From Pyxidicoccus trucidator (GTDB lineage Bacteria > Myxococcota > Myxococcia > Myxococcales > Myxococcaceae): a stretch of 64,000 nucleotides of DNA. Positions within the stretch are counted from its first letter, which is position 1; every line of letters starts with the position of its first letter. Positions 1 through 64,000 of this stretch are shown here, piece after piece. The notes below the pieces were generated by a model, which was not told the origin of the DNA, searched no databases, and worked only from the letters and a program-made list of their open reading frames with translations. The stretch covers positions 234,300 to 298,299 of the forward strand of contig NZ_JAAIXZ010000004.1 of NCBI RefSeq assembly GCF_010894435.1, given 5' to 3'. Made by a program: the position numbers and the translations under genes.

Positions 1-1
1 C

Positions 2-160
2 TGGGTGACGGTGGAGGTGGCCGGAGAGCGCATGGTGGCGCGCGCGGCCGGAGACTTCCACGCGCCCACCGGCAGTCCCGTGTGGCTGCGGTACGAGGTG
101 GCACGCCTGCGGCGGTTCGACGCGGAATCAGGCAGGGCCATGACTGTCGCCCACCCGTGA
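2..160 (+). CDS. C-terminal end of a probable ABC-transporter ATP-binding protein (partial)
   Basis: Only the last 52 codons are present; the gene begins before the window. The translated tail reads WVTVEVAGERMVARA, then a DFHAPTGSPVWLRYEV stretch, and ends RAMTVAHP. A short beta-rich tail with a conserved hydrophobic-Arg-Tyr segment is what the TOBE domain at the end of sugar or spermidine-type ABC ATPases looks like. No Walker motif is visible because that part lies outside the window, so the family call is an inference from the tail alone. The next gene downstream is on the opposite strand, so this is the 3' end of its transcription unit. Confidence 0.5.
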   Translation, partial: WVTVEVAGERMVARAAGDFHAPTGSPVWLRYEVARLRRFDAESGRAMTVAHP

Positions 161-183
161 CAGGTGGCGACAGTCTGGCGGTA

Positions 184-381
184 TCAGGCGTACACCTGAT
201 TCCCTTCGAGCGTCATCTCCAGCCGCCGGTTCAGCGCCTCCATCCGGTCATACCTCTCGCGCAGCATGTCGCGAAAGGCGCGCTGGTCGGCATGGGCAAT
301 CTCGTCCAGGAGCACGCGCAGCGCCGACTCCAGCGCCTGCTTCAGCTCGCGCGCTTCCACCGAGGACAGTTCCAGCAGCAT
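184..381 (-). CDS. Small helical protein of unknown function, 65 aa
   Basis: The ATG whose complement is at 379-381 follows a near-perfect Shine-Dalgarno (AGGAGGT, then five bases), which fixes the start; a longer frame extending upstream has no such support. The protein (MLLELSSVEARELKQALES...) is charged and predicted almost wholly alpha-helical with heptad-like leucines, ending MTLEGNQVYA. It has no signal peptide or membrane segment. Short helical proteins like this are common in myxobacteria, but I do not recognise a named family. It is transcribed divergently from the DUF2171 gene at 731. Confidence 0.7.
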   Translation of the reverse strand: MLLELSSVEARELKQALESALRVLLDEIAHADQRAFRDMLRERYDRMEALNRRLEMTLEGNQVYA

Positions 382-730
382 GAAGCACCTCCTGCGTTGA
401 ACGTTAGGCACCGTCGGAAGGGCCGACTCCCCGCGCCTGCTCGGGGCCCGCGACGCCAGCCCGCCTGTCGCAGCGTCCCTTCCTGCCTCCCCGGGGGCGG
501 AACGGAGCGCCTCTCCTCCTGCTCCGGTGCGCGGAGCGCACATGACTCCTCACGGTGCGACGTGCGCGAAGTGGAGGGAAGGAGTCCGGCCGCGGGCCCG
601 TGTCCGTGGCAGGCGGTGACGGCGAGCGCTCCTCTGCCCGGCTTCCGGGCGCTGCCGTCCGCTCGGCGAGCCCGCACTGTTGTGGATGGGGCCCGGATGT
701 CCCGTGCGCCCCGAGCCCGAGGAGGCCCAG
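382..730. other. Divergent intergenic spacer
   Basis: This 349-base spacer separates the small helical protein (minus) from the DUF2171 gene (plus) and must hold both promoters. It is G+C-rich and I could not pick out convincing -35/-10 elements. The only clear signals are the two ribosome-binding sites at its ends. Confidence 0.4.
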
Positions 731-1057
731 ATGGTTCAGGCGGAGGAGGTGCGCGAGGGGATGACGGTGCGGACCGCGGACGGGCGCGTGGTGGGCCGCG
801 TGGCCGCGGTGGGCGACATCCACTTCGAGTTGGAGCAGGGGCTCGTGCCCATTCCGCGGCGCGACTACCTGGTCGAGTACAGCGACGTGGACTTCATCCG
901 CGACCAGGACGTGTACCTGGCGAACGCGGACCATCCGCTGCTCACCCTGGAGGAAGACGACGACGGCGGCGCCCTGCCACCGCGCCACTGCGAGGGCATG
1001 GACGCCGAGCCGGTGAACGCCGCGCCCGCGACGGAGGGGGAGCCTGTCCGCCACTGA
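731..1057 (+). CDS. DUF2171 / PRC-barrel-like small protein
   Basis: A 108-residue protein. The ATG at 731 is preceded by GAGGAGG at 717-723 with good spacing; an in-frame ATG at 680 has no ribosome-binding site. Residues 1-60 (VREGMTVRTADGRVVGRV, then FELEQGLVPIPRRDYLVEY) match the PRC-barrel-like fold of DUF2171, a small beta-barrel often found in stress-associated operons. The tail is acidic (EEDDDGG) and probably disordered. No signal peptide, so cytoplasmic. Function is unknown. A strong hairpin follows the stop codon. Confidence 0.75.
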   Translation: MVQAEEVREGMTVRTADGRVVGRVAAVGDIHFELEQGLVPIPRRDYLVEYSDVDFIRDQDVYLANADHPLLTLEEDDDGGALPPRHCEGMDAEPVNAAPATEGEPVRH

Positions 1058-1064
1058 CTGACGC

Positions 1065-1089
1065 GGAGCGCCAGGGTGCCTGGCGCTCC
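1065..1089 (+). terminator. Hairpin terminator after the DUF2171 gene
   Basis: Perfect 11-bp inverted repeat: ggagcgccagg at 1065-1075, loop gtg, cctggcgctcc at 1079-1089. It begins eight bases after the stop codon. There is no long T tract, as is common in high-G+C genomes. Confidence 0.6.
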
Positions 1090-1229
1090 CCACCCCCACG
1101 GTCCCGGTTTACAGGAATTCTGACCCATGGGGCGGTGTAAGCGTCGGGAATCACTCAGGTGGGACAAAACAGGAATGTCAGACCGTCAGGGTACATGAGC
1201 TCTCTTCGACCAGCCATCCAGGTGGGCTC

Positions 1230-2480
1230 ATGCGACGGTTCTCGACATCCTGCGTCACCATGGCGCTCTTCGTGCTGGTGTTCTCGTGCAGCTCCGGTCC
1301 CCGGGCTGAGGAGGGCGGCGCGAACACGGTGGGACAGCCGCTGACGCTGTCCGCGCCGCGCAAGCTGCTGTCCTTCGTCACCCTGGAGGACGGGCGCGTG
1401 CTGGCCGTGGGTGGGCATGACGGGCACCGCACGCTCGCGAGCTGTGAGCTGTTCGAGCCCGCCTCCGGCGCGTGGCGTGTGACGGGCGCCCTGCGCACGG
1501 CGCGGCGCAACCACGCGGCGGTGCGGCTGGCGGACGGGCGCGTGCTGGTGGTGGGCGGAACGAATGGCGTGGCGCTGGGCGCGCTCGCGAGCGCGGAGGT
1601 CTACGACGCGGCGACGGGCACGTGGGCGGAGGCGCGGCCCATGGCCGAGGCGCGCAATGACCCGGCGGCGGTGCTGCTGCGGGACGGGCGCGTGCTGGTG
1701 GCGGGCGGCACGGACGTGGACCGGCGGCCGCTGCGCTCGGCGGAGCTGTTCGACCCGATGACGGGCACGTGGAGCGCGGCGGAGGCGCCCGGCTTCGCGC
1801 GTGGCGGTGCGCGCACGGCGGTGGTGCTGGCCAGCGGCAAGGCGCTCTTCGTGAGCGGACTGCAGGCGGAGCTGTATGACGCGACGACGGGCCACTGGGA
1901 GAAGGCGGGGCTGGCGGGCGGCGCGGCGGGGACGCACCGGCTGGCGCACACGGTGACGTTGCTGCCGGACGGGCGCGTGCTGGTGGTGGGCGGCACGACG
2001 GCGCGCGCGGCGGGCACGGCGGAGGTGTATGCGCCGGAGACGGGGGAGTGGACGCTGGTGGCGGCGCCGGCGGTGGCTCGCGAGCACCACGCGGCGGTGG
2101 TGACGCCGGACGGCGCGGTGTGGGTGCTGGGCGGCGCGCACTACACGACAGGGGCGCTCGCGTCGGTGGAGCGCTTCGACCCGGCGACGGGGAGGTGGGT
2201 GTCGGCGCCCGCGTTGGGGGAGCCGCGCGGGAAGGCCGGCGCGGGGGTGCTGCCGGATGGCGCGGTGCTGGTGATGGGCGGGGAGAACGAGGTGGAGGGG
2301 ATGCTGTCCGTGAGCGAGCGGTATGTGCCGGGTGACTGCGTGCCGGCGGTGTGCTCGGCGCGTGACGGCATGTGCGGGCCGGTGGCGGACGGGTGTGGTG
2401 GGGCGCTCGACTGCGGGCCGTGTGGGGCCGAGGTCTGCGGGGCGGGGGAGTGCCGCGCGGAGGGTGTGCGTGGGCAGTGA
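1230..2480 (+). CDS. Kelch-repeat lipoprotein
   Basis: A 416-residue exported protein. The N-terminus (MRRFSTSCVTMALFVLVFSC) is a lipoprotein signal with the modified Cys at residue 20. Seven Kelch motifs follow, each with the G-R-V-L-V-x-G-G core (for example DGRVLAVGGHD, DGRVLVVGGTN, DGAVWVLGGAH), so a complete seven-bladed beta-propeller is expected. The last 45 residues are Cys-rich with eight cysteines in the pattern CxPAVC...CGPCGAEVCGAGEC, a tail seen on many myxobacterial surface proteins. Likely role: surface binding protein; no catalytic motif is visible. It is followed 60 bases on by another small Cys-rich lipoprotein in the same direction. Confidence 0.85.
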   Translation: MRRFSTSCVTMALFVLVFSCSSGPRAEEGGANTVGQPLTLSAPRKLLSFVTLEDGRVLAVGGHDGHRTLASCELFEPASGAWRVTGALRTARRNHAAVRLADGRVLVVGGTNGVALGALASAEVYDAATGTWAEARPMAEARNDPAAVLLRDGRVLVAGGTDVDRRPLRSAELFDPMTGTWSAAEAPGFARGGARTAVVLASGKALFVSGLQAELYDATTGHWEKAGLAGGAAGTHRLAHTVTLLPDGRVLVVGGTTARAAGTAEVYAPETGEWTLVAAPAVAREHHAAVVTPDGAVWVLGGAHYTTGALASVERFDPATGRWVSAPALGEPRGKAGAGVLPDGAVLVMGGENEVEGMLSVSERYVPGDCVPAVCSARDGMCGPVADGCGGALDCGPCGAEVCGAGECRAEGVRGQ

Positions 2481-2539
2481 GCGGGCGGGCATGTGGCGTC
2501 GCGGATGACGGCGGCGCCGCGCCCGGGTGAGATGCGGGC

Positions 2540-2914
2540 ATGGGACGGCTGAAGGAAGTGCTGGTGGTGGGCGCGCTGCTCGCGGGCTGTGGAGGCACGG
2601 AGGAGGCGCAGGTCAGCTACACCGAGGTGGCGGAGCGCACGGCCTCGGTGATGTGCACGTACTCGGAGCGGTGCGGCGGGAGCACGGTGCCGTATGAGGA
2701 GTGCGTGGCGGAGGTCCTCGCGGCGTACGCGGCGGTGGAGCCGGAGCTCAACGCCGCGGTGGCTGGCGCGAAGTCTGGATGCGTACAGTGCATGCGCATC
2801 CGCACCGACGAGCTGGAGGCGTCGCTCGAGAGCGACTGTCAGCGGCCTCCGGATGAAGCGCGGGTGCGCGCGGTGTGCGGCGTCGAAGACGCGGCTTGCG
2901 CGGGGGCTCCGTGA
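2540..2914 (+). CDS. Small cysteine-rich lipoprotein
   Basis: A 124-residue protein with signal MGRLKEVLVVGALLAGC, a clear LAGC lipobox with Cys17. The mature part holds eight cysteines (CTYSERC, EEC, GCVQC, SDC, VC, AAC), enough for four disulfides. Otherwise it is helical and acidic. Family unknown; this layout is common among myxobacterial lipoproteins of undefined role. It may be co-transcribed with the Kelch lipoprotein upstream. Confidence 0.8.
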   Translation: MGRLKEVLVVGALLAGCGGTEEAQVSYTEVAERTASVMCTYSERCGGSTVPYEECVAEVLAAYAAVEPELNAAVAGAKSGCVQCMRIRTDELEASLESDCQRPPDEARVRAVCGVEDAACAGAP

Positions 2915-3023
2915 GGTGTGAAGCCAGGAGAAAGTCGTTCATCCGGGATGTGCGGTGGGGACACGACACCTCTGCACGCATCGCAGCGGCGCCCCGCCCT
3001 CGTGCGTGACAGACTGCGCGCCC

Positions 3024-4430
3024 ATGCGCACCCGCACCCTTCTCGTCGCACCGCTGCTCCTCTCCACCGCCTGTGCCACCGCGCCCGCCGCGCCTCCGGC
3101 GGAGCCACTGGCCGTCACTGCCACCCGTGCCCCCGCCCCCGAGCGCCCCTTCGGCACCCTGCGTGAGCAGGCCCAGCGCCAGCAGGCGTGGCTCAACGAG
3201 CGCATGGAAAAGGCCCTGCCGCAGCTCATGCGCCAGTACGGCATCGAGCTGTGGGTCGTCCCCATGCGCGAGTACAACGAGGACCCCGTCTTCACCGCGC
3301 TGGCCGCCCCCACCACCTTCGCCGCCCGCCGCCGCACCATCTACGTGTTCCATGACCGCGGCCACGAGAAGGGCGTGGAGCGGCTGGCCCTCGGCGGCGG
3401 CTCGCAGGGCGGCGTCTTCACCCCGCGTCGCGCGCAGCGCCAGGTCGACGGCGGCGGCGTGAATCGCGAGGCCGAGCTGTGGGGCCCCGAGCAGTGGCAG
3501 GTCCTCAAGCAGGTGCTGGAGGAGCGCAAGCCGAAGGTCATCGGCATCAACGTGTCGCGCACCTTCGCCTTCGCCGACGGCCTCACCCACGGCGAGTACG
3601 AGGGCATGGCCGAGGCGCTCGGCCCCGACTGGGTGAAGCGCTTCAAGCCCGCCGAGGGGCTCGCCGTGGACCTCATCGCCTGGCGCTCCGCCGACGAGGT
3701 CCGCTTCTACGAGGAGGTGACGAAGCTCGCCTGGAACATCATCGAGCGCGCCTTCTCCAGCGACGTCATCACCCCCGGCGTCACCCGCACCCGCGACGTG
3801 GAGTGGTGGATGCGGCAGCGGCTGGCGGACCTCGGCCTGGACACGTGGTTCCACCCCTCCGTGGACGTGCAGCGCCAGGGCGTCACCGAGGCGCAGCTCG
3901 GCGAGGACCCCGTCATCCAGCGCGGCGACGTGCTCCACTGCGACTACGGCATCACCGCGCTGCGGCTGAACACCGACACCCAGCACATGGGCTACGTGCT
4001 GCGCGAGGGCGAGAAGGACGTGCCCGAGGGCCTCAAGGCCGCGCTCAAGGTGTCCAACCGCCTGCAGGACATCGTCTTCGAGGAGCTGCGCCCCGGCCGC
4101 ACGGGCAACGAAATCCTTCGCGCCTCACGCGAGCGGATGAAGGGCGAGGGCATCGACGGCACCATCTACTCGCACGCCATCGGCCTGCACGGGCACGGCG
4201 CCGGGCCGCTCGTGGGCCTGTGGGACCGTCAGGAAGGCGTCCCCGGCAATGGCGACCACAAGGTGATTCCCAACATGTGGTACTCCATCGAGCTCCAGGC
4301 GACGAGCCCCGTGCCGGAGTGGAACGGCCAGCCCGTCCGCTCGGCGCAGGAGGAGGACATCACCATCGACGCCGAGGGCAAGGTGCACTGGGCCTGGAAG
4401 CGCCAGACGGCGTTCCACCTGGTGCGCTGA
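3024..4430 (+). CDS. M24-family metallopeptidase lipoprotein (Xaa-Pro aminopeptidase-like)
   Basis: 468 residues from the ATG at 3024, chosen because it starts a lipoprotein signal (MRTRTLLVAPLLLSTAC, lipobox STAC); an upstream in-frame ATG at 2955 would bury it. The N-terminal half resembles a creatinase-type N domain. The C-terminal pita-bread fold keeps all five metal ligands expected of M24: Asp307 in HCDYG, Asp318 in NTDTQ, a His in HAIGLHGHG, Glu in WYSIELQ and Glu in AQEEDI. It should therefore be a dinuclear-metal peptidase acting on proline-containing peptides, tethered to a membrane outside the cytoplasm. Exact substrate unknown. Confidence 0.85.
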   Translation: MRTRTLLVAPLLLSTACATAPAAPPAEPLAVTATRAPAPERPFGTLREQAQRQQAWLNERMEKALPQLMRQYGIELWVVPMREYNEDPVFTALAAPTTFAARRRTIYVFHDRGHEKGVERLALGGGSQGGVFTPRRAQRQVDGGGVNREAELWGPEQWQVLKQVLEERKPKVIGINVSRTFAFADGLTHGEYEGMAEALGPDWVKRFKPAEGLAVDLIAWRSADEVRFYEEVTKLAWNIIERAFSSDVITPGVTRTRDVEWWMRQRLADLGLDTWFHPSVDVQRQGVTEAQLGEDPVIQRGDVLHCDYGITALRLNTDTQHMGYVLREGEKDVPEGLKAALKVSNRLQDIVFEELRPGRTGNEILRASRERMKGEGIDGTIYSHAIGLHGHGAGPLVGLWDRQEGVPGNGDHKVIPNMWYSIELQATSPVPEWNGQPVRSAQEEDITIDAEGKVHWAWKRQTAFHLVR

Positions 4431-4446
4431 GCGGCGGCGGCTCGAC

Positions 4447-4471
4447 GGGGCTCCCATTCACCGGGAGCCCC
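4447..4471. terminator. Bidirectional hairpin between convergent genes
   Basis: Perfect 9-bp inverted repeat ggggctccc (4447-4455) / gggagcccc (4463-4471) with a 7-base loop. It sits between the convergent M24 peptidase and cytochrome c peroxidase genes and could stop transcription from both sides. Confidence 0.6.
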
Positions 4472-4492
4472 GGACTCCAACCACGCTCCGAC

Positions 4493-5650
4493 TCAGCGCG
4501 CCGCGCCCGTCATCGACTTCAGCAGCTCCACCAGCGCCCGCTTCTCCTCGTCCGACAAGTCCAGCGGGACGATGGTGTCCGTCCGCTTGCCCACGAACGA
4601 GCCCGCCGGGTCTCCGCCTTCGTTGTAGAAGTCGATGACGTCCTCCAGCGTGGCCTGCGCTCCGGTGTGCATGTACGGCGCCGTCAGCGCCACGTTGCGC
4701 AGCGACGGCGTGCGGAAGGCCCCGTCCAGCTCCTCCTGCTTCGCCTGCGTGCGCAGGGTGTTCAGCCTCCGGGCGTCCGTCCCCGACGGCGCGTCGCTGT
4801 ACGGGCCCGCGGCGTTGAAGTCCCAGCCCAGCAGCGACTCCAGCACGGCCCACTGCCCGCCGGAGCCGTCCCCGGTGTCCTCCACTCCGATGTTGTGGAA
4901 CAGGTCATCGCTCAGCGAGGGGCTCTTGTGGCACACGGCGCACTGGCCCTTGCGCACGAAGGTCTTCAGTCCCAGGTACGCCGGGTCCTCCTCCGCCTGT
5001 CCGGCCTCCGCCGCCGCGATGAAGCGCTTCACGTCCTCGTCGAAGGGCGCGTCGATGCGCACCAGCGTCCGCTCGTACGCCGCCAGCACCTTGCCCACGT
5101 TGGTCATCAGCACGGGGCCCGGCTCCTCCTCCGGCCACTTGCCGAAGAGGGCCTGGTACTCGCCGCGGTACTCGGTGTCGTCCAGCCGCGCCGCCACCAC
5201 CGTCGCGTCCGAGTCCATCTCCACCGGGTTCGTCAGCGGCAGCGTGGCCTGAGACCAGAGCCGGTCCGCCCGCCCGTCCCACATGAACCAGCGGCTGTAG
5301 GCCACGTTCAGCACGGTGGGCGGGTTGCGCACCGTGCGATTGCCGCCGCAGCCCTCCGCCGTCGCCGTGTCCACCGTGCGGCCGTCGCCGCCGTGGCAGC
5401 TCTGGCAGGACACCGTCCCACAGCGCGACAGCGCGGGGTCATGGAAGAGCAAATCCCCCAGCTGCTCCGCCCGTGCGACTCCGTCCACCCGGTTGGTGAG
5501 GTCCTTCGGCGGCTGTCGCGGCAGGGTGTGCAGGCTGCGGAGCTGGTCCAGCTCGTCGAGGTTGGGAAACGCCTCCTCGGAATCACATGCCAGCCCGAGC
5601 CCGCCCAGGGCCAGGGCGAGCGCGGCGGCGCGCAAGCGGTACGGGGTCAT
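4493..5650 (-). CDS. Di-haem cytochrome c peroxidase (CCP/MauG family) lipoprotein
   Basis: 385 residues. The start (complement of 5648-5650) opens a lipoprotein signal, MTPYRLRAAALALALGGLGL then AC, so an upstream extension is rejected. Two c-type haem sites are present, CQSCH at 82-86 and CAVCH at 237-241, the spacing of the bacterial di-haem peroxidase family. The segment LGDLLFHDPALS before the first haem site is also typical. Expected role: reduces hydrogen peroxide with electrons from a cytochrome c in the periplasm, or a MauG-like oxidation. It is downstream of, and may be transcribed with, the small lipoprotein at 5807-6217, though a hairpin lies between them. Confidence 0.88.
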   Translation of the reverse strand: MTPYRLRAAALALALGGLGLACDSEEAFPNLDELDQLRSLHTLPRQPPKDLTNRVDGVARAEQLGDLLFHDPALSRCGTVSCQSCHGGDGRTVDTATAEGCGGNRTVRNPPTVLNVAYSRWFMWDGRADRLWSQATLPLTNPVEMDSDATVVAARLDDTEYRGEYQALFGKWPEEEPGPVLMTNVGKVLAAYERTLVRIDAPFDEDVKRFIAAAEAGQAEEDPAYLGLKTFVRKGQCAVCHKSPSLSDDLFHNIGVEDTGDGSGGQWAVLESLLGWDFNAAGPYSDAPSGTDARRLNTLRTQAKQEELDGAFRTPSLRNVALTAPYMHTGAQATLEDVIDFYNEGGDPAGSFVGKRTDTIVPLDLSDEEKRALVELLKSMTGAAR

Positions 5651-5761
5651 CAACAGGTCTTCCTTCTTCACGTCCACGGCGGCCCGGCTCGGCCGGTGCT
5701 TCGCGCCACCGCTGGACTGGAGCCCGTCAGCTTCGCGTTCCCACCGGCGCGAATCAATCCC

Positions 5762-5792
5762 CGCGTCCCCCCTTGACGGCGGAGGGGACGCG
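5762..5792 (-). terminator. Hairpin after the 5807-6217 lipoprotein gene
   Basis: Perfect 9-bp inverted repeat cgcgtcccc (5762-5770) / ggggacgcg (5784-5792) with a 13-base loop, just beyond the stop codon of the minus-strand lipoprotein gene. It could end or attenuate transcription before the peroxidase gene. Confidence 0.45.
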
Positions 5793-5806
5793 AGCACCGG
5801 GGCGCC

Positions 5807-6217
5807 TCAGCTGCCGCAGCTCAGCTCGAAGTCCCGGTTCACCGTGGCGTAGCTGCGCAGCTTCACCGCCGACGGGGCCGGGGAGACGGTGGGCGCGGCC
5901 CCGCTCTCACACTTCAGGCCCGAGTCCACTGCCAGTGCCACCTGCAGGTCCAGCTCGCTGGGCAGGCCCGACACGGTGAACGAGCAGCGGCCGCCGCGGC
6001 TCGGCTTCACCATGGCCCGGCCCAGCGCGTCCGTCGGGGCGCTCGGCGGAGACACCACCACCTTCAGCTGCTCGCAGGCGTCGCCGGTCTGCATGCCGCT
6101 CTGGGGCAGGCGCACCACGCCGGCCACGGTGGCATTGCCCTCGCGGCTTCCACCGCCACCCATGGTGGCGCAACCGGTGGCGGCAAGGACGAGGGCGGCA
6201 ACGGCAATCCGATACAT
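5807..6217 (-). CDS. Small lipoprotein of unknown function
   Basis: A 136-residue protein with signal MYRIAVAALVLAATGC (lipobox ATGC, Cys16) and a GAGG ribosome-binding site in front of the ATG. The mature part begins with a Gly-rich linker and looks like a single beta-sandwich (GVVRLPQSG, FTVSGLPSELDLQVAL), with paired cysteines (ACEQL, RCSF, KCES, SCGS). The family is not recognised. Confidence 0.75.
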   Translation of the reverse strand: MYRIAVAALVLAATGCATMGGGGSREGNATVAGVVRLPQSGMQTGDACEQLKVVVSPPSAPTDALGRAMVKPSRGGRCSFTVSGLPSELDLQVALAVDSGLKCESGAAPTVSPAPSAVKLRSYATVNRDFELSCGS

Positions 6218-6646
6218 GAATTCCTCACTTCGTGGGGGAAAGAGCTGGCGGTTCGGCCGCCGTGCAGGCGACCTACGGCGCGGGCCAGATACAATTGCGA
6301 TGGGAATTCATTCCGATTCTTTTGTTTCACCGCGCTGACGCGGGGATTCGGTAATTCTCCAGGAATTCCGAGCAGTTCCCGACGCCATGTCCGTCCTGCG
6401 GACGCACGGGGCGTCACGGAATCAGCGCGCTTCATCGGTGCAATCAAAGACAGACATGACGCGCCGCGGTCGTCCCGGGAATGAACAGGCATGTCCCATT
6501 TCCGGGAGTCTTGGAACCTGAGTCCAGGAACTGGGAAGCGGGGCGGGAAGCGCGGCGGCGAGGAGCATGCGGCCGGGACGATGGCCTGCCGCCTGCTGCC
6601 AGTCGCCCGGAGCGCCCCCACGGTGAAGCCAGGAGAGGAGACGCGC
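6218..6646. other. Divergent intergenic region, locally A+T-rich
   Basis: A 429-base spacer between the minus-strand lipoprotein and the plus-strand DUF2267 gene. Bases 6285-6380 are clearly richer in A+T than the surroundings and contain a small dyad, ggaat-tc-attcc (6303-6314), with further GGAATTC-like words nearby. These could be operator or promoter parts, but I see no standard hexamer pair. Confidence 0.35.
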
Positions 6647-7105
6647 ATGTCGATGCAGAAGCAGGATCAGACCCAGTCCTGGTCGGGGCTGGGGGTGGGG
6701 ACGGACCGGAAGTCCTTCCTGGACAAGGTGTCGGCGCAGCTTCCGGACTACGAGGCCGAGCAGGCCGCGGAGGCGGTGTTCTGTGCGCTGTCGGAGCGGT
6801 TGTCCGGCGGCCTGGTGCAGCAGCTCCGGGACCAGCTCTCCCCGGACGTGAGGGAGTTGCTGAATGCGTGCCACCGGCACCGGGGCGAGGAGCCCGCGCC
6901 CCTGGACCGTGACGACTTCTACCTCATGGTCGCCAACCACCTGAACGCCGAGCCGGAGAACGTGCGGCTCGTCCTTCATGGCGTGTTCGCCGCGCTGCAC
7001 TCGCAAATCGTCGAGGCGGAGGCCCAGAAAATCGAGGGCCAGCTCCCCAAGTGGCTCCAGGGCACCTGGGCCGCGGCGCGCATGCATGTGGACCGGCCGG
7101 CCTGA
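6647..7105 (+). CDS. DUF2267 protein
   Basis: 152 residues from the ATG at 6647, preceded by AGGAGAGGAG at 6631-6640; earlier in-frame ATGs lack this. The body (FLDKVSAQL, AEQAAEAVFCALSERLSGG, QLRDQLSPDVRELL) matches DUF2267, helical domains occurring in one or two copies in small cytoplasmic proteins. A second half-repeat (ANHLNAEPENVRLVLHGVFA) follows. No signal peptide. Biochemical function unknown; such genes often sit near stress genes, as the DUF2171 gene does here. Confidence 0.8.
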   Translation: MSMQKQDQTQSWSGLGVGTDRKSFLDKVSAQLPDYEAEQAAEAVFCALSERLSGGLVQQLRDQLSPDVRELLNACHRHRGEEPAPLDRDDFYLMVANHLNAEPENVRLVLHGVFAALHSQIVEAEAQKIEGQLPKWLQGTWAAARMHVDRPA

Positions 7106-7111
7106 GCCTTC

Positions 7112-7148
7112 CCGGGCCGGGGAGACTGATAGCGTCCTCCCGGCCCGG
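7112..7148. terminator. Hairpin between DUF2267 and outer-membrane protein genes
   Basis: Arms at 7112-7124 and 7137-7148 pair over about 12 bp with one bulged G; the loop is 12 bases. It lies between two convergent genes and could serve both. Confidence 0.5.
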
Positions 7149-7165
7149 TCGCCCGCTTCCAGGGC

Positions 7166-7822
7166 TCAGTAGGTGCCACCCAGCGACAGCAGGAACGAGA
7201 CGCGGCCGTCGCCCACGCCCGGGTCGAGCGTGGTGGGGACGAAGTCCTGGTCGAACAGGATGTTGTAGTTCGCGCGCGCGTCGGCGGTGATGAGCTTGCC
7301 CACCTGGTAGCGCATGCCGATGCCGGCCGGGACATAGCCGCTGGTGTCGTCGCTGAAGCCGAGAGTCTCTCCCCGGAGGTCGTCCCGGACGTTGAAGGTC
7401 TCGATGCCGATGCCGGTGAGCACGTAGGGCTGCAGCCGGGTGTCGGTGAAGCTGCCCACGACGACGGCCTGGCCGCCGTTGCGGATGAGGTCCGCGCCGT
7501 CGGAGATGCCGCCGTCACCGCCCGGGTCGATGTCACTCAACCCGCCGCTGTAGCCCAGCTCGACGCCGAAGTAGCCCGAGGGCCGCAGGCCCAGGGTGGC
7601 GCCGTAGGACAGGCCGGGGTTGACCGAGGGGGCGAGCTGCCCGGTGTAGGCCTCCGCGCCGCCGCCCACCAGGGCGTAGATGCCGGTGTCGGCCCGGTTC
7701 TCCCGGGTGTCCAGCTCCACCGTCTCCACCTCCATTCCGGGCGGTGGGTAGTCCTCCTGGGCTCCCGCCACACCTCCCCAGAGGGCTGCCATGCACAAGC
7801 CGCTGAACACGAGTGCCTTCAT
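7166..7822 (-). CDS. Outer-membrane beta-barrel protein
   Basis: 218 residues. The ATG at 7822 follows AGGAAAGGAG on the minus strand and opens a signal peptide (MKALVFSGLCMAALWGGVAGAQE). The mature protein has alternating polar and hydrophobic strands (YALVGGGAEAY, YGATLGLRPSGYFGVELGYS, YVLTGIGIETF, GIGMRYQVGKLITADARANY) and ends in SFLLSLGGTY, an aromatic C-terminal residue as in outer-membrane barrels of the OmpA/OprF-like eight-strand type. No peptidoglycan-binding domain is present. It lies downstream of the subtilase gene on the same strand, about 140 bases away. Confidence 0.8.
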   Translation of the reverse strand: MKALVFSGLCMAALWGGVAGAQEDYPPPGMEVETVELDTRENRADTGIYALVGGGAEAYTGQLAPSVNPGLSYGATLGLRPSGYFGVELGYSGGLSDIDPGGDGGISDGADLIRNGGQAVVVGSFTDTRLQPYVLTGIGIETFNVRDDLRGETLGFSDDTSGYVPAGIGMRYQVGKLITADARANYNILFDQDFVPTTLDPGVGDGRVSFLLSLGGTY

Positions 7823-7961
7823 CTCTCGGACTCCTTTCCTTCGTCCGAGAGGCAACGTGGCCCGCGCGAGAAGTCCCGGCAACGTCCCGCCGCCGGGGCC
7901 CTGGTGCTCCTTGTGCCCGCCCTTCCCGCCCCGCGGGACGGGTTGCGGAGGGCGTCACCGC

Positions 7962-9692
7962 TCACGGCAGCTTCGACAGGGCCTCCAGCGCCTTCTTCGC
8001 CTGCACCAGCCCGTGGCCGTAGCCCTCGTCGTAGCCCGCCGTGCCCAGGTCCAGCGCGGTGGTCAGCATGGCGGACCTCACCTGGCCCGGCGTGGCGGAC
8101 GGGCGGGCGCTGAACAGCAGCGCCGCCACCGCGCTCACGTGCGGCGTGGCCATGGAGGTGCCGGACATGTACGCGTAGTCCGTCGGCTCCACCTTGACGC
8201 GCACGCTGTACGTGAGCATCCCGTGCAGCACGGTGCTGCCGGCCTGGTTGACGGTGATGGCGGGCACCCAGTGGCCCCGCTGCGGCAGTGAGAGGATTTC
8301 CACGCCGCCCTCCGTCACCTCGTTGACGAAGATGACGGCCGTGGCCCCCTGCATCATCACGTTCACCATGGCCTGGTCGATGGGGACGCGGCCGGGGCGC
8401 ACGTAGGCGATGAAGCCGTTGCACGTGCTGCCCGCGCACGAGTCCTTCGTCTCCGCCCCGCCACAGTCCACCAGCGTGCGGTTTTGTGCGCCCGACGGCC
8501 CGTACAGCAGCGAGCGCGACAGCGGCTGCGTGTCGCGCACGTCCAGCGTGGAGAAGGCGCCGTGGCCGGTGGGGAAGGTGGACAGCACGTCCACGCCCGG
8601 GGCCACCAGCGCCAGCCCGTCGCCGCCAGCGGAGAAGTCCGCCCGCCGGTCCTGCGCGTCCACCGCGCCCACCGACAGCACGGATGGGTCCGACGCGGGG
8701 TAGGACACCAGCCTGCCGCCGTCGTTGCCCGACGCGGCCACCACCAGCATTCCGCTCTCGTACGCGGCCCGGAAGGCCTGCAGCGTGGTGCGCGACGCGA
8801 AGCCGCCACCCAGCGACAGCGAGGCCACCTTCGCGCCCTGGCTCGCGCAGTACTCCAGCGCCTCCAGCACCAGGCTCATCTGCGTGCGGCCGTGCACGTC
8901 CAGCACCCGGGCGATGACGAGCTGCGCCTCGGGCGCCACGCCCACCACGCCGCGCCCCGACACCAGCACGTTGCCGCCCCGTCCGCCCCCGCCCGGCCGC
9001 GCGGCGATGATGCCCGCCACGTGCGTGCCATGGCCGCTGCCCCACGCGCCGGGGCTGCCGTCACCCGGCGCGTCGTCACCGTCCAGGAAGTCGCGCCCGG
9101 CCACCACCGCGTCCTTCAGCTCCGGGTGCTGGAGGTCCAGGCCGCTGTCGATGATGCACACCTTCACGCCCCGGCCGGTGGCCTGCTCCGGCTCCGGCAG
9201 GCCGTCCCCGTTCGTGTCCCAGACCTCGTTCGCCTGCACCCGGCGCACCCCGTCGGTGTACTCGCCGGAGACGCTGCCCCGCGTCGCCGCGCCCGCGAAG
9301 GCCAGGGCGGGCAGCCGCGACGGCCCCAGCGAGTGCCACACCTGGTCCGGTTCGATGCTCTCCACGCGCGAGTCTTTCGCCAGCTCGTGGCGCTCCTGCT
9401 CCGTCAGGCGCGCGGCCACGGCGGGCACGCTGCTGTAGGTGGCCGTCACCCGGCCGCCCAGCCGGTGCACGCGCGAGGCAGCCGACACCCCGTCGTCCCG
9501 GTACCGGACGATGAAGGACTCGCGCCCGTCCGCGTCCCGTCCGCCCGGCACGTCCCCCAGGGCCTGGGGTGCGGCCTCCAGCATTCCGGCCGAGACACCA
9601 GGGCACGCGCCACCCTGGGCGTCCGTGTACGACGTGTTCTCCGGCGCGCATGCCACCATCGCCACGAGCCCGACGAATCCCCAGCGCTTCAT
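7962..9692 (-). CDS. Subtilisin-family serine protease (S8) with PA domain, lipoprotein
   Basis: 576 residues. Lipoprotein signal MKRWGFVGLVAMVAC, start supported by GGAAGGAG. Residues about 50-130 form an inhibitor I9-like propeptide (ESFIVRYRDDG, then VESIEPDQ). The catalytic triad is intact: Asp in CIIDSGLDLQHPEL, His in GHGTHVAGIIA, Ser in SGTSMATPHVSAVAAL; the oxyanion Asn is in VAASGNDGG. Between His and Ser lies a protease-associated (PA) insert of about 130 residues (YVRPGRVPIDQAMVNVM to WVPAITVNQAG). Expected role: secreted or surface-tethered broad-range endopeptidase, fitting a predatory lifestyle. Confidence 0.92.
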   Translation of the reverse strand: MKRWGFVGLVAMVACAPENTSYTDAQGGACPGVSAGMLEAAPQALGDVPGGRDADGRESFIVRYRDDGVSAASRVHRLGGRVTATYSSVPAVAARLTEQERHELAKDSRVESIEPDQVWHSLGPSRLPALAFAGAATRGSVSGEYTDGVRRVQANEVWDTNGDGLPEPEQATGRGVKVCIIDSGLDLQHPELKDAVVAGRDFLDGDDAPGDGSPGAWGSGHGTHVAGIIAARPGGGGRGGNVLVSGRGVVGVAPEAQLVIARVLDVHGRTQMSLVLEALEYCASQGAKVASLSLGGGFASRTTLQAFRAAYESGMLVVAASGNDGGRLVSYPASDPSVLSVGAVDAQDRRADFSAGGDGLALVAPGVDVLSTFPTGHGAFSTLDVRDTQPLSRSLLYGPSGAQNRTLVDCGGAETKDSCAGSTCNGFIAYVRPGRVPIDQAMVNVMMQGATAVIFVNEVTEGGVEILSLPQRGHWVPAITVNQAGSTVLHGMLTYSVRVKVEPTDYAYMSGTSMATPHVSAVAALLFSARPSATPGQVRSAMLTTALDLGTAGYDEGYGHGLVQAKKALEALSKLP

Positions 9693-10155
9693 GAGCCACT
9701 CCTTCCGTCACCGCCACCTGGCGACACCCACGCGCTTCAGGCAGGACTGCTCCCTGCCAGCCGAGCGCGCATGCCCTGAGGGAGTGCATCCCCTTCCGCC
9801 TCCGCAACGGCTTGCGGGAGGCTCCGCGTCGGGAGGTGCGCGGGTTCACATCGCGTGTGTTGGGGGCCGGAACCGGCGCTTCCGACCCTGGTTGCCCCCA
9901 GGGCACACCCCTCCGTTACCCCCATGGGCGCACATCCCGTCCGAGGGGGTGGGCCCGTGACTCACTCGTGGAAGCTCTCAACGACTTGAATCCCGGGACG
10001 TATTGGCCGTTTCACGGACAGTTGTGCCTCGGGGGTCTGACACCCTCCCCGGGGAACGACCTTTCTGTTCAGGTCGTCAGAGGTGTCCATTGGGAGGAAG
10101 TCCGGTCGGTTGCTTGATTCGCCCAGGGCCGGGTGCTTCGCTGCCAGGAGAAGCC
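9693..10155. other. Divergent intergenic region between protease and kinase genes
   Basis: A 463-base non-coding spacer that must carry the promoters of the minus-strand subtilase and the plus-strand kinase. Apart from the two ribosome-binding sites I see no clear promoter hexamers, operator dyads or terminators. Confidence 0.35.
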
Positions 10156-12690
10156 ATGAGCACCGCACCTACAGAGTCCCCACGCTTTCTCGGGCGTTAC
10201 GAGCTCGTCCACCCCCTGGGCCAGGGCGGCATGGGCGAGGTCTTCCTGGCGAAGATCAGCGGCGCGGCCGGCTTCGAGAAGCCGTGCATCGTCAAGACGA
10301 TTCTTCCAGCGCTGCTGAAGGACCGGCAGTTCCTGGACCGGTTCCATCACGAGGCCAAGGTGCTGGTGCACCTCGTCCACTCGTCGATTGCCCAGGTGTA
10401 CGACATGGGCGAGACGGACGGCACCTACTACATGGCGCTGGAGTACGTGGCCGGCGTGGACCTGGCGTACCTGCTGGAGCAGGCGCGGGCGCAGGGCGTA
10501 CAGGTGCCGGCGCCGGTGGCGCTGTTCCTCGGCCAGCGCATCGCCGAGGGGCTGGGCTACGCGCACCGCAAGACGGGGCCGGACGGCACGCCGCTGGGCA
10601 TCGTCCACCGCGACGTGTCCCCGCACAACGTCATGGTGTCGTACGACGGCGAGGTGAAGGTCATCGACTTCGGCCTCGCCAAGTCCGCGGCGCGCAGCAA
10701 GTACACGCTGCCGGCCACGGTGATGGGGAAGCTGGGGTACATGTCCCCGGAGCAGGTGCGCGCGGAGCCCCTGGACCACCGCAGCGACATCTACTCGTGC
10801 GGCGTGGTGGTGTGGGAGATGCTCGCGGGCCGCTCGCTGATTCCCCACGGGACGGTGGGGGAGATGATGGCCGCCATGTCGCAGCCGGTGGTGCCCGCGC
10901 TGCACGAGGCCCGGCCGGACGTGGACGCCGCGCTGGACGCCGTCGTGCGCCGCGCGCTGGAGGCGAAGCCGGACGGGCGCTATGCGCGCTCGGATGACCT
11001 GGCCCGCGCGCTCAACGGGGAATTGGTGCGCTCGGGCGCCGCGGTAGGCGCCGAGGAGGTGGGCCAGTTCGTCCGCACGCTGTGCCCTGAGGCCTTCGCC
11101 GCGCAGCGCAAGCTCGTCTCCAAGGTGAGCTCGTCCTCCAGCCACCACCGCACCCCCACGCCGGGCACCGGCACGGGCCAGTTCGGCACCGGCCCGCAGC
11201 CCGCCGCGCCCGAGGGCGACGTTTCCGGTTACGGCTCCACGGTGGTGCGCACCGCGAGCGACGTTCAGCCGACGAAGCCCCGCTCCGGCGGCGTGGCCCG
11301 CCCCGATGCCGTCTACGCGGAGGACGAGGAGACGGACACCGGGGCCACTTCGGTGCGCCAGCCTTCCGGCGGCCAGCCTTCTGGCGGCCAGCCTTCCGGC
11401 GCCGTGCTGGCCCCGCGCCCTGGCAGTGGTGGCCATGGTGCGCGCAAGCCGTCGCGCCCGGTGCCGGCGGTGGAGGTGGACGCGGATGCCGCGGATGCCG
11501 CGGAGGCCGCGGAGGCCGCGCTGGAGGAGCGCGCGGCCCGCCGGCGGCCCATGGGGTTGTACGCCGCCATCGCCGTGTTGCTGGTGATTGCCACCGCCGC
11601 CGTCACCGCGCTGTTCGTCCGCCAGCCGGCGGGCCCGGCGCCCGTGACGACCACGCCTGGGGCCACCGTGGCCACGGGGAAGGACGTCCAGGCTCCCGTC
11701 ACGGGCGCGCCGGGCGACAAGCCGGGCACGGTGGTCACGGGGACTGCCGCGACGGGGACTCCGGGCACGGAGACGGGGACTGTCGCGACGGGGACTCCGG
11801 GCACGGAGACGGGGACTGTCGCGGCGGCGACTCCGGGCACTTCACTGGCGGACGCCGGGGTGGCGAACACGACGGAGACGGCGGCGGTGCCGGCCGGTGG
11901 CCAGGGCACTCCGGCGGCGGCGGCCGTGCCGTCCGCAGGCAGCGTCGTCGCGGGCAGCGTGACGCCCGACAAGCCGGCGGCGACGGAGGACCCGCGCCCG
12001 GCTACGGCGAAGGCGCCCGGGAAGAAGAAGCCCGTCACCGCGCCGGCTCCCGCGCCGACGGTCCAGTATGTCTCCCCTGCGGCGGTGCTGCCGGTGGTCG
12101 AAGAGGACGGGAAGTACTACGTCGAGCGGGGACGGGGCGCGGGGCTGCGGCCGGGCATGGAGGTGCAGGTGTTGGGGTCTGCGAAGAATGGCCAGCGTCC
12201 CGTGCTCGGGCAGGCCACGGTGCAGGGGCTTCCCAAGGCGCTGCTGAAGAAGTTCCAGGGCAGGGTGTACCTGGATCTCGACCACGAGGTCCTCGGCTCC
12301 TCGGGTGATATCTACGTGCCCGTGATGGGGCGCCTGTCGGCCGCTCCCGGGAAGACCGAGGACACCGGGACGGAGACGGAGGAGGAGCAGGCCGACGAGG
12401 AGCCTGTGAAGCCCGAAAAGAAGGTCCTGTACGGCACTGCGTCGAGGCAGACGGGCTTTGCGAGCCTCACCGGCGCGGGCATCAAGGTCCGCAACCTGGG
12501 CACCACGCCGTGGACGCAGTGCACGGTGGTGAAGAACGGGCGCTATGCGGCCTGGCTCGGCAACGTCCAGCCCCACGAGGAGCGCTCGGTCGACAAGGAT
12601 CGTTTCAAGGTGAACGTGAAGTTCGACGTGGGTTCCAGCAAGGTGGGCGTCTTCTGCAACGAGGGTGAGCTCGTCGTGGAGCTGAGGTAG
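10156..12690 (+). CDS. Transmembrane Ser/Thr protein kinase (PKN type)
   Basis: 844 residues from the ATG at 10156 (ribosome-binding site AGGAG at 10146-10150). The kinase domain covers about 15-285: Gly loop GQGGMGEVF, Lys47 in VKTIL, Asp153 in HRDVSPHNV, Asp171 in IDFGLAKS, and the activation/APE region GYMSPEQV. A disordered Pro/Ser/Gly linker (with a QPSGG repeat) leads to one membrane helix at about 468-488 (LYAAIAVLLVIATAAVTALF), then a Thr/Gly/Ala-rich stretch and an exported beta-rich C-terminal region of about 180 residues. Topology puts the kinase in the cytoplasm and a sensor-like domain outside. All catalytic residues are present, so it should be active. Typical of the many eukaryotic-like kinases in myxobacteria; ligand and targets unknown. 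Confidence 0.92.
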   Translation: MSTAPTESPRFLGRYELVHPLGQGGMGEVFLAKISGAAGFEKPCIVKTILPALLKDRQFLDRFHHEAKVLVHLVHSSIAQVYDMGETDGTYYMALEYVAGVDLAYLLEQARAQGVQVPAPVALFLGQRIAEGLGYAHRKTGPDGTPLGIVHRDVSPHNVMVSYDGEVKVIDFGLAKSAARSKYTLPATVMGKLGYMSPEQVRAEPLDHRSDIYSCGVVVWEMLAGRSLIPHGTVGEMMAAMSQPVVPALHEARPDVDAALDAVVRRALEAKPDGRYARSDDLARALNGELVRSGAAVGAEEVGQFVRTLCPEAFAAQRKLVSKVSSSSSHHRTPTPGTGTGQFGTGPQPAAPEGDVSGYGSTVVRTASDVQPTKPRSGGVARPDAVYAEDEETDTGATSVRQPSGGQPSGGQPSGAVLAPRPGSGGHGARKPSRPVPAVEVDADAADAAEAAEAALEERAARRRPMGLYAAIAVLLVIATAAVTALFVRQPAGPAPVTTTPGATVATGKDVQAPVTGAPGDKPGTVVTGTAATGTPGTETGTVATGTPGTETGTVAAATPGTSLADAGVANTTETAAVPAGGQGTPAAAAVPSAGSVVAGSVTPDKPAATEDPRPATAKAPGKKKPVTAPAPAPTVQYVSPAAVLPVVEEDGKYYVERGRGAGLRPGMEVQVLGSAKNGQRPVLGQATVQGLPKALLKKFQGRVYLDLDHEVLGSSGDIYVPVMGRLSAAPGKTEDTGTETEEEQADEEPVKPEKKVLYGTASRQTGFASLTGAGIKVRNLGTTPWTQCTVVKNGRYAAWLGNVQPHEERSVDKDRFKVNVKFDVGSSKVGVFCNEGELVVELR
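11359..11403 (+). repeat. Three 15-bp tandem repeats in the kinase linker
   Basis: Units begin at 11359, 11374 and 11389 and encode QPSGG, QPSGG, QPSGA. They differ by one silent base and at the end of the last unit. Confidence 0.8.
11749..11820 (+). repeat. Two identical 36-bp tandem repeats in the kinase
   Basis: Units at 11749-11784 and 11785-11820 are base-for-base identical and encode ATGTPGTETGTV twice, just outside the membrane helix. The lack of divergence points to recent duplication. Confidence 0.85.
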
Positions 12691-12705
12691 CCGGGCTCCT
12701 CCGCC

Positions 12706-12732
12706 AGGGCCCGCCCGTCCCGCTCGGGCCCT
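12706..12732. terminator. Hairpin between kinase and RDD genes
   Basis: Perfect 8-bp inverted repeat agggcccg (12706-12713) / cgggccct (12725-12732), 11-base loop, followed by ttccctcactccc. It lies between convergent genes. Confidence 0.5.
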
Positions 12733-12736
12733 TCCC

Positions 12737-13408
12737 TCACTCCCCCAGGCGCTTCGCGGCCACGGGGCAGTCGGCCACCAGCGTCCGCACCGCCGGGTCG
12801 CCGCCGCGCGCGCTTCGTACCGCCCGGTCCAGCGAGCGCTGGCACCCCCACGTCATGTCCCTTGTGCCGTGGCAGCAGTGCCAGCCGGTCAGCGTCTTCC
12901 CCAGGTAGTCCAGCGTCTCCACCTTCGTGGGCGTGACGAGCAGCCACAGGGCTCCGGCCAGCACCGCCAGCCACGGGAGCTGCGCGGCCACGCCCTTCAG
13001 CCGCGGGCCCGCGCCCGGCTTCACCGGCTCGGCGTGCACGCCCAGCTTGTGGTCCAGGGGCCGCCGATGCAGCACCGCCGTCATCAGCAGCTCCAGCGGC
13101 GCGGTGAAGGCGCGCGCCAGTCCGACGGGCAGGCCTGGTGCTTGCTCGCCCCGAACCAGCCTCACGCCGGCCACCTGACGCCACAGCGTCCGGCCGGTGA
13201 GCGCGCCCACCACGGAAGCGACGAGCCACGCCAGCGCCATGGCGAGCAGCAGCAGTCCCGGCGTGCGCTCCACCTCCAGCGCTCGCAGCGCGGCCCAGCC
13301 CACCAGGGCCGCCGTCGTCAGGTCCAGCAGGTCCGCCAGCCAGAGGTTCCACTGGTACCGGGACTCGGGGGTCACCGAGTCCGTCGAGAACAACACCCCG
13401 TCGCTCAT
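12737..13408 (-). CDS. RDD-family membrane protein
   Basis: 223 residues starting at MSDGVLFSTD (13408), preceded by GAGGG. An RDD domain is visible: RYQWNLWLADLLDLTTAALV with the Arg-x-x-Asp pair, then a second helix (LLLLAMALAWLVASVVGALT) and TLWRQVAGVRLV, the usual post-helix motif. A third helix (LPWLAVLAGALWLLV) precedes a C-terminal segment with several cysteines (WHCCHGTRDMTWGCQ). RDD proteins are small inner-membrane proteins, some of them ion transporters; the role here is unknown. Confidence 0.82.
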   Translation of the reverse strand: MSDGVLFSTDSVTPESRYQWNLWLADLLDLTTAALVGWAALRALEVERTPGLLLLAMALAWLVASVVGALTGRTLWRQVAGVRLVRGEQAPGLPVGLARAFTAPLELLMTAVLHRRPLDHKLGVHAEPVKPGAGPRLKGVAAQLPWLAVLAGALWLLVTPTKVETLDYLGKTLTGWHCCHGTRDMTWGCQRSLDRAVRSARGGDPAVRTLVADCPVAAKRLGE

Positions 13409-14065
13409 CCACCCTCTTTTCGGGAGCGGCAGCATAGACCGGCCGGCCCGGTCGGGTTGAACGGACCTTCACGCGTGACGTGCGGGGAACATCCCCTCCG
13501 TTCGCCGCGCGCGCTTCGCGCTGACGCCCCCGCACCCTGGCGGGGCCTTGGTGGAGCGCGGCGGGTGCGCCGCCGCTCCGGCCTCGCCCCGCACCCGAGC
13601 GTCCCATGGGACCCGGGGCCGATGCCGGAGGGCCTGCAAGGGCCCACCCTCCCGCCCTCGACGGGAGGCCTGCCCATGGAGGCAGCCCCGGGTGAGCGAG
13701 ACGACGGGCGCCTTGTGACTCGCCAGGTTCGACCGCGGGACATGCCTCGTGTCGCCTTCCCGCAGTGGCGTCGGCGGGGCACGGCTCTCATCTTCAGCCC
13801 AGCGCGATGCGGCGAGGCCTCCGTCACCACCCGGGCCTCGTGACTGGAAGCGCGGTGGCCATGGCCAGAGGGAGTCGGGGGGACGCTCCCGACGTGGTGG
13901 GTGGTGGCGGACGAGGCGGCAGCGGCGGGAGAGGTTGGGGGGCATTCCGGGGATGGAGGTCGCTCCCCGCCGCTGCCGCCAAGGCTGTACCACTCAACGT
14001 TCCACCCTGGGTGAAACATACCGTGTTTGTCCTCATGGCCGGTTCTGCCGGACACTGGGGGGGAC
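13409..14065. other. Long divergent intergenic region
   Basis: 657 bases between the RDD gene (minus) and the hybrid kinase gene (plus). Open frames of up to 174 codons exist on the minus strand, but their Arg/Pro/Gly-rich translations have no ribosome-binding site and look like G+C-driven artefacts. I call the stretch non-coding. It should hold the kinase promoter; no consensus elements stand out. Confidence 0.4.
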
Positions 14066-17000
14066 ATGCACACGCCGGGGTACAGAAGCCGGGCCGGGTG
14101 GCGCCGGCTCGTCGGGCTTTTTTTCCTCGCGGGACTCGTCCTGGCGAGGCCGGGCATGGCCCTGGACCCGTCGCGCCGCGTCTCGCAGTTCAGCCAGGAC
14201 TCCTGGCGCAGTGACGACGGGCTTCCGCAGAACAGCCTGCTGTCGATGGCGCAGACGCGCGACGGCTACCTGTGGCTGGGCACGTGGGAGGGGCTGGTGC
14301 GCTTCGACGGGGCGCGCTTCCTCGTCTTCGACAAGCGCAACACGCCGGCGCTGCGCAACCACACCATCAAGGCGCTCGCGGAGGACGCGTCGGGCACGCT
14401 GTGGGTGGGCACCGAGAGCGGCCTGGTGGCGTACCGCGACGGCCGCTTCGAGCGGGCCCCGGGCGCGGCGGCGCCGCTGGACGGACCGAAGGTGGAGCGG
14501 TTGCTGGTGGGCGAGGGCGTGCTGTGGGTCGGCTCGTCCATCGGCCTGTGGCAGGTGCCGCTGAGCGGCGGCGGGGCGACGCGCCAGTACACCATGGAGA
14601 ACGGCCTGCCGAACCCGTACGTCACCGCGCTGACGCACGGCGAGGGCGGCGCGCTGTGGGTGGGCACGAAGGCGGGGCTGGCGCGGGTGACGGACGGAGA
14701 GGTGGAGCCGAGCCCCTTCGCCATTCCGGGACCGACGCCCCGGCCGGAGGTGATGGCGCTGAGCCGGGACTCCGCGGGCCTGCTGTGGGTGGCGACGCCC
14801 GTGGGCCTCATCTCCTGGAATGGGACGCTCGCCCGGCGCTACTCGACGGAGGATGGGCTGCCGGCGGCATACGTCACCGCGCTGTACACGGACCTCCAGG
14901 GCAACCTGTGGGTGGGCATGCGTCGCGGCGGCCTGGTGCGGCACAACGCGGAGGGCTTCAGTCCGCCGGTGCCCGGCACGGGGCTGATGGAGGCCGAGGT
15001 CCTGTCCCTGCTGGAGGACCGGGACGGGCACCTCTGGGTGGGCACGTACTCGGGGCTGTTCCGCCTGCGCGACGGGCCCTTCTCCACCTACGGGCTGCAG
15101 GAGGGGCTGGGCCAGGAGGGGACGGTCAGCGCGGTGATGGAGGACCGGCGCGGCACGCTGTGGGTGGGCACGGTGGGTGCCGGGCTGTACCGGCTGGAGC
15201 AAGGCACCTTCCGCCCGGTAGGCGCGGAAGAGGGGCTGCCGGAGAAGGTCATCCCCGCGATGCACGAGGCCCCCGACGGGACGCTGTGGGTGGCCACCGG
15301 CAGTGGCGTGTACCGGCATGACGGCACGCGCTTCACCCGGATGTCGCGCGAGCAGGGCGGGCCCCAGGAGGTGGTGACGGCCCTCCTGGTGGACTCGCGA
15401 GGCGATGCGTGGCTGGGGACGCAGACGACCCTGATTCACCTGCGCGACGGTGTCGCCACCGTGTACGGCCCGAAGCAGGGCATCACCCATCCCATCATCG
15501 TCATGGCCGAGGACCCGAAGGGCCGGGTGTGGTTCGGCACGGAGACGGGGCTGCTGCGCTGGGAGGAGGACAAGAAGGGCCTGCGCCGCTTCACGCAGAA
15601 GGACGGGCTGCCCGGAGACCTGGTGCTGGCGCTGCTGATGGACGAGGACGGCACGGTGTGGGTGGGCACGGAGACGGGGCTGGGGCGGTGGCGCGACGAC
15701 ACGTGGGCCCGCTTCACGGTGCAGCAGGGGCTGCACGACGACGCGGTGTTCAGCCTGGTGCCGGACGCCGACGGGCACCTGTGGATGAGCAGCAACAAGG
15801 GCGTGTCCCGCGTGTCGCGGCGCGAACTGGACGCCGTGGCCCGGGGCGACCCCGAGCACCCGCGCCTGAAGCCCGTGCACTTCGACCAGCGCGACGGCAT
15901 GCGCAGCGCGGAGTGCAACGGCAACACGCAGCCTTCCGGCTGGCGGGCGAAGGACGGGCGGCTGTGGTTCGCCAACTTCAGCGGCGCGATTGTGGTGGAC
16001 CCGGTGCGGGTGCGCGCCAGCCGCCAGTCGCCCGAGGTGCGGATTGAAGAGATACGGGTGCAGGGGCAGCCGGTGCCGGTGGAGGGCCGGGTGGAGCTGC
16101 CGCCGGGAGGCTCGCGGCTGGAAATCCGCTTCACGGCCTTCGCGCCGGTGGACGCGGCGCGGCTGCCCTTCCGCTACCGGCTGAAGGGCCATGACGACGG
16201 CTGGGTGAACACGGAAGTGCGGATGGCCACGTACACGGGGCTTCGTCCGGGCACCTACACCTTCGAGGTAGAGGCGGAGGCCCGCGACGGCTCGTGGTCT
16301 TCGCCGGTGACGCTGGAGGTGGTGCTGGAGCCGAAGCTCTGGCAGCGCACGGGCGTGTGGCTGCTGTTCGTGCTGGGGCTGGGGTTGCTGGGCATGAGTG
16401 CGTACCTGCTGCGCGTGGGGCAGTTGAAGGCGCGCGAGCGGTGGCTGGCGGAGCGGGTGCAGGACCGGACGCGGGCGCTGGCGCGGGCGAACGAGGAGCT
16501 GGAATCGCACATGCGCACGCTGCGGCAGACGCAGGCGCAGCTCGTCCAGGCGGGGAGGATGGCGGCGGTGGGGCAGCTCGCGGCGGGGGTGGGGCACGAA
16601 ATCAACAACCCGCTGGCGTACATCGTGTCCAACCTGGAGCACGCGAGCGAGGAGGCGGACCTGCTCTCGCGCGAGCTGACGGACGTGCGGGGCGCGGGGC
16701 CGAGGCTGCGTGAGGTGAGTCAGGCGCTGCGCGAGGCGTTGCACGGGGCGGACCGGGTGCGGCGCATCGTCCGGGACTTGAAGACCTTCTCGCGGCCGGA
16801 CGACGAGAAGCAGGGGCCGGTGGAGCTGCACGCGGTGCTGGACTCGGCGGCGAAGATTGCGATGGCCGAGCTGCGTCCGCGCGCGAAGCTGGTGAAGGAC
16901 TACGGCGACGTGCCGAGGGTGGAGGGCAACGAGGCGCGGCTGGCGCAGGTGTTCCTCAACCTGCTCATCAACGCGGCGCAGGCGCTGCCGGAGGGCCGGG

Positions 17001-18517
17001 CGGAGCAGAACGAGGTCCGGCTCGTCACGCGCGTGGCGCCGGATGGAATGGTGGTGGCGGAGGTGCGCGACACGGGCGTCGGCATTTCGCCGGAGTCGCT
17101 CGCGCGCATCTTCGACCCGTTCTACACGACGAAGCCGCTGGGCGTGGGCACGGGGCTGGGGCTGTCGCTGTGCCATGCGTACGTGACGGCGATGGGCGGC
17201 AACATCACCGTGGAGAGCGAGCCGGGGCAGGGCGCGGTGTTCCGCGTGACGCTGAAGCGCGCGGCCCGTGAGTCGGGGGCCATGCCCGCGCTGCCCACGC
17301 AGGAGTGGCGTGGCCCGCGCGAGCCCGGGGCAGTGCAGGCCCAGGGAGGCACCCGCGAGCCGAGGCCGATGCCCACGGTGCAGGAGTGGGGCCCGGCGCG
17401 CGATTTGATGTCGACGCCCGCCGTGCAGCCACAGGGCACGGGCCGGATATCCATGTCGACGCCCACCGTGCAGCCACAGGGCACGGGCCGGATATCCATG
17501 TCGACGCCCACCGTGCAGCCACAGGGCACGGGCCGGATATCCATGTCGACGCCTACCGTGCAGCCACAGGGCACGGGCCGGATATCCATGTCGACGCCCG
17601 CGATACCGGTGAATGAGCGGGGTGGCGCGGTGCTCCCGGGTGCGGAGACGGCGCGCACGTCGGGTCCGGCGGCGTTGCACCCGGAGGCGGTACCTCCGGG
17701 CGTGGCGTCCCGCTCGCAGGCGGATGGGGCGCGGGTCGGCCTGCCGGTCACCGCCGTTCCAACGGGTGGCCTGGAAGCAGGGGTGGCCCCGCGAGGTCCG
17801 GAAGGAACGTTCGTTCCGGCGAGCAGTGCGGAGGCGAGGTCTGCCCCGCGAAGCCCGGAAGGAACGTTCGTTCCAGCGAGCAGCACGGAGGGCCGGGCGC
17901 CGCCCCGGGAGCCGGAAGGAACGTTCGTTCCACCTGGCAGCCCGGGCCCATCGCAGCTCACGTCGAGAAGCCAGGCGCCCGTGGCTGCCCCCGTGGCCGT
18001 GGCGGCTCAAGCCAGCGAGCCGTCCCGGGCCGTTGAAGCCAGCACCCCTGCCGCGAAGCCGCAGGCACTCGGAGAGGAAGCCGGTGCGCAGGCGCACGAC
18101 GAGAGCACGGTGCCCGTGCGTGGACGGGTGCTGGTGGTGGACGACGATGCGCTGGTGAGCGGAGCCATCCGCCGCACGCTGTCGCGCGAGAACGACGTCG
18201 AGGTGCTGGTGAGCGCACGGCAGGCGCTGGCGCAGCTGAGCGCGCCGGAGCTGCGCTACGACGTGGTGCTCTGCGACCTGATGATGCCGGAGATGACCGG
18301 CATGGACCTGTTCGAGGCGCTCCAGAAGTCGGCACCAAGGGTGGCGGAGCGGGTGGTCTTCATCACCGGAGGGGCCTTCACCCCGGCGGCACGCACGTTC
18401 CTGGACCGGGTGGAGAACCCCCGGGTGGAGAAGCCCTTCGACCCGGAGGCACTGCGCACGCTGATCCGCGCCGAGGTGGCCCGCGTGCGCCGCGCGGCCT
18501 CCGAGCGGGCCGCATAG
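14066..18517 (+). CDS. Hybrid sensor histidine kinase with two-component-regulator propeller
   Basis: 1483 residues from the ATG at 14066 (GGGGGGG five bases before the start). Signal-like helix at the N-terminus, then about 14 regulator-propeller repeats with the W-V/L-G-T core ([24 protein letters not shown]), a Y_Y_Y domain ([13 protein letters not shown]), one membrane helix near 760-783 ([20 protein letters not shown]), a coiled coil, and a HisKA/HATPase core with phospho-acceptor His844 in [11 protein letters not shown] and N/G boxes ([29 protein letters not shown]). A disordered repeat linker of about 270 residues follows, then a receiver domain with Asp1404 in [11 protein letters not shown]. 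The propeller is predicted outside the cytoplasm, as in Bacteroides polysaccharide sensors (HTCS), but this protein ends in a receiver and no DNA-binding domain. Partner regulator not seen nearby. Confidence 0.92.
17408..17587 (+). repeat. Four 45-bp tandem repeats in the hybrid kinase linker
   Basis: Units start at 17408, 17453, 17498 and 17543; each encodes MSTP(T/A)[10 protein letters not shown]. The units are almost identical at the base level and a partial fifth copy (MSTPA) follows at 17588. Unit number could vary between strains. Confidence 0.9.
17801..17931 (+). repeat. Three repeats spaced 57 bp apart, each with a 14-base dyad
   Basis: The 14-base word ggaacgttcgttcc, a near-palindrome (ggaacg-tt-cgttcc), occurs at 17804-17817, 17861-17874 and 17918-17931, exactly 57 bases apart each time. 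It encodes the EGTFVP part of an imperfect 19-residue repeat in the linker between the kinase core and the receiver domain. Confidence 0.85.
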
Positions 18518-18521
18518 TCAC

Positions 18522-18551
18522 CGGGCCCCGGGTTCCGGACTCGGGGGCCCG
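18522..18551. terminator. Hairpin between hybrid kinase and ferredoxin-reductase genes
   Basis: 8-bp stem cgggcccc (18522-18529) / ggggcccg (18544-18551) with a 14-base loop that can pair partly. It sits between two convergent genes. Confidence 0.5.
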
Positions 18552-18556
18552 AGCGG

Positions 18557-19531
18557 CTACAAGTCCAGCACGAGCCGCTTGGAGCGGGCGCGAGACACGC
18601 AGACGAGCATGCGCTTGTCGCCCGCGGGCTCCTGCTGGAAGAAGGTGTCCCGGTGCTCGGGCTGGCCGTCGCAGACGCGGGTGAGACAGGTTCCGCACGA
18701 GCCGGCCTCGCAATCGCTGGCCACGCGCACCCCGTTGCGGCGGAGCACGTTGAGCACGGACTGGCCGGCGGGCACCTTGAGCACCTGGCCGGTGCTGCGA
18801 AGGGTCACCTCGAAGTCGGTGTCCTCCAGGCCGGTGGCGGCGTTGGTGCCCTCGGCGGTGAAGGACTCGAAGTGCACCTTCTCCCAGGGCCACCGGTGGT
18901 GGGTGGCGGCATCGCGCACCACCTTCATCAGTCCCCCGGGGCCGCAGCAGTAGAGCCGTGCGCCGGGACCCCGCGTGGCCAGCAGCGCCTTCACGTCCAG
19001 ACCCTTCGTCGGGTCTCCGCCGTCGAAGTAGAAGTGCACGCGGTCCGCGAAGGGCGCGGCGGAGAGCAGCTCGCGGAAGGCGGTGCGCTCGGGCGTGCGC
19101 GAGCAGTAGTGCAGCGTGTAGTTCGCGCCGGTGCGCTCGAGCAGCCGCACCATGGCCAGCATGGGGGTGATGCCGATGCCGCCCGCCACCAGCACGTAGC
19201 TGCGCGCGAACAGCAGGGGGAAGTTGTTGTTGGGCGGGCCGACTTCCAGCACGTCACCCACGTGCACGCGCTCGTGCATGGCGCGCGAGCCGCCGCGGCC
19301 CTTGTCATCGCGGTGCACGGCGATGACGTAGCGGTGCGTCTCCTCCGGGTCGTTGCAGAGCGAGTACGAGCGGACGTAGTCCCCCGGGCCCGGCACGCGG
19401 ACCTGCAGGTGGGCCCCGGCCTCGAACGCGGGCAGGGCGCCGCCCTCCTCGGAGACCAGCTCGTACGACAAGATGTCCTCGGCCTCGCGGTTGATGCTCG
19501 CGACCCGAACACGCAGGGTGTCATTCACCAT
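18557..19531 (-). CDS. PDR/VanB-family ferredoxin reductase (FMN/FAD, NAD, [2Fe-2S])
   Basis: 324 residues from MVNDTLRVRV (19531); a purine-rich GGGGAAGGGG lies just upstream and a longer frame is unsupported. Order of domains: flavin-binding barrel with RSYSLCNDPEE, nucleotide-binding domain with GGIGITPMLAMVR and the CGP motif (YCCGPGGLM), then a plant-type ferredoxin domain with CEAGSCGTC and a fourth Cys 28 residues on (LVCVS). This is the layout of oxygenase reductase components such as phthalate dioxygenase or vanillate demethylase reductase. It passes electrons from NAD(P)H to a partner oxygenase; no oxygenase gene is adjacent, so the partner is unknown. Confidence 0.9.
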   Translation of the reverse strand: MVNDTLRVRVASINREAEDILSYELVSEEGGALPAFEAGAHLQVRVPGPGDYVRSYSLCNDPEETHRYVIAVHRDDKGRGGSRAMHERVHVGDVLEVGPPNNNFPLLFARSYVLVAGGIGITPMLAMVRLLERTGANYTLHYCSRTPERTAFRELLSAAPFADRVHFYFDGGDPTKGLDVKALLATRGPGARLYCCGPGGLMKVVRDAATHHRWPWEKVHFESFTAEGTNAATGLEDTDFEVTLRSTGQVLKVPAGQSVLNVLRRNGVRVASDCEAGSCGTCLTRVCDGQPEHRDTFFQQEPAGDKRMLVCVSRARSKRLVLDL

Positions 19532-19975
19532 GGTGGTTCCCCTTCCCCTTGCTCGCCGCCGGCAGGACGCCCCCATCCCGGTGACATTGGCCCGGACATT
19601 GGGCAGCAGCCGGCCGGCCGGTGATTGCACCGGAGTACAGGGTGTCTGTCGGCTTCAAGTTGGCGCAACCTCGCGGAGGCTCGTGAAATGGAGTGAAAAC
19701 CCCGCCTCCTCCGCAACTCGGAGGTGACTTCGTCACGGTGCCGCGACACCGGGGCCTCCCGGCGGGGCAGGGCGATCGGCACCGCGGGCCGATGGGTGAC
19801 TGAAGCCGGGGACGCACGGCTGCCTGCCGGGCGTGCGGGGCAGCGAGCCATTCCCGAGCCCCTCCAGCATCCGGTTGGGGCCGTCCCCACCATGGAGGAC
19901 GTGCCGCGCTGCGCCAGGAGCCACGGGCTCGGGAGCGGCGAGTGCGCGGCCCCACGACCTCAGGGAGGTGAATTC
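19532..19975. other. Divergent intergenic region
   Basis: 444 bases between the reductase (minus) and hemerythrin (plus) genes. A short dyad, ccggtg-attg-caccgg (19618-19633), lies about 90 bases upstream of the reductase start and could be an operator. I see no clear promoter hexamers. Confidence 0.35.
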
Positions 19976-20620
19976 ATGGATGCCATCGCGTTGCTGAAGA
20001 CGGACCACAAGACGGTGGAGCAGCTCTTTCGCAAGTACGAGAAGGCGGGCCCCAACGCCCACAAGCTGAAGCGGAAGCTGGTGGACCAGCTGGTGCACGA
20101 GCTGTCCGTGCATGCCGCCATCGAGGAGCAGGTCTTCTACCCGGCGGTGCGTGCGCGCGCGGAGGAGCTGGGCGACGACGTGCTGAACGCGCTGGAGGAG
20201 CACCATGTGGTGAAGCTGGTGCTGGCGGAGCTGGACGCGATGCCGCCGGAGGCGGAGCGCTTCGATGCGAAGGTGCACGTGCTGATGGAGAACGTGCGCG
20301 CGCACGTGCTGGAGGAGGAGACCGAGCTGTTCCCGGCGGTGAAGAAGGCCTTCCGGCCGCAGGAGCTGCGGACGATGGCGGACGTGCTGGAGATGGCGAA
20401 GAAGGCGGCGCCGACGCGGCCGCACCCGGCGGCGCCGGACACGCCTCCTGGCAACCTGGTGGCGGGCGCGGTGTCGGCGGTGATGGACATCGGCCGGGAT
20501 GCGCTGCGGGCCGCGCGCCGGAAGGCGACGACCAAGGTTCGCTCGGTGGCCGGGCTCCGCCCGAGCCCGCGGCAGGGCACTCCGGCGTACGAAGCGGGTG
20601 GCGACGCGGCGAGCCCGTGA
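19976..20620 (+). CDS. Hemerythrin HHE-domain protein
   Basis: 214 residues; the ATG at 19976 has GGGAGGTG five bases before it. Residues 1-130 form a four-helix bundle with the expected iron ligands: His in LKTDHKTVEQLF, His and Glu in VHAAIEEQVFYPAV, His in ALEEHHVVKLVL, His and Glu in VRAHVLEEETELFPAV. The remaining 80 residues are Pro/Ala-rich and basic. Such proteins bind a di-iron centre and handle oxygen, nitric oxide or iron. No membrane segment, so cytoplasmic. Confidence 0.9.
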   Translation: MDAIALLKTDHKTVEQLFRKYEKAGPNAHKLKRKLVDQLVHELSVHAAIEEQVFYPAVRARAEELGDDVLNALEEHHVVKLVLAELDAMPPEAERFDAKVHVLMENVRAHVLEEETELFPAVKKAFRPQELRTMADVLEMAKKAAPTRPHPAAPDTPPGNLVAGAVSAVMDIGRDALRAARRKATTKVRSVAGLRPSPRQGTPAYEAGGDAASP

Positions 20621-20779
20621 CACTGCCGGGCCGGAGTGCCTGAGGTGCGAGAGGCCGGCGAGAGGAAGGCGAGCGGCCCCTGAACAGCGGAATGAATGCT
20701 GCGGGGGTCCTCGCCGTCCCAGGGGGTAAGGACGTCGCAACCCGACCCCCGTAGCTCTGGATTCGCCCGAGGAGGCGCC

Positions 20780-21538
20780 ATGCTCCACCCCCGACCTGTT
20801 CGTCCCTGGATTCTCACCGCGCTGTTGCTCACCGGCATGGTGGCCGCGGCCCAGCCCGCGCCTGTGTCCGCGCCGCGTCCGCAGGTGGACCCGACGGCGC
20901 GGACGATTCGCGTGGAGGGCACGGGCGAGGTGAAGGCGCAGCCGGACGAGGCCTTCATCGACCTGGCGGTGGAGACGCTGGCGCCGACCGCGAAGGCGGC
21001 GAGCGAGCAGAACGCGAAGCGGATGGAGAAGGTGATTGCGGCGCTGACGTCCGCGGGGATTGCGCGGCGGGAAATCCAGACGCGCAACTACGCGGTGTAT
21101 CCGGACTACGGGCCGCCGGCGCCCAACGAGACGGAGCCGAAGCTGCGGGGCTACCGGGTGAGCAACGTGGTGAGTGTCCACGTGACGGAGCTGTCGCGAG
21201 TGGGGAGCCTACTCGACCAGGCGTTGGCGGCGGGAGCGAACCGGGTGGACCAGGTGCGCTTCGGGCTGAGCCGTCAGGACGCGGTGCAGGGCGAGGCGCT
21301 CCGGCAGGCGGTGGCGCGAGCGCGCAAGTCGGCGGAGGTGCTGGCGGCGGCGCTGAACGTGAAGCTCGGCGCGGTGCTGGACGCGAGCACGGTGACGGAG
21401 CCGCCGAGGCTGTACCCGGCGAACTTCGCCATGGCGGAGATGGCGGATGCCCGCGCGACGACGACACCCATCCAGCCCGAGGAGCAGACGGTGCAGGCGA
21501 AGGTGACGCTCATCTTCCTCATCGAGGCCGCGAAGTAG
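20780..21538 (+). CDS. SIMPL-domain (DUF541) exported protein
   Basis: 252 residues from the ATG at 20780, directly after GAGGAGG; it opens a signal peptide (PWILTALLLTGMVAAAQPAP). The mature part is one SIMPL/DUF541 domain: IRVEGTGEVKAQPDEAFI at its start, YRVSNVVSVHVTELSRVGSL in the middle and VTLIFLIEA at the end. E. coli YggE, an oxidative-stress-related periplasmic protein, belongs to this family. Full length for the family. Function here not known in detail. Confidence 0.88.
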   Translation: MLHPRPVRPWILTALLLTGMVAAAQPAPVSAPRPQVDPTARTIRVEGTGEVKAQPDEAFIDLAVETLAPTAKAASEQNAKRMEKVIAALTSAGIARREIQTRNYAVYPDYGPPAPNETEPKLRGYRVSNVVSVHVTELSRVGSLLDQALAAGANRVDQVRFGLSRQDAVQGEALRQAVARARKSAEVLAAALNVKLGAVLDASTVTEPPRLYPANFAMAEMADARATTTPIQPEEQTVQAKVTLIFLIEAAK

Positions 21539-21710
21539 TCCACCGCGGGCCCACCCCTCCGTGTTCTGCCTGCGGAGCAGGGGGCCTGTCCTCCGCTGCC
21601 CGCCTGCTCCACCTCCCGGTCGGGGGCGCATGGGTTCTCGGGCGCCTGCACCGTCCGCATGTTGATGGGGAGGGAGCACTTCTTCTCCACGGGCGGGAGG
21701 GCACGAGACG

Positions 21711-22271
21711 ATGACAGGCGCACGCGGCTGGACGTTCCTGGCACTCGTGGTGGGAAGCCTGTGCCTCGGTTGTCGCGAGCAGGGCCCTGCGCCGGTAGGT
21801 CCCTCGGCGGGCGAGCGGGAAGGGCGCTCCGAGGTGCTGCGGAACCTCATGGCGTCGAAGGAGCAGGCGCCGGACCCGGAAGCGCTGAAGGGGCCCACCG
21901 CTTCGGTGCCGGAGGCGGTGCCGCCAGAGCCACCGGGGCAGGGAGGCTCGGGGCGTCCCGAGCAGACCCAGAGCGTGCAGGGCCGCGTGTCCTGGGTCGG
22001 AGACGATGAGCTGCTCCTCCTCGACGCTAGCGGAGAGGAGCGAGACCTCGAGGTGACTCCGCGCACGCGGCTCTTGAAGAACGGCGACTCCGTGAGCCTG
22101 CGCGCGCTGTACCAGGGCGACGAGGTTCGCGTGAGCTACGAGGAAGGCCCGGGAGGCTGGGTGGCGCACCAGGTGGAGGTGCTGCCAGAGCCGGAGCTCC
22201 TCCCTGACTTGAGCACCCGTCCCCGCCAGGGCCGCGCGCCGGAGGGTGGTTCGTCCGCGCCGCTCCGCTGA
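21711..22271 (+). CDS. Lipoprotein of unknown function
   Basis: 186 residues with lipoprotein signal MTGARGWTFLALVVGSLCLG then Cys21. A disordered Pro/Glu-rich region (about 22-85) precedes a small beta-rich domain (VQGRVSWVGDDELLLLDASG, DLEVTPRTRLLKNGDSVSL, YQGDEVRVSYEEGPGGWVA), which resembles the OB-like small domains seen in metal- or DUF5666-type exported proteins. The match is weak and I leave it unnamed. Confidence 0.75.
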   Translation: MTGARGWTFLALVVGSLCLGCREQGPAPVGPSAGEREGRSEVLRNLMASKEQAPDPEALKGPTASVPEAVPPEPPGQGGSGRPEQTQSVQGRVSWVGDDELLLLDASGEERDLEVTPRTRLLKNGDSVSLRALYQGDEVRVSYEEGPGGWVAHQVEVLPEPELLPDLSTRPRQGRAPEGGSSAPLR

Positions 22272-22340
22272 GCCGGGAGGACGCTCGCGCCGGCTGCCTT
22301 CACCCACGCGCCGGGGTCAGCGGCCCCTGCAAGCCCCACC

Positions 22341-25300
22341 TCAGAAGGTGCCGCCATCCGCGCGCCGGCCCGGTGATGACAGGAGCCCCGAGTTGAGCAC
22401 GGTGTGGAGGACGAAGCCGGCATCCGGTACGGCCTCGGGCATCCGGTTGATGGACACCCGGTCCACGGTGCTGGTGTAGCTCACCGAGTCCACGACGCCG
22501 CCATCCGGAGCCCGGAGGTTGGGCGTGTCGGAGTCGTTGTTGAGCCCGAGCTGTCCGGTGGAGGCGGCCAGGGTATTGGGCGTGCCGACCGGAAAGCCCC
22601 GGGGGCCGCCGAAGACGACGAAGGCCTGGCCCGCGGCCAGCGACGTTCCCGAGGGGAAGACGTGTCGCACGACGGCCGAGTCCCACAGACTCCAGCCGGA
22701 CAGGTCCGCGTGGGTGGCGCCGATGTTGACCACCTCGATGAACTCGTAATCGGTGTCCACCACGCCGCCATCGACGGCGGGCTCGTTGGCGAGCACCTCG
22801 TTGATGAGGAGGTCCGGAGCGGGCAGGGGGCCCGCGCCGCCTCCGCCAAGGTCATATTTGCTGACGACGGGGTAGTGGTCGCTGACGACGTTGCCGTAGT
22901 CGGGAATCCAGCTGTCGGGGCGCAGCACGCGGACGGAGCCGGACAGGTAGTTGTCGGCCAGCTCGTTGGTGGCGAGCGTGTGGTCGATGGCCTCGCGGTA
23001 GTTGACGGTGGTGCGCTCACCAGCGAGCGACAGCGGCCGGGTGATGAAGGTGTACTGCGAGGAGTCGAGCACGAAGGACTCGAAGGGGCTGGCCAGGTAG
23101 TTACCATCACCGCCACGGCTGATGGAGCGGTCGACGTCATCGTTCCAATCGCCGATGACGAGCACGCGCTCGGACGCCATGAGCGTGTCGAGGTGGTCCT
23201 TGAGCGCGTCGCTGGCGCGTTGCCGCTGGCCATAGGAGACCTCGTCCTCGAACGCCTTCATGTGGAGGACGATGACGACGAGTGACACATCCGCGCCCTG
23301 GACGCGCAGGGTGAAGTCCACGCGGAGGGGAGGCCGTCCGCCGAAGTCCGCGGCCTGGGCGGTGAGGATGAGCTGGGCGCTGCGGAATGTGAGGGAGTTG
23401 TCGTAGAGGATGCCGGGCTTCTGCTCCCCGTTGCTGTACCAGGACGAGCCGCCGGGGACGAAGGACACGTCATTGGCGAGGAAGCCGCTGTAGCCGGGAA
23501 GCTGGGCCTTGAGGGTGGCGAAGTCCTGGGAGTCCACCATCTCCACGAGTCCCCACACGTTGACCCCCGCGTCGCCGAGGATGTCGCGCGCGTAGGCAAT
23601 CTGCAGGTCATCGCTGGTGCCGCCATCGGAGGTGGAGTTCGGAGGCCCCTGGTTGGCCGCGCCGAACCACTCGAGGTTCCAGTGGCCCACGGTGAGCGGG
23701 GCGCTCGCGCTGCGCACGTTGAGCGACAGGACGCGAGAGTCCTGACGTGTCTCGGCATCGCGGACGGTGACGGTGAAGCTCGCGGAACCAGTCGCCGTGG
23801 GAGTCCCGGAGAAGACGCCCGAGGAGGACAGCGACAGCCCCGCGGGCAGTGAGCCCGTGTGGCTCCAGGACAGCGGGGCCCGTCCGCCAGTGGCGGAGAG
23901 CGAGGCGCTGTAGGGCTGACCGAGGAAGGCGTCGGGGAGCGAGGCCGTCGTCACGCGAGGAGGCACGTAGACGGGCAGCGTGAAGGTGCGCTCGCCGATG
24001 CGGCCATTGGCGTCGGAGACGCGCGCGGTGAAGGACGTGGTGCCGCTGTCAGGCGTGCCGCTGAGGTTTCCCGAGGACGACAGGGTGAGCCCCGAGGGGA
24101 GCGAGCCCGAGGCGACGCTCCAGAGCAGCGGAGGCTTGCCGCCGGAGGCGAGCAGCGAGGTGGAGTAGGGCTCGCCGCTGCGGGCCTCGGGAAGCGGGTT
24201 GGCGGTGATGGAGGGGTACGTGTACGTGGAGAGCGAGAAGCTCCGCGAGTGGGTGCGGCCATTGGCGTCGGAGACGATGACCTGCCCGGAAGTCGTGCCC
24301 GTGGACGGAGGCAGCCCGGAGAGCTGGCCGCTGCCGGAGAGTGTCAGCCACGCGGGCAGGACCTCCGGCGTGAAGAAGGAGTAGGGCGCTTTCCCGCCGG
24401 TGACGACGTACGTGGCGCTGAAGGGCTCGGACACATAGCCCTCGAGCTGGAGCGCCGGGCCCGAGAGGACAGGCGGCCGATACACCGCGAGGGAGAGCGC
24501 GCGGGTGGAGGTGCGCCCGCCGCTGTCGGTGACGCGGACCGTGAACGACGAGGACGCAGCGCTGGCCCCGGGAGTACCGGCGAGGGTATTGCCGCCAGAC
24601 ACCAGGGCAAGGCCCGGAGGCAGTGTGCCCGAGTCGATGGACCAGGAGTGCGGCGCGCGTCCGCCGGTGGCGGTGAGGCTGCCGACATAGGACAGGCCCA
24701 CGTACGCATCGGGAAGCGAGGTGGTGGTGACGGTGGGCGGCCCGTAGATGGTGAGCGACAGGAGGCGGCTGTCCGTCCTGCCGCCGCCATCGGTGACGCG
24801 AACGGTGAAGGAGGCAGCGCCGATGGCGGAGGGAGTCCCGCTCAGCGTGCCATCCGAGGCCAGGAGCAGCCCCGAGGGAGGGGTGCCGGAGGCGAGGGAC
24901 CAGGTGAGCGGGCTCCGGCCGCCCGAGACGGAGAGGCGGGTGCTGTAGGGCAGGCCCGGGTCTCCATCCGGAAGCGAGGTGGTGGTGATGGAGGGAGGCG
25001 CGTGGACGGTGAAGGAGACGGAGCGCGCCACGGAGCGGCCGTTGGCGTCACGCGCGATGACGTCGAACGCGAAGAGTCCTGCCTGGGTGGGGCTGCCATG
25101 GAGGAGCCCTTCCTCTGCGAGCGTGAGTCCCGGTGGAAGCTGTCCCGAAGCGGTGAAGCGCAGGGGCGCCTTGCCACCGGAGGGAGAGAAGGGGAGCACG
25201 ACGTTGGCACCGGCGTAGACGCTCTGCGCGGACACGGCGGCGAGCGAGGGCGGTGCATACGTGGTGAGAGACACCTCGCGCGTATCGGTGTCGAGCTCGG

Positions 25301-26414
25301 CGTCGGTGACGCGCACGGTGAAGGCGGTGGTGCCGACGGTGGACGAAGTGCCGTCGAGCGCGCCCGAGTCGAGGAGCCGGAGTCCGGCGGGCACGGAGCC
25401 CTCCGTGAGCGCCCAGGTGTATGGAGGCTGTCCGCCCGCGGCGGAGAGCCCGTGTCCATAGGCGGCATCGGTGTACGCGTCTGGCAGGGTGGTGGGAGTG
25501 ACGGTGAGCCCGTCCCGGACGGTGAGCAGGAAGGATGCGGAGGCGCTGCGGTCGTTGACGTCCTGGACCTCGACGGTGAAGAACGCGGCGCCCGCGGCGG
25601 TGGGAGTGCCGAGCACGGAGCTGCCCTCCAGCCGGAGCCCCGAGGGCAGCGAGCCCGAGGCGATGCGGAGGGAGAGCGGGGCCCGGCCGCCCGTGGCGTG
25701 CAGGGAGGCCGAGTAGGGCACGCCAACGACGGCGAGGTCGAGCGAGGTGCTGGAGAAGGCCGGAGGCGCGAAGACGGAGAGCGTGAAGTCGCGCTGGGCG
25801 GAGAGGCCGGAGGCGTCCTGGACGCGGAGGGTGAAGGCGAAGGTGCCGGCGCCCACGGGTGCACCGGAGAAGCGACCATTCGCGCCCAGCCGCACGCCCG
25901 AGGGCAGTGAGCCGCTGGCCAGCACCCAGGTATAGGGGAGCGTGCCGCCGGAAGCGGCGAGCAGAGAGGTGTACTCGCTGCCGAGATACGCATCCGGAAG
26001 CGCCGAGGTGATGAAGTCAAAGCCAGCACCGAGGACTTCAATGCCAAGCGTTCCACGAGCGGACCGTCCGGCCGAGTCACGGACCTCGACGGTGAAGGAG
26101 ACCGTGCCCGGGGCGGAGGGAGTGCCGGCGATTTCGCCCGAGCTGGAGAACGTCAGGCCCACGGGCAGGGCGCCCTCGACGAGGTGCCACGAGTACGCGG
26201 GGGAGCCGCCGGAAGCGGCCAGGGTGGCGCGGTAGGGCTGGGCGACGGTGGCGGCCGGGAGCGCCTCGGTGGACAGGGTGAGGGAGGAGTCCCCCCCGTC
26301 CGTGGAGTCCGTCCCCGCGTCCGTGAAGGGAACGAGCGGAGCGACGGGCGTTGAGCCAGGACACGCGGTCAGCAGCAGGGCGAGCAGCAGCGAAAGGGCG
26401 CGGGGGAACCGCAT
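22341..26414 (-). CDS. Lipoprotein with ten putative-Ig repeats, an exonuclease/phosphatase domain and a lamin-tail domain
   Basis: 1357 residues from MRFPRALSLLLALLLTAC (26414), a clear lipoprotein signal. Residues about 50-970 are ten He_PIG-type repeats of about 88 residues, each with a SLPDAxxGxPYSxxLxAxGG opening and an LPxGLxLxxxGxLxGTP closing. Next comes an endonuclease/exonuclease/phosphatase domain: VGHWNLEWFG, KPGILYDN, VVIVLHMKAF, VIGDWNDDVD, REAIDHTL and VSDHYPVVSKYDL supply the Asn/Glu/Asp/His set of that fold. The C-terminal 110 residues are a lamin-tail domain (LLINEVLANEP, EFIEVVNIG, DLSGWSLWD). Likely a surface-displayed nuclease on a long stalk. The next gene upstream also ends in a lamin-tail domain. 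Confidence 0.9.
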   Translation of the reverse strand: MRFPRALSLLLALLLTACPGSTPVAPLVPFTDAGTDSTDGGDSSLTLSTEALPAATVAQPYRATLAASGGSPAYSWHLVEGALPVGLTFSSSGEIAGTPSAPGTVSFTVEVRDSAGRSARGTLGIEVLGAGFDFITSALPDAYLGSEYTSLLAASGGTLPYTWVLASGSLPSGVRLGANGRFSGAPVGAGTFAFTLRVQDASGLSAQRDFTLSVFAPPAFSSTSLDLAVVGVPYSASLHATGGRAPLSLRIASGSLPSGLRLEGSSVLGTPTAAGAAFFTVEVQDVNDRSASASFLLTVRDGLTVTPTTLPDAYTDAAYGHGLSAAGGQPPYTWALTEGSVPAGLRLLDSGALDGTSSTVGTTAFTVRVTDAELDTDTREVSLTTYAPPSLAAVSAQSVYAGANVVLPFSPSGGKAPLRFTASGQLPPGLTLAEEGLLHGSPTQAGLFAFDVIARDANGRSVARSVSFTVHAPPSITTTSLPDGDPGLPYSTRLSVSGGRSPLTWSLASGTPPSGLLLASDGTLSGTPSAIGAASFTVRVTDGGGRTDSRLLSLTIYGPPTVTTTSLPDAYVGLSYVGSLTATGGRAPHSWSIDSGTLPPGLALVSGGNTLAGTPGASAASSSFTVRVTDSGGRTSTRALSLAVYRPPVLSGPALQLEGYVSEPFSATYVVTGGKAPYSFFTPEVLPAWLTLSGSGQLSGLPPSTGTTSGQVIVSDANGRTHSRSFSLSTYTYPSITANPLPEARSGEPYSTSLLASGGKPPLLWSVASGSLPSGLTLSSSGNLSGTPDSGTTSFTARVSDANGRIGERTFTLPVYVPPRVTTASLPDAFLGQPYSASLSATGGRAPLSWSHTGSLPAGLSLSSSGVFSGTPTATGSASFTVTVRDAETRQDSRVLSLNVRSASAPLTVGHWNLEWFGAANQGPPNSTSDGGTSDDLQIAYARDILGDAGVNVWGLVEMVDSQDFATLKAQLPGYSGFLANDVSFVPGGSSWYSNGEQKPGILYDNSLTFRSAQLILTAQAADFGGRPPLRVDFTLRVQGADVSLVVIVLHMKAFEDEVSYGQRQRASDALKDHLDTLMASERVLVIGDWNDDVDRSISRGGDGNYLASPFESFVLDSSQYTFITRPLSLAGERTTVNYREAIDHTLATNELADNYLSGSVRVLRPDSWIPDYGNVVSDHYPVVSKYDLGGGGAGPLPAPDLLINEVLANEPAVDGGVVDTDYEFIEVVNIGATHADLSGWSLWDSAVVRHVFPSGTSLAAGQAFVVFGGPRGFPVGTPNTLAASTGQLGLNNDSDTPNLRAPDGGVVDSVSYTSTVDRVSINRMPEAVPDAGFVLHTVLNSGLLSSPGRRADGGTF

Positions 26415-26510
26415 GAAGACTCCGGCCCACCAGTGCAGGGCCCACGGAAGAAAGTGCCCGACACTGTAGTGCCTCCCTGTGAACAGTGGGCACGGGTCCC
26501 TACTCACCCA

Positions 26511-26554
26511 CCCACAAAAGAAAAGGGCCGCGGTTCCCTGGGGAACCGCGGCCC
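26511..26554 (-). terminator. Strong rho-independent terminator
   Basis: Perfect 14-bp inverted repeat (26525-26538 / 26541-26554) with a 2-base spacer. On the minus strand the stem is followed by TTTTCTTTTGTGGG, giving a true T tract. It lies 45 bases past the stop codon of the lamin-tail lipoprotein gene at 26599-29229 and is the clearest terminator in the window. Confidence 0.9.
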
Positions 26555-26598
26555 GGATGCTTCAACCGTGGGAACTCAGTCCCACAGCGCAGTCTTCA

Positions 26599-29229
26599 CT
26601 ACGGAGCCCCGGTGCCCGGCGTGGAGGGCAGGAACGCGAAGTCGTAGTCGTTGTTGTTGGTGTCGCCGCCATTCGGGACGCGCTGGAGCGAACCGGCCAC
26701 CGTGTTCGAGTCCGACGCCGACGTACGGGTGCCCTCCAGGAAGTTGAGCAGCCTGTCGCCAGCACCGGTCGCGATGGTGAACTGAGGGTTCTGGGCGCCG
26801 GGCTCATAGAACACGGAGTCGATGAGCGTACCCGTCGTGTTCTGCACAAGGCCAACGCCATCACCGCTGCCGTTCTGGATGATGTCTGTCTGTCCCGTGC
26901 CCGTGGCCCCCGCTCCAATGACGAGCCGCAGCACCCCCGCAGGCGGGGGGGTCGCGGTGAAGTAGGTCGTCGAGGCCGCGATGATGTAGCCACCCGCAGG
27001 CAGCGAGGTGGTGGCCGTGCCGGCCGCGTCCGTCACGGCGCTCAGCGGGAACTTCAGGTACTCACGACGGGGCTGGGCTGCAGCGGCATCGCCGTTGACG
27101 AGCACCAGCACCACGTCTGTCAGGTCCGCTGCCGCACCACCCCGGTTGTAGATCTCGATGTACTCCGCGTTGTCCGTGCCCACCGTGTCGTAATCAACCT
27201 CGTTGATGACGAGCGCGGCCCCAGCGGGGGGAGGCGTCACACCAAAGAACACCGCGGTATCAGCCGTGTCGTTGATGGGCTTGCCAGCGAGGTCCGTCAC
27301 CTCTCCAGACACCGTCACGGTGTACTCCGTGCTCGCGGTCTGCTCGGAAGTCGTGAGTGTCACCTGAGAGCCGTTCACCGTGGCCCCCGTGACGGTGAGG
27401 GTAGCGATGGTGAAGTCGGTTGCCTGCACCGAAGCGGTAGCAATCCTTCGGTCGAAGGTGAGCCGGACCTCGGTGGTGCTCAGCGCACGCGCCACCAGGA
27501 GCTTGGGCGCGGGGCAGTTCGAGATGGTGAGCTGGTTGGGGTCGAAGACAGACACCTGGCTCTGGGTGGTGAAGCGCCAGACCGCACCTGCCTGCACCGT
27601 GACCTCGCACGTGTCGACGAGGTCCCGCTCCGAGGCAATGCCAGTAGGAACCCGGAGCCGCAGATTGTTGCTCGGCGTCTGCGTGCCCGTGGTCCTGAGC
27701 TGGTAGGCCATGAAGCCGACGCCGCCACTACCCATGGCGCTGACCGTGCCACTGACGGTGACAATCTCGTTCTCGAGCGCAACCGACCTGCTGGTGGCGA
27801 AGTCCAGGCTCGAGATGTCGACCTTCAAGCCGGCCGGGGCAAGCGCCTGCACCGGATGGCCCTGGCTGATGGGCGTGAAACCCGTGACGGTGCTTGCAAT
27901 CCGCTGCTGGTTGTTCGTGGCGGGGTCAAGCTTCCCAGTGACGGACAGGCTCACTCGGTTACCCACGGCAACCTGACCGAAGGCTGCCGCATCCGTCACG
28001 AAAATCGCGGGCCCGTCGGACTGGGCCTGGAGGAAGAAGCCAGCGGGCTCGCTGCTCCCGGCAACCGCAGGCTTGATGTAGGTGACGAACGCGCCGTCGA
28101 TGGGAAGCGCAGGATTGATTGTGGTGCCGGGAGCATCCAGGACGGCCTGGATCTGTGCGCTGGTCTGCTCCGGAGTCGTGGAAACGGTCGAGTTCTCACA
28201 GGTGTTCGTGGCGTTGCACACCTGGGTCAGCGAGCAGTTGGCGTTGGTGACGCACTGGACGCAGGCCGTCCGGTTGTTGCAGATGGGGCGGTTCGGGTCG
28301 AGGTCCGCGCAGTTGGCATCCGTGACGCACACCTCGCACTGGCCGCGACCGTTGTTGGCCACGGTGTCGCAGAAGTCGCGGTTGCTGTCCGGCGCATCGG
28401 CGCACTGCGTGTTGGAGGAGCAGCCGCAGAAGTTGTCGTTGCAGGCAGGCTTGCTCGCGTCACAGCGGGCGTTGCTGGTGCCGGTGCACTCGACGCAGCT
28501 GGTCGGCAGCGGGTCCAGGCGGCAGACCGGGGTCTCCGGAGCGCAAGAGGTGTCATCCGCGCAGCCCTCGCAGGCCGTACCGGCGGCGTTGCAGGTCTGG
28601 CTACCCTGGCAACCGACCGTGGTGCCATCGGTCGTCGTGCAGACCTTGCACTCGCCGCCAGCCACGGTGGTGTCGCAGATGTTGGTGGGGGAGGCGCAGC
28701 CCTGGTCCAGCGCGTTGCCCTGGGCCGAGTCGACGCACACCTTGCACGCGCCGCCAGCCACGGTGGTGTCACAGACGGGCGCCGAGGCCTCGCAGCCCGT
28801 CGCCGTGCCAGTGCCCTGGGCAGGGGGGATGCACACCTTGCACGTGCCATCCGTCGTGTCGCAGACGGGGGTCTGCACGGAGCAGCCCTGGTCCTGGCCA
28901 CTACCGGCGGCAGTGTCGGTGCACGTCACGCCCGCGTCCGTGCCGGCATCCGTGCCCGCGTCGGTCCCCGCGTCCGTGCCGGCATCCGTGCCCGCGTCGG
29001 TTCCCGCATCTTCCCCGGTGCCCGCGTCCGTGCCCGCGTCCACAGGCGGGGGCTGGGTGACGTCGCGCTCCTCGCACGTGCCGTCGTTGCAGGTCCACTC
29101 CTTGCCCGAGGCCGGCTGACCCTTCTCAGCGCGACAGTCGAACGCGTCTACGCACTCGTCTCCACAGCCCGTGCCCACCGTGACCAACACGGCAGTCAAA
29201 AGAGCCGGAAGCCAATTCCGTCTCAGCAT
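26599..29229 (-). CDS. Cysteine-rich lipoprotein with Asp-Ala-Gly-Thr repeats and a lamin-tail domain
   Basis: 876 residues. Signal MLRRNWLPALLTAVLVTVGT ending GC (Cys22). Residues 64-100 are a low-complexity DAGT repeat, typical of a myxobacterial lipoprotein stalk. Residues about 100-350 are Cys-rich with repeated CDTT...CKVC and C...NAxGTACEGC modules. A beta-rich middle part (VSLSVTGKLDPATN, IVTVSGTVSAMG) resembles an OB-like domain; then an SbsA-type Ig domain (RALSTTEVRLTFDRRI). The C-terminus is a lamin-tail domain (ALVINEVDYDTVG, AEYIEIYNRGG). Surface protein, ligand unknown. Flanked downstream by a strong terminator, so its transcript ends before the Ig-repeat nuclease gene. Confidence 0.85.
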   Translation of the reverse strand: MLRRNWLPALLTAVLVTVGTGCGDECVDAFDCRAEKGQPASGKEWTCNDGTCEERDVTQPPPVDAGTDAGTGEDAGTDAGTDAGTDAGTDAGTDAGTDAGVTCTDTAAGSGQDQGCSVQTPVCDTTDGTCKVCIPPAQGTGTATGCEASAPVCDTTVAGGACKVCVDSAQGNALDQGCASPTNICDTTVAGGECKVCTTTDGTTVGCQGSQTCNAAGTACEGCADDTSCAPETPVCRLDPLPTSCVECTGTSNARCDASKPACNDNFCGCSSNTQCADAPDSNRDFCDTVANNGRGQCEVCVTDANCADLDPNRPICNNRTACVQCVTNANCSLTQVCNATNTCENSTVSTTPEQTSAQIQAVLDAPGTTINPALPIDGAFVTYIKPAVAGSSEPAGFFLQAQSDGPAIFVTDAAAFGQVAVGNRVSLSVTGKLDPATNNQQRIASTVTGFTPISQGHPVQALAPAGLKVDISSLDFATSRSVALENEIVTVSGTVSAMGSGGVGFMAYQLRTTGTQTPSNNLRLRVPTGIASERDLVDTCEVTVQAGAVWRFTTQSQVSVFDPNQLTISNCPAPKLLVARALSTTEVRLTFDRRIATASVQATDFTIATLTVTGATVNGSQVTLTTSEQTASTEYTVTVSGEVTDLAGKPINDTADTAVFFGVTPPPAGAALVINEVDYDTVGTDNAEYIEIYNRGGAAADLTDVVLVLVNGDAAAAQPRREYLKFPLSAVTDAAGTATTSLPAGGYIIAASTTYFTATPPPAGVLRLVIGAGATGTGQTDIIQNGSGDGVGLVQNTTGTLIDSVFYEPGAQNPQFTIATGAGDRLLNFLEGTRTSASDSNTVAGSLQRVPNGGDTNNNDYDFAFLPSTPGTGAP
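28930..29040 (-). repeat. Low-complexity Asp-Ala-Gly-Thr coding repeat
   Basis: About nine 12-bp units encoding DAGT, interrupted once by GE, lie just after the lipid-anchored Cys region. Copy number in such repeats is often variable. Confidence 0.8.
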
Positions 29230-29300
29230 GCGTTCCCCTCCAAGGGATTCAGGTTCTGGCCTCCCTTACACCCGAAGCCGGAGGGGGTCCATTGTGCTAC

Positions 29301-29328
29301 TCCCGAGTCACGGGTATTTCACTCGGGA
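29301..29328 (-). terminator. Possible terminator of the M64 peptidase gene
   Basis: 8-bp inverted repeat tcccgagt (29301-29308) / actcggga (29321-29328), 12-base loop, 20 bases beyond the stop codon. No T tract. Confidence 0.35.
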
Positions 29329-29349
29329 TTGGCCTGAATTGTCAGGTGT

Positions 29350-30768
29350 TCAAGGACTGGCGCGGGGGGCCCGCGCCGCCGGGCCCGCATAGAGGTCGAT
29401 GACCTCGGAAATCGCGCTCTGACACACCGCGCAGAACGGCACCCTGTCTCTGGTAAACATCACACAGTCGAGCTGGGGTCGGTAATACCCACGCGGCTCA
29501 TACATCGCGCCCTCGAAGGCACCCACCCGGCCTGAGTACTTTTGAGAGGATAGGAATTTCTCCTCCCAGTCCCGCTGGGCCACGAACAGGGCGTCCATGT
29601 CCGACTCCGGCTTCCGCTGGGAGCGAATCTGGCGGCGCTGCTTCTGCACGGTGGTGGAGTGATTCTCGTAGCCCTCCTTGTTCCACGGCGTGGGGAGGGG
29701 CGTCCCCGGCGTCACCAGGTGCTTCCACTTCAACTGCTCCGGAGCATGGAGCGCGGTGACGTTCTTCTCCCAGGGCTCCAGGCGCTCGGCGGCGGGCGCG
29801 TAGACGGACTCAGAGGTGTAGTACTCGTCGGCCAGGCCCGCGAAGTGGTGGCCGAACTCGTGGACGAAGACGTACGGCGCCCACAGGCTGTCCGCGGCCA
29901 CGGTGCCGTAGAGGCCGAAGATGCCTCCACCGCCATAGGTGTTGCCGTTGGCCAGGATTTCCACGAACTCGTAGGGCGCGAAGGCGGCGGCCTCCCGGAA
30001 GGCCTTGTTGTCGAACGTGAGGACATAGCGTTCGCTACCGAACGCGTCATAGGTGGCGCCCACGGGCGAGCGCCGGTGGATGCCGGTGGACGGACGGGAG
30101 ATTCCGGACTGCACGGCAGCGGGGACGAGCCCCCAGACGTTGAAGTCCGCCTTGCGCTCCTTGAAGGGGGAGAAGGTGAAGAGGATGTCCACCATGCGGC
30201 GGGCGTCCTTCTCGAACTTGGGGCGCTCGGCCTCGGTGTAGCCGTCGCCGAGGATGAGCAGGTCCACCTTCTGCTCCGGCGGCCCGTTCTCCAGCAGCTT
30301 CAAGAGCGGACCGGGCGCGGGCGGCGAGGACGTGTCCACGAACATGTCCTTCGGGTCCACCACCAGCGACCACACCTCGCGGAAGGCGTTCTGCGCGTCG
30401 CGCTTCTTGAGGAGGACCTGGACGGGGCGCTCCGGCGCGGGGAAGCGCAGCGACTCGTGGAAGGTGCGGTTCGCGCTCTTCGCCTCGGCCGTGATTTCCC
30501 ACTCACCGTAGATGGAGGCGAAGCCGCGTGAGAACACGAGGCGATTGGTGTCCCTGTCTCGCACCTCGAAGAGGTACTTGCCCAGGTTCGTCTCATCCAC
30601 GGCGCGAGCGGGATGGCCGGGCCAGGGCAACGGCTCGACAACCAGCCGGTCGAGGCTGAAGCGCTCCTCGGTGGCATTGCCGGTGTGGAAGTAGTCGACG
30701 CGGAAGGTACGGGGGGCCGCGGCGGAGGCGCTCGTGGCCAACAGCAGGACGAGGAGGGCACGCATCAT
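29350..30768 (-). CDS. M64-family secreted metallopeptidase (IgA peptidase M64)
   Basis: 472 residues with a signal peptide (MMRALLVLLLATSASAAAPR). The N-terminal 130 residues are an M64 N domain (FRVDYFHTGNATEERFSLDR). The catalytic domain carries ILGDGYTEAE, an M64 hallmark, and the zinc motif HEFGHHFAGLADEY (HExxH plus a downstream Asp ligand). The C-terminus has paired cysteines (DCVMFT, FCAVCQSAI). Peptidase M64 was named for an IgA-cleaving enzyme, but in soil bacteria the substrate is unknown. No lipobox, so probably periplasmic or secreted. Confidence 0.9.
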   Translation of the reverse strand: MMRALLVLLLATSASAAAPRTFRVDYFHTGNATEERFSLDRLVVEPLPWPGHPARAVDETNLGKYLFEVRDRDTNRLVFSRGFASIYGEWEITAEAKSANRTFHESLRFPAPERPVQVLLKKRDAQNAFREVWSLVVDPKDMFVDTSSPPAPGPLLKLLENGPPEQKVDLLILGDGYTEAERPKFEKDARRMVDILFTFSPFKERKADFNVWGLVPAAVQSGISRPSTGIHRRSPVGATYDAFGSERYVLTFDNKAFREAAAFAPYEFVEILANGNTYGGGGIFGLYGTVAADSLWAPYVFVHEFGHHFAGLADEYYTSESVYAPAAERLEPWEKNVTALHAPEQLKWKHLVTPGTPLPTPWNKEGYENHSTTVQKQRRQIRSQRKPESDMDALFVAQRDWEEKFLSSQKYSGRVGAFEGAMYEPRGYYRPQLDCVMFTRDRVPFCAVCQSAISEVIDLYAGPAARAPRASP

Positions 30769-30825
30769 GGGCGCACTCTACGCGCCCGGTGGGGCCTGTG
30801 CGGTGCCCTTCCCTGCGCCGTAGCG

Positions 30826-30895
30826 CCCCGAGGTGTCCTGGCGAAACTGGCGAGGGCCGAGTTCGCCAGGACGCGTCACGGTGGGCGCCTCGGGG
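30826..30895. other. Nested inverted repeat between peptidase and PEGA genes
   Basis: An 11-bp perfect stem gtcctggcgaa (30835-30845) / ttcgccaggac (30862-30872) is enclosed by a second 8-bp stem ccccgagg (30826-30833) / cctcgggg (30888-30895). It follows the stop codon of the PEGA gene on the minus strand and could be its terminator or a structured leader of the peptidase mRNA. Confidence 0.5.
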
Positions 30896-30918
30896 TTGAT
30901 GGAGGCAGAGCCCTGTTG

Positions 30919-32442
30919 TCAGAAGGAGCCGGACAGGGTGGCCGACGCGCCGTCACCGTCGGCGGCGATGCCCACGGAGACCGGCGGTGGAGTGGTCGAT
31001 GACGGAGACAGGAGGAAGAGCACCGCGCCGGTGGCAACCGCGGCGCCTCCTCCAACGAGCAGCCCTGTCAGGACATTGCCCTTCTGGGCCAGCGAGTCCC
31101 GAAGCACCAGCGCTTCCCTATCGCTGGAGAGGATGCGGCCATTGTCGAGCCTCGCCTCCAATTCATTCAGGTCCTTCTGGGCCATGAGCCGCACCACGCC
31201 CGCTCCGCCCAGTGCCGCCGCACCCACCCCGAGCGCCACGTAGGACGCCACGCGCAGTCCCGAAGTAGAGCCGGGGGCCCCCGCAGTCTCCTCGCCTTCC
31301 GAGAGGCGGTTGGGTGCGCTGAGGTCCATTCCGCCCTGCGAGCCACCCGACCTGTCCACGCCGCCGGCTTGCTCCCACGGAGCCTTGCCGTTGGCGTTGT
31401 TCATCACCACGAGGTTCGACGGGGAGCGGCCGGTGGTGACGAAGTCCACCAGGGCGGACAGCGCCTCGCCTGGGGCATCCAGACCCTGTGTCTTGAAGCC
31501 ACCCTCGCGCAGCTTCTGGCCACCCTCGACGTTGAGCACCGTGGCGGCGAACCACTTCGGTCCGCTGCTTGGCCGCTCCAGTCGGACGACGATGACCTCC
31601 TCCACGCCGAGTGTGCCGCCGAGGCGGACAGCATGGCTGAGCGTCCGCTCGTCGTTGCCATTCCGAGAGGCGAGGCACGGAAAGGGACTGGCGGACACGG
31701 AGCCTTCGTAGGCCACGTCGATGAGCAGGGGCATGTCCGTACCCTGGACCTGGACCTGACGCGGGAAGCTGGTGGTGGTGCCCTTCGCCAGGGTGATGTC
31801 GTAGGTCCCGGCAACCACCTCCACGGTCAGCGGCGTCTGCCCGACCTTGAACCCGTCGAGGTACACATCCGCTGTGGGCTGCGTGGACTTCACGGACAGC
31901 TTGACCTTGCGTGCCTGCTCCAACTCGCGCCGCAGCTTGTCGAAGCCCTGCCGGACGGAGGGCGCGAACTGGTCCGGGTCGAGCTCGTAGTCGGGCTGGA
32001 GCCGCAGCACGTTGCGGAACGCTGTGTCGCTCTCCTTCGCCTTGCCCAGGGCTCGGTAGTTCAAGCCATGGAGCAACTGGGCGTCCACGTAGAGCTTCCA
32101 GCGCGGGTCGCCCACGGGGAGGCGGGTGATTTGCTGGAGGGCTTCGTCGATGACCTGGGCAGCCTTGCTGTTCCGGCCTTCGTAGAAGTGGTCCTGGGCG
32201 GCTTCGAGCTGCCGCTGCAGGTCCTCGAAGCTCTTGGAGGACTGGGGGAATAGCCGTTCACCGAACTCGGTGGCGCTCAGGGCGTCCTGCTCGGGGCGGG
32301 ACGTAAGTGTGTCCAGGAACGCCTTGGTCTGGCCGCCCAGTTCCGCGTCCGTGCAGTCGCCGCTGGCCACCACCATGCGGCGGGGCGCGGCATGAGCCAG
32401 TATGGAAACGAGACATACTGCTATTGTGATTGGGGCTTTCAA
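30919..32442 (-). CDS. PEGA-domain exported protein
   Basis: 507 residues starting from a TTG codon (complement of 32440-32442) that opens a signal peptide (MKAPITIAVCLVSILAHAAP); no ATG gives an equally good signal. Residues about 75-180 look like TPR-type helices (FYEGRNSKAAQVIDEALQ, LHGLNYRALGKAKESD). A PEGA domain follows (VKLSVKSTQPTADVYLDG, then GQTPLTVEVVAGTYDITL). A C-terminal region carries two hydrophobic helices (YVALGVGAAALGGAGVV and GLLVGGGAAVATGAVLFLL). It lies 49 bases downstream of the Ig-type lipoprotein gene, so the two are likely one operon. Cell-envelope role, details unknown. Confidence 0.82.
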   Translation of the reverse strand: MKAPITIAVCLVSILAHAAPRRMVVASGDCTDAELGGQTKAFLDTLTSRPEQDALSATEFGERLFPQSSKSFEDLQRQLEAAQDHFYEGRNSKAAQVIDEALQQITRLPVGDPRWKLYVDAQLLHGLNYRALGKAKESDTAFRNVLRLQPDYELDPDQFAPSVRQGFDKLRRELEQARKVKLSVKSTQPTADVYLDGFKVGQTPLTVEVVAGTYDITLAKGTTTSFPRQVQVQGTDMPLLIDVAYEGSVSASPFPCLASRNGNDERTLSHAVRLGGTLGVEEVIVVRLERPSSGPKWFAATVLNVEGGQKLREGGFKTQGLDAPGEALSALVDFVTTGRSPSNLVVMNNANGKAPWEQAGGVDRSGGSQGGMDLSAPNRLSEGEETAGAPGSTSGLRVASYVALGVGAAALGGAGVVRLMAQKDLNELEARLDNGRILSSDREALVLRDSLAQKGNVLTGLLVGGGAAVATGAVLFLLSPSSTTPPPVSVGIAADGDGASATLSGSF

Positions 32443-32491
32443 GTTCGGGTCTCTTTGGTGCGGAATGGTTGCAATGGGCGGCTTGGTGCCG

Positions 32492-34288
32492 TTAGCGGTT
32501 CATGCGGTATGTGACAATTTCTTGTTGTCCAGATCTCTGTGCGGTCCAGGCAAGGGCGATGTTGCCGCGGGGGTCCGCATCCATGGATGGATGAGAAATA
32601 TAGAGGCCGTCATTGCTGAGGGCCTTGTCCGAATTCCATACTTGTATCCATGTCTCTGCCGTTCGGCGGTATGCGCGGATCGTGCTCTTTGTATCGTCGA
32701 ATTCATACCAGGCGGCGAGAAGGTCCTCATTGGAGTCGAGGCAGGCAGCGGGGTTGGCTGTGCCTACGGAGCCTGTGCTTGAGGGGGCATCAAGGGATAT
32801 CCATTCGCTGCCATTCCAGGCGCTGGCAAGTAGGCCCTGTTTTCCGGTGTTGGTGTTTCTGTCGACCCAGAAGGTGATTGGTTGCCCGTTGCGAGCAAGA
32901 ATCAGGGAGACGGCTTCTATGGTGTGGAAGTCTTTGCGTGGGTTGACGGGGCTTGCGAGGTTGTGCCAGTTGTTGTTGGTCCAGCGCCAGGCATGGATTT
33001 TCTTCCAGTCCTGTTGGCGGAATGCGACGGTGGGATTGTCGTTTGCATCCAGCGCCAGCACCGGGGTTGATGCACTCGCTGAAGCGTCGCCGTAAACGGA
33101 GGAGCCGACTGGCTCCCACTCAGTCTGATTCCAGCGGTACACCAGTACATGTCCGCCGCTGTAGGCGTCCTCGTAGTCCATGTTGAAGGCCACGACGGGC
33201 CGACCGTTTTGGGTGAGGGCTAGCGAGACTCCAAGCGCGTGTGGCCGATTCGGCAGAATGCCTTGGTCGCCACCAAGTCGCTCCCACGTCGTGCCTGTCC
33301 ACCGAGCGACGTAGATGTGGTTGTCGAACTCGGTGCCAACTCCCTCCTGCCACGCGACGATAGGATTGTCGTCGGGGGCAATTTGGATGGAGGGGGAATT
33401 CACTTCGAAGTTTGCAGGGCTCTTCTTCAGCCCGCCTCCAAGATTTTCCCAGGCGGCTCCGGTCCAGCGGGAGACGAATAGGTTGACGGACTGGCCATCA
33501 AACTCCCGAACCAGAACGACGGGATTGCCACTCTTGTTGAGCCGGAGATGGACCTCTCTGCCGTGGAGGGGCTCTGTAGGCTTGCTGGAGTGCAGCGGGT
33601 ACGGAACGAACTCCGGCACAGCCCAAGTCCAGTTGCCGGAAGGCATGGATGCTTTATTTCCTGCCAGGTCTGTCACTCCATCCGTCATGGCCAAGGTCAG
33701 CAAATCGGGGGCGACCACTGCTGTCGTGGGCTCCACCGTCACCGTCCTACCATCCGCCGACAGTGACACCGTGCGCGCCACTTCCACGGTGCCCACCGTC
33801 AGGCGCACGGACGCCTCGTTCAGCGTGCTCGCCTTCACCGGCTCGGAGAACACGGCCTGAATCGGGCTCTTCACCCAGACATCCTGAGCCCCCGGCTCCG
33901 GCGTCCGAGACACCACCTGCGGCGGCGTCCGGTCCACCACCACCTCCCGGGCCTCGCTGGCGAAGACCACCTCCCCGAACACCGCCCGCGCCACCAACTG
34001 GTGCGTCCCTTCCGCCACCCCCACCGTGTCCCACGCGTACGTGTACGGTGCCTCCAACTCCGCCAGCACCTCGCCGTCCTGGAGCAGCTCGACCCGGTCA
34101 GGCACATGGCCCGTCACCGAGAGCCGGACCTCCAGGACTCCATTCGTGTACGCCACCCCCTCCGGCGAGGTGATGCGCACCTCCGCCTTCGCGGGCTCGA
34201 TGTCCGGCACTTTGATGCACGCCGGTGAAGACAGCAGGACGACAGCCACCCAGGGCAGCAGCAGGAAGAAAGGTCTTGGGGAGTTCAT
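32492..34288 (-). CDS. Ig-like lipoprotein with a six- or seven-blade repeat region
   Basis: 598 residues. Signal MNSPRPFFLLLPWVAVVLLSSPAC. An Ig-like domain (VRITSPEGVAYTNGVLEVRL) and an SbsA-type Ig domain (PPQVVSRTPEPGAQDVWVKS) occupy residues 30-210. The remaining 390 residues are propeller-like repeats of about 55-60 residues (VFVSRWTGAAWENLGG-type, LYVARWTGTTWERLGG, VYRWNQTEWEPVG, AWRWTNNNWHNLA, ASAWNGSEWISLD). The first third is G+C-rich like its neighbours, while the propeller part (about 32500-33700) is markedly lower in G+C. It probably binds a surface ligand; no enzyme motif. Likely first gene of an operon with the PEGA gene. Confidence 0.82.
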   Translation of the reverse strand: MNSPRPFFLLLPWVAVVLLSSPACIKVPDIEPAKAEVRITSPEGVAYTNGVLEVRLSVTGHVPDRVELLQDGEVLAELEAPYTYAWDTVGVAEGTHQLVARAVFGEVVFASEAREVVVDRTPPQVVSRTPEPGAQDVWVKSPIQAVFSEPVKASTLNEASVRLTVGTVEVARTVSLSADGRTVTVEPTTAVVAPDLLTLAMTDGVTDLAGNKASMPSGNWTWAVPEFVPYPLHSSKPTEPLHGREVHLRLNKSGNPVVLVREFDGQSVNLFVSRWTGAAWENLGGGLKKSPANFEVNSPSIQIAPDDNPIVAWQEGVGTEFDNHIYVARWTGTTWERLGGDQGILPNRPHALGVSLALTQNGRPVVAFNMDYEDAYSGGHVLVYRWNQTEWEPVGSSVYGDASASASTPVLALDANDNPTVAFRQQDWKKIHAWRWTNNNWHNLASPVNPRKDFHTIEAVSLILARNGQPITFWVDRNTNTGKQGLLASAWNGSEWISLDAPSSTGSVGTANPAACLDSNEDLLAAWYEFDDTKSTIRAYRRTAETWIQVWNSDKALSNDGLYISHPSMDADPRGNIALAWTAQRSGQQEIVTYRMNR

Positions 34289-34650
34289 GGCTCGGAGCCG
34301 GTGCAGGGAGCGTTCCGTCTGCTAGCCGACAGTCGACCGCACATACCAAGCCCGCCCACCTTCCTCCAAACCGCCTCCCCTCCTGAAAACCTGAGTCCTT
34401 TCCACCCCTTGGCCGCCCACACCGCTGCGTCCACTCCCACTGGAACCGACTCCGCAACCCCAACCCCCGTCCCGACCCTGGACCCCCCGTCCCGCCCGGG
34501 AGCCCGTCCCCTCCTCTATAGGGTCGCTCCCCCGCCTGCCCCCCAGCCGAGCTTGCGATGGCCGGGTGCGTCGCAGCGTGCCATCCCCATCTTGGCGGAG
34601 GGCTGGGGCCATGGGGGCTGGGGCTCGGCCCGGCAAGGAGACCGTGGCTT
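34289..34650. other. Divergent intergenic region
   Basis: 362 bases between the Ig-type lipoprotein (minus) and the SDR gene (plus). Very C-rich. No confident promoter or operator seen. Confidence 0.35.
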
Positions 34651-35655
34651 ATGAAGCGTGCTTGGAAGGACCGGGTCATCGTCATCACCGGCGCATCCAG
34701 TGGCATCGGCCGCGCCACCGCACTGGCCCTGGCGAAGAAGGGCGCCCACGTCGTACTGGCCGCCCGCCGCGAAGACCCCCTGGATGACCTGGCCCGCGAG
34801 TGCGAGGCCTTCGGCGTGCGCGCCCTCGTCGTCCCCACCGACGTCTCGGACGCCGCCGCCGTGCACCACCTCGGCGAGGAGGTCCTCGCCGCCTTCGGCC
34901 ACTTCGACGCGTGGATCAACAACGCCGGCGTCTACCTCATGGGCCGCCTCGAGGAGACTCCCGACGACGCCTTCCGCCAGCTCATGGAGACCAACTTCTT
35001 CGGCACCGTCACCGGCACCCGCGTCGCCGTGACGCAGTTCCGCCGCCAGGGCTACGGCACCCTCGTCAACGTCTCCTCCACCTTCGGCACCGTCGCCGCG
35101 CCCTACGTCAGCGCCTACGTCGCCTCCAAGCACGCCGTGCGAGGCTTCTCCTCCTCCGTCCGCCAGGAATTGCTCAACACCGGCATCGACGTGTGCACCG
35201 TGCTGCCCGCCGCCATCGACACGCCGCTGTGGCAGCACACCGCCAACTACACCGGCTGGCGCATCCGCCCCGTGGAGCCCATCTACACCCCCGAGCGCGT
35301 CGCCCGCGCCATCCTCCGCGTCCTGCGCAGCCCCAGGCACGAAATCCTGGTCGGCCCCGCCGCCCGAGGCTTCGCCGCCATGCACGGCCTGATGCCGGCC
35401 ACCTTCGAGCGCACCATGCGCGGCGTCACCGAGGCCCAGCACTTCGAGAAGGTGCGCCAGAAGCCCACCTCCGGCAGTCTCTTCCGCCCCATGGCCGAGG
35501 GCACCGGCACCTCGGGTGGCTACCACTCGGCCGGCAAGCAGTGGCTGCGCCGCCTGCTCTTCGCGGGAGGCCTGGCCGCGGCGGCCGTGTCCTTCCGGAA
35601 GGGAGGCACCGGACGAAGACTTGGAGTGCGTGTGGCCCACGCGCTCACGAGCTGA
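34651..35655 (+). CDS. Short-chain dehydrogenase/reductase with C-terminal extension
   Basis: 334 residues from the ATG at 34651, preceded by AAGGAG at 34635-34640. NAD(P)-binding GASSGIGRA near residue 11, the NNAG motif (WINNAGVY), catalytic Ser in VNVSSTFG and Tyr-x3-Lys in AYVASKHAV are all present, so it should be active. The first 250 residues are a standard SDR; the last 80 include a hydrophobic helix (LRRLLFAGGLAAAAVSF), suggesting membrane association. Substrate unknown. The lipid-kinase-like gene follows at about 80 bases on the same strand. Confidence 0.88.
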   Translation: MKRAWKDRVIVITGASSGIGRATALALAKKGAHVVLAARREDPLDDLARECEAFGVRALVVPTDVSDAAAVHHLGEEVLAAFGHFDAWINNAGVYLMGRLEETPDDAFRQLMETNFFGTVTGTRVAVTQFRRQGYGTLVNVSSTFGTVAAPYVSAYVASKHAVRGFSSSVRQELLNTGIDVCTVLPAAIDTPLWQHTANYTGWRIRPVEPIYTPERVARAILRVLRSPRHEILVGPAARGFAAMHGLMPATFERTMRGVTEAQHFEKVRQKPTSGSLFRPMAEGTGTSGGYHSAGKQWLRRLLFAGGLAAAAVSFRKGGTGRRLGVRVAHALTS

Positions 35656-35737
35656 AGCGTCGATTTCGCGTCACGCCCGCCCCCGGTTGCAGGGCTGTGA
35701 CGGGGCCATGACACAGCCTGGGGAGAGTCCGCGTGCC

Positions 35738-36745
35738 ATGACCGACATCGCCGTCCTCGTGAATCTGCGCGCCCGTCGAGGCACCGAAGGAGTGGGAGGC
35801 CTCGTGGAGCGCTTCCTGCCCCGCGCCCGCGTCGCGCTGACCCGCTCCCTCGAGGAGGCGCGGGAATGGATTTCCGGCACGCTCCGGCCCAATCCGCCCT
35901 CGCTGCTGCTCGCCGGAGGAGGGGACGGCACGATTACCGGGCTCCTCAATGAGCTGCGCACGGCGGGTGTGGCCCTGCCGGCCATTGGCGTGCTGCCGCT
36001 GGGCACCGGCAACGCCTGGGCCCGCGTCACCGGCGCCCCCCGGGCCGCGGTGGCGCTGAAGCAGATTGCCGCGGTGGGCGAGCGCCTGCCTCCCCTGCGC
36101 CCCTTCTCCCTGGTGCGCGTGGAGGGCAAGGTGGCCCCCTTCGCCGGCACGGGCTGGGACGCGGAGATGATTCAGGACTTCAAGAACCAGCTCTCCGCCG
36201 CCGGACCGCTGGCCAGCACGCAGGCCGGCCTGCGGGGGTACCTGGGCGCCATGTTCACCCGGACGGTGCCCCGGCATGTCTTCGGCGAGGGCAACCCGCA
36301 GGTGTCCGTCTACAACATGGGCGACCCCGCGCTCACGGTGGATGCACGGGGCTCGGTGCAGCCGGTGAGCCATGCGGACAAGGGCGCGCTGCTGTACCGC
36401 GGGCCCGCGGGCGTGGCCGGCGCGGCCACCACGCCCGAGTGGGGCTTCGGCTTCAAGGCCTTCCCCTTCGCGCAGGCGGTGCCCCACCGGCTGTCCGTGC
36501 GCGTCTACGGCGCCAGCGTGATGGAGGCCACGCGCAACATGTTCAAGCTGTGGCGGGGCGAGCACCCCATGCCTCGCATGCACGACTGGTTCGTCCAGCG
36601 CGTCCGCATGGAGTTCGACCGCGAGGTGCCCTTCCAGATGGGCGGCGACGTCATCGGCATGCGCCGCACGCTGGAGTTCGACCTGGCCGAGGAGAGCGTC
36701 CAGCTCGTCGACTGGCGCCAGCTGTCGCGCATGGTGAGGGTGTAG
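35738..36745 (+). CDS. Diacylglycerol-kinase-catalytic-domain protein (lipid kinase-like)
   Basis: 335 residues from the ATG at 35738, ten bases after GGGGAGAG; an ATG at 35708 in the same frame is an alternative start. The fold markers are present: VLVNLRARRGTEGVGG, nucleotide-binding LLAGGGDGTI and VLPLGTGNAW. The middle (FAGTGWDAEMIQDF) and C-terminal beta part complete a DagK/YegS-like enzyme. It would phosphorylate a lipid such as diacylglycerol or a sphingoid base. The adjacent SDR may act on a related lipid, but that is inference from position only. Confidence 0.82.
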   Translation: MTDIAVLVNLRARRGTEGVGGLVERFLPRARVALTRSLEEAREWISGTLRPNPPSLLLAGGGDGTITGLLNELRTAGVALPAIGVLPLGTGNAWARVTGAPRAAVALKQIAAVGERLPPLRPFSLVRVEGKVAPFAGTGWDAEMIQDFKNQLSAAGPLASTQAGLRGYLGAMFTRTVPRHVFGEGNPQVSVYNMGDPALTVDARGSVQPVSHADKGALLYRGPAGVAGAATTPEWGFGFKAFPFAQAVPHRLSVRVYGASVMEATRNMFKLWRGEHPMPRMHDWFVQRVRMEFDREVPFQMGGDVIGMRRTLEFDLAEESVQLVDWRQLSRMVRV

Positions 36746-36772
36746 GACTCTGGCCCAATCCGTGGCCCCGGC

Positions 36773-36802
36773 TTGACCCGGGTGTGCGCAGGACACTATG
36801 CG
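36773..36802 (+). promoter_or_regulatory. Possible promoter of the Nudix gene
   Basis: TTGACC (36773-36778), an 18-base gap and TATGCG (36797-36802). If used, transcription would begin inside the ATG at 36798 and the gene would have to start at the GTG at 36837. Confidence 0.35.
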
Positions 36803-36836
36803 TGCGCCCGGAGCGAGCCCGCGAACGGATGGAGCT

Positions 36837-37526
36837 GTGAGCCACACCTACGAGTACCCAAGGCCGGCGTTGACGGTGGACTGCGTCGTCTTCGGCCAGG
36901 ATGACGAAGATTTGAAGGTGCTGCTCATCCAGCGGGGCGTGGAGCCCTATGCGGGGCGCTGGGCGCTGCCTGGAGGCTTCGTGCGGATGGACGAGGCCCT
37001 GGACGTCGCCGCCCGCCGCGAGCTGGAGGAAGAGGCCGGCATCCGCCCCGTGCACATGGAGCAGCTCTACACCTTCGGCGAGCCGGGAAGAGACCCGCGC
37101 GGGCGCGTCATCACCGTGGCGTACTTCGCGCTGGTGAAGCTCAGCGACCACAAGCTGCACGCGGCCACGGATGCGCGCGAGGCGGCGTGGTTCTCCGTCT
37201 GGGACACGCCGAAGCTGGCGTTCGACCACGCGGACATCCTCGCCACCGCGCTGCAGCGGCTCAAGGGCAAGGTCCGCTACCAGCCCATCGGCTTCGAGCT
37301 GCTGCCGCCCAAGTTCACCCTCACGCAGCTCCAGCGGCTGTACGAAATCATCCTGGAGCGGCCGCTCGACAAGCGGAACTTCCGCAAGAAGATTCTGGCC
37401 ATGGACCTGCTGGAGGAGCTGGACGAGGTGGAGCAGGACGTCTCCCACCGCGCTGCGCGCCTCTATCGGTTCGACCACAAGAAGTACAAGCAGCTGGAGA
37501 AGGCTGGCTTCAACTTCGAGCTTTGA
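36837..37526 (+). CDS. Nudix hydrolase / NrtR-like protein
   Basis: 229 residues from GTG at 36837; an in-frame ATG at 36798 adds 13 residues and cannot be excluded, but the sequence [19 protein letters not shown] begins the way Nudix proteins of this group usually do. The Nudix box is complete: [10 protein letters not shown], seven residues, then RELEEEAGI. After residue 145 a winged-helix-like domain follows ([29 protein letters not shown]), the layout of NrtR-type regulators of NAD metabolism and of ADP-ribose-type Nudix enzymes. Either a hydrolase or a transcription factor sensing a nucleotide. Confidence 0.82.
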
Positions 37527-37533
37527 GTACGGC

Positions 37534-38469
37534 TCAGCCCAGGTCCTTCGAGAGCACCCAGGCATCCTCGGCGGGCACGTGGACGTCGCGCGACTGTTCG
37601 GGCTCGCCTGAGCTCACCTCGAGCGGGTAGGTGTCCCAGGCGCGCATCACGAACGCGGGCAGCCGCACCCGCCGCGCCGGTCCATGGAGGGGAATGAGGA
37701 CCTCGTCCGCGCCCGCGGCCATCCGTGCCGCCGCCTCGACTCCCGCGTGGACGACGTCATCCTCCACGACCTCATCGAGCTCTCCGTGCCCGTTCGCGAA
37801 CAGCAGCCCCGGCTCGGTCACCGCGCCGTCACTCAGCGCCCGGAACATCCGGTCGAACCAGCGCGTGCGCCAGAGGGCAAAGTACTTCTCCTCATCCATC
37901 CATCCCGGAGGCGCTTCGCCTGACTCATCCTCACGGATTTCAGACCACCTGCTGACCGAGGCCCTGAAGGGGGAGGGCCCGCCGATGCGATGGACCCACA
38001 GCATGCTCGAGTGCCGCGTATACCCGGCCAGCCAGTAGCCGTACCCGTGGGCCGTGAGCACCCGGCGCGCACGGACGTCCAGCGGAGCCATTCTCGCCCG
38101 CTGCTCGACGGCCAGCTCCGCGAGCGTCCGCTCATCGGCCGCGAGGTTGAAACAGGAGGACAGTCCCAGGTCGGCCATCTCCCGGTCCTGGGCTTCCAGC
38201 TCGGCGCGCTCTTCCTCGGGTAGCTGGATGCCGGCTTCGCTCCGCACCTCGGGTGGGAGTGCGCGCACGTCGGCCAGGGCCAGGTCTCTCTTCCAATCAT
38301 CCATCGGCTGGGACTCGGGAAACCCCGCGTCAGGTCCGATGAGCACGTGTACCGACCCGTTGAGGGGGATGCCGTGCGGGTCCCGTACCCCGATGATTCC
38401 TGGCACGGCCAGGCGGCGGCCAACGATGCGAAGGGGACGGATGGCGGGCTCCTCGTGACTCACCGCCAT
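37534..38469 (-). CDS. Protein of unknown function, 311 aa
   Basis: Start at MAVSHEEPAIRPLRIVGRRL (38469); a GTG three codons on is an alternative, and a frame extending far upstream is unsupported. Cytoplasmic, acidic, rich in Trp and Arg, no signal or membrane segment. Visible pieces are a small N-terminal beta unit (VPGIIGVRDPHGIPLNGSVHVL), a helical charged middle (EEERAELEAQDREMADLG) and a C-terminal part with WMDEEKYFALWRTRW. No family recognised. It converges with the Nudix gene, only seven bases away. Confidence 0.7.
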   Translation of the reverse strand: MAVSHEEPAIRPLRIVGRRLAVPGIIGVRDPHGIPLNGSVHVLIGPDAGFPESQPMDDWKRDLALADVRALPPEVRSEAGIQLPEEERAELEAQDREMADLGLSSCFNLAADERTLAELAVEQRARMAPLDVRARRVLTAHGYGYWLAGYTRHSSMLWVHRIGGPSPFRASVSRWSEIREDESGEAPPGWMDEEKYFALWRTRWFDRMFRALSDGAVTEPGLLFANGHGELDEVVEDDVVHAGVEAAARMAAGADEVLIPLHGPARRVRLPAFVMRAWDTYPLEVSSGEPEQSRDVHVPAEDAWVLSKDLG

Positions 38470-38824
38470 CCTACGCGCGGCGAGTGGCCAGGCTACAGGC
38501 CAGGCCCCGCTTCCAGGACACCGGCCTACGGCCCCGCTGAGGGCAGGCCATGCCGGAGTGTGCACGGGCCCACGCTGGCCCAGCCCTCCAGGGCAGATAC
38601 CCCCGATTGAGTTGACATGGTGTCGTTCGGACACTATGTTGGTGTCGTAGAAACACGAACCTGAAGCGAGGCACCGCCCGCCGCGCCACGAGAGGAGAGG
38701 CGCGCTCGCGGCGCCCGCTTCAGGGAGCGTGAGGCGGCCGCCGTCCGTGGGGAGTCCACGGACGAGGCGCGCCGCCCTGTGCGTCGTCCCGCCGTCCGTG
38801 CCCGCAGAGGGCCACGGGAGAGTC
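38470..38824. other. Divergent intergenic region with a clear promoter
   Basis: 355 bases upstream of the PP2C gene. It contains the promoter and dyads at 38612-38656, then about 170 bases of untranslated leader. The leader is C/G-rich and includes AGAGGAGAGG at 38691-38700 not followed by a start codon. Confidence 0.5.
38612..38656 (+). promoter_or_regulatory. Sigma-70-type promoter with two tandem operator-like dyads
   Basis: TTGACA at 38612-38617, exactly 17 bases, then TATGTT at 38635-38640: close to the consensus and rare in this G+C-rich window. A dyad GTGTC-GTTCG-GACAC (38620-38634) fills the spacer, and a related 17-base word sits 22 bases downstream: TGGTGTCGT at 38618 and again at 38640, each ending ACAC. 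Two copies two helical turns apart, overlapping the promoter, look like a repressor site. It faces the PP2C gene. Confidence 0.7.
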
Positions 38825-39628
38825 ATGTCCGCGCTGCCCTTCGACATCGCCGCCGCCTCGGTGCAGGGCCGGGAGCACGCTCGGGCGGGGCGCAACAACC
38901 AGGATGCGCTGTGCCTCCGCGTCAGCGAGCACGGGCTGGTGGCCGTCGTCGCGGACGGGTGTGGCAGCCAGCCCTGCAGTGAGCTGGGCGCACAGCTCGG
39001 CGTGCGCAGGTTGGTGCAGGCGGCGCAGCAGCGGCTCGCGGAGGGCGAGCGCGTGGACGAGGGCAACTTCCTCCCAGGCCTGCGTGAGGACGTGCTGTGC
39101 CTGCTGGGCGAGCTTCGGGGGGAGCTGGGCCGGGACGCGGTGGGGGACTTCCTCTTCACGCTGGTGGGCGCGGTGGTGACGCCCTCGAAGACGCTCATCT
39201 TCTCCGCGGGGGACGGAGTGTGGGCGCTCAACGGTGAGGTGCACCCGCTCGGGCCCTTCCCGGGGAATGCGCCGCCGTACCTGGCCTACGCGATTCTGGG
39301 CGGAGCCGACGTGCCGTTGACGGCGCAGGCGCTGGTGCCCACGGAGGACGTGCATGCGTTGATGCTCGGGACGGATGGGGTGGCGGACCTGGCGCGGCTC
39401 GCCTCGGCGCGAGTCCCGGAGAAGGACGAGCCGGTGGGCCCGCTGTCGCAGCTCTGGACGGACGACCGCTACTTCACCAACCCCGATGCGCTGCGGCGCC
39501 GCCTGTCGCTGCTCAACCGCGAGTCCGTGCGCGCCGACTTCGAGGCGCGCCGCGTGGTGCGCACGCCAGGACTGCTGCCAGACGACACGACGGTGGTGGT
39601 GCTGCGCCGCCGCATGGGGAGGGCGTGA
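38825..39628 (+). CDS. PP2C-family Ser/Thr phosphatase (YegK/TerY-triad type)
   Basis: 267 residues from the ATG at 38825, directly after GGGAGAGTC. It carries the metal-binding acidic set of PP2C: Asp in NNQDALCL, Asp-Gly in VVADGCGS, Asp-Gly in GTDGVADL and the final Asp pair in PDDTTVVVL. At 267 residues it is compact, like the phosphatases paired with vWA and YegI-type kinases. No signal peptide. Its stop and the kinase start are only four bases apart, so it should be translated with, and oppose, the kinase. Promoter and dyads lie upstream. Confidence 0.88.
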   Translation: MSALPFDIAAASVQGREHARAGRNNQDALCLRVSEHGLVAVVADGCGSQPCSELGAQLGVRRLVQAAQQRLAEGERVDEGNFLPGLREDVLCLLGELRGELGRDAVGDFLFTLVGAVVTPSKTLIFSAGDGVWALNGEVHPLGPFPGNAPPYLAYAILGGADVPLTAQALVPTEDVHALMLGTDGVADLARLASARVPEKDEPVGPLSQLWTDDRYFTNPDALRRRLSLLNRESVRADFEARRVVRTPGLLPDDTTVVVLRRRMGRA

Positions 39629-39632
39629 CGCC

Positions 39633-41510
39633 ATGGACGTATGGCTCGAGGGGAAGAAGGTGCGGGTGGACCCGGCGAAGGCGCTGGGCAAGGGCGGCGA
39701 GGCGGATGTCTTTGATTTGGGCGATGGCCGCGCCCTGAAGCTGTTCAAGCCGCCCGAGCACCCCGACTACACGGGGCTGCCCGCGGAGCAGACCGCCGCG
39801 CGCATCCGCCTGGACGAGCACCAGAGCAAGCTGCGCGCCTTCCCCGTGGGAATGCCCGGCCGCGTGGTGGTGCCGCAGGTGCTCGCCACGGACAAGAAGG
39901 GCAAGTCGGTGCTGGGCTACGCCATGCGCAAGCTGGACGCGGTGGAGCCGCTGCGCCGCTTCGCGGAGCCGTCGTTCCGCCGCGCTGGCGCCACGTCCGC
40001 GCGAGTGGTGGACGTGCTGCGCGGGCTGCACCGCACGCTCGACGCCGTGCATGCGTCGGGCGTGGTGGTGGGGGACTTCAACGACCTCAACGTGCTGGTG
40101 GCGGGTGTGGCTGACGCGTACCTCATCGACGCGGACAGCTTCCAGTTCGGCGCCTACCTCTGCCCGGTGTTCACCGAGCGGTTCCTGGACCCGCTGCGAC
40201 TCGCGAACGGCGGTGCGGGGGGCCTGGTGCCCGCTCGGCCCGCGTCGGTGGAGAGTGATTGGTATGGCTTCGCGGTGACGGTGATGCAGGGGCTGCTGTG
40301 CGTGGGGCCTCATGGGGGCGTCCACCGTCCGAAGACTCCGGCGGGGAGGACGACGCCCGCGGGCCGGGTGCTCCAGCGCGTCACAGTCTTCCACCCGGAG
40401 GTGCAGTACCCCAAGCCCGCGCTGCCGCTAGCCACGCTGCCGGACGACGTGCTGCACCACCTGCACCGCGTCTTCGTGGAGGACCTGCGCGGAGCCTTCC
40501 CCCTCCCGCTGCTGGACGGGCTGCGCTTCACCGCGTGCGCCTCGTGCGGCGTGGAGCATGCGCGCGGGACGTGCCCCACGTGCCAGCCGAACGCCACGGC
40601 GGCGGCCACGCCCGTCACGTCGGCGCGCGGGCAGGTGACGGCGACGCGGCTGTTCTCCACGCGCGGAGTGCTGGTGCACGCCAGCGCCGAGGACGGCGTC
40701 CTGCGCTGGCTGTACCACGCGGACGGTGCGTACCGGCGCGAGGACGGGCGCGTCGTGCTGCGCGGGCCGTTGGACCCGTCGCTGCACTGGGCGCTCCAGG
40801 GGGACGTGACACTGGTGGGGCGAGGCGGGGAGGTGGCGGTGCTGGTGCAGGGACGGACGCCGGAGCGCGTGGGGGTGGACGCGCCCGAGGGGAAGCCCGC
40901 CTTCGCCGCCAACGCGCGACACCGCTACCAGGCCGTGGGGGGCGGCCTGTGGCGGGACGGGGCGTATGGGCCGGAGCGCATTGGCGACGTGCTCGAAGGG
41001 CAGACGCGGCTGTTCGTGGGGCCTCGCTTCGGGCTGGGCTTCCACCGGGCGGGCGGGCTGCGCGGGGCGTTCGTCTTCGATGCGGTGCGCTCGGGGTTGA
41101 AGGACGGGCTCGCGCTGCCATGGCCGTCGGGACAGCTCGTGGATGCGGACTGTGTCTTCGACGGGCCGAACGCGTGGCTGTTCCTGGTGGAGCAGGCCGG
41201 TGGGCGCACGGTGCACCACTGCGTGGTGGTGGGCTCGGACGGGACGGTTCGTGCGAGCGCGGTGGCGGACGCGGGGGACGGCTCGTGGCTGGGCAGCGGG
41301 ACGCGAGGCCGGTGCGCCGCGGGGGACGCGCTGTTCTGTGCGACGGACGCGGGGCTCACGCGGGTGGAGTTGCGGCAGGGGCGGCTGGAGGCGGTGAGGG
41401 AGTTTCCGGATGCCGAGCCCTTCGTGGACTCGGGCAGCCACCTCTTCCTGGTGAAGCAGGGGCTGGCGGTGGTGGGGCGGAAGGACATCGCCGTGCTGCG
41501 GATGTCTTGA
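39633..41510 (+). CDS. YegI/TerY-type protein kinase with zinc ribbon and C-terminal propeller-like region
   Basis: 625 residues from the ATG at 39633. The N-terminal kinase domain has GKGGEADVF, Lys in ALKLFK, catalytic loop VVGDFNDLNVLV (Asp148) in place of HRDxxxxN, and LIDADSFQF (Asp166) in place of DFG. These variant motifs are those of the YegI-like kinases seen beside PP2C and vWA genes. A zinc ribbon follows (C302, C305, C314, C317: CASC then CPTC). The C-terminal 300 residues are repeated beta segments with GxxxLxG-type turns, a probable propeller. Likely activity: phosphorylates a partner in the operon; catalytic Asp and Lys are kept. Confidence 0.85.
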   Translation: MDVWLEGKKVRVDPAKALGKGGEADVFDLGDGRALKLFKPPEHPDYTGLPAEQTAARIRLDEHQSKLRAFPVGMPGRVVVPQVLATDKKGKSVLGYAMRKLDAVEPLRRFAEPSFRRAGATSARVVDVLRGLHRTLDAVHASGVVVGDFNDLNVLVAGVADAYLIDADSFQFGAYLCPVFTERFLDPLRLANGGAGGLVPARPASVESDWYGFAVTVMQGLLCVGPHGGVHRPKTPAGRTTPAGRVLQRVTVFHPEVQYPKPALPLATLPDDVLHHLHRVFVEDLRGAFPLPLLDGLRFTACASCGVEHARGTCPTCQPNATAAATPVTSARGQVTATRLFSTRGVLVHASAEDGVLRWLYHADGAYRREDGRVVLRGPLDPSLHWALQGDVTLVGRGGEVAVLVQGRTPERVGVDAPEGKPAFAANARHRYQAVGGGLWRDGAYGPERIGDVLEGQTRLFVGPRFGLGFHRAGGLRGAFVFDAVRSGLKDGLALPWPSGQLVDADCVFDGPNAWLFLVEQAGGRTVHHCVVVGSDGTVRASAVADAGDGSWLGSGTRGRCAAGDALFCATDAGLTRVELRQGRLEAVREFPDAEPFVDSGSHLFLVKQGLAVVGRKDIAVLRMS

Positions 41511-41576
41511 GCGGAATGAACGTTCCTTTCAACGCGCGCGGGCCGGGGGCCCTCGCGCCACACAGGGGGTAGGACG

Positions 41577-42641
41577 ATGAGGACGCAAATCAAGGAGCTG
41601 CCGCTGCCGGGGTTCTACAAGGCGGACCACGCGGCGCAGTACGGCTACGGGCCGAACGCCGGGAAGCTGCAGGAGGCCGCGGTCAACTGGCGGGCGGCGA
41701 ATGACCTCTCCGTGGCGGCGACGGACAAGTTCAACCTGCACCTGCTCCTCATCGACGTGCAGAAGGACTTCTGCTTCCCGGAGGGCTCGCTCTACGTGGC
41801 GGGGCGCAGCGGGCGCGGGGCGGTGGACGACAGCCGCCGCATCGCCGAGTTCATCTACCGCAACCTCGGCGCGCTGACGAACGTGACGACGACGCTCGAC
41901 ACCCACTTCGCGTACCAGATTTTCTTCCCGTCCTTCTGGGTGGACCAGGACGACAAGCCGCTGACGGCGTACCGCGAGGTGACTCGCGAGCAGATTGAGC
42001 GCGGGCAGGCGCGGCCGAACCCGGCGATGGCGAAGTGGCTGTGCGGAGGCAACTACCCGTGGCTCCTGAAGCAGGTGAAGTACTACTGCGAGGAATTGGA
42101 GCGGGCGGGGAAGTACACGCTGTACCTGTGGCCGCCGCACTGCCTGCTGGGCAGCGACGGGCACGCGCTGGCGGGCGTGGTGCAGGAGGCGCGGCTGTTC
42201 CACTCCTTCGCGCGCGGCATGCAGTCGTGGGCCGAGGTGAAGGGCGGCAACCCGCTGACGGAGAACTACTCGGTGATGAGGCCGGAGGTGCTGTCGCGGC
42301 ATGACGGGCAGCCCCTGGCGCAGCGGAACACCCAGTTCCTCAAGACGTTGCTGACGGCGGACGCGGTGGTGATTGCCGGCCAGGCGGCGAGCCACTGCGT
42401 GAAGAGCTCCATCGATGACTTGCTGGGGGAGATTGTCGCGCAGGACGCGGCGCTGGCTCGCAAGGTGTACCTGCTCACGGACTGCATGTCGGCGGTGACG
42501 GTGCCGGACGGGAAGGGCGGCTTCGCGGCGGACTTCACGCCGCAGGCGGATGCGGCGCTGAAGCGCTTCGCGGACGCGGGCATGCACCTGGTGAGGTCCA
42601 CGGACCCGCTGGCGAGCTGGCCGGACCTGCGCATCGCCTGA
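41577..42641 (+). CDS. Cysteine hydrolase of the isochorismatase/nicotinamidase superfamily
   Basis: 354 residues; ATG preceded by GGGGGTAGGA. The catalytic set is present: Asp60 in LLIDVQKDFCF, a metal-type Asp-His pair in LDTHFAYQIFFPSFW, and Cys274 in GQAASHCVKSSI. It is longer than the usual 180-220 residues because of about 110 extra residues between the metal site and the Cys (including NYPWLLKQVKYYC) and an N-terminal extension. It might hydrolyse nicotinamide or a related amide. Its place between a YegI-type kinase and a vWA gene, with 66 bases to the kinase and 101 to the vWA gene, is unusual for this enzyme family. Confidence 0.85.
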   Translation: MRTQIKELPLPGFYKADHAAQYGYGPNAGKLQEAAVNWRAANDLSVAATDKFNLHLLLIDVQKDFCFPEGSLYVAGRSGRGAVDDSRRIAEFIYRNLGALTNVTTTLDTHFAYQIFFPSFWVDQDDKPLTAYREVTREQIERGQARPNPAMAKWLCGGNYPWLLKQVKYYCEELERAGKYTLYLWPPHCLLGSDGHALAGVVQEARLFHSFARGMQSWAEVKGGNPLTENYSVMRPEVLSRHDGQPLAQRNTQFLKTLLTADAVVIAGQAASHCVKSSIDDLLGEIVAQDAALARKVYLLTDCMSAVTVPDGKGGFAADFTPQADAALKRFADAGMHLVRSTDPLASWPDLRIA

Positions 42642-42742
42642 GCGGAGCCTGACGTCAACCGAGTGAATGCGGGACCTGCTCCCTCGCGGGAGCGGGAACG
42701 GCGGAGCCATGCCCTCGGGGAGAGGGCGAAGGAGCGAGGGAC

Positions 42743-43549
42743 ATGGGAAGCAAGGCGAGCGGTGGGCACGGCACGAGCATCCAGAAGCTCTTCGATGACG
42801 CGCACGCGGAGGGAGTGCTGAGCCCGGCGGGGTTGCAGGCGCTGACGGTGGTGGATTTGGGGGCGCAGATTCAGGCGGGGCTCGGCGTGTGCGTGGAGGA
42901 CGTGCAGGCCAGCGAGGTGGTGCTGGTGACGGTGATGCCGGATGACTCGGGGAGCATCTCCAGCGCTGGGCAGGAGAAGACGGTGTGTGATGGGCACAAC
43001 CTGGTGCTCGACGCGCTGCTGGCGAGCAAGCAGAAGGACGGCGTGCTGTTCCATACGCGGTACCTGAATGGGAATGCGCTGAACCCGTTCCGGGCGCTGG
43101 AGGACGTGGTGCGGATGCACCCGGGGAACTACCGGGCGGACCAGGGGACTCCGCTGTACGACCAGACGGTGGTGCTGCTGGGCACGGTGCTGGCGAAGGC
43201 ACAGGAGTTCAGCAGCAACGGCGTGCCGGTGCGGACGGTGACGCTGTTGATTACGGACGGCGCGGACATGCACTCGCAGAAGGCGAGGGCGAAGGACGTG
43301 GCGGCGCTGGTGAAGGACCTTCAGCGGGCGGAGAACCACATCATCGCGGCGATGGGGATTGATGACGGGAGCACCGACTTCCGCCGCGTGTTCCGGGAGA
43401 TGGGCATCGAGGACAAGTGGATTCTCACGCCGGGACAGAATGCGCAGGAGATTCGGGCGGCGTTCCAGGTGTTCAGCCAGAGCGCGGTGCGGGTGAGCCA
43501 GGGGGCGGCGAGCTTCAGCCGCACGGCGCTGGGCGGATTCGGGCGGTAG
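42743..43549 (+). CDS. vWA-domain protein (YegL/TerY-like)
   Basis: 268 residues. MIDAS motif D67-x-S69-x-S71 in MPDDSGSIS, Thr in DQGTPLYDQT and Asp in LITDGADMHS form the metal site of a von Willebrand A domain. The last 60 residues (WILTPGQNAQEIRAAFQVFSQ) are the short helical tail usual in TerY-like proteins. No signal peptide or membrane segment. vWA proteins of this kind act as phosphopeptide- or metal-dependent adaptors beside the kinase and phosphatase. Ribosome-binding site: a purine run ending AGGGAC. Confidence 0.85.
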   Translation: MGSKASGGHGTSIQKLFDDAHAEGVLSPAGLQALTVVDLGAQIQAGLGVCVEDVQASEVVLVTVMPDDSGSISSAGQEKTVCDGHNLVLDALLASKQKDGVLFHTRYLNGNALNPFRALEDVVRMHPGNYRADQGTPLYDQTVVLLGTVLAKAQEFSSNGVPVRTVTLLITDGADMHSQKARAKDVAALVKDLQRAENHIIAAMGIDDGSTDFRRVFREMGIEDKWILTPGQNAQEIRAAFQVFSQSAVRVSQGAASFSRTALGGFGR

Positions 43550-43587
43550 GTGCGGCCTGATGCTGCTGGGCGCGCTATCTTGTCGGG

Positions 43588-44133
43588 GTGGACGACTACC
43601 TCAAGGTGTTGCTGCTGGTGGGTGCCCGGCTTGAGCAGGCGGGCATCCCGTACATGTTGAGCGGCTCCACGGCGATGAACTTCTACGCGCGGCCCCGCAT
43701 GACCCGGGATGTCGACATCGTCGTTGAGTTGGGGAATGCGGATGTGGAGCGGGTGGTGACGCTCTTCCAGGAAGACTTTTCGGTCGATGAGCAGGAGATT
43801 CGTGAGGCGCTTGCTCGCCCGTCCCTCTTCAACCTCATCCACTACGACACCGTGGTGAAGGTCGACTGCATCATCCGCAAGAAGACTGCTTACCGGCAGG
43901 AAGAGTTCAAGCGACGGCGAACAACGGAGGTCAAGGGCCAACGCATCTGGCTTGTATCCGCAGAGGATCTCATTCTCTCCAAGCTCCACTGGGCACGTGA
44001 CAGCCTCTCCGAGATGCAGTTGGGCGATGTGCGCAATATCCTGGATGCGGTGCCTGACCTCGACTGGGCGTATATGGAGTATTGGGCCCGGGACCTCGGA
44101 GTCGAGCCTCTGCTGGAAAAGGTGAAGCGATGA
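43588..44133 (+). CDS. Nucleotidyltransferase (minimal NTase fold)
   Basis: 181 residues starting at GTG 43588. The NTase site is intact: G26-S27 in SGSTAMNFYARP, Asp41 and Asp43 in TRDVDIVVEL, and Asp93 in VVKVDCIIRK. The C-terminus is helical (SAEDLILSKLHWARDSLSEMQ). Bacterial genes of this type are often toxins or defence nucleotidyltransferases (AbiEii/MNT-like) paired with a small helical protein; here the small protein overlaps by four bases. It could also modify RNA or a protein. No strong ribosome-binding site seen. It lies 38 bases after the vWA gene. Confidence 0.8.
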   Translation: MDDYLKVLLLVGARLEQAGIPYMLSGSTAMNFYARPRMTRDVDIVVELGNADVERVVTLFQEDFSVDEQEIREALARPSLFNLIHYDTVVKVDCIIRKKTAYRQEEFKRRRTTEVKGQRIWLVSAEDLILSKLHWARDSLSEMQLGDVRNILDAVPDLDWAYMEYWARDLGVEPLLEKVKR

Positions 44134-44405
44134 ACGACACCCTTCCTCGTGCCGAAGCGCTCGTTCGCACGTTGCTGCTCCGGCGCTCCGGAGAAGAGCG
44201 GCTCACGATGGGCGCGGACATGTTCTCCGCTTCTCGCGCACTCATCGCCGCGTCTCTGCGGGAGGAAGGACTGGTGCCAGGCTCGGTCGAGTGGAAGCTC
44301 CGGTTGCTCGACCGGACCTACGGCTCAGAAATCTCGCCTGCTCAGCGTCAGCGGTTGCTGGAGCGTTGGCGCTCGGAGTCGGCCGGCCCGAGAGTTCATC
44401 GGTAA
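44130..44405 (+). CDS. Small helical partner of the nucleotidyltransferase
   Basis: 91 residues. The ATG overlaps the nucleotidyltransferase stop codon (ATGA at 44130-44133), so the two are translationally coupled. Sequence is charged and helical (ALVRTLLLRRSGEERLTMGA, LRLLDRTYGSEISPAQRQRL). A near copy occurs at 49332. Probably an antitoxin-like or accessory partner; the family is not recognised. Confidence 0.75.
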   Translation: MNDTLPRAEALVRTLLLRRSGEERLTMGADMFSASRALIAASLREEGLVPGSVEWKLRLLDRTYGSEISPAQRQRLLERWRSESAGPRVHR

Positions 44406-44650
44406 CTGATGGTCCACGCTCCGTCTGGGCGCGGGAGAGGGCATTGAGGGCGAGCAGAACTTGACGACCGGCAACGTGCCCAAGCGCTGCGCTCGGCGTT
44501 CCAGGTATTCAGCGATTGGGCTGCGCACGTAAGCGTTGATTTTCCGCAGAGCGGGAAGCTGGCCTCGAACGCTCCGAGACCAGCCTCCATAAGGCATGAA
44601 CATCAGCCATGCCATGCTTATGTCTCGGCCCTATTCGTGGGCGGGAAAGG

Positions 44651-47600
44651 TCACCAATCTTCGGGAACCTCGAAGCAGGGCGGCGGAATAGGCTCCTCGT
44701 ACAAGCTCGAAGACGAAGTCATGAAGCTTGAAGAAGGGCTCGATTCAGAGCTCAGCGGGTAGTAGCTGAGGCATTCACAATTGGGTTCATCTGTAGCTGC
44801 ATCACAATCATTGTTGATGCCGTCGTTGCAGACCTCAGTGTACCCAGGGTAGGCCCTCTTGCTCCCGTCGTTGCAGTCGGTGTTCGTGGCAACGTATCCG
44901 GAGGGTTTCGAGCAGGCTTGGATTGGGGTGCCTCTGCCGTATCCATCGCCATCCGCATCGCGATACCAATTCGAGCCGACACCGTCGTCCACTGCCCCAT
45001 TGCAATTGTTGTCCACGGAATCGCAGACTTCTGAAGCTCCAGGCCGGACGGCCGCGCTGGAGTCGTTGCAGTCGCTCGCGTTGGTCACATAGCCGCTGGG
45101 CTGGCCGCAGGCAGAGACCGGCGAGTTCGCGTTGCCGTCCCCGTCCCCGTCCGCGTCACGGTAGAAGGTCGACTGCACGCCTTCGTCGACTCCTCCAGCG
45201 CAGTTGTTGTCGATGCCGTCGCACACCTCCGTGACTCCCGGCCTGACGCTCGCATTGGCATCATTGCAATCCGTGGTGTTCGACACGTAGCCGCTCGGCT
45301 GTGAGCACGCCTGCGTCGACTGACCTGCGCTGCCGTAACCGTCACTGTCCGCGTCACGGTAGAAGGTCGACTTGACGCCCTCATCCGTCAAGCCGTTACA
45401 GTTGTTGTCCACCCCATCGCAGCTCTCCGATCCGCCGGGTCGGATGCTCGAGCTGGAGTCGTTGCAGTCGCTGGCGTTCGACACGTAGCCACCGGGCTGC
45501 GAACACGCAACCGCCGGTTGGCTCGCGTTGCCATAGCCGTCGCCGTCCGCATCGCGGTAGTACGTGGAGCCCACGCCCTCATCCGTCGTGCCATTGCAGT
45601 TGTTGTCGGCGTTGTCGCAGACCTCTGTCCCTCCGGGCCGGATGTTCGCGTTCGCGTCGTTGCAGTCCGTGCTGTTCGACGCATAGCCGCCGGGCTGTGA
45701 GCACGCGTGGGCCGGTAGACCCACGTTGCCGTAACCGTCGCCGTCCGCATCGCGGTAGTACATAGAGCCCACGCCCTCATCCGTCGTGCCATTGCAGTTG
45801 TTGTCGGCCCCGTCGCAGACCTCCGCCACACCGGGCTTGATGCCCGCGCTGGAGTCATTGCAGTCGCTGGCATTCGATACGTAGCCAGCGGGTTGGCTGC
45901 ACTTCTGCAGGGTGTTGGTCGAGGTGCCGTAGGTGTCCCCGTCCGCGTCGCGGTACCAGGTCAGGGTCGCGAGGCCCTCGTCCACCGCGCCGCTGCAGTT
46001 GTTGTCCACCGAGTCGCACACCTCCGTCGCTCCAGGCTTGATGGCCACGTCGGCGTCATTGCAGTCGGTGCCGCTCGCGACGAAGCCCGCAGGCTGCGCG
46101 CAGGCCTGGGTCGACTGTCCGCTGCCGAAGCCATCCCCGTCCGCGTCGCGGAACCACGCGTTCATCAGCCCTTCGTCCACCTGCATGTCACAGTCGTTGT
46201 CCACGGCGTCGCAGACCTCCGCCGCGCCAGGCTTGATGGCCGCGCTGGTGTCATTGCAGTCGCTCGCCACCGAGACGTAGCCCGCGGGCTGCAGGCAGTT
46301 CTGGACGGACTGGCTCGCGCTGCCGAAGCCGTCGCCGTCCGCGTCGCGATACCACGCCTGGGTGGGCAGGCCCTCGTCCACCTGGGAATCGCAGTCGTTG
46401 TCCACGCCGTCGCAGGACTCCGGGGCCCCCGGGTGGAGGCTTGCCTGGGCGTCATTGCAGTCCCCGGGATTCAGAGCGTGCCCTGCAGGCTGCATACACT
46501 CCTGCACCGCCTGGGCCGTCAGGCCGTAGTTGTCGCCGTCCTGGTCGCGGTACCACGTCTGGAACGTCAAGCCGTCATCCGGCTGCCCGTTGCAATCGTT
46601 GTCCTTGCTGTCGCACACCTCCGCCGAGGACGGCTCCTTCTGCACGCACTCGATGGCGCCGTGGGTGCAGTACGTCACGCCCTCGCCGCACACGCCCTGC
46701 TGCCCGGTGGAGCACGTCTCCAGGCCGCCCGGGTTGCCGTCGTCCACCTCTCCGTCACAGTCATTGTCGAGGCTGTCGCACTCCTCTGCGGACGCGGCCT
46801 CGTTCTGCTGGCAGACCACGCTGCCGTCAGCACAAGCCGTGGTGCCCGCGGCGCAGATGCCCTGCTGCCCCGTCGCGCAGTTCTCACCACCGCTCGGGTT
46901 GCCGTCGTCCACGACTCCGTCGCAACTGTCGTCTATGCCGTTGCACTGCTCCGGTGCACCTGGATACGTCGTCGGCATGTAGTCGTCGCAGTCGAACTCC
47001 TCCACGAAACCGGGAGACGGGTCGCAGGCCAGCTCGGAGATGTACTCGTCTCCAAAGCCGTCCATGTCGCCGTCGAAGTAGAACGTGTTGATGAGCAGGG
47101 TGGATGCCGCAGCCGTCACAGGCGTGCTGGAGGTGCTGCCCAGACCGAGCTGTCCCTGGCCGTTGTTGCCCCAGGCCCATACGGGACAGCCAGGGCGCAG
47201 CGCCAGTGCGTGCTGGGCGCCCGCCGCGATGGCCTTCGCATCCGCGAGCCCCGTCACATTCACGGGCGAGGCGCTGTTCACCGTGGACCCATTGCCGAGC
47301 TGGCCGAAGGCGTTGTGCCCCCAGGCCTTCACCAGGCCGTTGCCCATGATGACCAGCGAGCTGTTGTGTCCCGCCGTGATGGCCGTGGCCGCGAACACGC
47401 TGCCCACGGGAGTGGGGGACAGCACGGGCGTGCTGCTGGTGCTGCCCGTGCCCACCTGCCCGAAGGTGTTCTGACCCCAGGCCCACACGTTGCCGAACTG
47501 CTCATCGATGATGAGCGAGTGACCCACACCCGCCGCAATGGCCTTGGCCTGCGGCAGCCCCACCACCTGCACCGGCGACAGCACCGTGGTGCTGGTGCTC

Positions 47601-48343
47601 CCGGTACCCACCTGGCCGAAGGTATTCATGCCCCAGCCCCACGCCTTCCCAGCCGCGTCCAGCGCCAGCGCGTGATTCACACCGGCGGCCATGGAGCGAA
47701 TCGTGGGCAGGCCCGCCACCACCGTGGGATTGGGCACCGAGGCGCTGGTCGCGCCCGTGCCCACCTGCCCGGAGGCGTTCTGTCCCCAGGCCCACAGCCG
47801 GCCATCCGTGCCGAGCGCGAGCGAGTAGTTCCCGTTGGCCGCGATGGCCTGGATGCCGGACAGTGCCGCCACCTTCGTCGGAACCAGCACCGTGCCACCG
47901 GCAGTACCGATACCCGCCTGTCCGGAGGCATTCTGCCCCCACGCCCACACGTTGCCGCTGACATCCAGCGCCAGCGAGTGGCCGACACCCGCGGCAATCG
48001 CCTTGATGGCGGGGAGCCCGCTCACCGGAGACGGCTGCGGCAGGGGCGTGCTGCTGGTGCTGCCCGTGCCCAGCTGCCCGGCCACGTTCTGGCCCCAGGC
48101 CCAGACCTCTCCATCCTTCCTCAGGAACAGCGAGTGATAGGCCCCCGAGGCGACCGTCTGCGGCACCCGTACCGAGGTGAGCCCCTGACGCGCCGTCGCG
48201 GTGTCGACCTCAACGTCAGCCGCTGTAGGCGGCTCTCCACAGCCCATGGACACAAAGAGGAGGACGGCCGCACAACCCGTGAGCCTGTTCCTCAGTCCTG
48301 CCAAGCCTTGTCTTCTCAAGTCACTGCTCCTGCGGTCATCCAA
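44651..48343 (-). CDS. RCC1-repeat and MopE-type metal-motif lipoprotein
   Basis: 1230 residues from the ATG at 48343 (AGAGGCAGGG upstream). Lipobox SMGC at Cys35. Seven RCC1 repeats follow (for example GVWAWGQNVAGQLGTG-type, LWAWGQNASGQVGTG), enough for a full propeller. From residue about 440 come ten MopE-type units of about 60-65 residues: YRDADGDGYG (a calcium-like loop), a CxQPxGY linker, DCNDSxAxIxPG and EVCDGxDNNCNGxxDEG. A Ser/Pro-rich tail closes it. MopE proteins are surface copper/calcium-binding proteins of methanotrophs; this one probably binds calcium. Paralogue of the gene at 54409. Confidence 0.88.
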   Translation of the reverse strand: MDDRRSSDLRRQGLAGLRNRLTGCAAVLLFVSMGCGEPPTAADVEVDTATARQGLTSVRVPQTVASGAYHSLFLRKDGEVWAWGQNVAGQLGTGSTSSTPLPQPSPVSGLPAIKAIAAGVGHSLALDVSGNVWAWGQNASGQAGIGTAGGTVLVPTKVAALSGIQAIAANGNYSLALGTDGRLWAWGQNASGQVGTGATSASVPNPTVVAGLPTIRSMAAGVNHALALDAAGKAWGWGMNTFGQVGTGSTSTTVLSPVQVVGLPQAKAIAAGVGHSLIIDEQFGNVWAWGQNTFGQVGTGSTSSTPVLSPTPVGSVFAATAITAGHNSSLVIMGNGLVKAWGHNAFGQLGNGSTVNSASPVNVTGLADAKAIAAGAQHALALRPGCPVWAWGNNGQGQLGLGSTSSTPVTAAASTLLINTFYFDGDMDGFGDEYISELACDPSPGFVEEFDCDDYMPTTYPGAPEQCNGIDDSCDGVVDDGNPSGGENCATGQQGICAAGTTACADGSVVCQQNEAASAEECDSLDNDCDGEVDDGNPGGLETCSTGQQGVCGEGVTYCTHGAIECVQKEPSSAEVCDSKDNDCNGQPDDGLTFQTWYRDQDGDNYGLTAQAVQECMQPAGHALNPGDCNDAQASLHPGAPESCDGVDNDCDSQVDEGLPTQAWYRDADGDGFGSASQSVQNCLQPAGYVSVASDCNDTSAAIKPGAAEVCDAVDNDCDMQVDEGLMNAWFRDADGDGFGSGQSTQACAQPAGFVASGTDCNDADVAIKPGATEVCDSVDNNCSGAVDEGLATLTWYRDADGDTYGTSTNTLQKCSQPAGYVSNASDCNDSSAGIKPGVAEVCDGADNNCNGTTDEGVGSMYYRDADGDGYGNVGLPAHACSQPGGYASNSTDCNDANANIRPGGTEVCDNADNNCNGTTDEGVGSTYYRDADGDGYGNASQPAVACSQPGGYVSNASDCNDSSSSIRPGGSESCDGVDNNCNGLTDEGVKSTFYRDADSDGYGSAGQSTQACSQPSGYVSNTTDCNDANASVRPGVTEVCDGIDNNCAGGVDEGVQSTFYRDADGDGDGNANSPVSACGQPSGYVTNASDCNDSSAAVRPGASEVCDSVDNNCNGAVDDGVGSNWYRDADGDGYGRGTPIQACSKPSGYVATNTDCNDGSKRAYPGYTEVCNDGINNDCDAATDEPNCECLSYYPLSSESSPSSSFMTSSSSLYEEPIPPPCFEVPEDW

Positions 48344-48686
48344 TCGCCCTGCCTCTCTCGGGCTGGTGGATGACGTTTCAGTCGGGGGGTTCCCCTCATG
48401 GGCAGTGGGTCACTGATGCTGTCCCGGTGGGTTGAGTCCAACCCATGGGATGGCTGTCCATGGCTCCGGTCCAGGAGGGAAACGAGAGGCGGAGCCTTTG
48501 TCGTCCTGGACGGATTTCTTGGGACAATTGCCACGAATTTGTTTTCTGTGACCTGCTTGCAAGAGCTTCACGTTTCAAAATACAAGAAGGCCATTCGCCG
48601 CGTGTCTGGGGAAGGACGACGGAGCTCCGGTCGACCACGGGCACATGGCTCAATGCGCCCCGGCCCCGGCGTCCCGGAATCCAGTC
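48344..48686. other. Divergent intergenic region, partly A+T-rich
   Basis: 343 bases between the RCC1-MopE gene (minus) and the sigma factor gene (plus). It has a perfect dyad tgggttg-agtc-caaccca (48428-48445) and an A+T-rich segment at about 48510-48595, likely promoter sequence, but no clear hexamers. Confidence 0.4.
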
Positions 48687-49265
48687 ATGCCATCACGACC
48701 CACGCGGCTCACGCCGCAGGTAGGGGCATGTCCTCCGTCCGAGGCTCGGCATTGGCCGGCTGTCTCGGGCGCGGACCTCAGTGCGCTCTATCGCCATCAC
48801 GGGCGTGCGCTCCAGCAGCGGGCAAGGGCCCTGCTCGGAAGCACGGACGAGGCCGAGGACGTACTGCAGGAGGTCTTCCTGGCCATGCTGGCCAGCCCAG
48901 GGATGTACCGTGGCGAGGCCTCCGTCTTCACGCTGCTGTACCAGATGGTCACCCACAAGGCCCTGGACCGGTGCCGCGCGCGGGCGCGCAGGCGGGGCTG
49001 GCTCGAACAATTGCGCAGGGGAATGGCCGAGCCTGTGGCGGGCGGAGGGCAGGGAAGCATCGAGAGCGTCGAGGCGGCCCGGGACCTGGGGCGGATGGCA
49101 CGCGCGGAAGCCCCTCGGGTGCTCACCGCGGCCCTGCTGCACTTCGTGGACGGCCACACGCAGGGCGAAGTCGCCCAGGTGCTGGGCGTGTCGCGGAAGA
49201 CGGTGGTGCGCATGCTCGGGCAGCTCACGGTGAGGGCGCGCGGCTGCTCCACGCAGCGTCATTGA
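48687..49265 (+). CDS. ECF-type RNA polymerase sigma factor
   Basis: 192 residues from ATG 48687 (an ATG at 48645 is an alternative; neither has a strong ribosome-binding site). Region 2: LYRHHGRALQQRARALLGST, EDVLQEVFLAML and the HKALDRCRAR segment. Region 4: LHFVDGHTQGEVAQVLGVSRK, a helix-turn-helix for the -35 element. No region 1 or 3 and no anti-sigma gene next to it. Divergently transcribed from the RCC1-MopE gene, which it may regulate. Confidence 0.85.
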   Translation: MPSRPTRLTPQVGACPPSEARHWPAVSGADLSALYRHHGRALQQRARALLGSTDEAEDVLQEVFLAMLASPGMYRGEASVFTLLYQMVTHKALDRCRARARRRGWLEQLRRGMAEPVAGGGQGSIESVEAARDLGRMARAEAPRVLTAALLHFVDGHTQGEVAQVLGVSRKTVVRMLGQLTVRARGCSTQRH

Positions 49266-49282
49266 TGAGAAGATAGGGGGCG

Positions 49283-49331
49283 CTCAGGGTCGGACCCTGG
49301 GAGTCGACCCTCTGCCGGAGAAGGTGAAGCG
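49283..49331 (+). pseudogene. Remnant of a nucleotidyltransferase 3' end
   Basis: About 49 bases that align with the last codons of the gene at 43588-44133: here TLGVDPLPEKVKR, there DLGVEPLLEKVKR. The stop codon is lost by the change of the overlapping ATGA to ATGG. The rest of the gene is absent. Confidence 0.75.
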
Positions 49332-49634
49332 ATGGACGACACCCTGCCTCGTGCCGAAGCACTCGTTCGCACGTTGCTGCTCCAGCGCTCCGGAGAAGAG
49401 CGCCTCAAGATGGGGGCGGGCATGTTCTCCGCTTCTCGCGCGCTCATCGCCGCGTCGCTGCGGGAGGAAGGGCTGGTTCCGGGCTCGGTCGAGTGGAAGC
49501 TCCGGCTGTTGGACCGGACCTACGGCTCGGAAGTCTCGCCTGCCCAGCGTCAGAGGTTGCTCGAACGCTGGCGCTCCGACTCCGCGCCATCGATGAACAC
49601 GGCCCCCGGTAAAGACGAGCTCCCTGCGTCGTGA
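49332..49634 (+). CDS. Orphan copy of the nucleotidyltransferase partner protein
   Basis: 100 residues; its first 85 differ from the protein at 44130 at only six positions (79 identical). The last 15 residues are unrelated. No nucleotidyltransferase gene precedes it, only a short remnant, so if expressed it acts without its own partner in cis. AAGG before the ATG may serve as ribosome-binding site. Confidence 0.75.
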   Translation: MDDTLPRAEALVRTLLLQRSGEERLKMGAGMFSASRALIAASLREEGLVPGSVEWKLRLLDRTYGSEVSPAQRQRLLERWRSDSAPSMNTAPGKDELPAS

Positions 49635-49683
49635 GCCCCAGCCCAGTCGGCCCCGATGCCCGGAGGGCTCCGCCGCGCCCGAG

Positions 49684-50079
49684 TCACTCGGGCCGGTAGA
49701 CGTTCGCGACAGCTCCCTTGTCGAACCGGGTTGAGTTCACCAGTCGCAGGTTCAGCGGCTGCTCGCGCTCCGGGAACAGGCGGAGCCCGCTACCAAGCAC
49801 TACGGGGTGGATGAGGAGTCGGTACTCGTCGATGAGCCCGTGCTTCACGAGGGACTGCACGAGCCGCGCGCCTCCGTGGACCAGGAGGTTCTTGCCTGGC
49901 TCCCGCTTCAGGCGGGCCACCTCGTCCGCGAGGTCTCCGCTGGCCACCCTCGAATCCGTCCAGGTCGCTTCCTTCAGCGTCTTCGAGAACACGACCTTGG
50001 GAATCTCGTTCATCGGCGCTGCATACGGCTCGGTCGACGTGGGCCAGTGGGCTTCAATGAGGATGGCTGGGATCGACAC
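49684..50079 (-). pseudogene. 5'-truncated dihydrofolate-reductase-family gene (RibD C-terminal-like)
   Basis: The 131-residue frame (from GTG) covers the C-terminal two thirds of a RibD_C/DHFR-family protein: PKVVFSKTL, LKREPGKNLLVHGGARLV, DEYRLLIHPVVLGSGLRLF. Full-length relatives have about 50-60 more residues at the N-terminus, including the NADPH-binding strand; here homology starts at about EAHWPT and only some 50 bases separate it from a hairpin. Most likely a relic of deletion or a broken transfer. It could still be expressed as a short protein. Confidence 0.7.
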
Positions 50080-50130
50080 GCCGGGAGATTCGCCGGCAAG
50101 TGCCCGGAATCGTTACGGCCGGGTGTTCTA

Positions 50131-50158
50131 CCCGGGGAGCAATCCGCTGCTCCCCGGG
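50131..50158. terminator. Terminator hairpin after the CARDB/Ig lipoprotein gene
   Basis: Perfect 11-bp inverted repeat: cccggggagca (50131-50141) / tgctccccggg (50148-50158), 6-base loop. It lies 15 bases past the stop codon of the minus-strand gene at 50173. Confidence 0.65.
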
Positions 50159-50172
50159 CACCTCCACCCCGC

Positions 50173-52914
50173 TCAGTGCACGCGGGCAGGCGGCAGGTTG
50201 GACGGCGCCAGCTCACCCGACTTGAGCTGCGTGGCCGAGGGGCAGACCAGGGCCTTCAGGTCCGCCGCGCGGCGGCCCAGGTCGTCGAACACTCGCGTCG
50301 ACCGCGTCACCGGGTCTGTCACCGTCGTCCCCTTCAGGTAGGGCGACAGCACCGCCACCCGGCCCGCCGCTCGCGGCGCCACGTGGACGAACTCTGTCTG
50401 CGTCTCCCCCGCGTGGCACCCGCTGCACGTGTTGATGGAGAACTTGTGCCGTGCCTCCGTCGACACGCCCGGTGCACGCCAGAAGAAGTCCAGCGGCGTC
50501 GCCGCCATCGCTCCCAGGAAGGGCACCCCGCCCAGGCTGTTCGGCACCGTGTGCCGCTCCGCGATGATGTCCGCCTGGTTCTGCTGGATGAAGCTCGCCA
50601 GCGTGGCCGTGTTCTCGAAGTGCATCGCGGGCGTCAACTTCACCGTCTCGGGCATCAGCCCCTGGGCCGTGAGCACGAACTCACGCATCTCCCACGGCTC
50701 CGCCAGCTCGATTTCATTCGTCCGAATCTGGTTCAGCGCGCTGCCCGCCTGCCGGCCCGTCATCACTCCCGCCTTCGCGAACCGGTCCGTCAGCGCCTGG
50801 AGCTTCGCGTTGTAGCCCGTGTTCCCCACCTTCAGCTTGCCCAGCTCGTGCCAGTCCGTCGCCCATTTCTGGATGGCTTCCGGCGTGCCGCCCGGCAGCG
50901 CGTACTCCAGGATGACCGTGAACTCGAGCGGCGCTCCGTTCGCATCCACCACGCCGAAGACGAAGCGGCCCTCTCCCGCGTGGGCGCCCGGCTGGCGCAG
51001 GTCCATGCGGTTGACGATGGCCAGCAGCCGGAACGGCGCCTTGCTGAAGTCCAGCGGCTTGCCCGCTCCACCGCTGCGCGCCTCCCACGGCCCCAGCACC
51101 CGCGTCTGCATCTCCTGGCGCGCCGGCAGGTTCAGCCCGTTGACCACCTGCTTCGTCAGCCACGTCTTCAGCCACGCCCGCGCCAGCGGCGAGGGGTCCT
51201 GGCCGCCCGCCATCTCCCGCAGCAGCGTGCCGATGTGCCAGGCGCCTCCGGGCGCCGTGCGCACCGGGTCCTCCACCACCGACAGCGCCGTCACCATCAG
51301 CTCGCTCGGGCGGTCGATGGTGCACGTCGTCGCCTGGCACGCATACGTGGACTCGCAGCCGTTGGCCGTGTTGCCGTCGCAGTCGTAGTAGCCCGGCTGG
51401 CAGGTGTTGCCACACGTCGCCGCCGTGCACACGCCCTGCGCATAGGGCCCGTCCTGGCACGTCGTGCCGCAGGCACCGCAGTGGTCCTCGTCCGTCGTCA
51501 GGTTCACCTCGCAGCCGTTGGTCGAGTTGCCGTCACAGTCCGCCGTGCCCGCGGGGCAGCGAATCTCGTACGCGGGCCCCTCCGTGCAGGTGGACTCGTT
51601 GGCCAGCGCGTCCCTCGCCGCGACGAACACCCGGTGGCTGCTGCCCGCGCCGAACGGCATCGTCGCGCTGAAGCGGCCTTCCGCATCCGCCTGCACCGTC
51701 CGCACCGGAATCCCCATGCACGCGACGTCGATGAAGATGCCCACCGTGGCGCGGGGCTCCGCCGTGCCCGTCACCGTGAGCTGACGGCCGGTGCTCGTGT
51801 ACTGCCACTTCGTGTCCGTGACGACCGGTGGCGGAGGCGGCGTGTTGTCGTTCTGGTACTCCACGGAGTTGGAGCAGCCGGACGTCGTCTGGCCGTAGCC
51901 GCTCGAGTCCTTCGCCTGGGCGGACACCGTCACCTTCGCGTCCTTCGCCACGCTCGTCTGGTAGGAGAAGGCGCCCACGGCGTCCGTCGTCAGCACCGTG
52001 TCCACCGGACCCTCGCAGTTCGCCTGCTTGAAGATTTCCACGGTGACGCGCGGCCTGGCGCGCCCGTCGAAGATGGGCTGCTGGCTGAGCCCCGGCGAGC
52101 CGGGCCGCGTGCCCAGCAACACCGGCGCCATCAGCGTGTCGCCCGTGCCGCCACCGTACGGGTACTCCAGCGTCGGGCTGCACTGAGAGGGATTGCCGGC
52201 CGTGTCATACGCGCGCACGGAGTACGTGCCACCCGGGGCGCTCGACGGCCCGCTGATGGGCACGTCGCAGTGGTAGCTCGACCCCACCTCCGTGGTCGAC
52301 ACCACGCTGCCGTTGCAGTCCGGGCCGTTGTAGACGTGCACCGTGGCGCCGGACTCCGCTTCGACGGTGAGGCCCCGGCCCTGCGTCGAGCCCTCCTCGC
52401 CCCACGAGGGCACCGGTGTCGTCGGCGCGGTGCGGTCCACGATGACGAACGCACCCAGGCGGAGGTTGTTGCTCTCGCTCGTCTCGAGGACCTCGTCGTC
52501 CGCGTCCACCTGGGCGGCCAGTTGGTAGCTGCCCTCGGGCATGGGCGGCGCGGTGACCCAGGCGCTCACGTCCTTGCACTCTCCCGGCAGCAGCACGGCG
52601 CTGGGGCTCTGCGAGAGCCTCCAGTCCTTTCCGTTGATGACGCCGTCCGCGGACAGGAAGAAGGCCACCTCCGTTATCCCGTAGTCCGTGCCCGTGTTGC
52701 AGACGCGCGCCTGCACCCTCCGCGAGCCCGCGCCCAGGTCCGTCGGGCCCGTCAGCGATTCGAGCCGGAAGTCGAGCGTGCCGGTGGTGGTGTCGGGCCA
52801 CTCCGAGGTGGGGGGCCGGTCGACATCCCAGTCCATTTCATCGCCGGGAGGCTCGATGACACAGCCCATGAGGGTTCCCGCGAGCGTGAGTGCCCACCAG
52901 CGCCTTGCGTGCAT
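50173..52914 (-). CDS. Large CARDB/Ig lipoprotein with Cys-rich module
   Basis: 913 residues. Signal MHARRWWALTLAGTLMGC (lipobox LMGC). A CARDB-like domain (residues about 45-150: FRLESLTGPTDLGAGSRRVQ, LETSESNNLRLG), then at least three Ig-like units (TVEIFKQANC, RATVGIFIDVAC), then a Cys-rich stalk (CPAGTADCDGNSTNGC, CGACGTTC, CDGNTANGC). The last 350 residues are a globular part with a single CSGCH near the end; no other haem motif. Membrane-anchored surface protein; ligand unknown. Upstream gap of 182 bases to the GT4 gene on the other strand. Confidence 0.82.
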   Translation of the reverse strand: MHARRWWALTLAGTLMGCVIEPPGDEMDWDVDRPPTSEWPDTTTGTLDFRLESLTGPTDLGAGSRRVQARVCNTGTDYGITEVAFFLSADGVINGKDWRLSQSPSAVLLPGECKDVSAWVTAPPMPEGSYQLAAQVDADDEVLETSESNNLRLGAFVIVDRTAPTTPVPSWGEEGSTQGRGLTVEAESGATVHVYNGPDCNGSVVSTTEVGSSYHCDVPISGPSSAPGGTYSVRAYDTAGNPSQCSPTLEYPYGGGTGDTLMAPVLLGTRPGSPGLSQQPIFDGRARPRVTVEIFKQANCEGPVDTVLTTDAVGAFSYQTSVAKDAKVTVSAQAKDSSGYGQTTSGCSNSVEYQNDNTPPPPPVVTDTKWQYTSTGRQLTVTGTAEPRATVGIFIDVACMGIPVRTVQADAEGRFSATMPFGAGSSHRVFVAARDALANESTCTEGPAYEIRCPAGTADCDGNSTNGCEVNLTTDEDHCGACGTTCQDGPYAQGVCTAATCGNTCQPGYYDCDGNTANGCESTYACQATTCTIDRPSELMVTALSVVEDPVRTAPGGAWHIGTLLREMAGGQDPSPLARAWLKTWLTKQVVNGLNLPARQEMQTRVLGPWEARSGGAGKPLDFSKAPFRLLAIVNRMDLRQPGAHAGEGRFVFGVVDANGAPLEFTVILEYALPGGTPEAIQKWATDWHELGKLKVGNTGYNAKLQALTDRFAKAGVMTGRQAGSALNQIRTNEIELAEPWEMREFVLTAQGLMPETVKLTPAMHFENTATLASFIQQNQADIIAERHTVPNSLGGVPFLGAMAATPLDFFWRAPGVSTEARHKFSINTCSGCHAGETQTEFVHVAPRAAGRVAVLSPYLKGTTVTDPVTRSTRVFDDLGRRAADLKALVCPSATQLKSGELAPSNLPPARVH

Positions 52915-53096
52915 GTGCGTTGCCTCGGGGAGCCAGGGGAGATCCGGCCTTGGGGTTGATGCGATAGCTCCGCCGTGCCTCTGGACGGGGGGGCGTGGGG
53001 TTTATTCACGGAAAGGAGCGCCTTCACCGCACCCCCCGTCCTCCACCCGAGACCGGCGCCCCTGGCCCGCGTGCGCCAAGGTAGGTTTACGCACCC

Positions 53097-54296
53097 ATGG
53101 CCACCCATCCCCGCGTCCTCCTCCTCGCCGAGCGCTTCCCTCCGGACATTGGCGGCCTGGCCCGCAGTGGCGCGCGGACGGCGGGCTCGCTGGTGAAGCT
53201 GGGGGCGCAGGTGGACGTGCTCGCGTGGACGCGGACGGCGGCCCCCGGCTCCCTTCAGACGGTGGACGACGCGGGGAGCGTCACCCCCTTCGCGCGGGGC
53301 GTCACCCTGCACCGGCTGGGGCTGTTCGGCAGCCTGGACCTGTCGATGCAGCACACTCTCGACGTACTCGGGTACCTGCATGCGAAGCGGCGGTATGACC
53401 TGGTGTGGGGCCACTACCTGTCGCCGCCCGGGTTCCTCGCCGTCGTCTTCGCGGAGTCCGCGGGCATCGCCTCCACCGTCAGCGCCCGGGGCAATGACGT
53501 GGACCAGCTCATGTTCCCTCCCGGGGACTTCGCCAGGCTGCTGTGGACGCTCCAGCGCGCGGACGTGCTCACCGCCGCGTCCGCGGACCTGGGGCGGAAG
53601 ATGGCGATGCTGCTCGGGAAGGACCCGGGCGTCGAAGTGATTCCCAATGCCGTGGACACCGAGGTCTTCTCTCCGGGGCCCGCGGACCCGGCGCTCCGCG
53701 CGCGCCTGGGGATTGCGGACGGGGAGGTGGTGCTCGGGTTCTCCGGCGAGCTGCGCCACAAGAAGGGGCTGCCGTTCCTGCTCTCCGCGCTCACGGAGGT
53801 GCGGCGTGCGCGGCCGGCGTGCCTGCTCGTCATCGGTGAGGTCCGGCCTCGTGACGCCGAGCACCTCGTCGCCTTCCGCGCCGAGCACCCCGAGGATGCC
53901 GCGCGCATCCTCATCTCCGGGCCGCTCGACACGCCCGAGGCCATTGCCGCGCACCTGCGGCTCTGCGACGTGTATCTCCAGCCGTCACTCTGGGAGGGCA
54001 TGCCCAATGCGTTGCTGGAGGCGATGGCGTGCGCGCGTCCCGTCATCGCCAGTGACGCCGGGGGGATTCCCGAGGCGGTGGACCATGCGCGCAGTGGCTT
54101 CATCGTGCCCAAAGCGCTGCTCAACCACCTGGGGCAGGCGTGCCTGGATGTGTTGTCGCTTCCTCCCGAGCACCGGGCCGCGCTCGGCACCGCCGCGCGC
54201 CAGCGAATCGAGGCGGGCTTTCAGGCCGATGCCGAGGCCGAGGTGCTCCGGCGTGTGCTGGCTCGTGCCCTGCCGGAGGGGCGACGCTCTTCCTGA
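53097..54296 (+). CDS. GT4-family glycosyltransferase
   Basis: 399 residues; ATG with AAGGTAGG upstream. N-terminal Rossmann domain begins RVLLLAERFPPDIGGLARSG. The C-terminal domain carries VEVIPNAVDTEVF, GFSGELRHKKGLPFLL and the nucleotide-sugar site EGMPNALLEAMACARPVIAS. No membrane helix. It transfers a sugar from a nucleotide donor during polysaccharide or glycolipid synthesis; acceptor unknown. Confidence 0.88.
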   Translation: MATHPRVLLLAERFPPDIGGLARSGARTAGSLVKLGAQVDVLAWTRTAAPGSLQTVDDAGSVTPFARGVTLHRLGLFGSLDLSMQHTLDVLGYLHAKRRYDLVWGHYLSPPGFLAVVFAESAGIASTVSARGNDVDQLMFPPGDFARLLWTLQRADVLTAASADLGRKMAMLLGKDPGVEVIPNAVDTEVFSPGPADPALRARLGIADGEVVLGFSGELRHKKGLPFLLSALTEVRRARPACLLVIGEVRPRDAEHLVAFRAEHPEDAARILISGPLDTPEAIAAHLRLCDVYLQPSLWEGMPNALLEAMACARPVIASDAGGIPEAVDHARSGFIVPKALLNHLGQACLDVLSLPPEHRAALGTAARQRIEAGFQADAEAEVLRRVLARALPEGRRSS

Positions 54297-54318
54297 GCGC
54301 GCCTCGCGTTCTAGCAGG

Positions 54319-54347
54319 GCCCCGGAACCACGGGTGGGTTCCGGGGC
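54319..54347 (+). terminator. Terminator of the GT4 gene
   Basis: Perfect 11-bp stem gccccggaacc (54319-54329) / ggttccggggc (54337-54347) with a 7-base loop and a short tcttgct tail, 23 bases after the stop codon. Confidence 0.7.
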
Positions 54348-54408
54348 TCTTGCTGCTCACCCCCGTCAGGGGACCGAAGGCTCCTTCAAGCAACAACCCG
54401 AGGGCGGG

Positions 54409-56853
54409 TTAAAAACAGGCGGGAAGTCCTTCGTCTGCCACCCAGTTACAGTTGTTGTCCAGGCCGTCGCACACTTCGATTCCGCCTGGGTACATGTTGG
54501 CGTACGAGTCATTGCAGTCCGTGTTGTCCGTGACATGGTTGGGAGGGGGGCGGCAGTCCTGATGAGGATGACGGCTGACGGGGTTGCCGAATCCATCGCC
54601 GTCACCGTCGTGGTAGTACCAGTTCTGGGGCGTGCCTTCGTCCGCCTGCCCGTCGCAGTCGTTGTCCAGCCCATCGCAGACCTCGGGGGCTCCGGGATGG
54701 ATGCTCGAATTGCCATCGTGGCAGTCGGCGCCATTGCTGCTGTCCCTGTAGCCCCCTGGGCTCGAGCAGGCATACAGCGCCTGGCCCGCGTGGTCATAGC
54801 CATCGTTGTCGAAGTCCTTGTACCAGAGGCGGGGCTGGCCGGTGTTCGCGTCGCTGTCGTTGCAGTCGCTGGCGTTCACCACGTAGCCGGCAGGCTGAAA
54901 GCAGGCGTAGGTCGGCCGCTGGCCGTTGCCCCAGCCGTCGCCGTCCGCATCGCGATAGAAGACCTGGCTGCCGTTCTCGTCCGCCGCGCCATTGCAGTTG
55001 TTGTCCACCCCGTCGCAGACCTCGGCGGCACCAGGACGGATGCTGGCGTTGGAGTCGTTGCAGTCTCTGTCGTCCGAGACGTAGCCCGAGGGCTGCGAGC
55101 AGCGGTCCCGGGAGTTGCTCGGATTGCCGTAGCCATCTCCGTCCTGGTCCCGGTACCACGTCGAGCCCACGCCCTCGTCCGCCGCGCCGTTGCAGTTGTT
55201 GTCCGCTCCGTCGCAGACCTCGGAGGCGCCGGGACGGATGCTGGCGTTGGAGTCGTTGCAGTCACCGGCGACCGTGACGTGGCCGGACGGCTGCTGGCAG
55301 CTCTGCATGGCGGTGGCGGCGTTGCCGTAGCCATCCCCGTCCTGGTCCTGGTACCACGTCTGACTCACCTGCCCGTCGTCCACCGCGCCATCGCAGTTGT
55401 TGTCGAGCCCGTCGCAGATGTCGGAAGCGCCGGGCCTGACGGCCGCGTTGGAGTCGTTGCAGTCGCCAGCGTCGGACAGGTGGTCGGCGGGCTGTGCACA
55501 GCTGCTCGTCGCCAGGTACTCGATGTCGCTCCCGAAGCCGTCCCCGTCCGCGTCCCGATGATAGATTTTGAGGAGGCCCGCCACCGGAGCCGTCGTCGGC
55601 GCGGAGGCGGTATTGCCAGTCGCGAGCTGGCCCTGGGTGTTGTCGCCCCATCCCCAGACTGGAGGCTTCGCGGGGTCGAACGGTGACGGCGGCTCGCAGT
55701 CGTCATGCAGCACGAACGCGTGATTCGCGCCGGCGAAGAGGGCCTTCCCGTACGCCAGCTGGTTCCCACCCACCAGCACATTCACCGGATTGGGACTGTC
55801 CACGGTGTCGCCAGCCCCCAGCTGTCCCTCCGCGTTCCGGCCCCACGCCTTCACGAAGCCGACATCCGCCATGATGAGCAGGGAGAAGGACTCCCCCGCG
55901 GCGATGTCCGTGACGACGAACACGTTGTTGCTCACCCATGCGGGCTGCAGCACGGGAGCGGCGCTGGCGACGCCGTTGCCCACCTGCCCGTAGTCGTTCC
56001 GGCCCCAGGCCCACAGGCGGCTGTCGGGGCCGTCGTCGGCAATCAGCAGGGAGTGTCCTCCGCCCGCTGCAATGGCCTTGGCCAGCGGGGCGCTCGCCAT
56101 CAGGGTGGGGGACACCACCGGAGAGCTCGTATTGCCAGTGCCGACCTGGCCGTAGGTGTTCTGACCCCAGCCCCAGATTCGCCCGTCCGTCCCCAGCGCG
56201 AGCACGTGGTTCCGGCCCGCGGAGACGGAGCGGATGACGGACAGCCCCGCCACGAGGCCAGGAGAAGCGACAGCGGCGCTGGTTCCGCCATTGCCCAGCT
56301 GTCCTTCCGTGTTCTGTCCCCAGGCCCACACCCGCCCGTCCGTTCCCAGCGCGAGCGAGGTGTGGCCTCCCGCCGCGATGGCCCGGATGCCGGAGAGGAG
56401 GGGCACCTGGATGGGGGCCAGCACGGCGGCCCCCACCTGCCCGTTGCCCACCTGTCCGGAGCCATTCGCACCCCAGGCCCACACCCGGCCATTCACGTCC
56501 AATGCCAGCGAGTGGGCGGCGCCCGCTGCCGCCATCCGGATGGCGGGAAGCCCTCGCACCTTCCGGGGCAGGGGAACGGGAGTCGTGCTGGAGGCTCCGG
56601 TGCCCAGCTGTCCCTGCGTGTTCTGGCCCGAGGCCCAGACCTCGCCATTCGTTCGCACGAACAGCGAGTGGTGGTCGCCCGCGCCCACCGACATCCGGTC
56701 ATTCACCGGAGCCAGTGTCTGGCTTGTGCTGGTCAGTGCTGACCCATCCTCGGCCTTCAGGCTGGACTCGCTGCAGCTCATGACCGCCAGCGACACGGCC
56801 ACCACGTAACAGGGGAAGTAGCGCTGCCCCGCGTTGGGACTTCGTTTTCTCAC
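54409..56853 (-). CDS. Second RCC1-MopE lipoprotein
   Basis: 814 residues. I start it at GTG (complement of 56851-56853), seven bases after AGGAG; this yields a normal lipoprotein signal (VRKRSPNAGQRYFPCYVVAV, then SLAVMSC). An ATG at 56934 has no such site. Seven RCC1 repeats (VWAWGANGSGQVGNG, IWGWGQNTYGQVGTG) precede six MopE-type units (YRDADGDGFG, YQDQDGDGYG, FYRDADGDGWG); the fourth lacks its second half. Closely related in layout to the gene at 44651 but shorter. Probably calcium-binding surface protein. Confidence 0.87.
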   Translation of the reverse strand: MRKRSPNAGQRYFPCYVVAVSLAVMSCSESSLKAEDGSALTSTSQTLAPVNDRMSVGAGDHHSLFVRTNGEVWASGQNTQGQLGTGASSTTPVPLPRKVRGLPAIRMAAAGAAHSLALDVNGRVWAWGANGSGQVGNGQVGAAVLAPIQVPLLSGIRAIAAGGHTSLALGTDGRVWAWGQNTEGQLGNGGTSAAVASPGLVAGLSVIRSVSAGRNHVLALGTDGRIWGWGQNTYGQVGTGNTSSPVVSPTLMASAPLAKAIAAGGGHSLLIADDGPDSRLWAWGRNDYGQVGNGVASAAPVLQPAWVSNNVFVVTDIAAGESFSLLIMADVGFVKAWGRNAEGQLGAGDTVDSPNPVNVLVGGNQLAYGKALFAGANHAFVLHDDCEPPSPFDPAKPPVWGWGDNTQGQLATGNTASAPTTAPVAGLLKIYHRDADGDGFGSDIEYLATSSCAQPADHLSDAGDCNDSNAAVRPGASDICDGLDNNCDGAVDDGQVSQTWYQDQDGDGYGNAATAMQSCQQPSGHVTVAGDCNDSNASIRPGASEVCDGADNNCNGAADEGVGSTWYRDQDGDGYGNPSNSRDRCSQPSGYVSDDRDCNDSNASIRPGAAEVCDGVDNNCNGAADENGSQVFYRDADGDGWGNGQRPTYACFQPAGYVVNASDCNDSDANTGQPRLWYKDFDNDGYDHAGQALYACSSPGGYRDSSNGADCHDGNSSIHPGAPEVCDGLDNDCDGQADEGTPQNWYYHDGDGDGFGNPVSRHPHQDCRPPPNHVTDNTDCNDSYANMYPGGIEVCDGLDNNCNWVADEGLPACF

Positions 56854-56964
56854 GGCACGGCTCCTGGGGACATCCCCGGACCCGGCCTCTCCCGGATGGG
56901 GATGCGGTGGGGGGACAGACTCCCTCTTGCTCACGCGGTGGCAGGAGTTACCCGTGTACGGATT

Positions 56965-56982
56965 GACTCATGTGGTTGAGTC
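56965..56982. promoter_or_regulatory. Dyad upstream of the second RCC1-MopE gene
   Basis: GACTCA-tgtggt-TGAGTC, a 6-bp inverted repeat about 110 bases upstream of the start. It shares the word ggttgagtc with the dyad before the other RCC1-MopE gene. Confidence 0.3.
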
Positions 56983-57140
56983 GCGTGGTTCAAACGCCCC
57001 GGCTCGGGTGGAGTGAGAGGCTGCGCCCTTGTCGGGCGAGCCGGATTCTCAGACATCTTCCCGGTGCAAGTCATTTGTAATCGTGTTGAAGATGACCCGG
57101 TGATGCTGAAGTACCTCTCACTACGAAGGGCGGGGAGTGC

Positions 57141-58385
57141 TCAGCCCGCCGCCCAGCCGGGGCTGTCCTGGAGCGGCGTCTTCCGCGTCAGCCCGAAAGC
57201 CTGCTCATAGGCGCTCACCAGCGCGTCCTGCGCCCGGCCCCAGGGGAAGTCGCGCTCCACTCGCGCTCTTGCCCTCGCGCTCAGTGCAGGCCCGAGCGCC
57301 GCATCCGCTCGCAGCGCCTTCACCGCCTCGGCAATCGCCTTCGCCGAGCCCGGGCGGATGAGCAGCACCTCCTCCGGCCCGGCCAGCGTACGCACCACGG
57401 GGAGGTTGCTGGCCACCACGGGGGTGCCCGTCGCCATCGCCTCCAGCAGCTTCAGCGGGCAGCAGCCCTGCTCGCAGTTGCGGTCGTTCACCGGCAGCGG
57501 CACCAGCACCACGTCACACGCGTGGTGCAGCCGCGCCAGCTCCGCCTGCGGCAGGGGCTCCAGCAATTCCACCGCGCCCTCCAGCAGCAGGTCTCCGCAG
57601 CGCTCCAGCAGTGCGCGCCGCCCGTTCCTCCGCAGCGGGCCCACCAGCGTCAGCACCGTGGGCAGCTCGCGCCGCAGCAGCCGGCACGCCTCGATGGCGT
57701 GGTGCACGCCCTGCCACGACGTCATCGTCCCGCTGTACAGCAGCCGCACCGGCCGGCCTGCCTCCTGCGCTCGCGGCGGCGCGTAGCGGAACACCTCCAG
57801 GTCCACCCCGTTCGGAATCACCCGCACGCGGCTCGCGTCCGCGCCTCGCTTCACGAGGTACTCCGCCGTCACCTCGCTCGGCGTCACCAGCAGGTCCGCG
57901 CGCGCGAGGCACAGGTCCTCCTGCGCCACCAGCTTGCGCAGCAGCTCCATGTCCTCCGCCACGTCCGGGTGGTGGTACTTCAGCTCAATCGACGGCAGCC
58001 CGTTCACCTCGAAGACCAGCGCGTCCGTCAGCGACTCCTTCCTCCGGGCCACCGGGTAGCCCTCGAAGATGGAGCGCACGTGCACCACCGCCGCCCTCGG
58101 CCTCTCGCGCCACCAAGCCGCCAGGTGCGAGCGGAAGGACAGCGCCTGCTCCACCAGGTTCCTGCCCCGTGCCTCCAGCGGGTGGTACGTCACGCCCTCG
58201 GAGAGTGCGAGCGGGCCCGCGCTCGCGGTGCTTCCGTCCCGGAGCGCCAGCAGGTCCACCCCGCCGAACGCCGCGCCCAGCGCCTCCACGAAGGCGCGGA
58301 TGTGCACCGCCGCCCCTTTCGGCGCGGGGAAGCGGTCGAACGATGCGTAGACGATGCCGGTGCCGGGCGGGGTGGGGGAGGACAC
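57141..58385 (-). CDS. GT4-family glycosyltransferase
   Basis: 414 residues from GTG (complement of 58383-58385). N-terminal domain VYASFDRFPAPKGAAVHI, then VTPSEVTAEYLVKRG; C-terminal donor domain with RVIPNGVDLEVF, LLYSGTMTSWQG and CPLKLLEAMATGTPVVAS. These features and length fit GT4. It is divergent from the four-gene operon starting at 58500, with only 114 bases between starts, so their promoters are interleaved. Confidence 0.87.
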   Translation of the reverse strand: MSSPTPPGTGIVYASFDRFPAPKGAAVHIRAFVEALGAAFGGVDLLALRDGSTASAGPLALSEGVTYHPLEARGRNLVEQALSFRSHLAAWWRERPRAAVVHVRSIFEGYPVARRKESLTDALVFEVNGLPSIELKYHHPDVAEDMELLRKLVAQEDLCLARADLLVTPSEVTAEYLVKRGADASRVRVIPNGVDLEVFRYAPPRAQEAGRPVRLLYSGTMTSWQGVHHAIEACRLLRRELPTVLTLVGPLRRNGRRALLERCGDLLLEGAVELLEPLPQAELARLHHACDVVLVPLPVNDRNCEQGCCPLKLLEAMATGTPVVASNLPVVRTLAGPEEVLLIRPGSAKAIAEAVKALRADAALGPALSARARARVERDFPWGRAQDALVSAYEQAFGLTRKTPLQDSPGWAAG

Positions 58386-58499
58386 GCACGGTTGCTACCG
58401 CGCTCCACCCCCGGCGGGCAAACGGGGGCGTTTGACCCTCGCGGCGGCGCGCCCGTACGCTCCCTGCTCTTCCGTCGCTCCGAGGGGGAGCTTCACACC

Positions 58500-59408
58500 G
58501 TGGCCTTCGACTTCGACCGTTTCCGCTCCGAGCAGGTCTATCGCAGCAGCGCTCCGGTGCGGATGGTGATGGCCGACCTCGGCCGGCTGAAGCTCTTCGA
58601 CGCGGAGCTGGACCGGCGGCGGGCCCTGTGGAGCAAGGGCTCCCTCTACAGCGGAATCGCCGCGGGCGTGGCCTTCGTCGGGACCTTTCTGCTCGCGCCC
58701 GTGGGAATCGGCCTCCTGGGCTTTGGCCTGGTCCCGGTCTTCCTCGTGGCATGGCTTGTCTGCAGTCTCATGTCCTCGCGCTACCGTCGGCTGGACCTCC
58801 AGGACCGGCGCTACGAGCTGGTGGCGCACCTCCTCCAGCGGCTGCGCAAGGACATCGCCCCGGACGAGCCCGTGACGCTGGAGCTGGACTTCCACCTCCC
58901 GGAGCACGAGCGCAACCTGACGGGCCGGGGCACGGTGGGCCCGTGGAAGACCGAGTCCTTCGTGCAGCGGTGGCTGTCCCTTCAGGTGCGGTTGATGGAC
59001 GGCACGCACCTGCGGCTCGGCATGGACGAGCGACTCCAAGTGCGGCGCCGCACGAAGATGAACCCCCGGGGCAAGCTCAAGAGCAAGCTCAAGCGGAAGG
59101 GCTCGACGCTCCTCCACGTCCAGCTCCGGGTGAAGCCGGAGCGGCACCCCCAGCTCGCCCAGCTCGGCTCCCGGGCGAGGACGGCGGTGCGGCTGCCCAA
59201 GGCCTTGAAGCTCGGGCGGCTGGACGTGGCGGCGGACCGCCTGTCGATGCGGGCCGTCACGGCGTCCGACTGGAAGGTGACGGTGGCGCAGGGTGAGCCG
59301 TCGTTGGATGCTTCCCGCGCCTACCTGATGATGCTGCTCAGTCTCTACCAGGTGCTCAACTACTCCACCTCCCTGCGCAAGCGGGATGCTGCGAGGATTG
59401 CTTCATGA
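58500..59408 (+). CDS. Membrane protein of unknown function
   Basis: 302 residues from GTG 58500, nine bases after GAGGGGGAG. Two adjacent membrane helices (GIAAGVAFVGTFLL and IGLLGFGLVPVFLVAWLVCS) near residues 48-90, then a cytoplasmic basic part with beta strands (VTLELDFHLPEHERN, KLKSKLKRKG). Family not recognised. First gene of a coupled operon: its stop overlaps the next start (ATGA at 59405-59408). Confidence 0.75.
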   Translation: MAFDFDRFRSEQVYRSSAPVRMVMADLGRLKLFDAELDRRRALWSKGSLYSGIAAGVAFVGTFLLAPVGIGLLGFGLVPVFLVAWLVCSLMSSRYRRLDLQDRRYELVAHLLQRLRKDIAPDEPVTLELDFHLPEHERNLTGRGTVGPWKTESFVQRWLSLQVRLMDGTHLRLGMDERLQVRRRTKMNPRGKLKSKLKRKGSTLLHVQLRVKPERHPQLAQLGSRARTAVRLPKALKLGRLDVAADRLSMRAVTASDWKVTVAQGEPSLDASRAYLMMLLSLYQVLNYSTSLRKRDAARIAS

Positions 59409-60076
59409 TGGCTCGGCTCCTCCTTCTCTCCGTGCTGGTGCTCATCGGGAATGCCGGGTGCTCGCGCCAGGAGTCCTCCGAGGCACAGGCGCCTCGCGCC
59501 CAGCAGACGACCACCGTCCCGGGTGAAGAGGCCGCCGCTCCCAACAAGCTCAAGTTCAAGGATGCCGACGACCGCGAGCGTTTCTCGCTCAAGCCCAAGG
59601 ACGATGGCGCCAAGCTGGTGGACGGCGAGGACCGCGAGCTGGCGCGGTACAAGTGGAAGGGCGTGGCGCTCAAGGTCTCCGGCCCGGACGATGCCGTGCT
59701 GGGCCATGTCGTCAGCTCGGCGGGCGGAGCGCTCGCCGTGCGAGATGCCGAGCAGCGGCAGATTCTCTTCACCTTCGCGCGCCAGGGCACGGGCTGGCGC
59801 CTCAACGATGCGAAGGGCACGCTCCTCTATGCGGTGTCGCCGGACGACGAGGGCGCCAGCATCCAGGACGCCACCGGCACCGAGGTGGCCCGGGTGAAGG
59901 TGCGCGAGGGCAAGGTGTCCGTGCGGGACGCGACGGGACGCACGCTGCTGGCCACGAAGTCGCTGGTGCGCGCCGATGCCGCCGCCTGCCTCGCCTTCGA
60001 GCGGATGGAGTTGCCGCTGCGCATGGGGCTGCTCTTCCACCTCCAGTCCTCGCCCGGCGAGGGCCGTCAGCCATGA
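59405..60076 (+). CDS. Lipoprotein of unknown function
   Basis: 223 residues with signal MMARLLLLSVLVLIGNAGC (lipobox NAGC). The mature part is an acidic linker followed by repeated beta units of about 35 residues (YKWKGVALKVSGPDDAVLG, LFTFARQGTGWRLNDAKGTL, ARVKVREGKVSVRDATG). Translationally coupled at both ends (ATGA at 59405 and 60073). Confidence 0.75.
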   Translation: MMARLLLLSVLVLIGNAGCSRQESSEAQAPRAQQTTTVPGEEAAAPNKLKFKDADDRERFSLKPKDDGAKLVDGEDRELARYKWKGVALKVSGPDDAVLGHVVSSAGGALAVRDAEQRQILFTFARQGTGWRLNDAKGTLLYAVSPDDEGASIQDATGTEVARVKVREGKVSVRDATGRTLLATKSLVRADAAACLAFERMELPLRMGLLFHLQSSPGEGRQP

Positions 60077-60483
60077 GCCCCTCGCCCATGTCCGAGGGGC
60101 TGTGTCAGGAGAGCACCGGGTTCCTCTTCTCGCACGAGTGCGGCCTGCCCGCGGGGGCGGGGTGCCCGCGGTGCGGGAAGCGAGTCTGCGACGCACACCT
60201 CACCTCGGCGGGCGGGGAGCTGGTCTGCGCCACGTGCGCCGAGGACACCGAGGAGGGCGACGAGTCGGACTCCGACTCGGACTCCGACTCGGGCCCGGAT
60301 TCGGACTCGTCCCCGGCCGAGGACGACCCGAGCTACTACTACAAGGACTATGGCTACTACGGCCCCGGCTCGTCATGGGCCGGGAGCGGAGCGAAGGACC
60401 CGAACGACTTCACCGAGGCCGACGGTGAGAGCCTCCGCCACGAAGGGGACTCCTCCTTCGAGGAGGACCTGGGCGGGAGCTGA
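60073..60483 (+). CDS. Small zinc-finger-like protein with Asp/Ser-rich tail
   Basis: 136 residues. Cysteines CPRCGKRVCDAH and VCATC form a probable zinc-binding site near the N-terminus, resembling B-box-type fingers. Then a Ser/Asp run and a Tyr-rich segment (SYYYKDYGYYG). No signal or membrane helix. Start overlaps the previous stop (ATGA). Partner of the neighbours in the operon; function unknown. Confidence 0.72.
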   Translation: MSPSPMSEGLCQESTGFLFSHECGLPAGAGCPRCGKRVCDAHLTSAGGELVCATCAEDTEEGDESDSDSDSDSGPDSDSSPAEDDPSYYYKDYGYYGPGSSWAGSGAKDPNDFTEADGESLRHEGDSSFEEDLGGS

Positions 60484-61526
60484 TGGCCGCGCTTCGCTGG
60501 CTCATCTATGCGCTTGGCGGTGGGATGGGGCACCTCACCCGCGCCAGTGCGCTCGCCCGGCGGGCCGCGCGCAGTGGCCACTCCGTGTCCCTGCTCACCA
60601 ACAGCCCGTTCGCTCCCGGCCTGCCGCTGGAGGACGTGCTGGGGCCGGGCGTCCACGTGCGGCGACTGGAGGCGACGCTGAGCAAGCGCGCGGTGCGCGA
60701 CGTCGTGGAGCGGTGGCTCGCCGACGAGCGCCCGGACGTGCTCGTCGTGGACACCTTCCCTCGCGGACTGGGCGGTGAGCTGGTGGCGCTGCTGCCGGAG
60801 CTTCGCGCCCGGAAGGTGCTCGTCCACCGAGACTTGAATCCCGTCTACGTGGCGCGGTTCGACGTGGCGCGCGCGGTGGAGGCGTTCGACCTGCTGCTCG
60901 TCCCCGGTGAGGACGCTCCCTTCGCCGCGCATCCCCGGGCCGTCCGGACGGCGCCGTGGTTGTTGCTGGAGCCCGGGGAGCTGCTGCCGCGCGCGCGGGC
61001 CCGGGCCCTGCTCGGCGTACCGGTGGAGGAGTCGCGGCCGGTGGTGGCGGTGATGGGGTGTGGCCAGGCCTCGGAGGTGGAGGAGGCGGGGGCCATCGCC
61101 GCGCGGCTTCACCCGGTGCTGGGCGACGCGGCCCTGGTGCGGTGGTTGGTGCCTCCGGTGGCCGGGGCTTCACCCCCAAAGGCCAGGGGCGCGCGGCGCG
61201 GCGCGTTTCCCGGAGTGCTTCGCGTGCCGGTGTGGCCGGCGCTGGCCGTGCTCCCGGGCGTGGACGTGCTGGTGGGGGCGGGCGGGTACAACACCGTCCA
61301 GGAGGCGCGCGCGACGGGCACTCCGCTGGTGGCCCTGGCGCGCCCCCGGCTGTACGACAGGCAGGCGCTGCGGCTGCGTCCGGAGGAGCTGGCGGGCTCC
61401 GTGGCGGAGTTGGTGGAGCGGGCCGTCCTGCTCGCCCGGGCCCGTCCCGTCGGAGGCCCCGTGCCCTACGCCGGTGGCGCCTGTGACGCGGTGGCGCTCA
61501 TCGAGGGCGTCCTGCTCAGTGCTTGA
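60483..61526 (+). CDS. MurG/GT28-like glycosyltransferase
   Basis: 347 residues; ATG overlaps the previous stop by one base (TGATG at 60481-60485). N-terminal nucleotide-binding loop ALGGGMGHLTRA and C-terminal GAGGYNTVQEARATGTPLVA match the GT28/MurG fold. It lacks the N-terminal membrane-association features of true MurG and probably transfers a sugar to a glycolipid or polysaccharide. Ends overlapping the convergent gene at 61516 by 11 bases. Confidence 0.82.
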   Translation: MAALRWLIYALGGGMGHLTRASALARRAARSGHSVSLLTNSPFAPGLPLEDVLGPGVHVRRLEATLSKRAVRDVVERWLADERPDVLVVDTFPRGLGGELVALLPELRARKVLVHRDLNPVYVARFDVARAVEAFDLLLVPGEDAPFAAHPRAVRTAPWLLLEPGELLPRARARALLGVPVEESRPVVAVMGCGQASEVEEAGAIAARLHPVLGDAALVRWLVPPVAGASPPKARGARRGAFPGVLRVPVWPALAVLPGVDVLVGAGGYNTVQEARATGTPLVALARPRLYDRQALRLRPEELAGSVAELVERAVLLARARPVGGPVPYAGGACDAVALIEGVLLSA

Positions 61527-61899
61527 GGTCCTTGTGGCCCGGCGCCGGGTCGATGCCGTGCGCCATGACGAAGTGGTAGAGCACCTGCGGGTCTTCCTTC
61601 GGTCCGCCCATCAGCTCCACCAGGATGTGTCCCTGGGTGCCCGTGTCCGGGTCCGGCGCCACGTTCACCTCGGTGACTTCGCGGCCCGCCATCACCAGCT
61701 CGCCCACCAGCACCTTGCCCTTGAGGACCTGCACCACGTACTGGCGCTCCTCTTCCAGCAGCGCCCAGTGGAAGTCGTCGTGGTCATAGAGCATGGCGTC
61801 GACGGAGCCACACCGCAGGATGCAGTGCGTGTGTTCCTGGAGCCAGCGCCAGAAGCCATCGAATTTCAGGGTGCGTACCGGCTGGGAGATGATGTCCAT
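61516..61899 (-). CDS. Small protein of unknown function, 127 aa
   Basis: ATG at 61899 preceded by GAGG. Cytoplasmic, compact alpha/beta with Trp-rich start (FDGFWRWLQEHTHCILRCG) and a beta-rich core (RQYVVQVLKGKVLVGELV). No family recognised. Its 3' end overlaps the MurG-like gene on the other strand. Confidence 0.75.
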   Translation of the reverse strand: MDIISQPVRTLKFDGFWRWLQEHTHCILRCGSVDAMLYDHDDFHWALLEEERQYVVQVLKGKVLVGELVMAGREVTEVNVAPDPDTGTQGHILVELMGGPKEDPQVLYHFVMAHGIDPAPGHKDLKH

Positions 61900-62167
61900 G
61901 GAGACCTCGCACGTGGCGCTGGCGCTTGCCTGCCACTTGCGTCCTCCCTAGCACGCCCGGAGCCGGTCGGCGCTGGCGCCGTGCAGGGAACCTCTCCCCG
62001 AGCCTGCCTGCTGTCCAATCCGTGAATCCCTCCCGTGGCGGGCTTGTTCCTCCACTCAGGAGGAGGCGCGGCTGTGGACCGGCCCGTCCTCCGGGAGGAG
62101 CGCACGTGAGATTCCCGTCCGATGGCCTGGTGTCTCACGGCCCCCCTGCGCCAGCGCGGGAGGCCGC

Positions 62168-63631
62168 ATGAGCCTCCGTGCGTGGCTCGCTGCCACCATG
62201 GGCCTGCTGGCCCTGCTGACGCTGATGGCCGCCACCTCGCTCGTGGTGCTGACGGGCGTGCTGGACCGCTCCGCGGCCACGCTCGGCAACTCCGTGGAGG
62301 GCGTGCGGCTGGCGGAGGAGGTGGAGGTCCGCCTGCTCTCCCATGACCGGCTGCTCCGGGAGAGTCTCCTCTCGGTGCCCATGGACACCGGCCGCGCCTC
62401 GCGAGCGCAGCTGGAGGCGACGCTGCTGCCGCACCTCGACGAGATCTGGCACATCGCCGCCTCCGATGCCGAGCGGGCGCTGGTGGACGCGATTCGCGGC
62501 CACATCGAAACCTACCTCGCGGAGCGGCGGGTCCGGTCCCAGGGGAAGGTCGGGCCCTCGCTCGAGGCCGCGCTGGATGGGCTGGAGCAGGTCATCGAAA
62601 TCAACGTGGCCGAGGCCCGGGCCGCGCGCGAGGAGGCGGCGCGGTGGAACAGCCTGGCCAACACGGTGGGGCTGGCGTTCTGTGTGCTGCTGCTGGCGGG
62701 CGTGGTGGCCGGCACCTTCCTGCTGAGAGGCATCGCCCTGCAGCCCCTGCGCGACATCAGCCAGGCCATGCGCCGCTTCGGCTCCGGCCGCAAGCGCACC
62801 CGCGCGCCCGAGGCGGGGCCGACGGAGCTGCGCGACATGGCGCGCACCTTCAACGAGATGGCCAACAGCCTGGCCCACCAGCAGGAGCAGCAGCTGGCCT
62901 TCCTCGCCGGGGTGGCCCACGAGCTGCGCAACCCGCTGTCCGCCCTCAAGCTGTCCACCGCCCTGCCGGGCCGGGGCGGCGCCCCGCTCACGCCGGAGCG
63001 CATGGAGCGCACCCTGGCGCTGGTGGGCCGGCAGGTGGACAGGCTGGACCGCATGGTGGGGGATTTGCTCGACTCCACGCGCATCGAGGCCGGCAAGCTG
63101 GAGCTGCGGCCGGAGGTGCGTGACGCGCGGGAGCTGGCGCGGGAGGTGGTGGAGCTCTACCGCTCGGGGGCCAGCGGGCATGTCCTCCAGCTCTCCCTGC
63201 CGGACACGCCGGTGCTGGTGCGCGGGGACCCGGCGCGGTTGGAGCAGGTGCTGCACAACCTGGTCAGCAATGCGCTGAAGTACTCGCCAGGGGGAAGCCG
63301 CGTGGACGTGGCCGTGCTCCGCGTGGGGGAAGAGGTGCTCCTGTCGGTGAGGGACGAGGGCATCGGCATCTCCGAGGACGAGAAGCGCCTGCTCTTCGCT
63401 CCGTTCCAGCGCGCGGGGAACGCGAAGCAGCGGGCGCCCGGGGTGGGGCTCGGGCTGTCCGTGGCCCGCCGCATCGTCGAGGCGCATGGGGGGTACATCG
63501 AGGTGGACAGCCAGCCCGGCACCGGCTCCGTGTTCAGGGTGCGCCTGCCGCTCGCCTCCGCGGAGGTCCGGCTCCCCGAGGGGATTCCCGGTCCGTCCAG
63601 CCCGCAGCCTCCGGAGGGGACGCTGCACTGA
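62168..63631 (+). CDS. Membrane sensor histidine kinase
   Basis: 487 residues; ATG after GGGAGGCCGC. Two membrane helices (residues about 8-30 and 166-188) flank a helical periplasmic sensor of about 135 residues. A HAMP domain follows (RGIALQPLRDISQAMRRFGS). HisKA with phospho-acceptor His251 in VAHELRNPLSALKLS, and HATPase with NLVSNALKYSPGG, DEGIGISEDEK and GVGLGLSVARRIVEAHGG. Complete and probably active. No response regulator gene adjoins it in this window. Confidence 0.92.
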   Translation: MSLRAWLAATMGLLALLTLMAATSLVVLTGVLDRSAATLGNSVEGVRLAEEVEVRLLSHDRLLRESLLSVPMDTGRASRAQLEATLLPHLDEIWHIAASDAERALVDAIRGHIETYLAERRVRSQGKVGPSLEAALDGLEQVIEINVAEARAAREEAARWNSLANTVGLAFCVLLLAGVVAGTFLLRGIALQPLRDISQAMRRFGSGRKRTRAPEAGPTELRDMARTFNEMANSLAHQQEQQLAFLAGVAHELRNPLSALKLSTALPGRGGAPLTPERMERTLALVGRQVDRLDRMVGDLLDSTRIEAGKLELRPEVRDARELAREVVELYRSGASGHVLQLSLPDTPVLVRGDPARLEQVLHNLVSNALKYSPGGSRVDVAVLRVGEEVLLSVRDEGIGISEDEKRLLFAPFQRAGNAKQRAPGVGLGLSVARRIVEAHGGYIEVDSQPGTGSVFRVRLPLASAEVRLPEGIPGPSSPQPPEGTLH

Positions 63632-63743
63632 GGCGGGGTGGCCCAGGAAGCGTTGCCTGACGCGCGTCGGCCCGTGGATGCAGGATGCGTCCTTGCATGC
63701 CCCGACGTACCTTCGGGTCCACACCATGGGAGTTTCCCGGAAT

Positions 63744-64000
63744 ATGAAGACCCTGCGCCGAGTCGCGTCGCTCGCCGCCCTGCTGGCCCTCGGGGGCCTG
63801 GGGGCGTGTGCCTCCCGTCAGCAGGCGCCGACCGCCTCCACCCCGCCCGCGCCCACCCAGGACGCGGCCTCTGTCGTCCAGTCCACGGAGGGTGGCTTCT
63901 CCGTCTCCATTCCAGGCCCCGTGAGTGAGGAGCGCCGCACGCAGACCACCGAGGTCGGCGAGGTGACACTCCACACCTTCATCGCCGTGCGCCCGGAGGC
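63744..64000 (+). CDS. Lipoprotein, 5' part only
   Basis: The gene runs off the window. MKTLRRVASLAALLALGGLG then AC gives a lipobox GAC; an ATG at 63726 in frame is an alternative. The visible mature part is Pro/Thr-rich, then FSVSIPGPVSEERR, a start seen in some small DUF-type exported proteins. Family uncertain. Confidence 0.75.
   Translation, partial: MKTLRRVASLAALLALGGLGACASRQQAPTASTPPAPTQDAASVVQSTEGGFSVSIPGPVSEERRTQTTEVGEVTLHTFIAVRPE

Follow-up and report, generated by a model that had tools for sequence, protein, structure and literature searches.

A lone near-copy of a putative MenA1-like antitoxin gene, probably left behind by toxin loss, in Pyxidicoccus trucidator

Why should the chromosome of Pyxidicoccus trucidator carry, about 5 kb from an intact two-gene unit formed by a nucleotidyltransferase (NTase) gene and a small partner gene, a second copy of the partner that stands alone? 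We examined this question in a window of 64,000 nucleotides (G000:C4:234300-298299 of the 12.67-Mb genome), whose features are collected in Table 1 and follow the order [VWA-NTase-partner]-[VWA scar-MopE-ECF-NTase scar-partner-DHFR]-bigD. The explanation that we favour, and hold to be probable on sequence comparison, is that the orphan is an antitoxin kept after loss of its toxin, and that it derives from a MenAT1-like system with reversed gene order.

Table 1. Features of the VWA-bigD site in the window (window coordinates)
Feature	Position	Strand	Remarks
VWA-like gene, left border of the site	42743..43549	+	authors' reading of the sequence, no Pfam match
Intact MenT1-like nucleotidyltransferase (NTase), putative toxin	43588..44133	+	181 aa, GTG start
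Partner 1, putative antitoxin	44130..44405	+	91 aa; start overlaps NTase stop (ATGA)
Scar, 3' end of second VWA copy	44432..44534	+	similarity to 43394-43498
RCC1/MopE-repeat protein, between both partner copies	44651..48343	-	domain matches
ECF sigma factor, directly upstream of the orphan	48645..49265	+	family match
ECF-scar linker	49266..49290	+	similar in G069 (L044 about 8275-8303)
NTase scar, 41 bases of the 3' end before the partner's start	49291..49331	+	holds likely Shine-Dalgarno (about 49317-49327)
Orphan partner	49332..49634	+	100 aa; NTase stop overlap lost (ATGG)
RibD_C/dihydrofolate-reductase-like (DHFR) gene	49684..50079	-	family match
bigD, encoding a large protein (Ig-like and CARDB domains); right border of the site	50173..52914	-	

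The VWA-like gene closes a run read in one direction (38729-43549), which encodes PP2C, a 625-aa protein, an isochorismatase-like protein and the VWA-like protein. Neither the 625-aa protein nor the VWA-like protein has a Pfam match; we read the former as kinase-like and the latter as VWA-like, and the run resembles the phosphatase-kinase-VWA triads of tellurite and stress loci. The RCC1/MopE-repeat protein, whose gene is divergent from the ECF sigma gene, gives 7 RCC1 and 11 MopE-type metal-binding motif matches and is related by cross-matches to a second long minus-strand protein at 54409-56934. The MopE-ECF block is also present at the same site in G069, and a MopE-type gene lies beyond bigD in G059.

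Two partner copies and two scars

Protein alignment confirmed the original prediction that 79 of the first 85 residues of the orphan are identical to those of partner 1; the exceptions are N2D, R18Q, T26K, D30G, I68V and E83D. At the DNA level, 44089-44383 and 49291-49585 match ungapped at 89.2%. Since this match begins at 44089/49291, it already covers 41 bases of the NTase gene ahead of the partner's start, and aligning both regions thus recovers the shared upstream sequence, the NTase 3' end included. About 40 bases of that gene had been expected to persist; in the 41 that do, 35 agree (85.4%). The peptide GVDPLPEKVKR, held to match in both copies, does so closely (9/11 residues) but not exactly, as the pair encodes GVEPLLEKVKR. 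The change of the overlapping ATGA to ATGG can be read directly from the sequence: codon 2 went from AAC to GAC, and the NTase stop was lost because of it.

The whole genome holds just two copies of the partner (E ≤ 0.01) and one NTase (E ≤ 1e-5), so that the likeness of the copies is not a matter of chance. We also found a second scar, absent from the earlier description: the stretch that follows partner 1 is the decayed 3' end of a VWA gene, 68.6% identical to its counterpart (E 9e-9). With the NTase scar and the VWA scar, both edges of the duplication are therefore visible. The idea of a segmental duplication or recombination that kept the partner alone is strengthened by the two scars and by site patterns that place the copies nearest each other; what did not hold is the orphan as a simple later copy of 44130, in view of the synteny of the site and an ECF junction common with G069 (see below).

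A MenT1-like nucleotidyltransferase and its partner

The NTase matches Pfam AbiEii at 23.4 bits, above the cut-off of 22.5. When the NTase and seven relatives are combined into a profile, MenT1 (8AN4/8AN5) comes up at E 5e-5, behind 5UVD, a nucleotidyltransferase-like protein, at 1.3e-5. With the structure model (pLDDT 93.2), the first four Foldseek rows are all MenT1/MenAT1 (E 9e-9 to 2e-7), and a second fold comparison (VIA) places MenT1/MenAT1 in the top three (Z 17.2, 17.0 and 16.1), followed by 5UVD at 13.3. The protein possesses R37 M38 T39 R40 D41, with R37, T39, R40 and D41 at MenT1's own numbers, and its K132 and D147, invariant in 20 sequences, both fall five short of MenT1 K137 and D152, a pairing made by spacing and not by a printed alignment (MenT1 residue numbers as given in the accessible part of PMC11375011). 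PADLOC yielded weak unnamed candidates alone, for two NTases (E 0.012 and 0.022). Judged by its model, the upstream gene is a MenT1-like nucleotidyltransferase, with MenT1 as the best PDB fold match.

AbiE is a type IV toxin-antitoxin system, in which the AbiEi-type antitoxin has a winged helix. Although the NTase reaches the AbiEii cut-off, neither window partner has an AbiEi match in Pfam, and the model of the orphan shows four helices in 100 aa and no strands; AbiE was rejected as a candidate on these two counts. As for an MNT-HEPN pair, a HEPN match in Pfam was not obtained for the partner either, and a diverged HEPN could escape such a search.

Assigning the partner is less direct. Pfam (up to E 0.1) and NCBIfam return no family for either window partner, 0/11 partners of the window's type match PF18993 directly, and Pfam over these 11 gives GPP34 (E 0.024) and VMAP-M19 (E 0.11) in one member each. 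Myxococcaceae relatives of the NTase, however, have a small gene just upstream that is matched by the partner profile, the best E being 2.5e-8 among the reading frames of the NTase-relative loci. Comparison by hhalign of the window-type partner profile with the partners of related NTases gives a probability of 96.8 (E 2.8e-10), and 13 of 16 such partners match PF18993, the Rv0078B antitoxin, at E ≤ 0.1 (best 1.6e-5), below the curated cut-off wherever bits are given. According to the accessible part of PMC10435456, Rv0078B is MenA1, which neutralises MenT1. The small partner thus most likely belongs to the Rv0078B/MenA1 antitoxin family, through related pairs only; together with the likeness of the NTase to MenT1, this chain makes the pair most likely a MenAT1-like toxin-antitoxin system in reversed gene order, in line with the earlier view of it as a probable toxin and antitoxin. 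MenA1 itself was not found by profile or fold search of the PDB with the partner: profile A1 had no credible match (best E 1.1), and Foldseek with the orphan model returned 28 rows, the best at E 3.5. The best match of profile A5 (4.6e-6), a designed PPR repeat protein aligned over 26 positions with 0 passing stretches, was taken as compositional and discarded.

MenAT1 (Rv0078A/Rv0078B; 8AN4/8AN5/8RR5), as far as covered by the accessible parts of PMC10435456 and PMC11375011, shares with the window pair the fold and similar size of the toxin, the R37-x-T39-R40-D41 stretch and the organization as a two-gene unit with a short helical antitoxin, in which no DNA-binding domain was found. In contrast to MenAT1, the toxin gene of the window pair comes first, with a stop-start overlap; close relatives of the window partner measure 86-100 aa against 68 aa of MenA1 and are tied to PF18993 through intermediates alone; and the pair occupies a chromosomal site in Myxococcaceae alongside another antitoxin copy that lacks a toxin. 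In related pairs of the family the antitoxin comes first, and the accessible part of PMC10435456 places menA1 upstream of a menT-like frame in 15/21 cases, the other 6 being with unknown genes. The opposite gene order, the lack of a direct PF18993 match and the failure of the PDB searches to find MenA1 count against the explanation that we favour.

Under that explanation, 43588-44405 would be a MenAT1-like operon with the NTase toxin first, and the ATGA overlap would couple translation of the small helical antitoxin to that of the toxin. If it works as MenT1 does, the NTase would extend tRNA ends with added nucleotides; the partner would bind and inactivate it, perhaps by bringing about the phosphorylation of T39, as the family suggests.

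Toxin loss among relatives and the history of the site

The comparison set comprises one genome per species. We found the VWA gene in 27/27 genomes of the genus (E ≤ 1e-40) and the partner in 7/27 (E ≤ 1e-5, window genome counted), in all seven of them at the VWA-bigD site. In six relatives (G054, G059, G068, G069, G071 and G079), VWA and bigD border a single partner. The stretch after VWA varies strongly across the 27 genomes, and pieces of the DHFR gene adjoin the partner also in G054 (Pyxidicoccus caerfyrddinensis CA032A) and G068 (Myxococcus sp. RHSTA-1-4). A scan of named genomes found 4 loci.

Fourteen partner copies lie downstream of this NTase type, 11 in the family plus G100, G193 and G194 (the partner-first loci G161 and G068:C43 are left out). 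The NTase is intact in five: the window pair, G054, G059, G193, where the partner ends about 20 residues early, and G194. Conversely, all three intact NTases of this type that came from the family NTase search (G000, G054, G059) have the partner, two more having been found through the partner. In the other nine copies, in nine genomes, the NTase is dead or missing and the partner frame is open. A scar after the ECF gene characterizes the window orphan and G069; G079, G042 (Hyalangium versicolor H56D21) and G088 have lost the NTase core in frame but retain the gene's start and tail, so that frames of 39, 38 and 84 codons, respectively, run from a GTG to where the partner begins; the front part is lost in G071; frameshifts, which could be errors, occur in G068 and G100; and the remnant in G083 is weak (E 3e-4, profile positions 57-90). 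G083, G088 and G100 are fragmentary assemblies. The intermediate states that the original prediction proposed to look for in related strains are thus present in related species, as states of toxin loss.

The three internal deletions are all in frame, which chance would give in 1 of 27 cases, and their excess over chance is suggestive only. In the antitoxin-first group there are two internal deletions, one in frame (L096) and one not (L098); in L096 (G010:C60) the antitoxin-first pair with its NTase core lost in frame lies at 1746-1982. The antitoxin-first sample had 34 rows, with 30 loci judged and 3 dropped for contig ends (L086, L092, L099), and the NTase is intact in 20/27 judged loci. Toxin loss thus amounts to 9/14 in toxin-first against 7/27 in antitoxin-first copies (Fisher P 0.023; the samples are from different taxa, and in L093, one of the seven, the partner is broken too), so that a tie between gene order and toxin loss is only suggestive.

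The same counts bear on whether the partner serves some function unrelated to the NTase, perhaps together with the PP2C-kinase-VWA genes or the ECF factor, the NTase being dispensable. It is retained where the NTase is gone (9/14 copies), always occupies the VWA-bigD site within the genus (seven genomes), and stands downstream of the ECF gene in two species. Yet, VWA occurs without a partner (E ≤ 1e-5) in 20/27 genomes of the genus, which shows that the neighbours can do without the partner, and partner relatives elsewhere mostly adjoin an intact NTase, in the 20 of 27 judged loci mentioned above. We regard such an independent job as very unlikely.

What is kept of the NTase gene follows a pattern. 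In 8/11 copies compared, a stretch like GGAGAAGGTGAAGC precedes the partner's start and encodes the NTase's last residues, and the other three have CAGGTGA (G071), GGAGG (G083) and GAGG (G088) instead. We take this stretch for the likely ribosome-binding site of the partner.

As for the order of genes at the site, G069 shows VWA-geneX-MopE-ECF-scar-partner-bigD, with no NTase there, and its sister G054 shows VWA-geneX-NTase-partner-DHFR piece-bigD. The ECF-scar linker of the window is similar to that of G069 with a score of 13, and 0/1000 shuffles score as high. Because the ECF-scar-partner junction of the orphan is common with G069, it is either older than the window genome or has moved between species. 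In the window, the paired copy is on the VWA side and the orphan on the bigD side, and set against the orders in G054 and G069, the window appears to carry one chromosomal site in two versions, toxin-bearing and MopE-ECF, arranged in tandem with the second VWA worn to a scar. GeneX (131 codons; L044 3462-3857 in G069, also in L043 of G054; 88.6% identical) adjoins VWA and has no match within 1.5 kb of VWA in the window or the other 24 genomes of the genus. G079 retains an ECF 3' remnant downstream of the partner (L045 about 7815-7856, E 2e-4); the partner there was therefore on the left side of the ECF gene and not on its right. The trace of an ECF gene in G054 was marginal (E 0.012) and was not relied on.

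Divergence adds to this picture. The two window copies of the partner are separated by a dS of 0.35, the copies of G054 and G069 by 0.28, and the window copies from those of these two species by 0.73-1.01; for six flanking genes compared between the window and G054/G069 dS is 0.12-0.42, and for the NTase against G054 it is 0.90. Site patterns make the window copies sisters by 21 sites to 1, and the tree joins them at support 68/86. The orphan as ortholog of G069's partner in a two-row clade was rejected (AU P 0.002), but the sister relationship of G069 and G054 biases this test; the grouping of the orphan with both of them is not rejected (P 0.21). That result and the tree support of only 68/86 count against the explanation that we favour. 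Taken with the close relationship of the copies, the shared junction speaks for recombination or gene conversion in the lineage of the window genome. VWA and its scar differ at 0.41 per site, near the partners' dS of 0.35 (dN 0.04), and the VWA scar is a possible clock for the event that may also have produced the orphan.

Applied to the site, the explanation we prefer would make the orphan the antitoxin of a second site version, in which, judging from G054 and G069, the MopE-ECF block replaced nearly all of the NTase gene and left the 41-base tail carrying the antitoxin's likely ribosome-binding site. Homologous recombination or unequal duplication would then have put both versions in tandem. 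Among relatives, states with the antitoxin alone could arise repeatedly because loss of the toxin gene is harmless, the antitoxin cannot go first, and the antitoxin stays useful or at least harmless.

A related possibility is anti-addiction, or resident immunity: antitoxin-only loci would be selected as protection against related NTase toxins arriving by recombination, a full pair could be lost and regained, and the orphan would have shielded the cell on the arrival of NTase-partner 1. A double state of just this kind is present in the window, antitoxins were kept and toxins lost in several lineages with different break points, and the stretch after VWA is highly variable among the 27 genomes. 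The window partners are nearest each other, though (the 21 sites to 1), which local duplication or gene conversion fits equally, and the tree is compatible with more than one direction and timing. We consider this sequence of events rather unlikely.

Constraint on the orphan and its possible role

Over the 83 codons after the start, the window copies differ by 19 synonymous and 7 non-synonymous changes (omega 0.11). When the changes are polarised by four relatives, 5 non-synonymous and 8-9 synonymous ones fall on the orphan branch. This departs at P 0.004-0.010 from the absence of constraint, under which 73% would be non-synonymous (site proportions, no transition correction). The paired branch has 1 and 9, with no significant difference between the two branches (Fisher P 0.18). 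Codon 60, with two changes in one codon, was counted as synonymous by hand on both branches, and three unresolved synonymous sites were left out, the range 8-9 allowing for one. The orphan thus looks to be under constraint, perhaps less than the pair, in a signal that is detectable but weak.

This bears on whether the orphan is neutral debris, that is, a functionless leftover of the duplication and the MopE-ECF insertion, too young to have decayed. Five amino-acid changes on its branch against one on the paired branch, a dN that exceeds that of partner 1 to 7/7 relatives, the D30G change in an almost invariant column and the lost stop overlap all agree with it. They could reflect relaxed constraint or early decay, and we count them against the explanation that we favour. 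A consensus scan for sigma-70-like promoters likewise found 0, with 0.5 expected, and terminator-like elements numbered 1 against 2.9 expected. However, a 100-codon gene running free would, by our reckoning, have collected far more non-synonymous changes at dS 0.35 and probably a stop, while non-synonymous changes are 5 of 13-14 where 73% were expected. The VWA scar, maybe of the same event, has decayed to the 68.6% given above, and the nine toxin-less partner copies of nine genomes are all open. Debris therefore strikes us as unlikely.

If the orphan is instead an antitoxin kept after toxin loss, it would most likely still make an antitoxin like MenA1, expressed from its present place behind the ECF gene, and its product may be able to add to neutralisation of the intact toxin 5 kb away. 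A role as a decoy antitoxin, raised in the original prediction, is possible.

Orphan antitoxins as such are known and common; 2253 occurrences are reported for the Klebsiella pneumoniae complex in the accessible part of PMC7192599. Like the orphan, those antitoxins are toxin-less, many with part of the old context, and anti-addiction is among the roles proposed in that part of the paper. Its scope is 233 antitoxin groups in one species complex, whereas here one site is followed across species, with its break points. The menA1 genes that lack an adjoining menT in PMC10435456 resemble the orphan as antitoxins of this family with no known toxin; toxin remains or in-between states are not described for them in the accessible part, in contrast to the 3' scar and graded states found here. 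Searches on myxobacterial nucleotidyltransferases with antitoxins and AbiE gave, at title level, nothing but work on archaeal immunity, and among the matches listed for Rv0078B, MenA1 or PF18993 no title concerned myxobacteria. Within the literature searched, three things are new: a branch with reversed gene order, a series of graded toxin-loss states at a single site, and the presence of both site versions in the window.

In several relatives the toxin was lost and the antitoxin kept, an indication that cells may benefit from retaining the antitoxin by itself. The states found form a natural series, from the intact pair through a frameshift or an in-frame core deletion to a bare scar, in which the toxin gene dies and the antitoxin gene stays. 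They link the little-studied MenAT1 family to myxobacteria, in reversed gene order, and make the question of debris, decoy or immunity testable in one species group, with an intact toxin in the same genome. Tentatively, and with doubts, the site may be an antitoxin-only immunity locus, at which selection keeps a MenA1-like antitoxin and just enough of the toxin gene for translation across many myxobacterial lineages, the toxin being lost and regained by recombination. If so, the window genome would have been caught with the toxin-bearing and toxin-less versions side by side.
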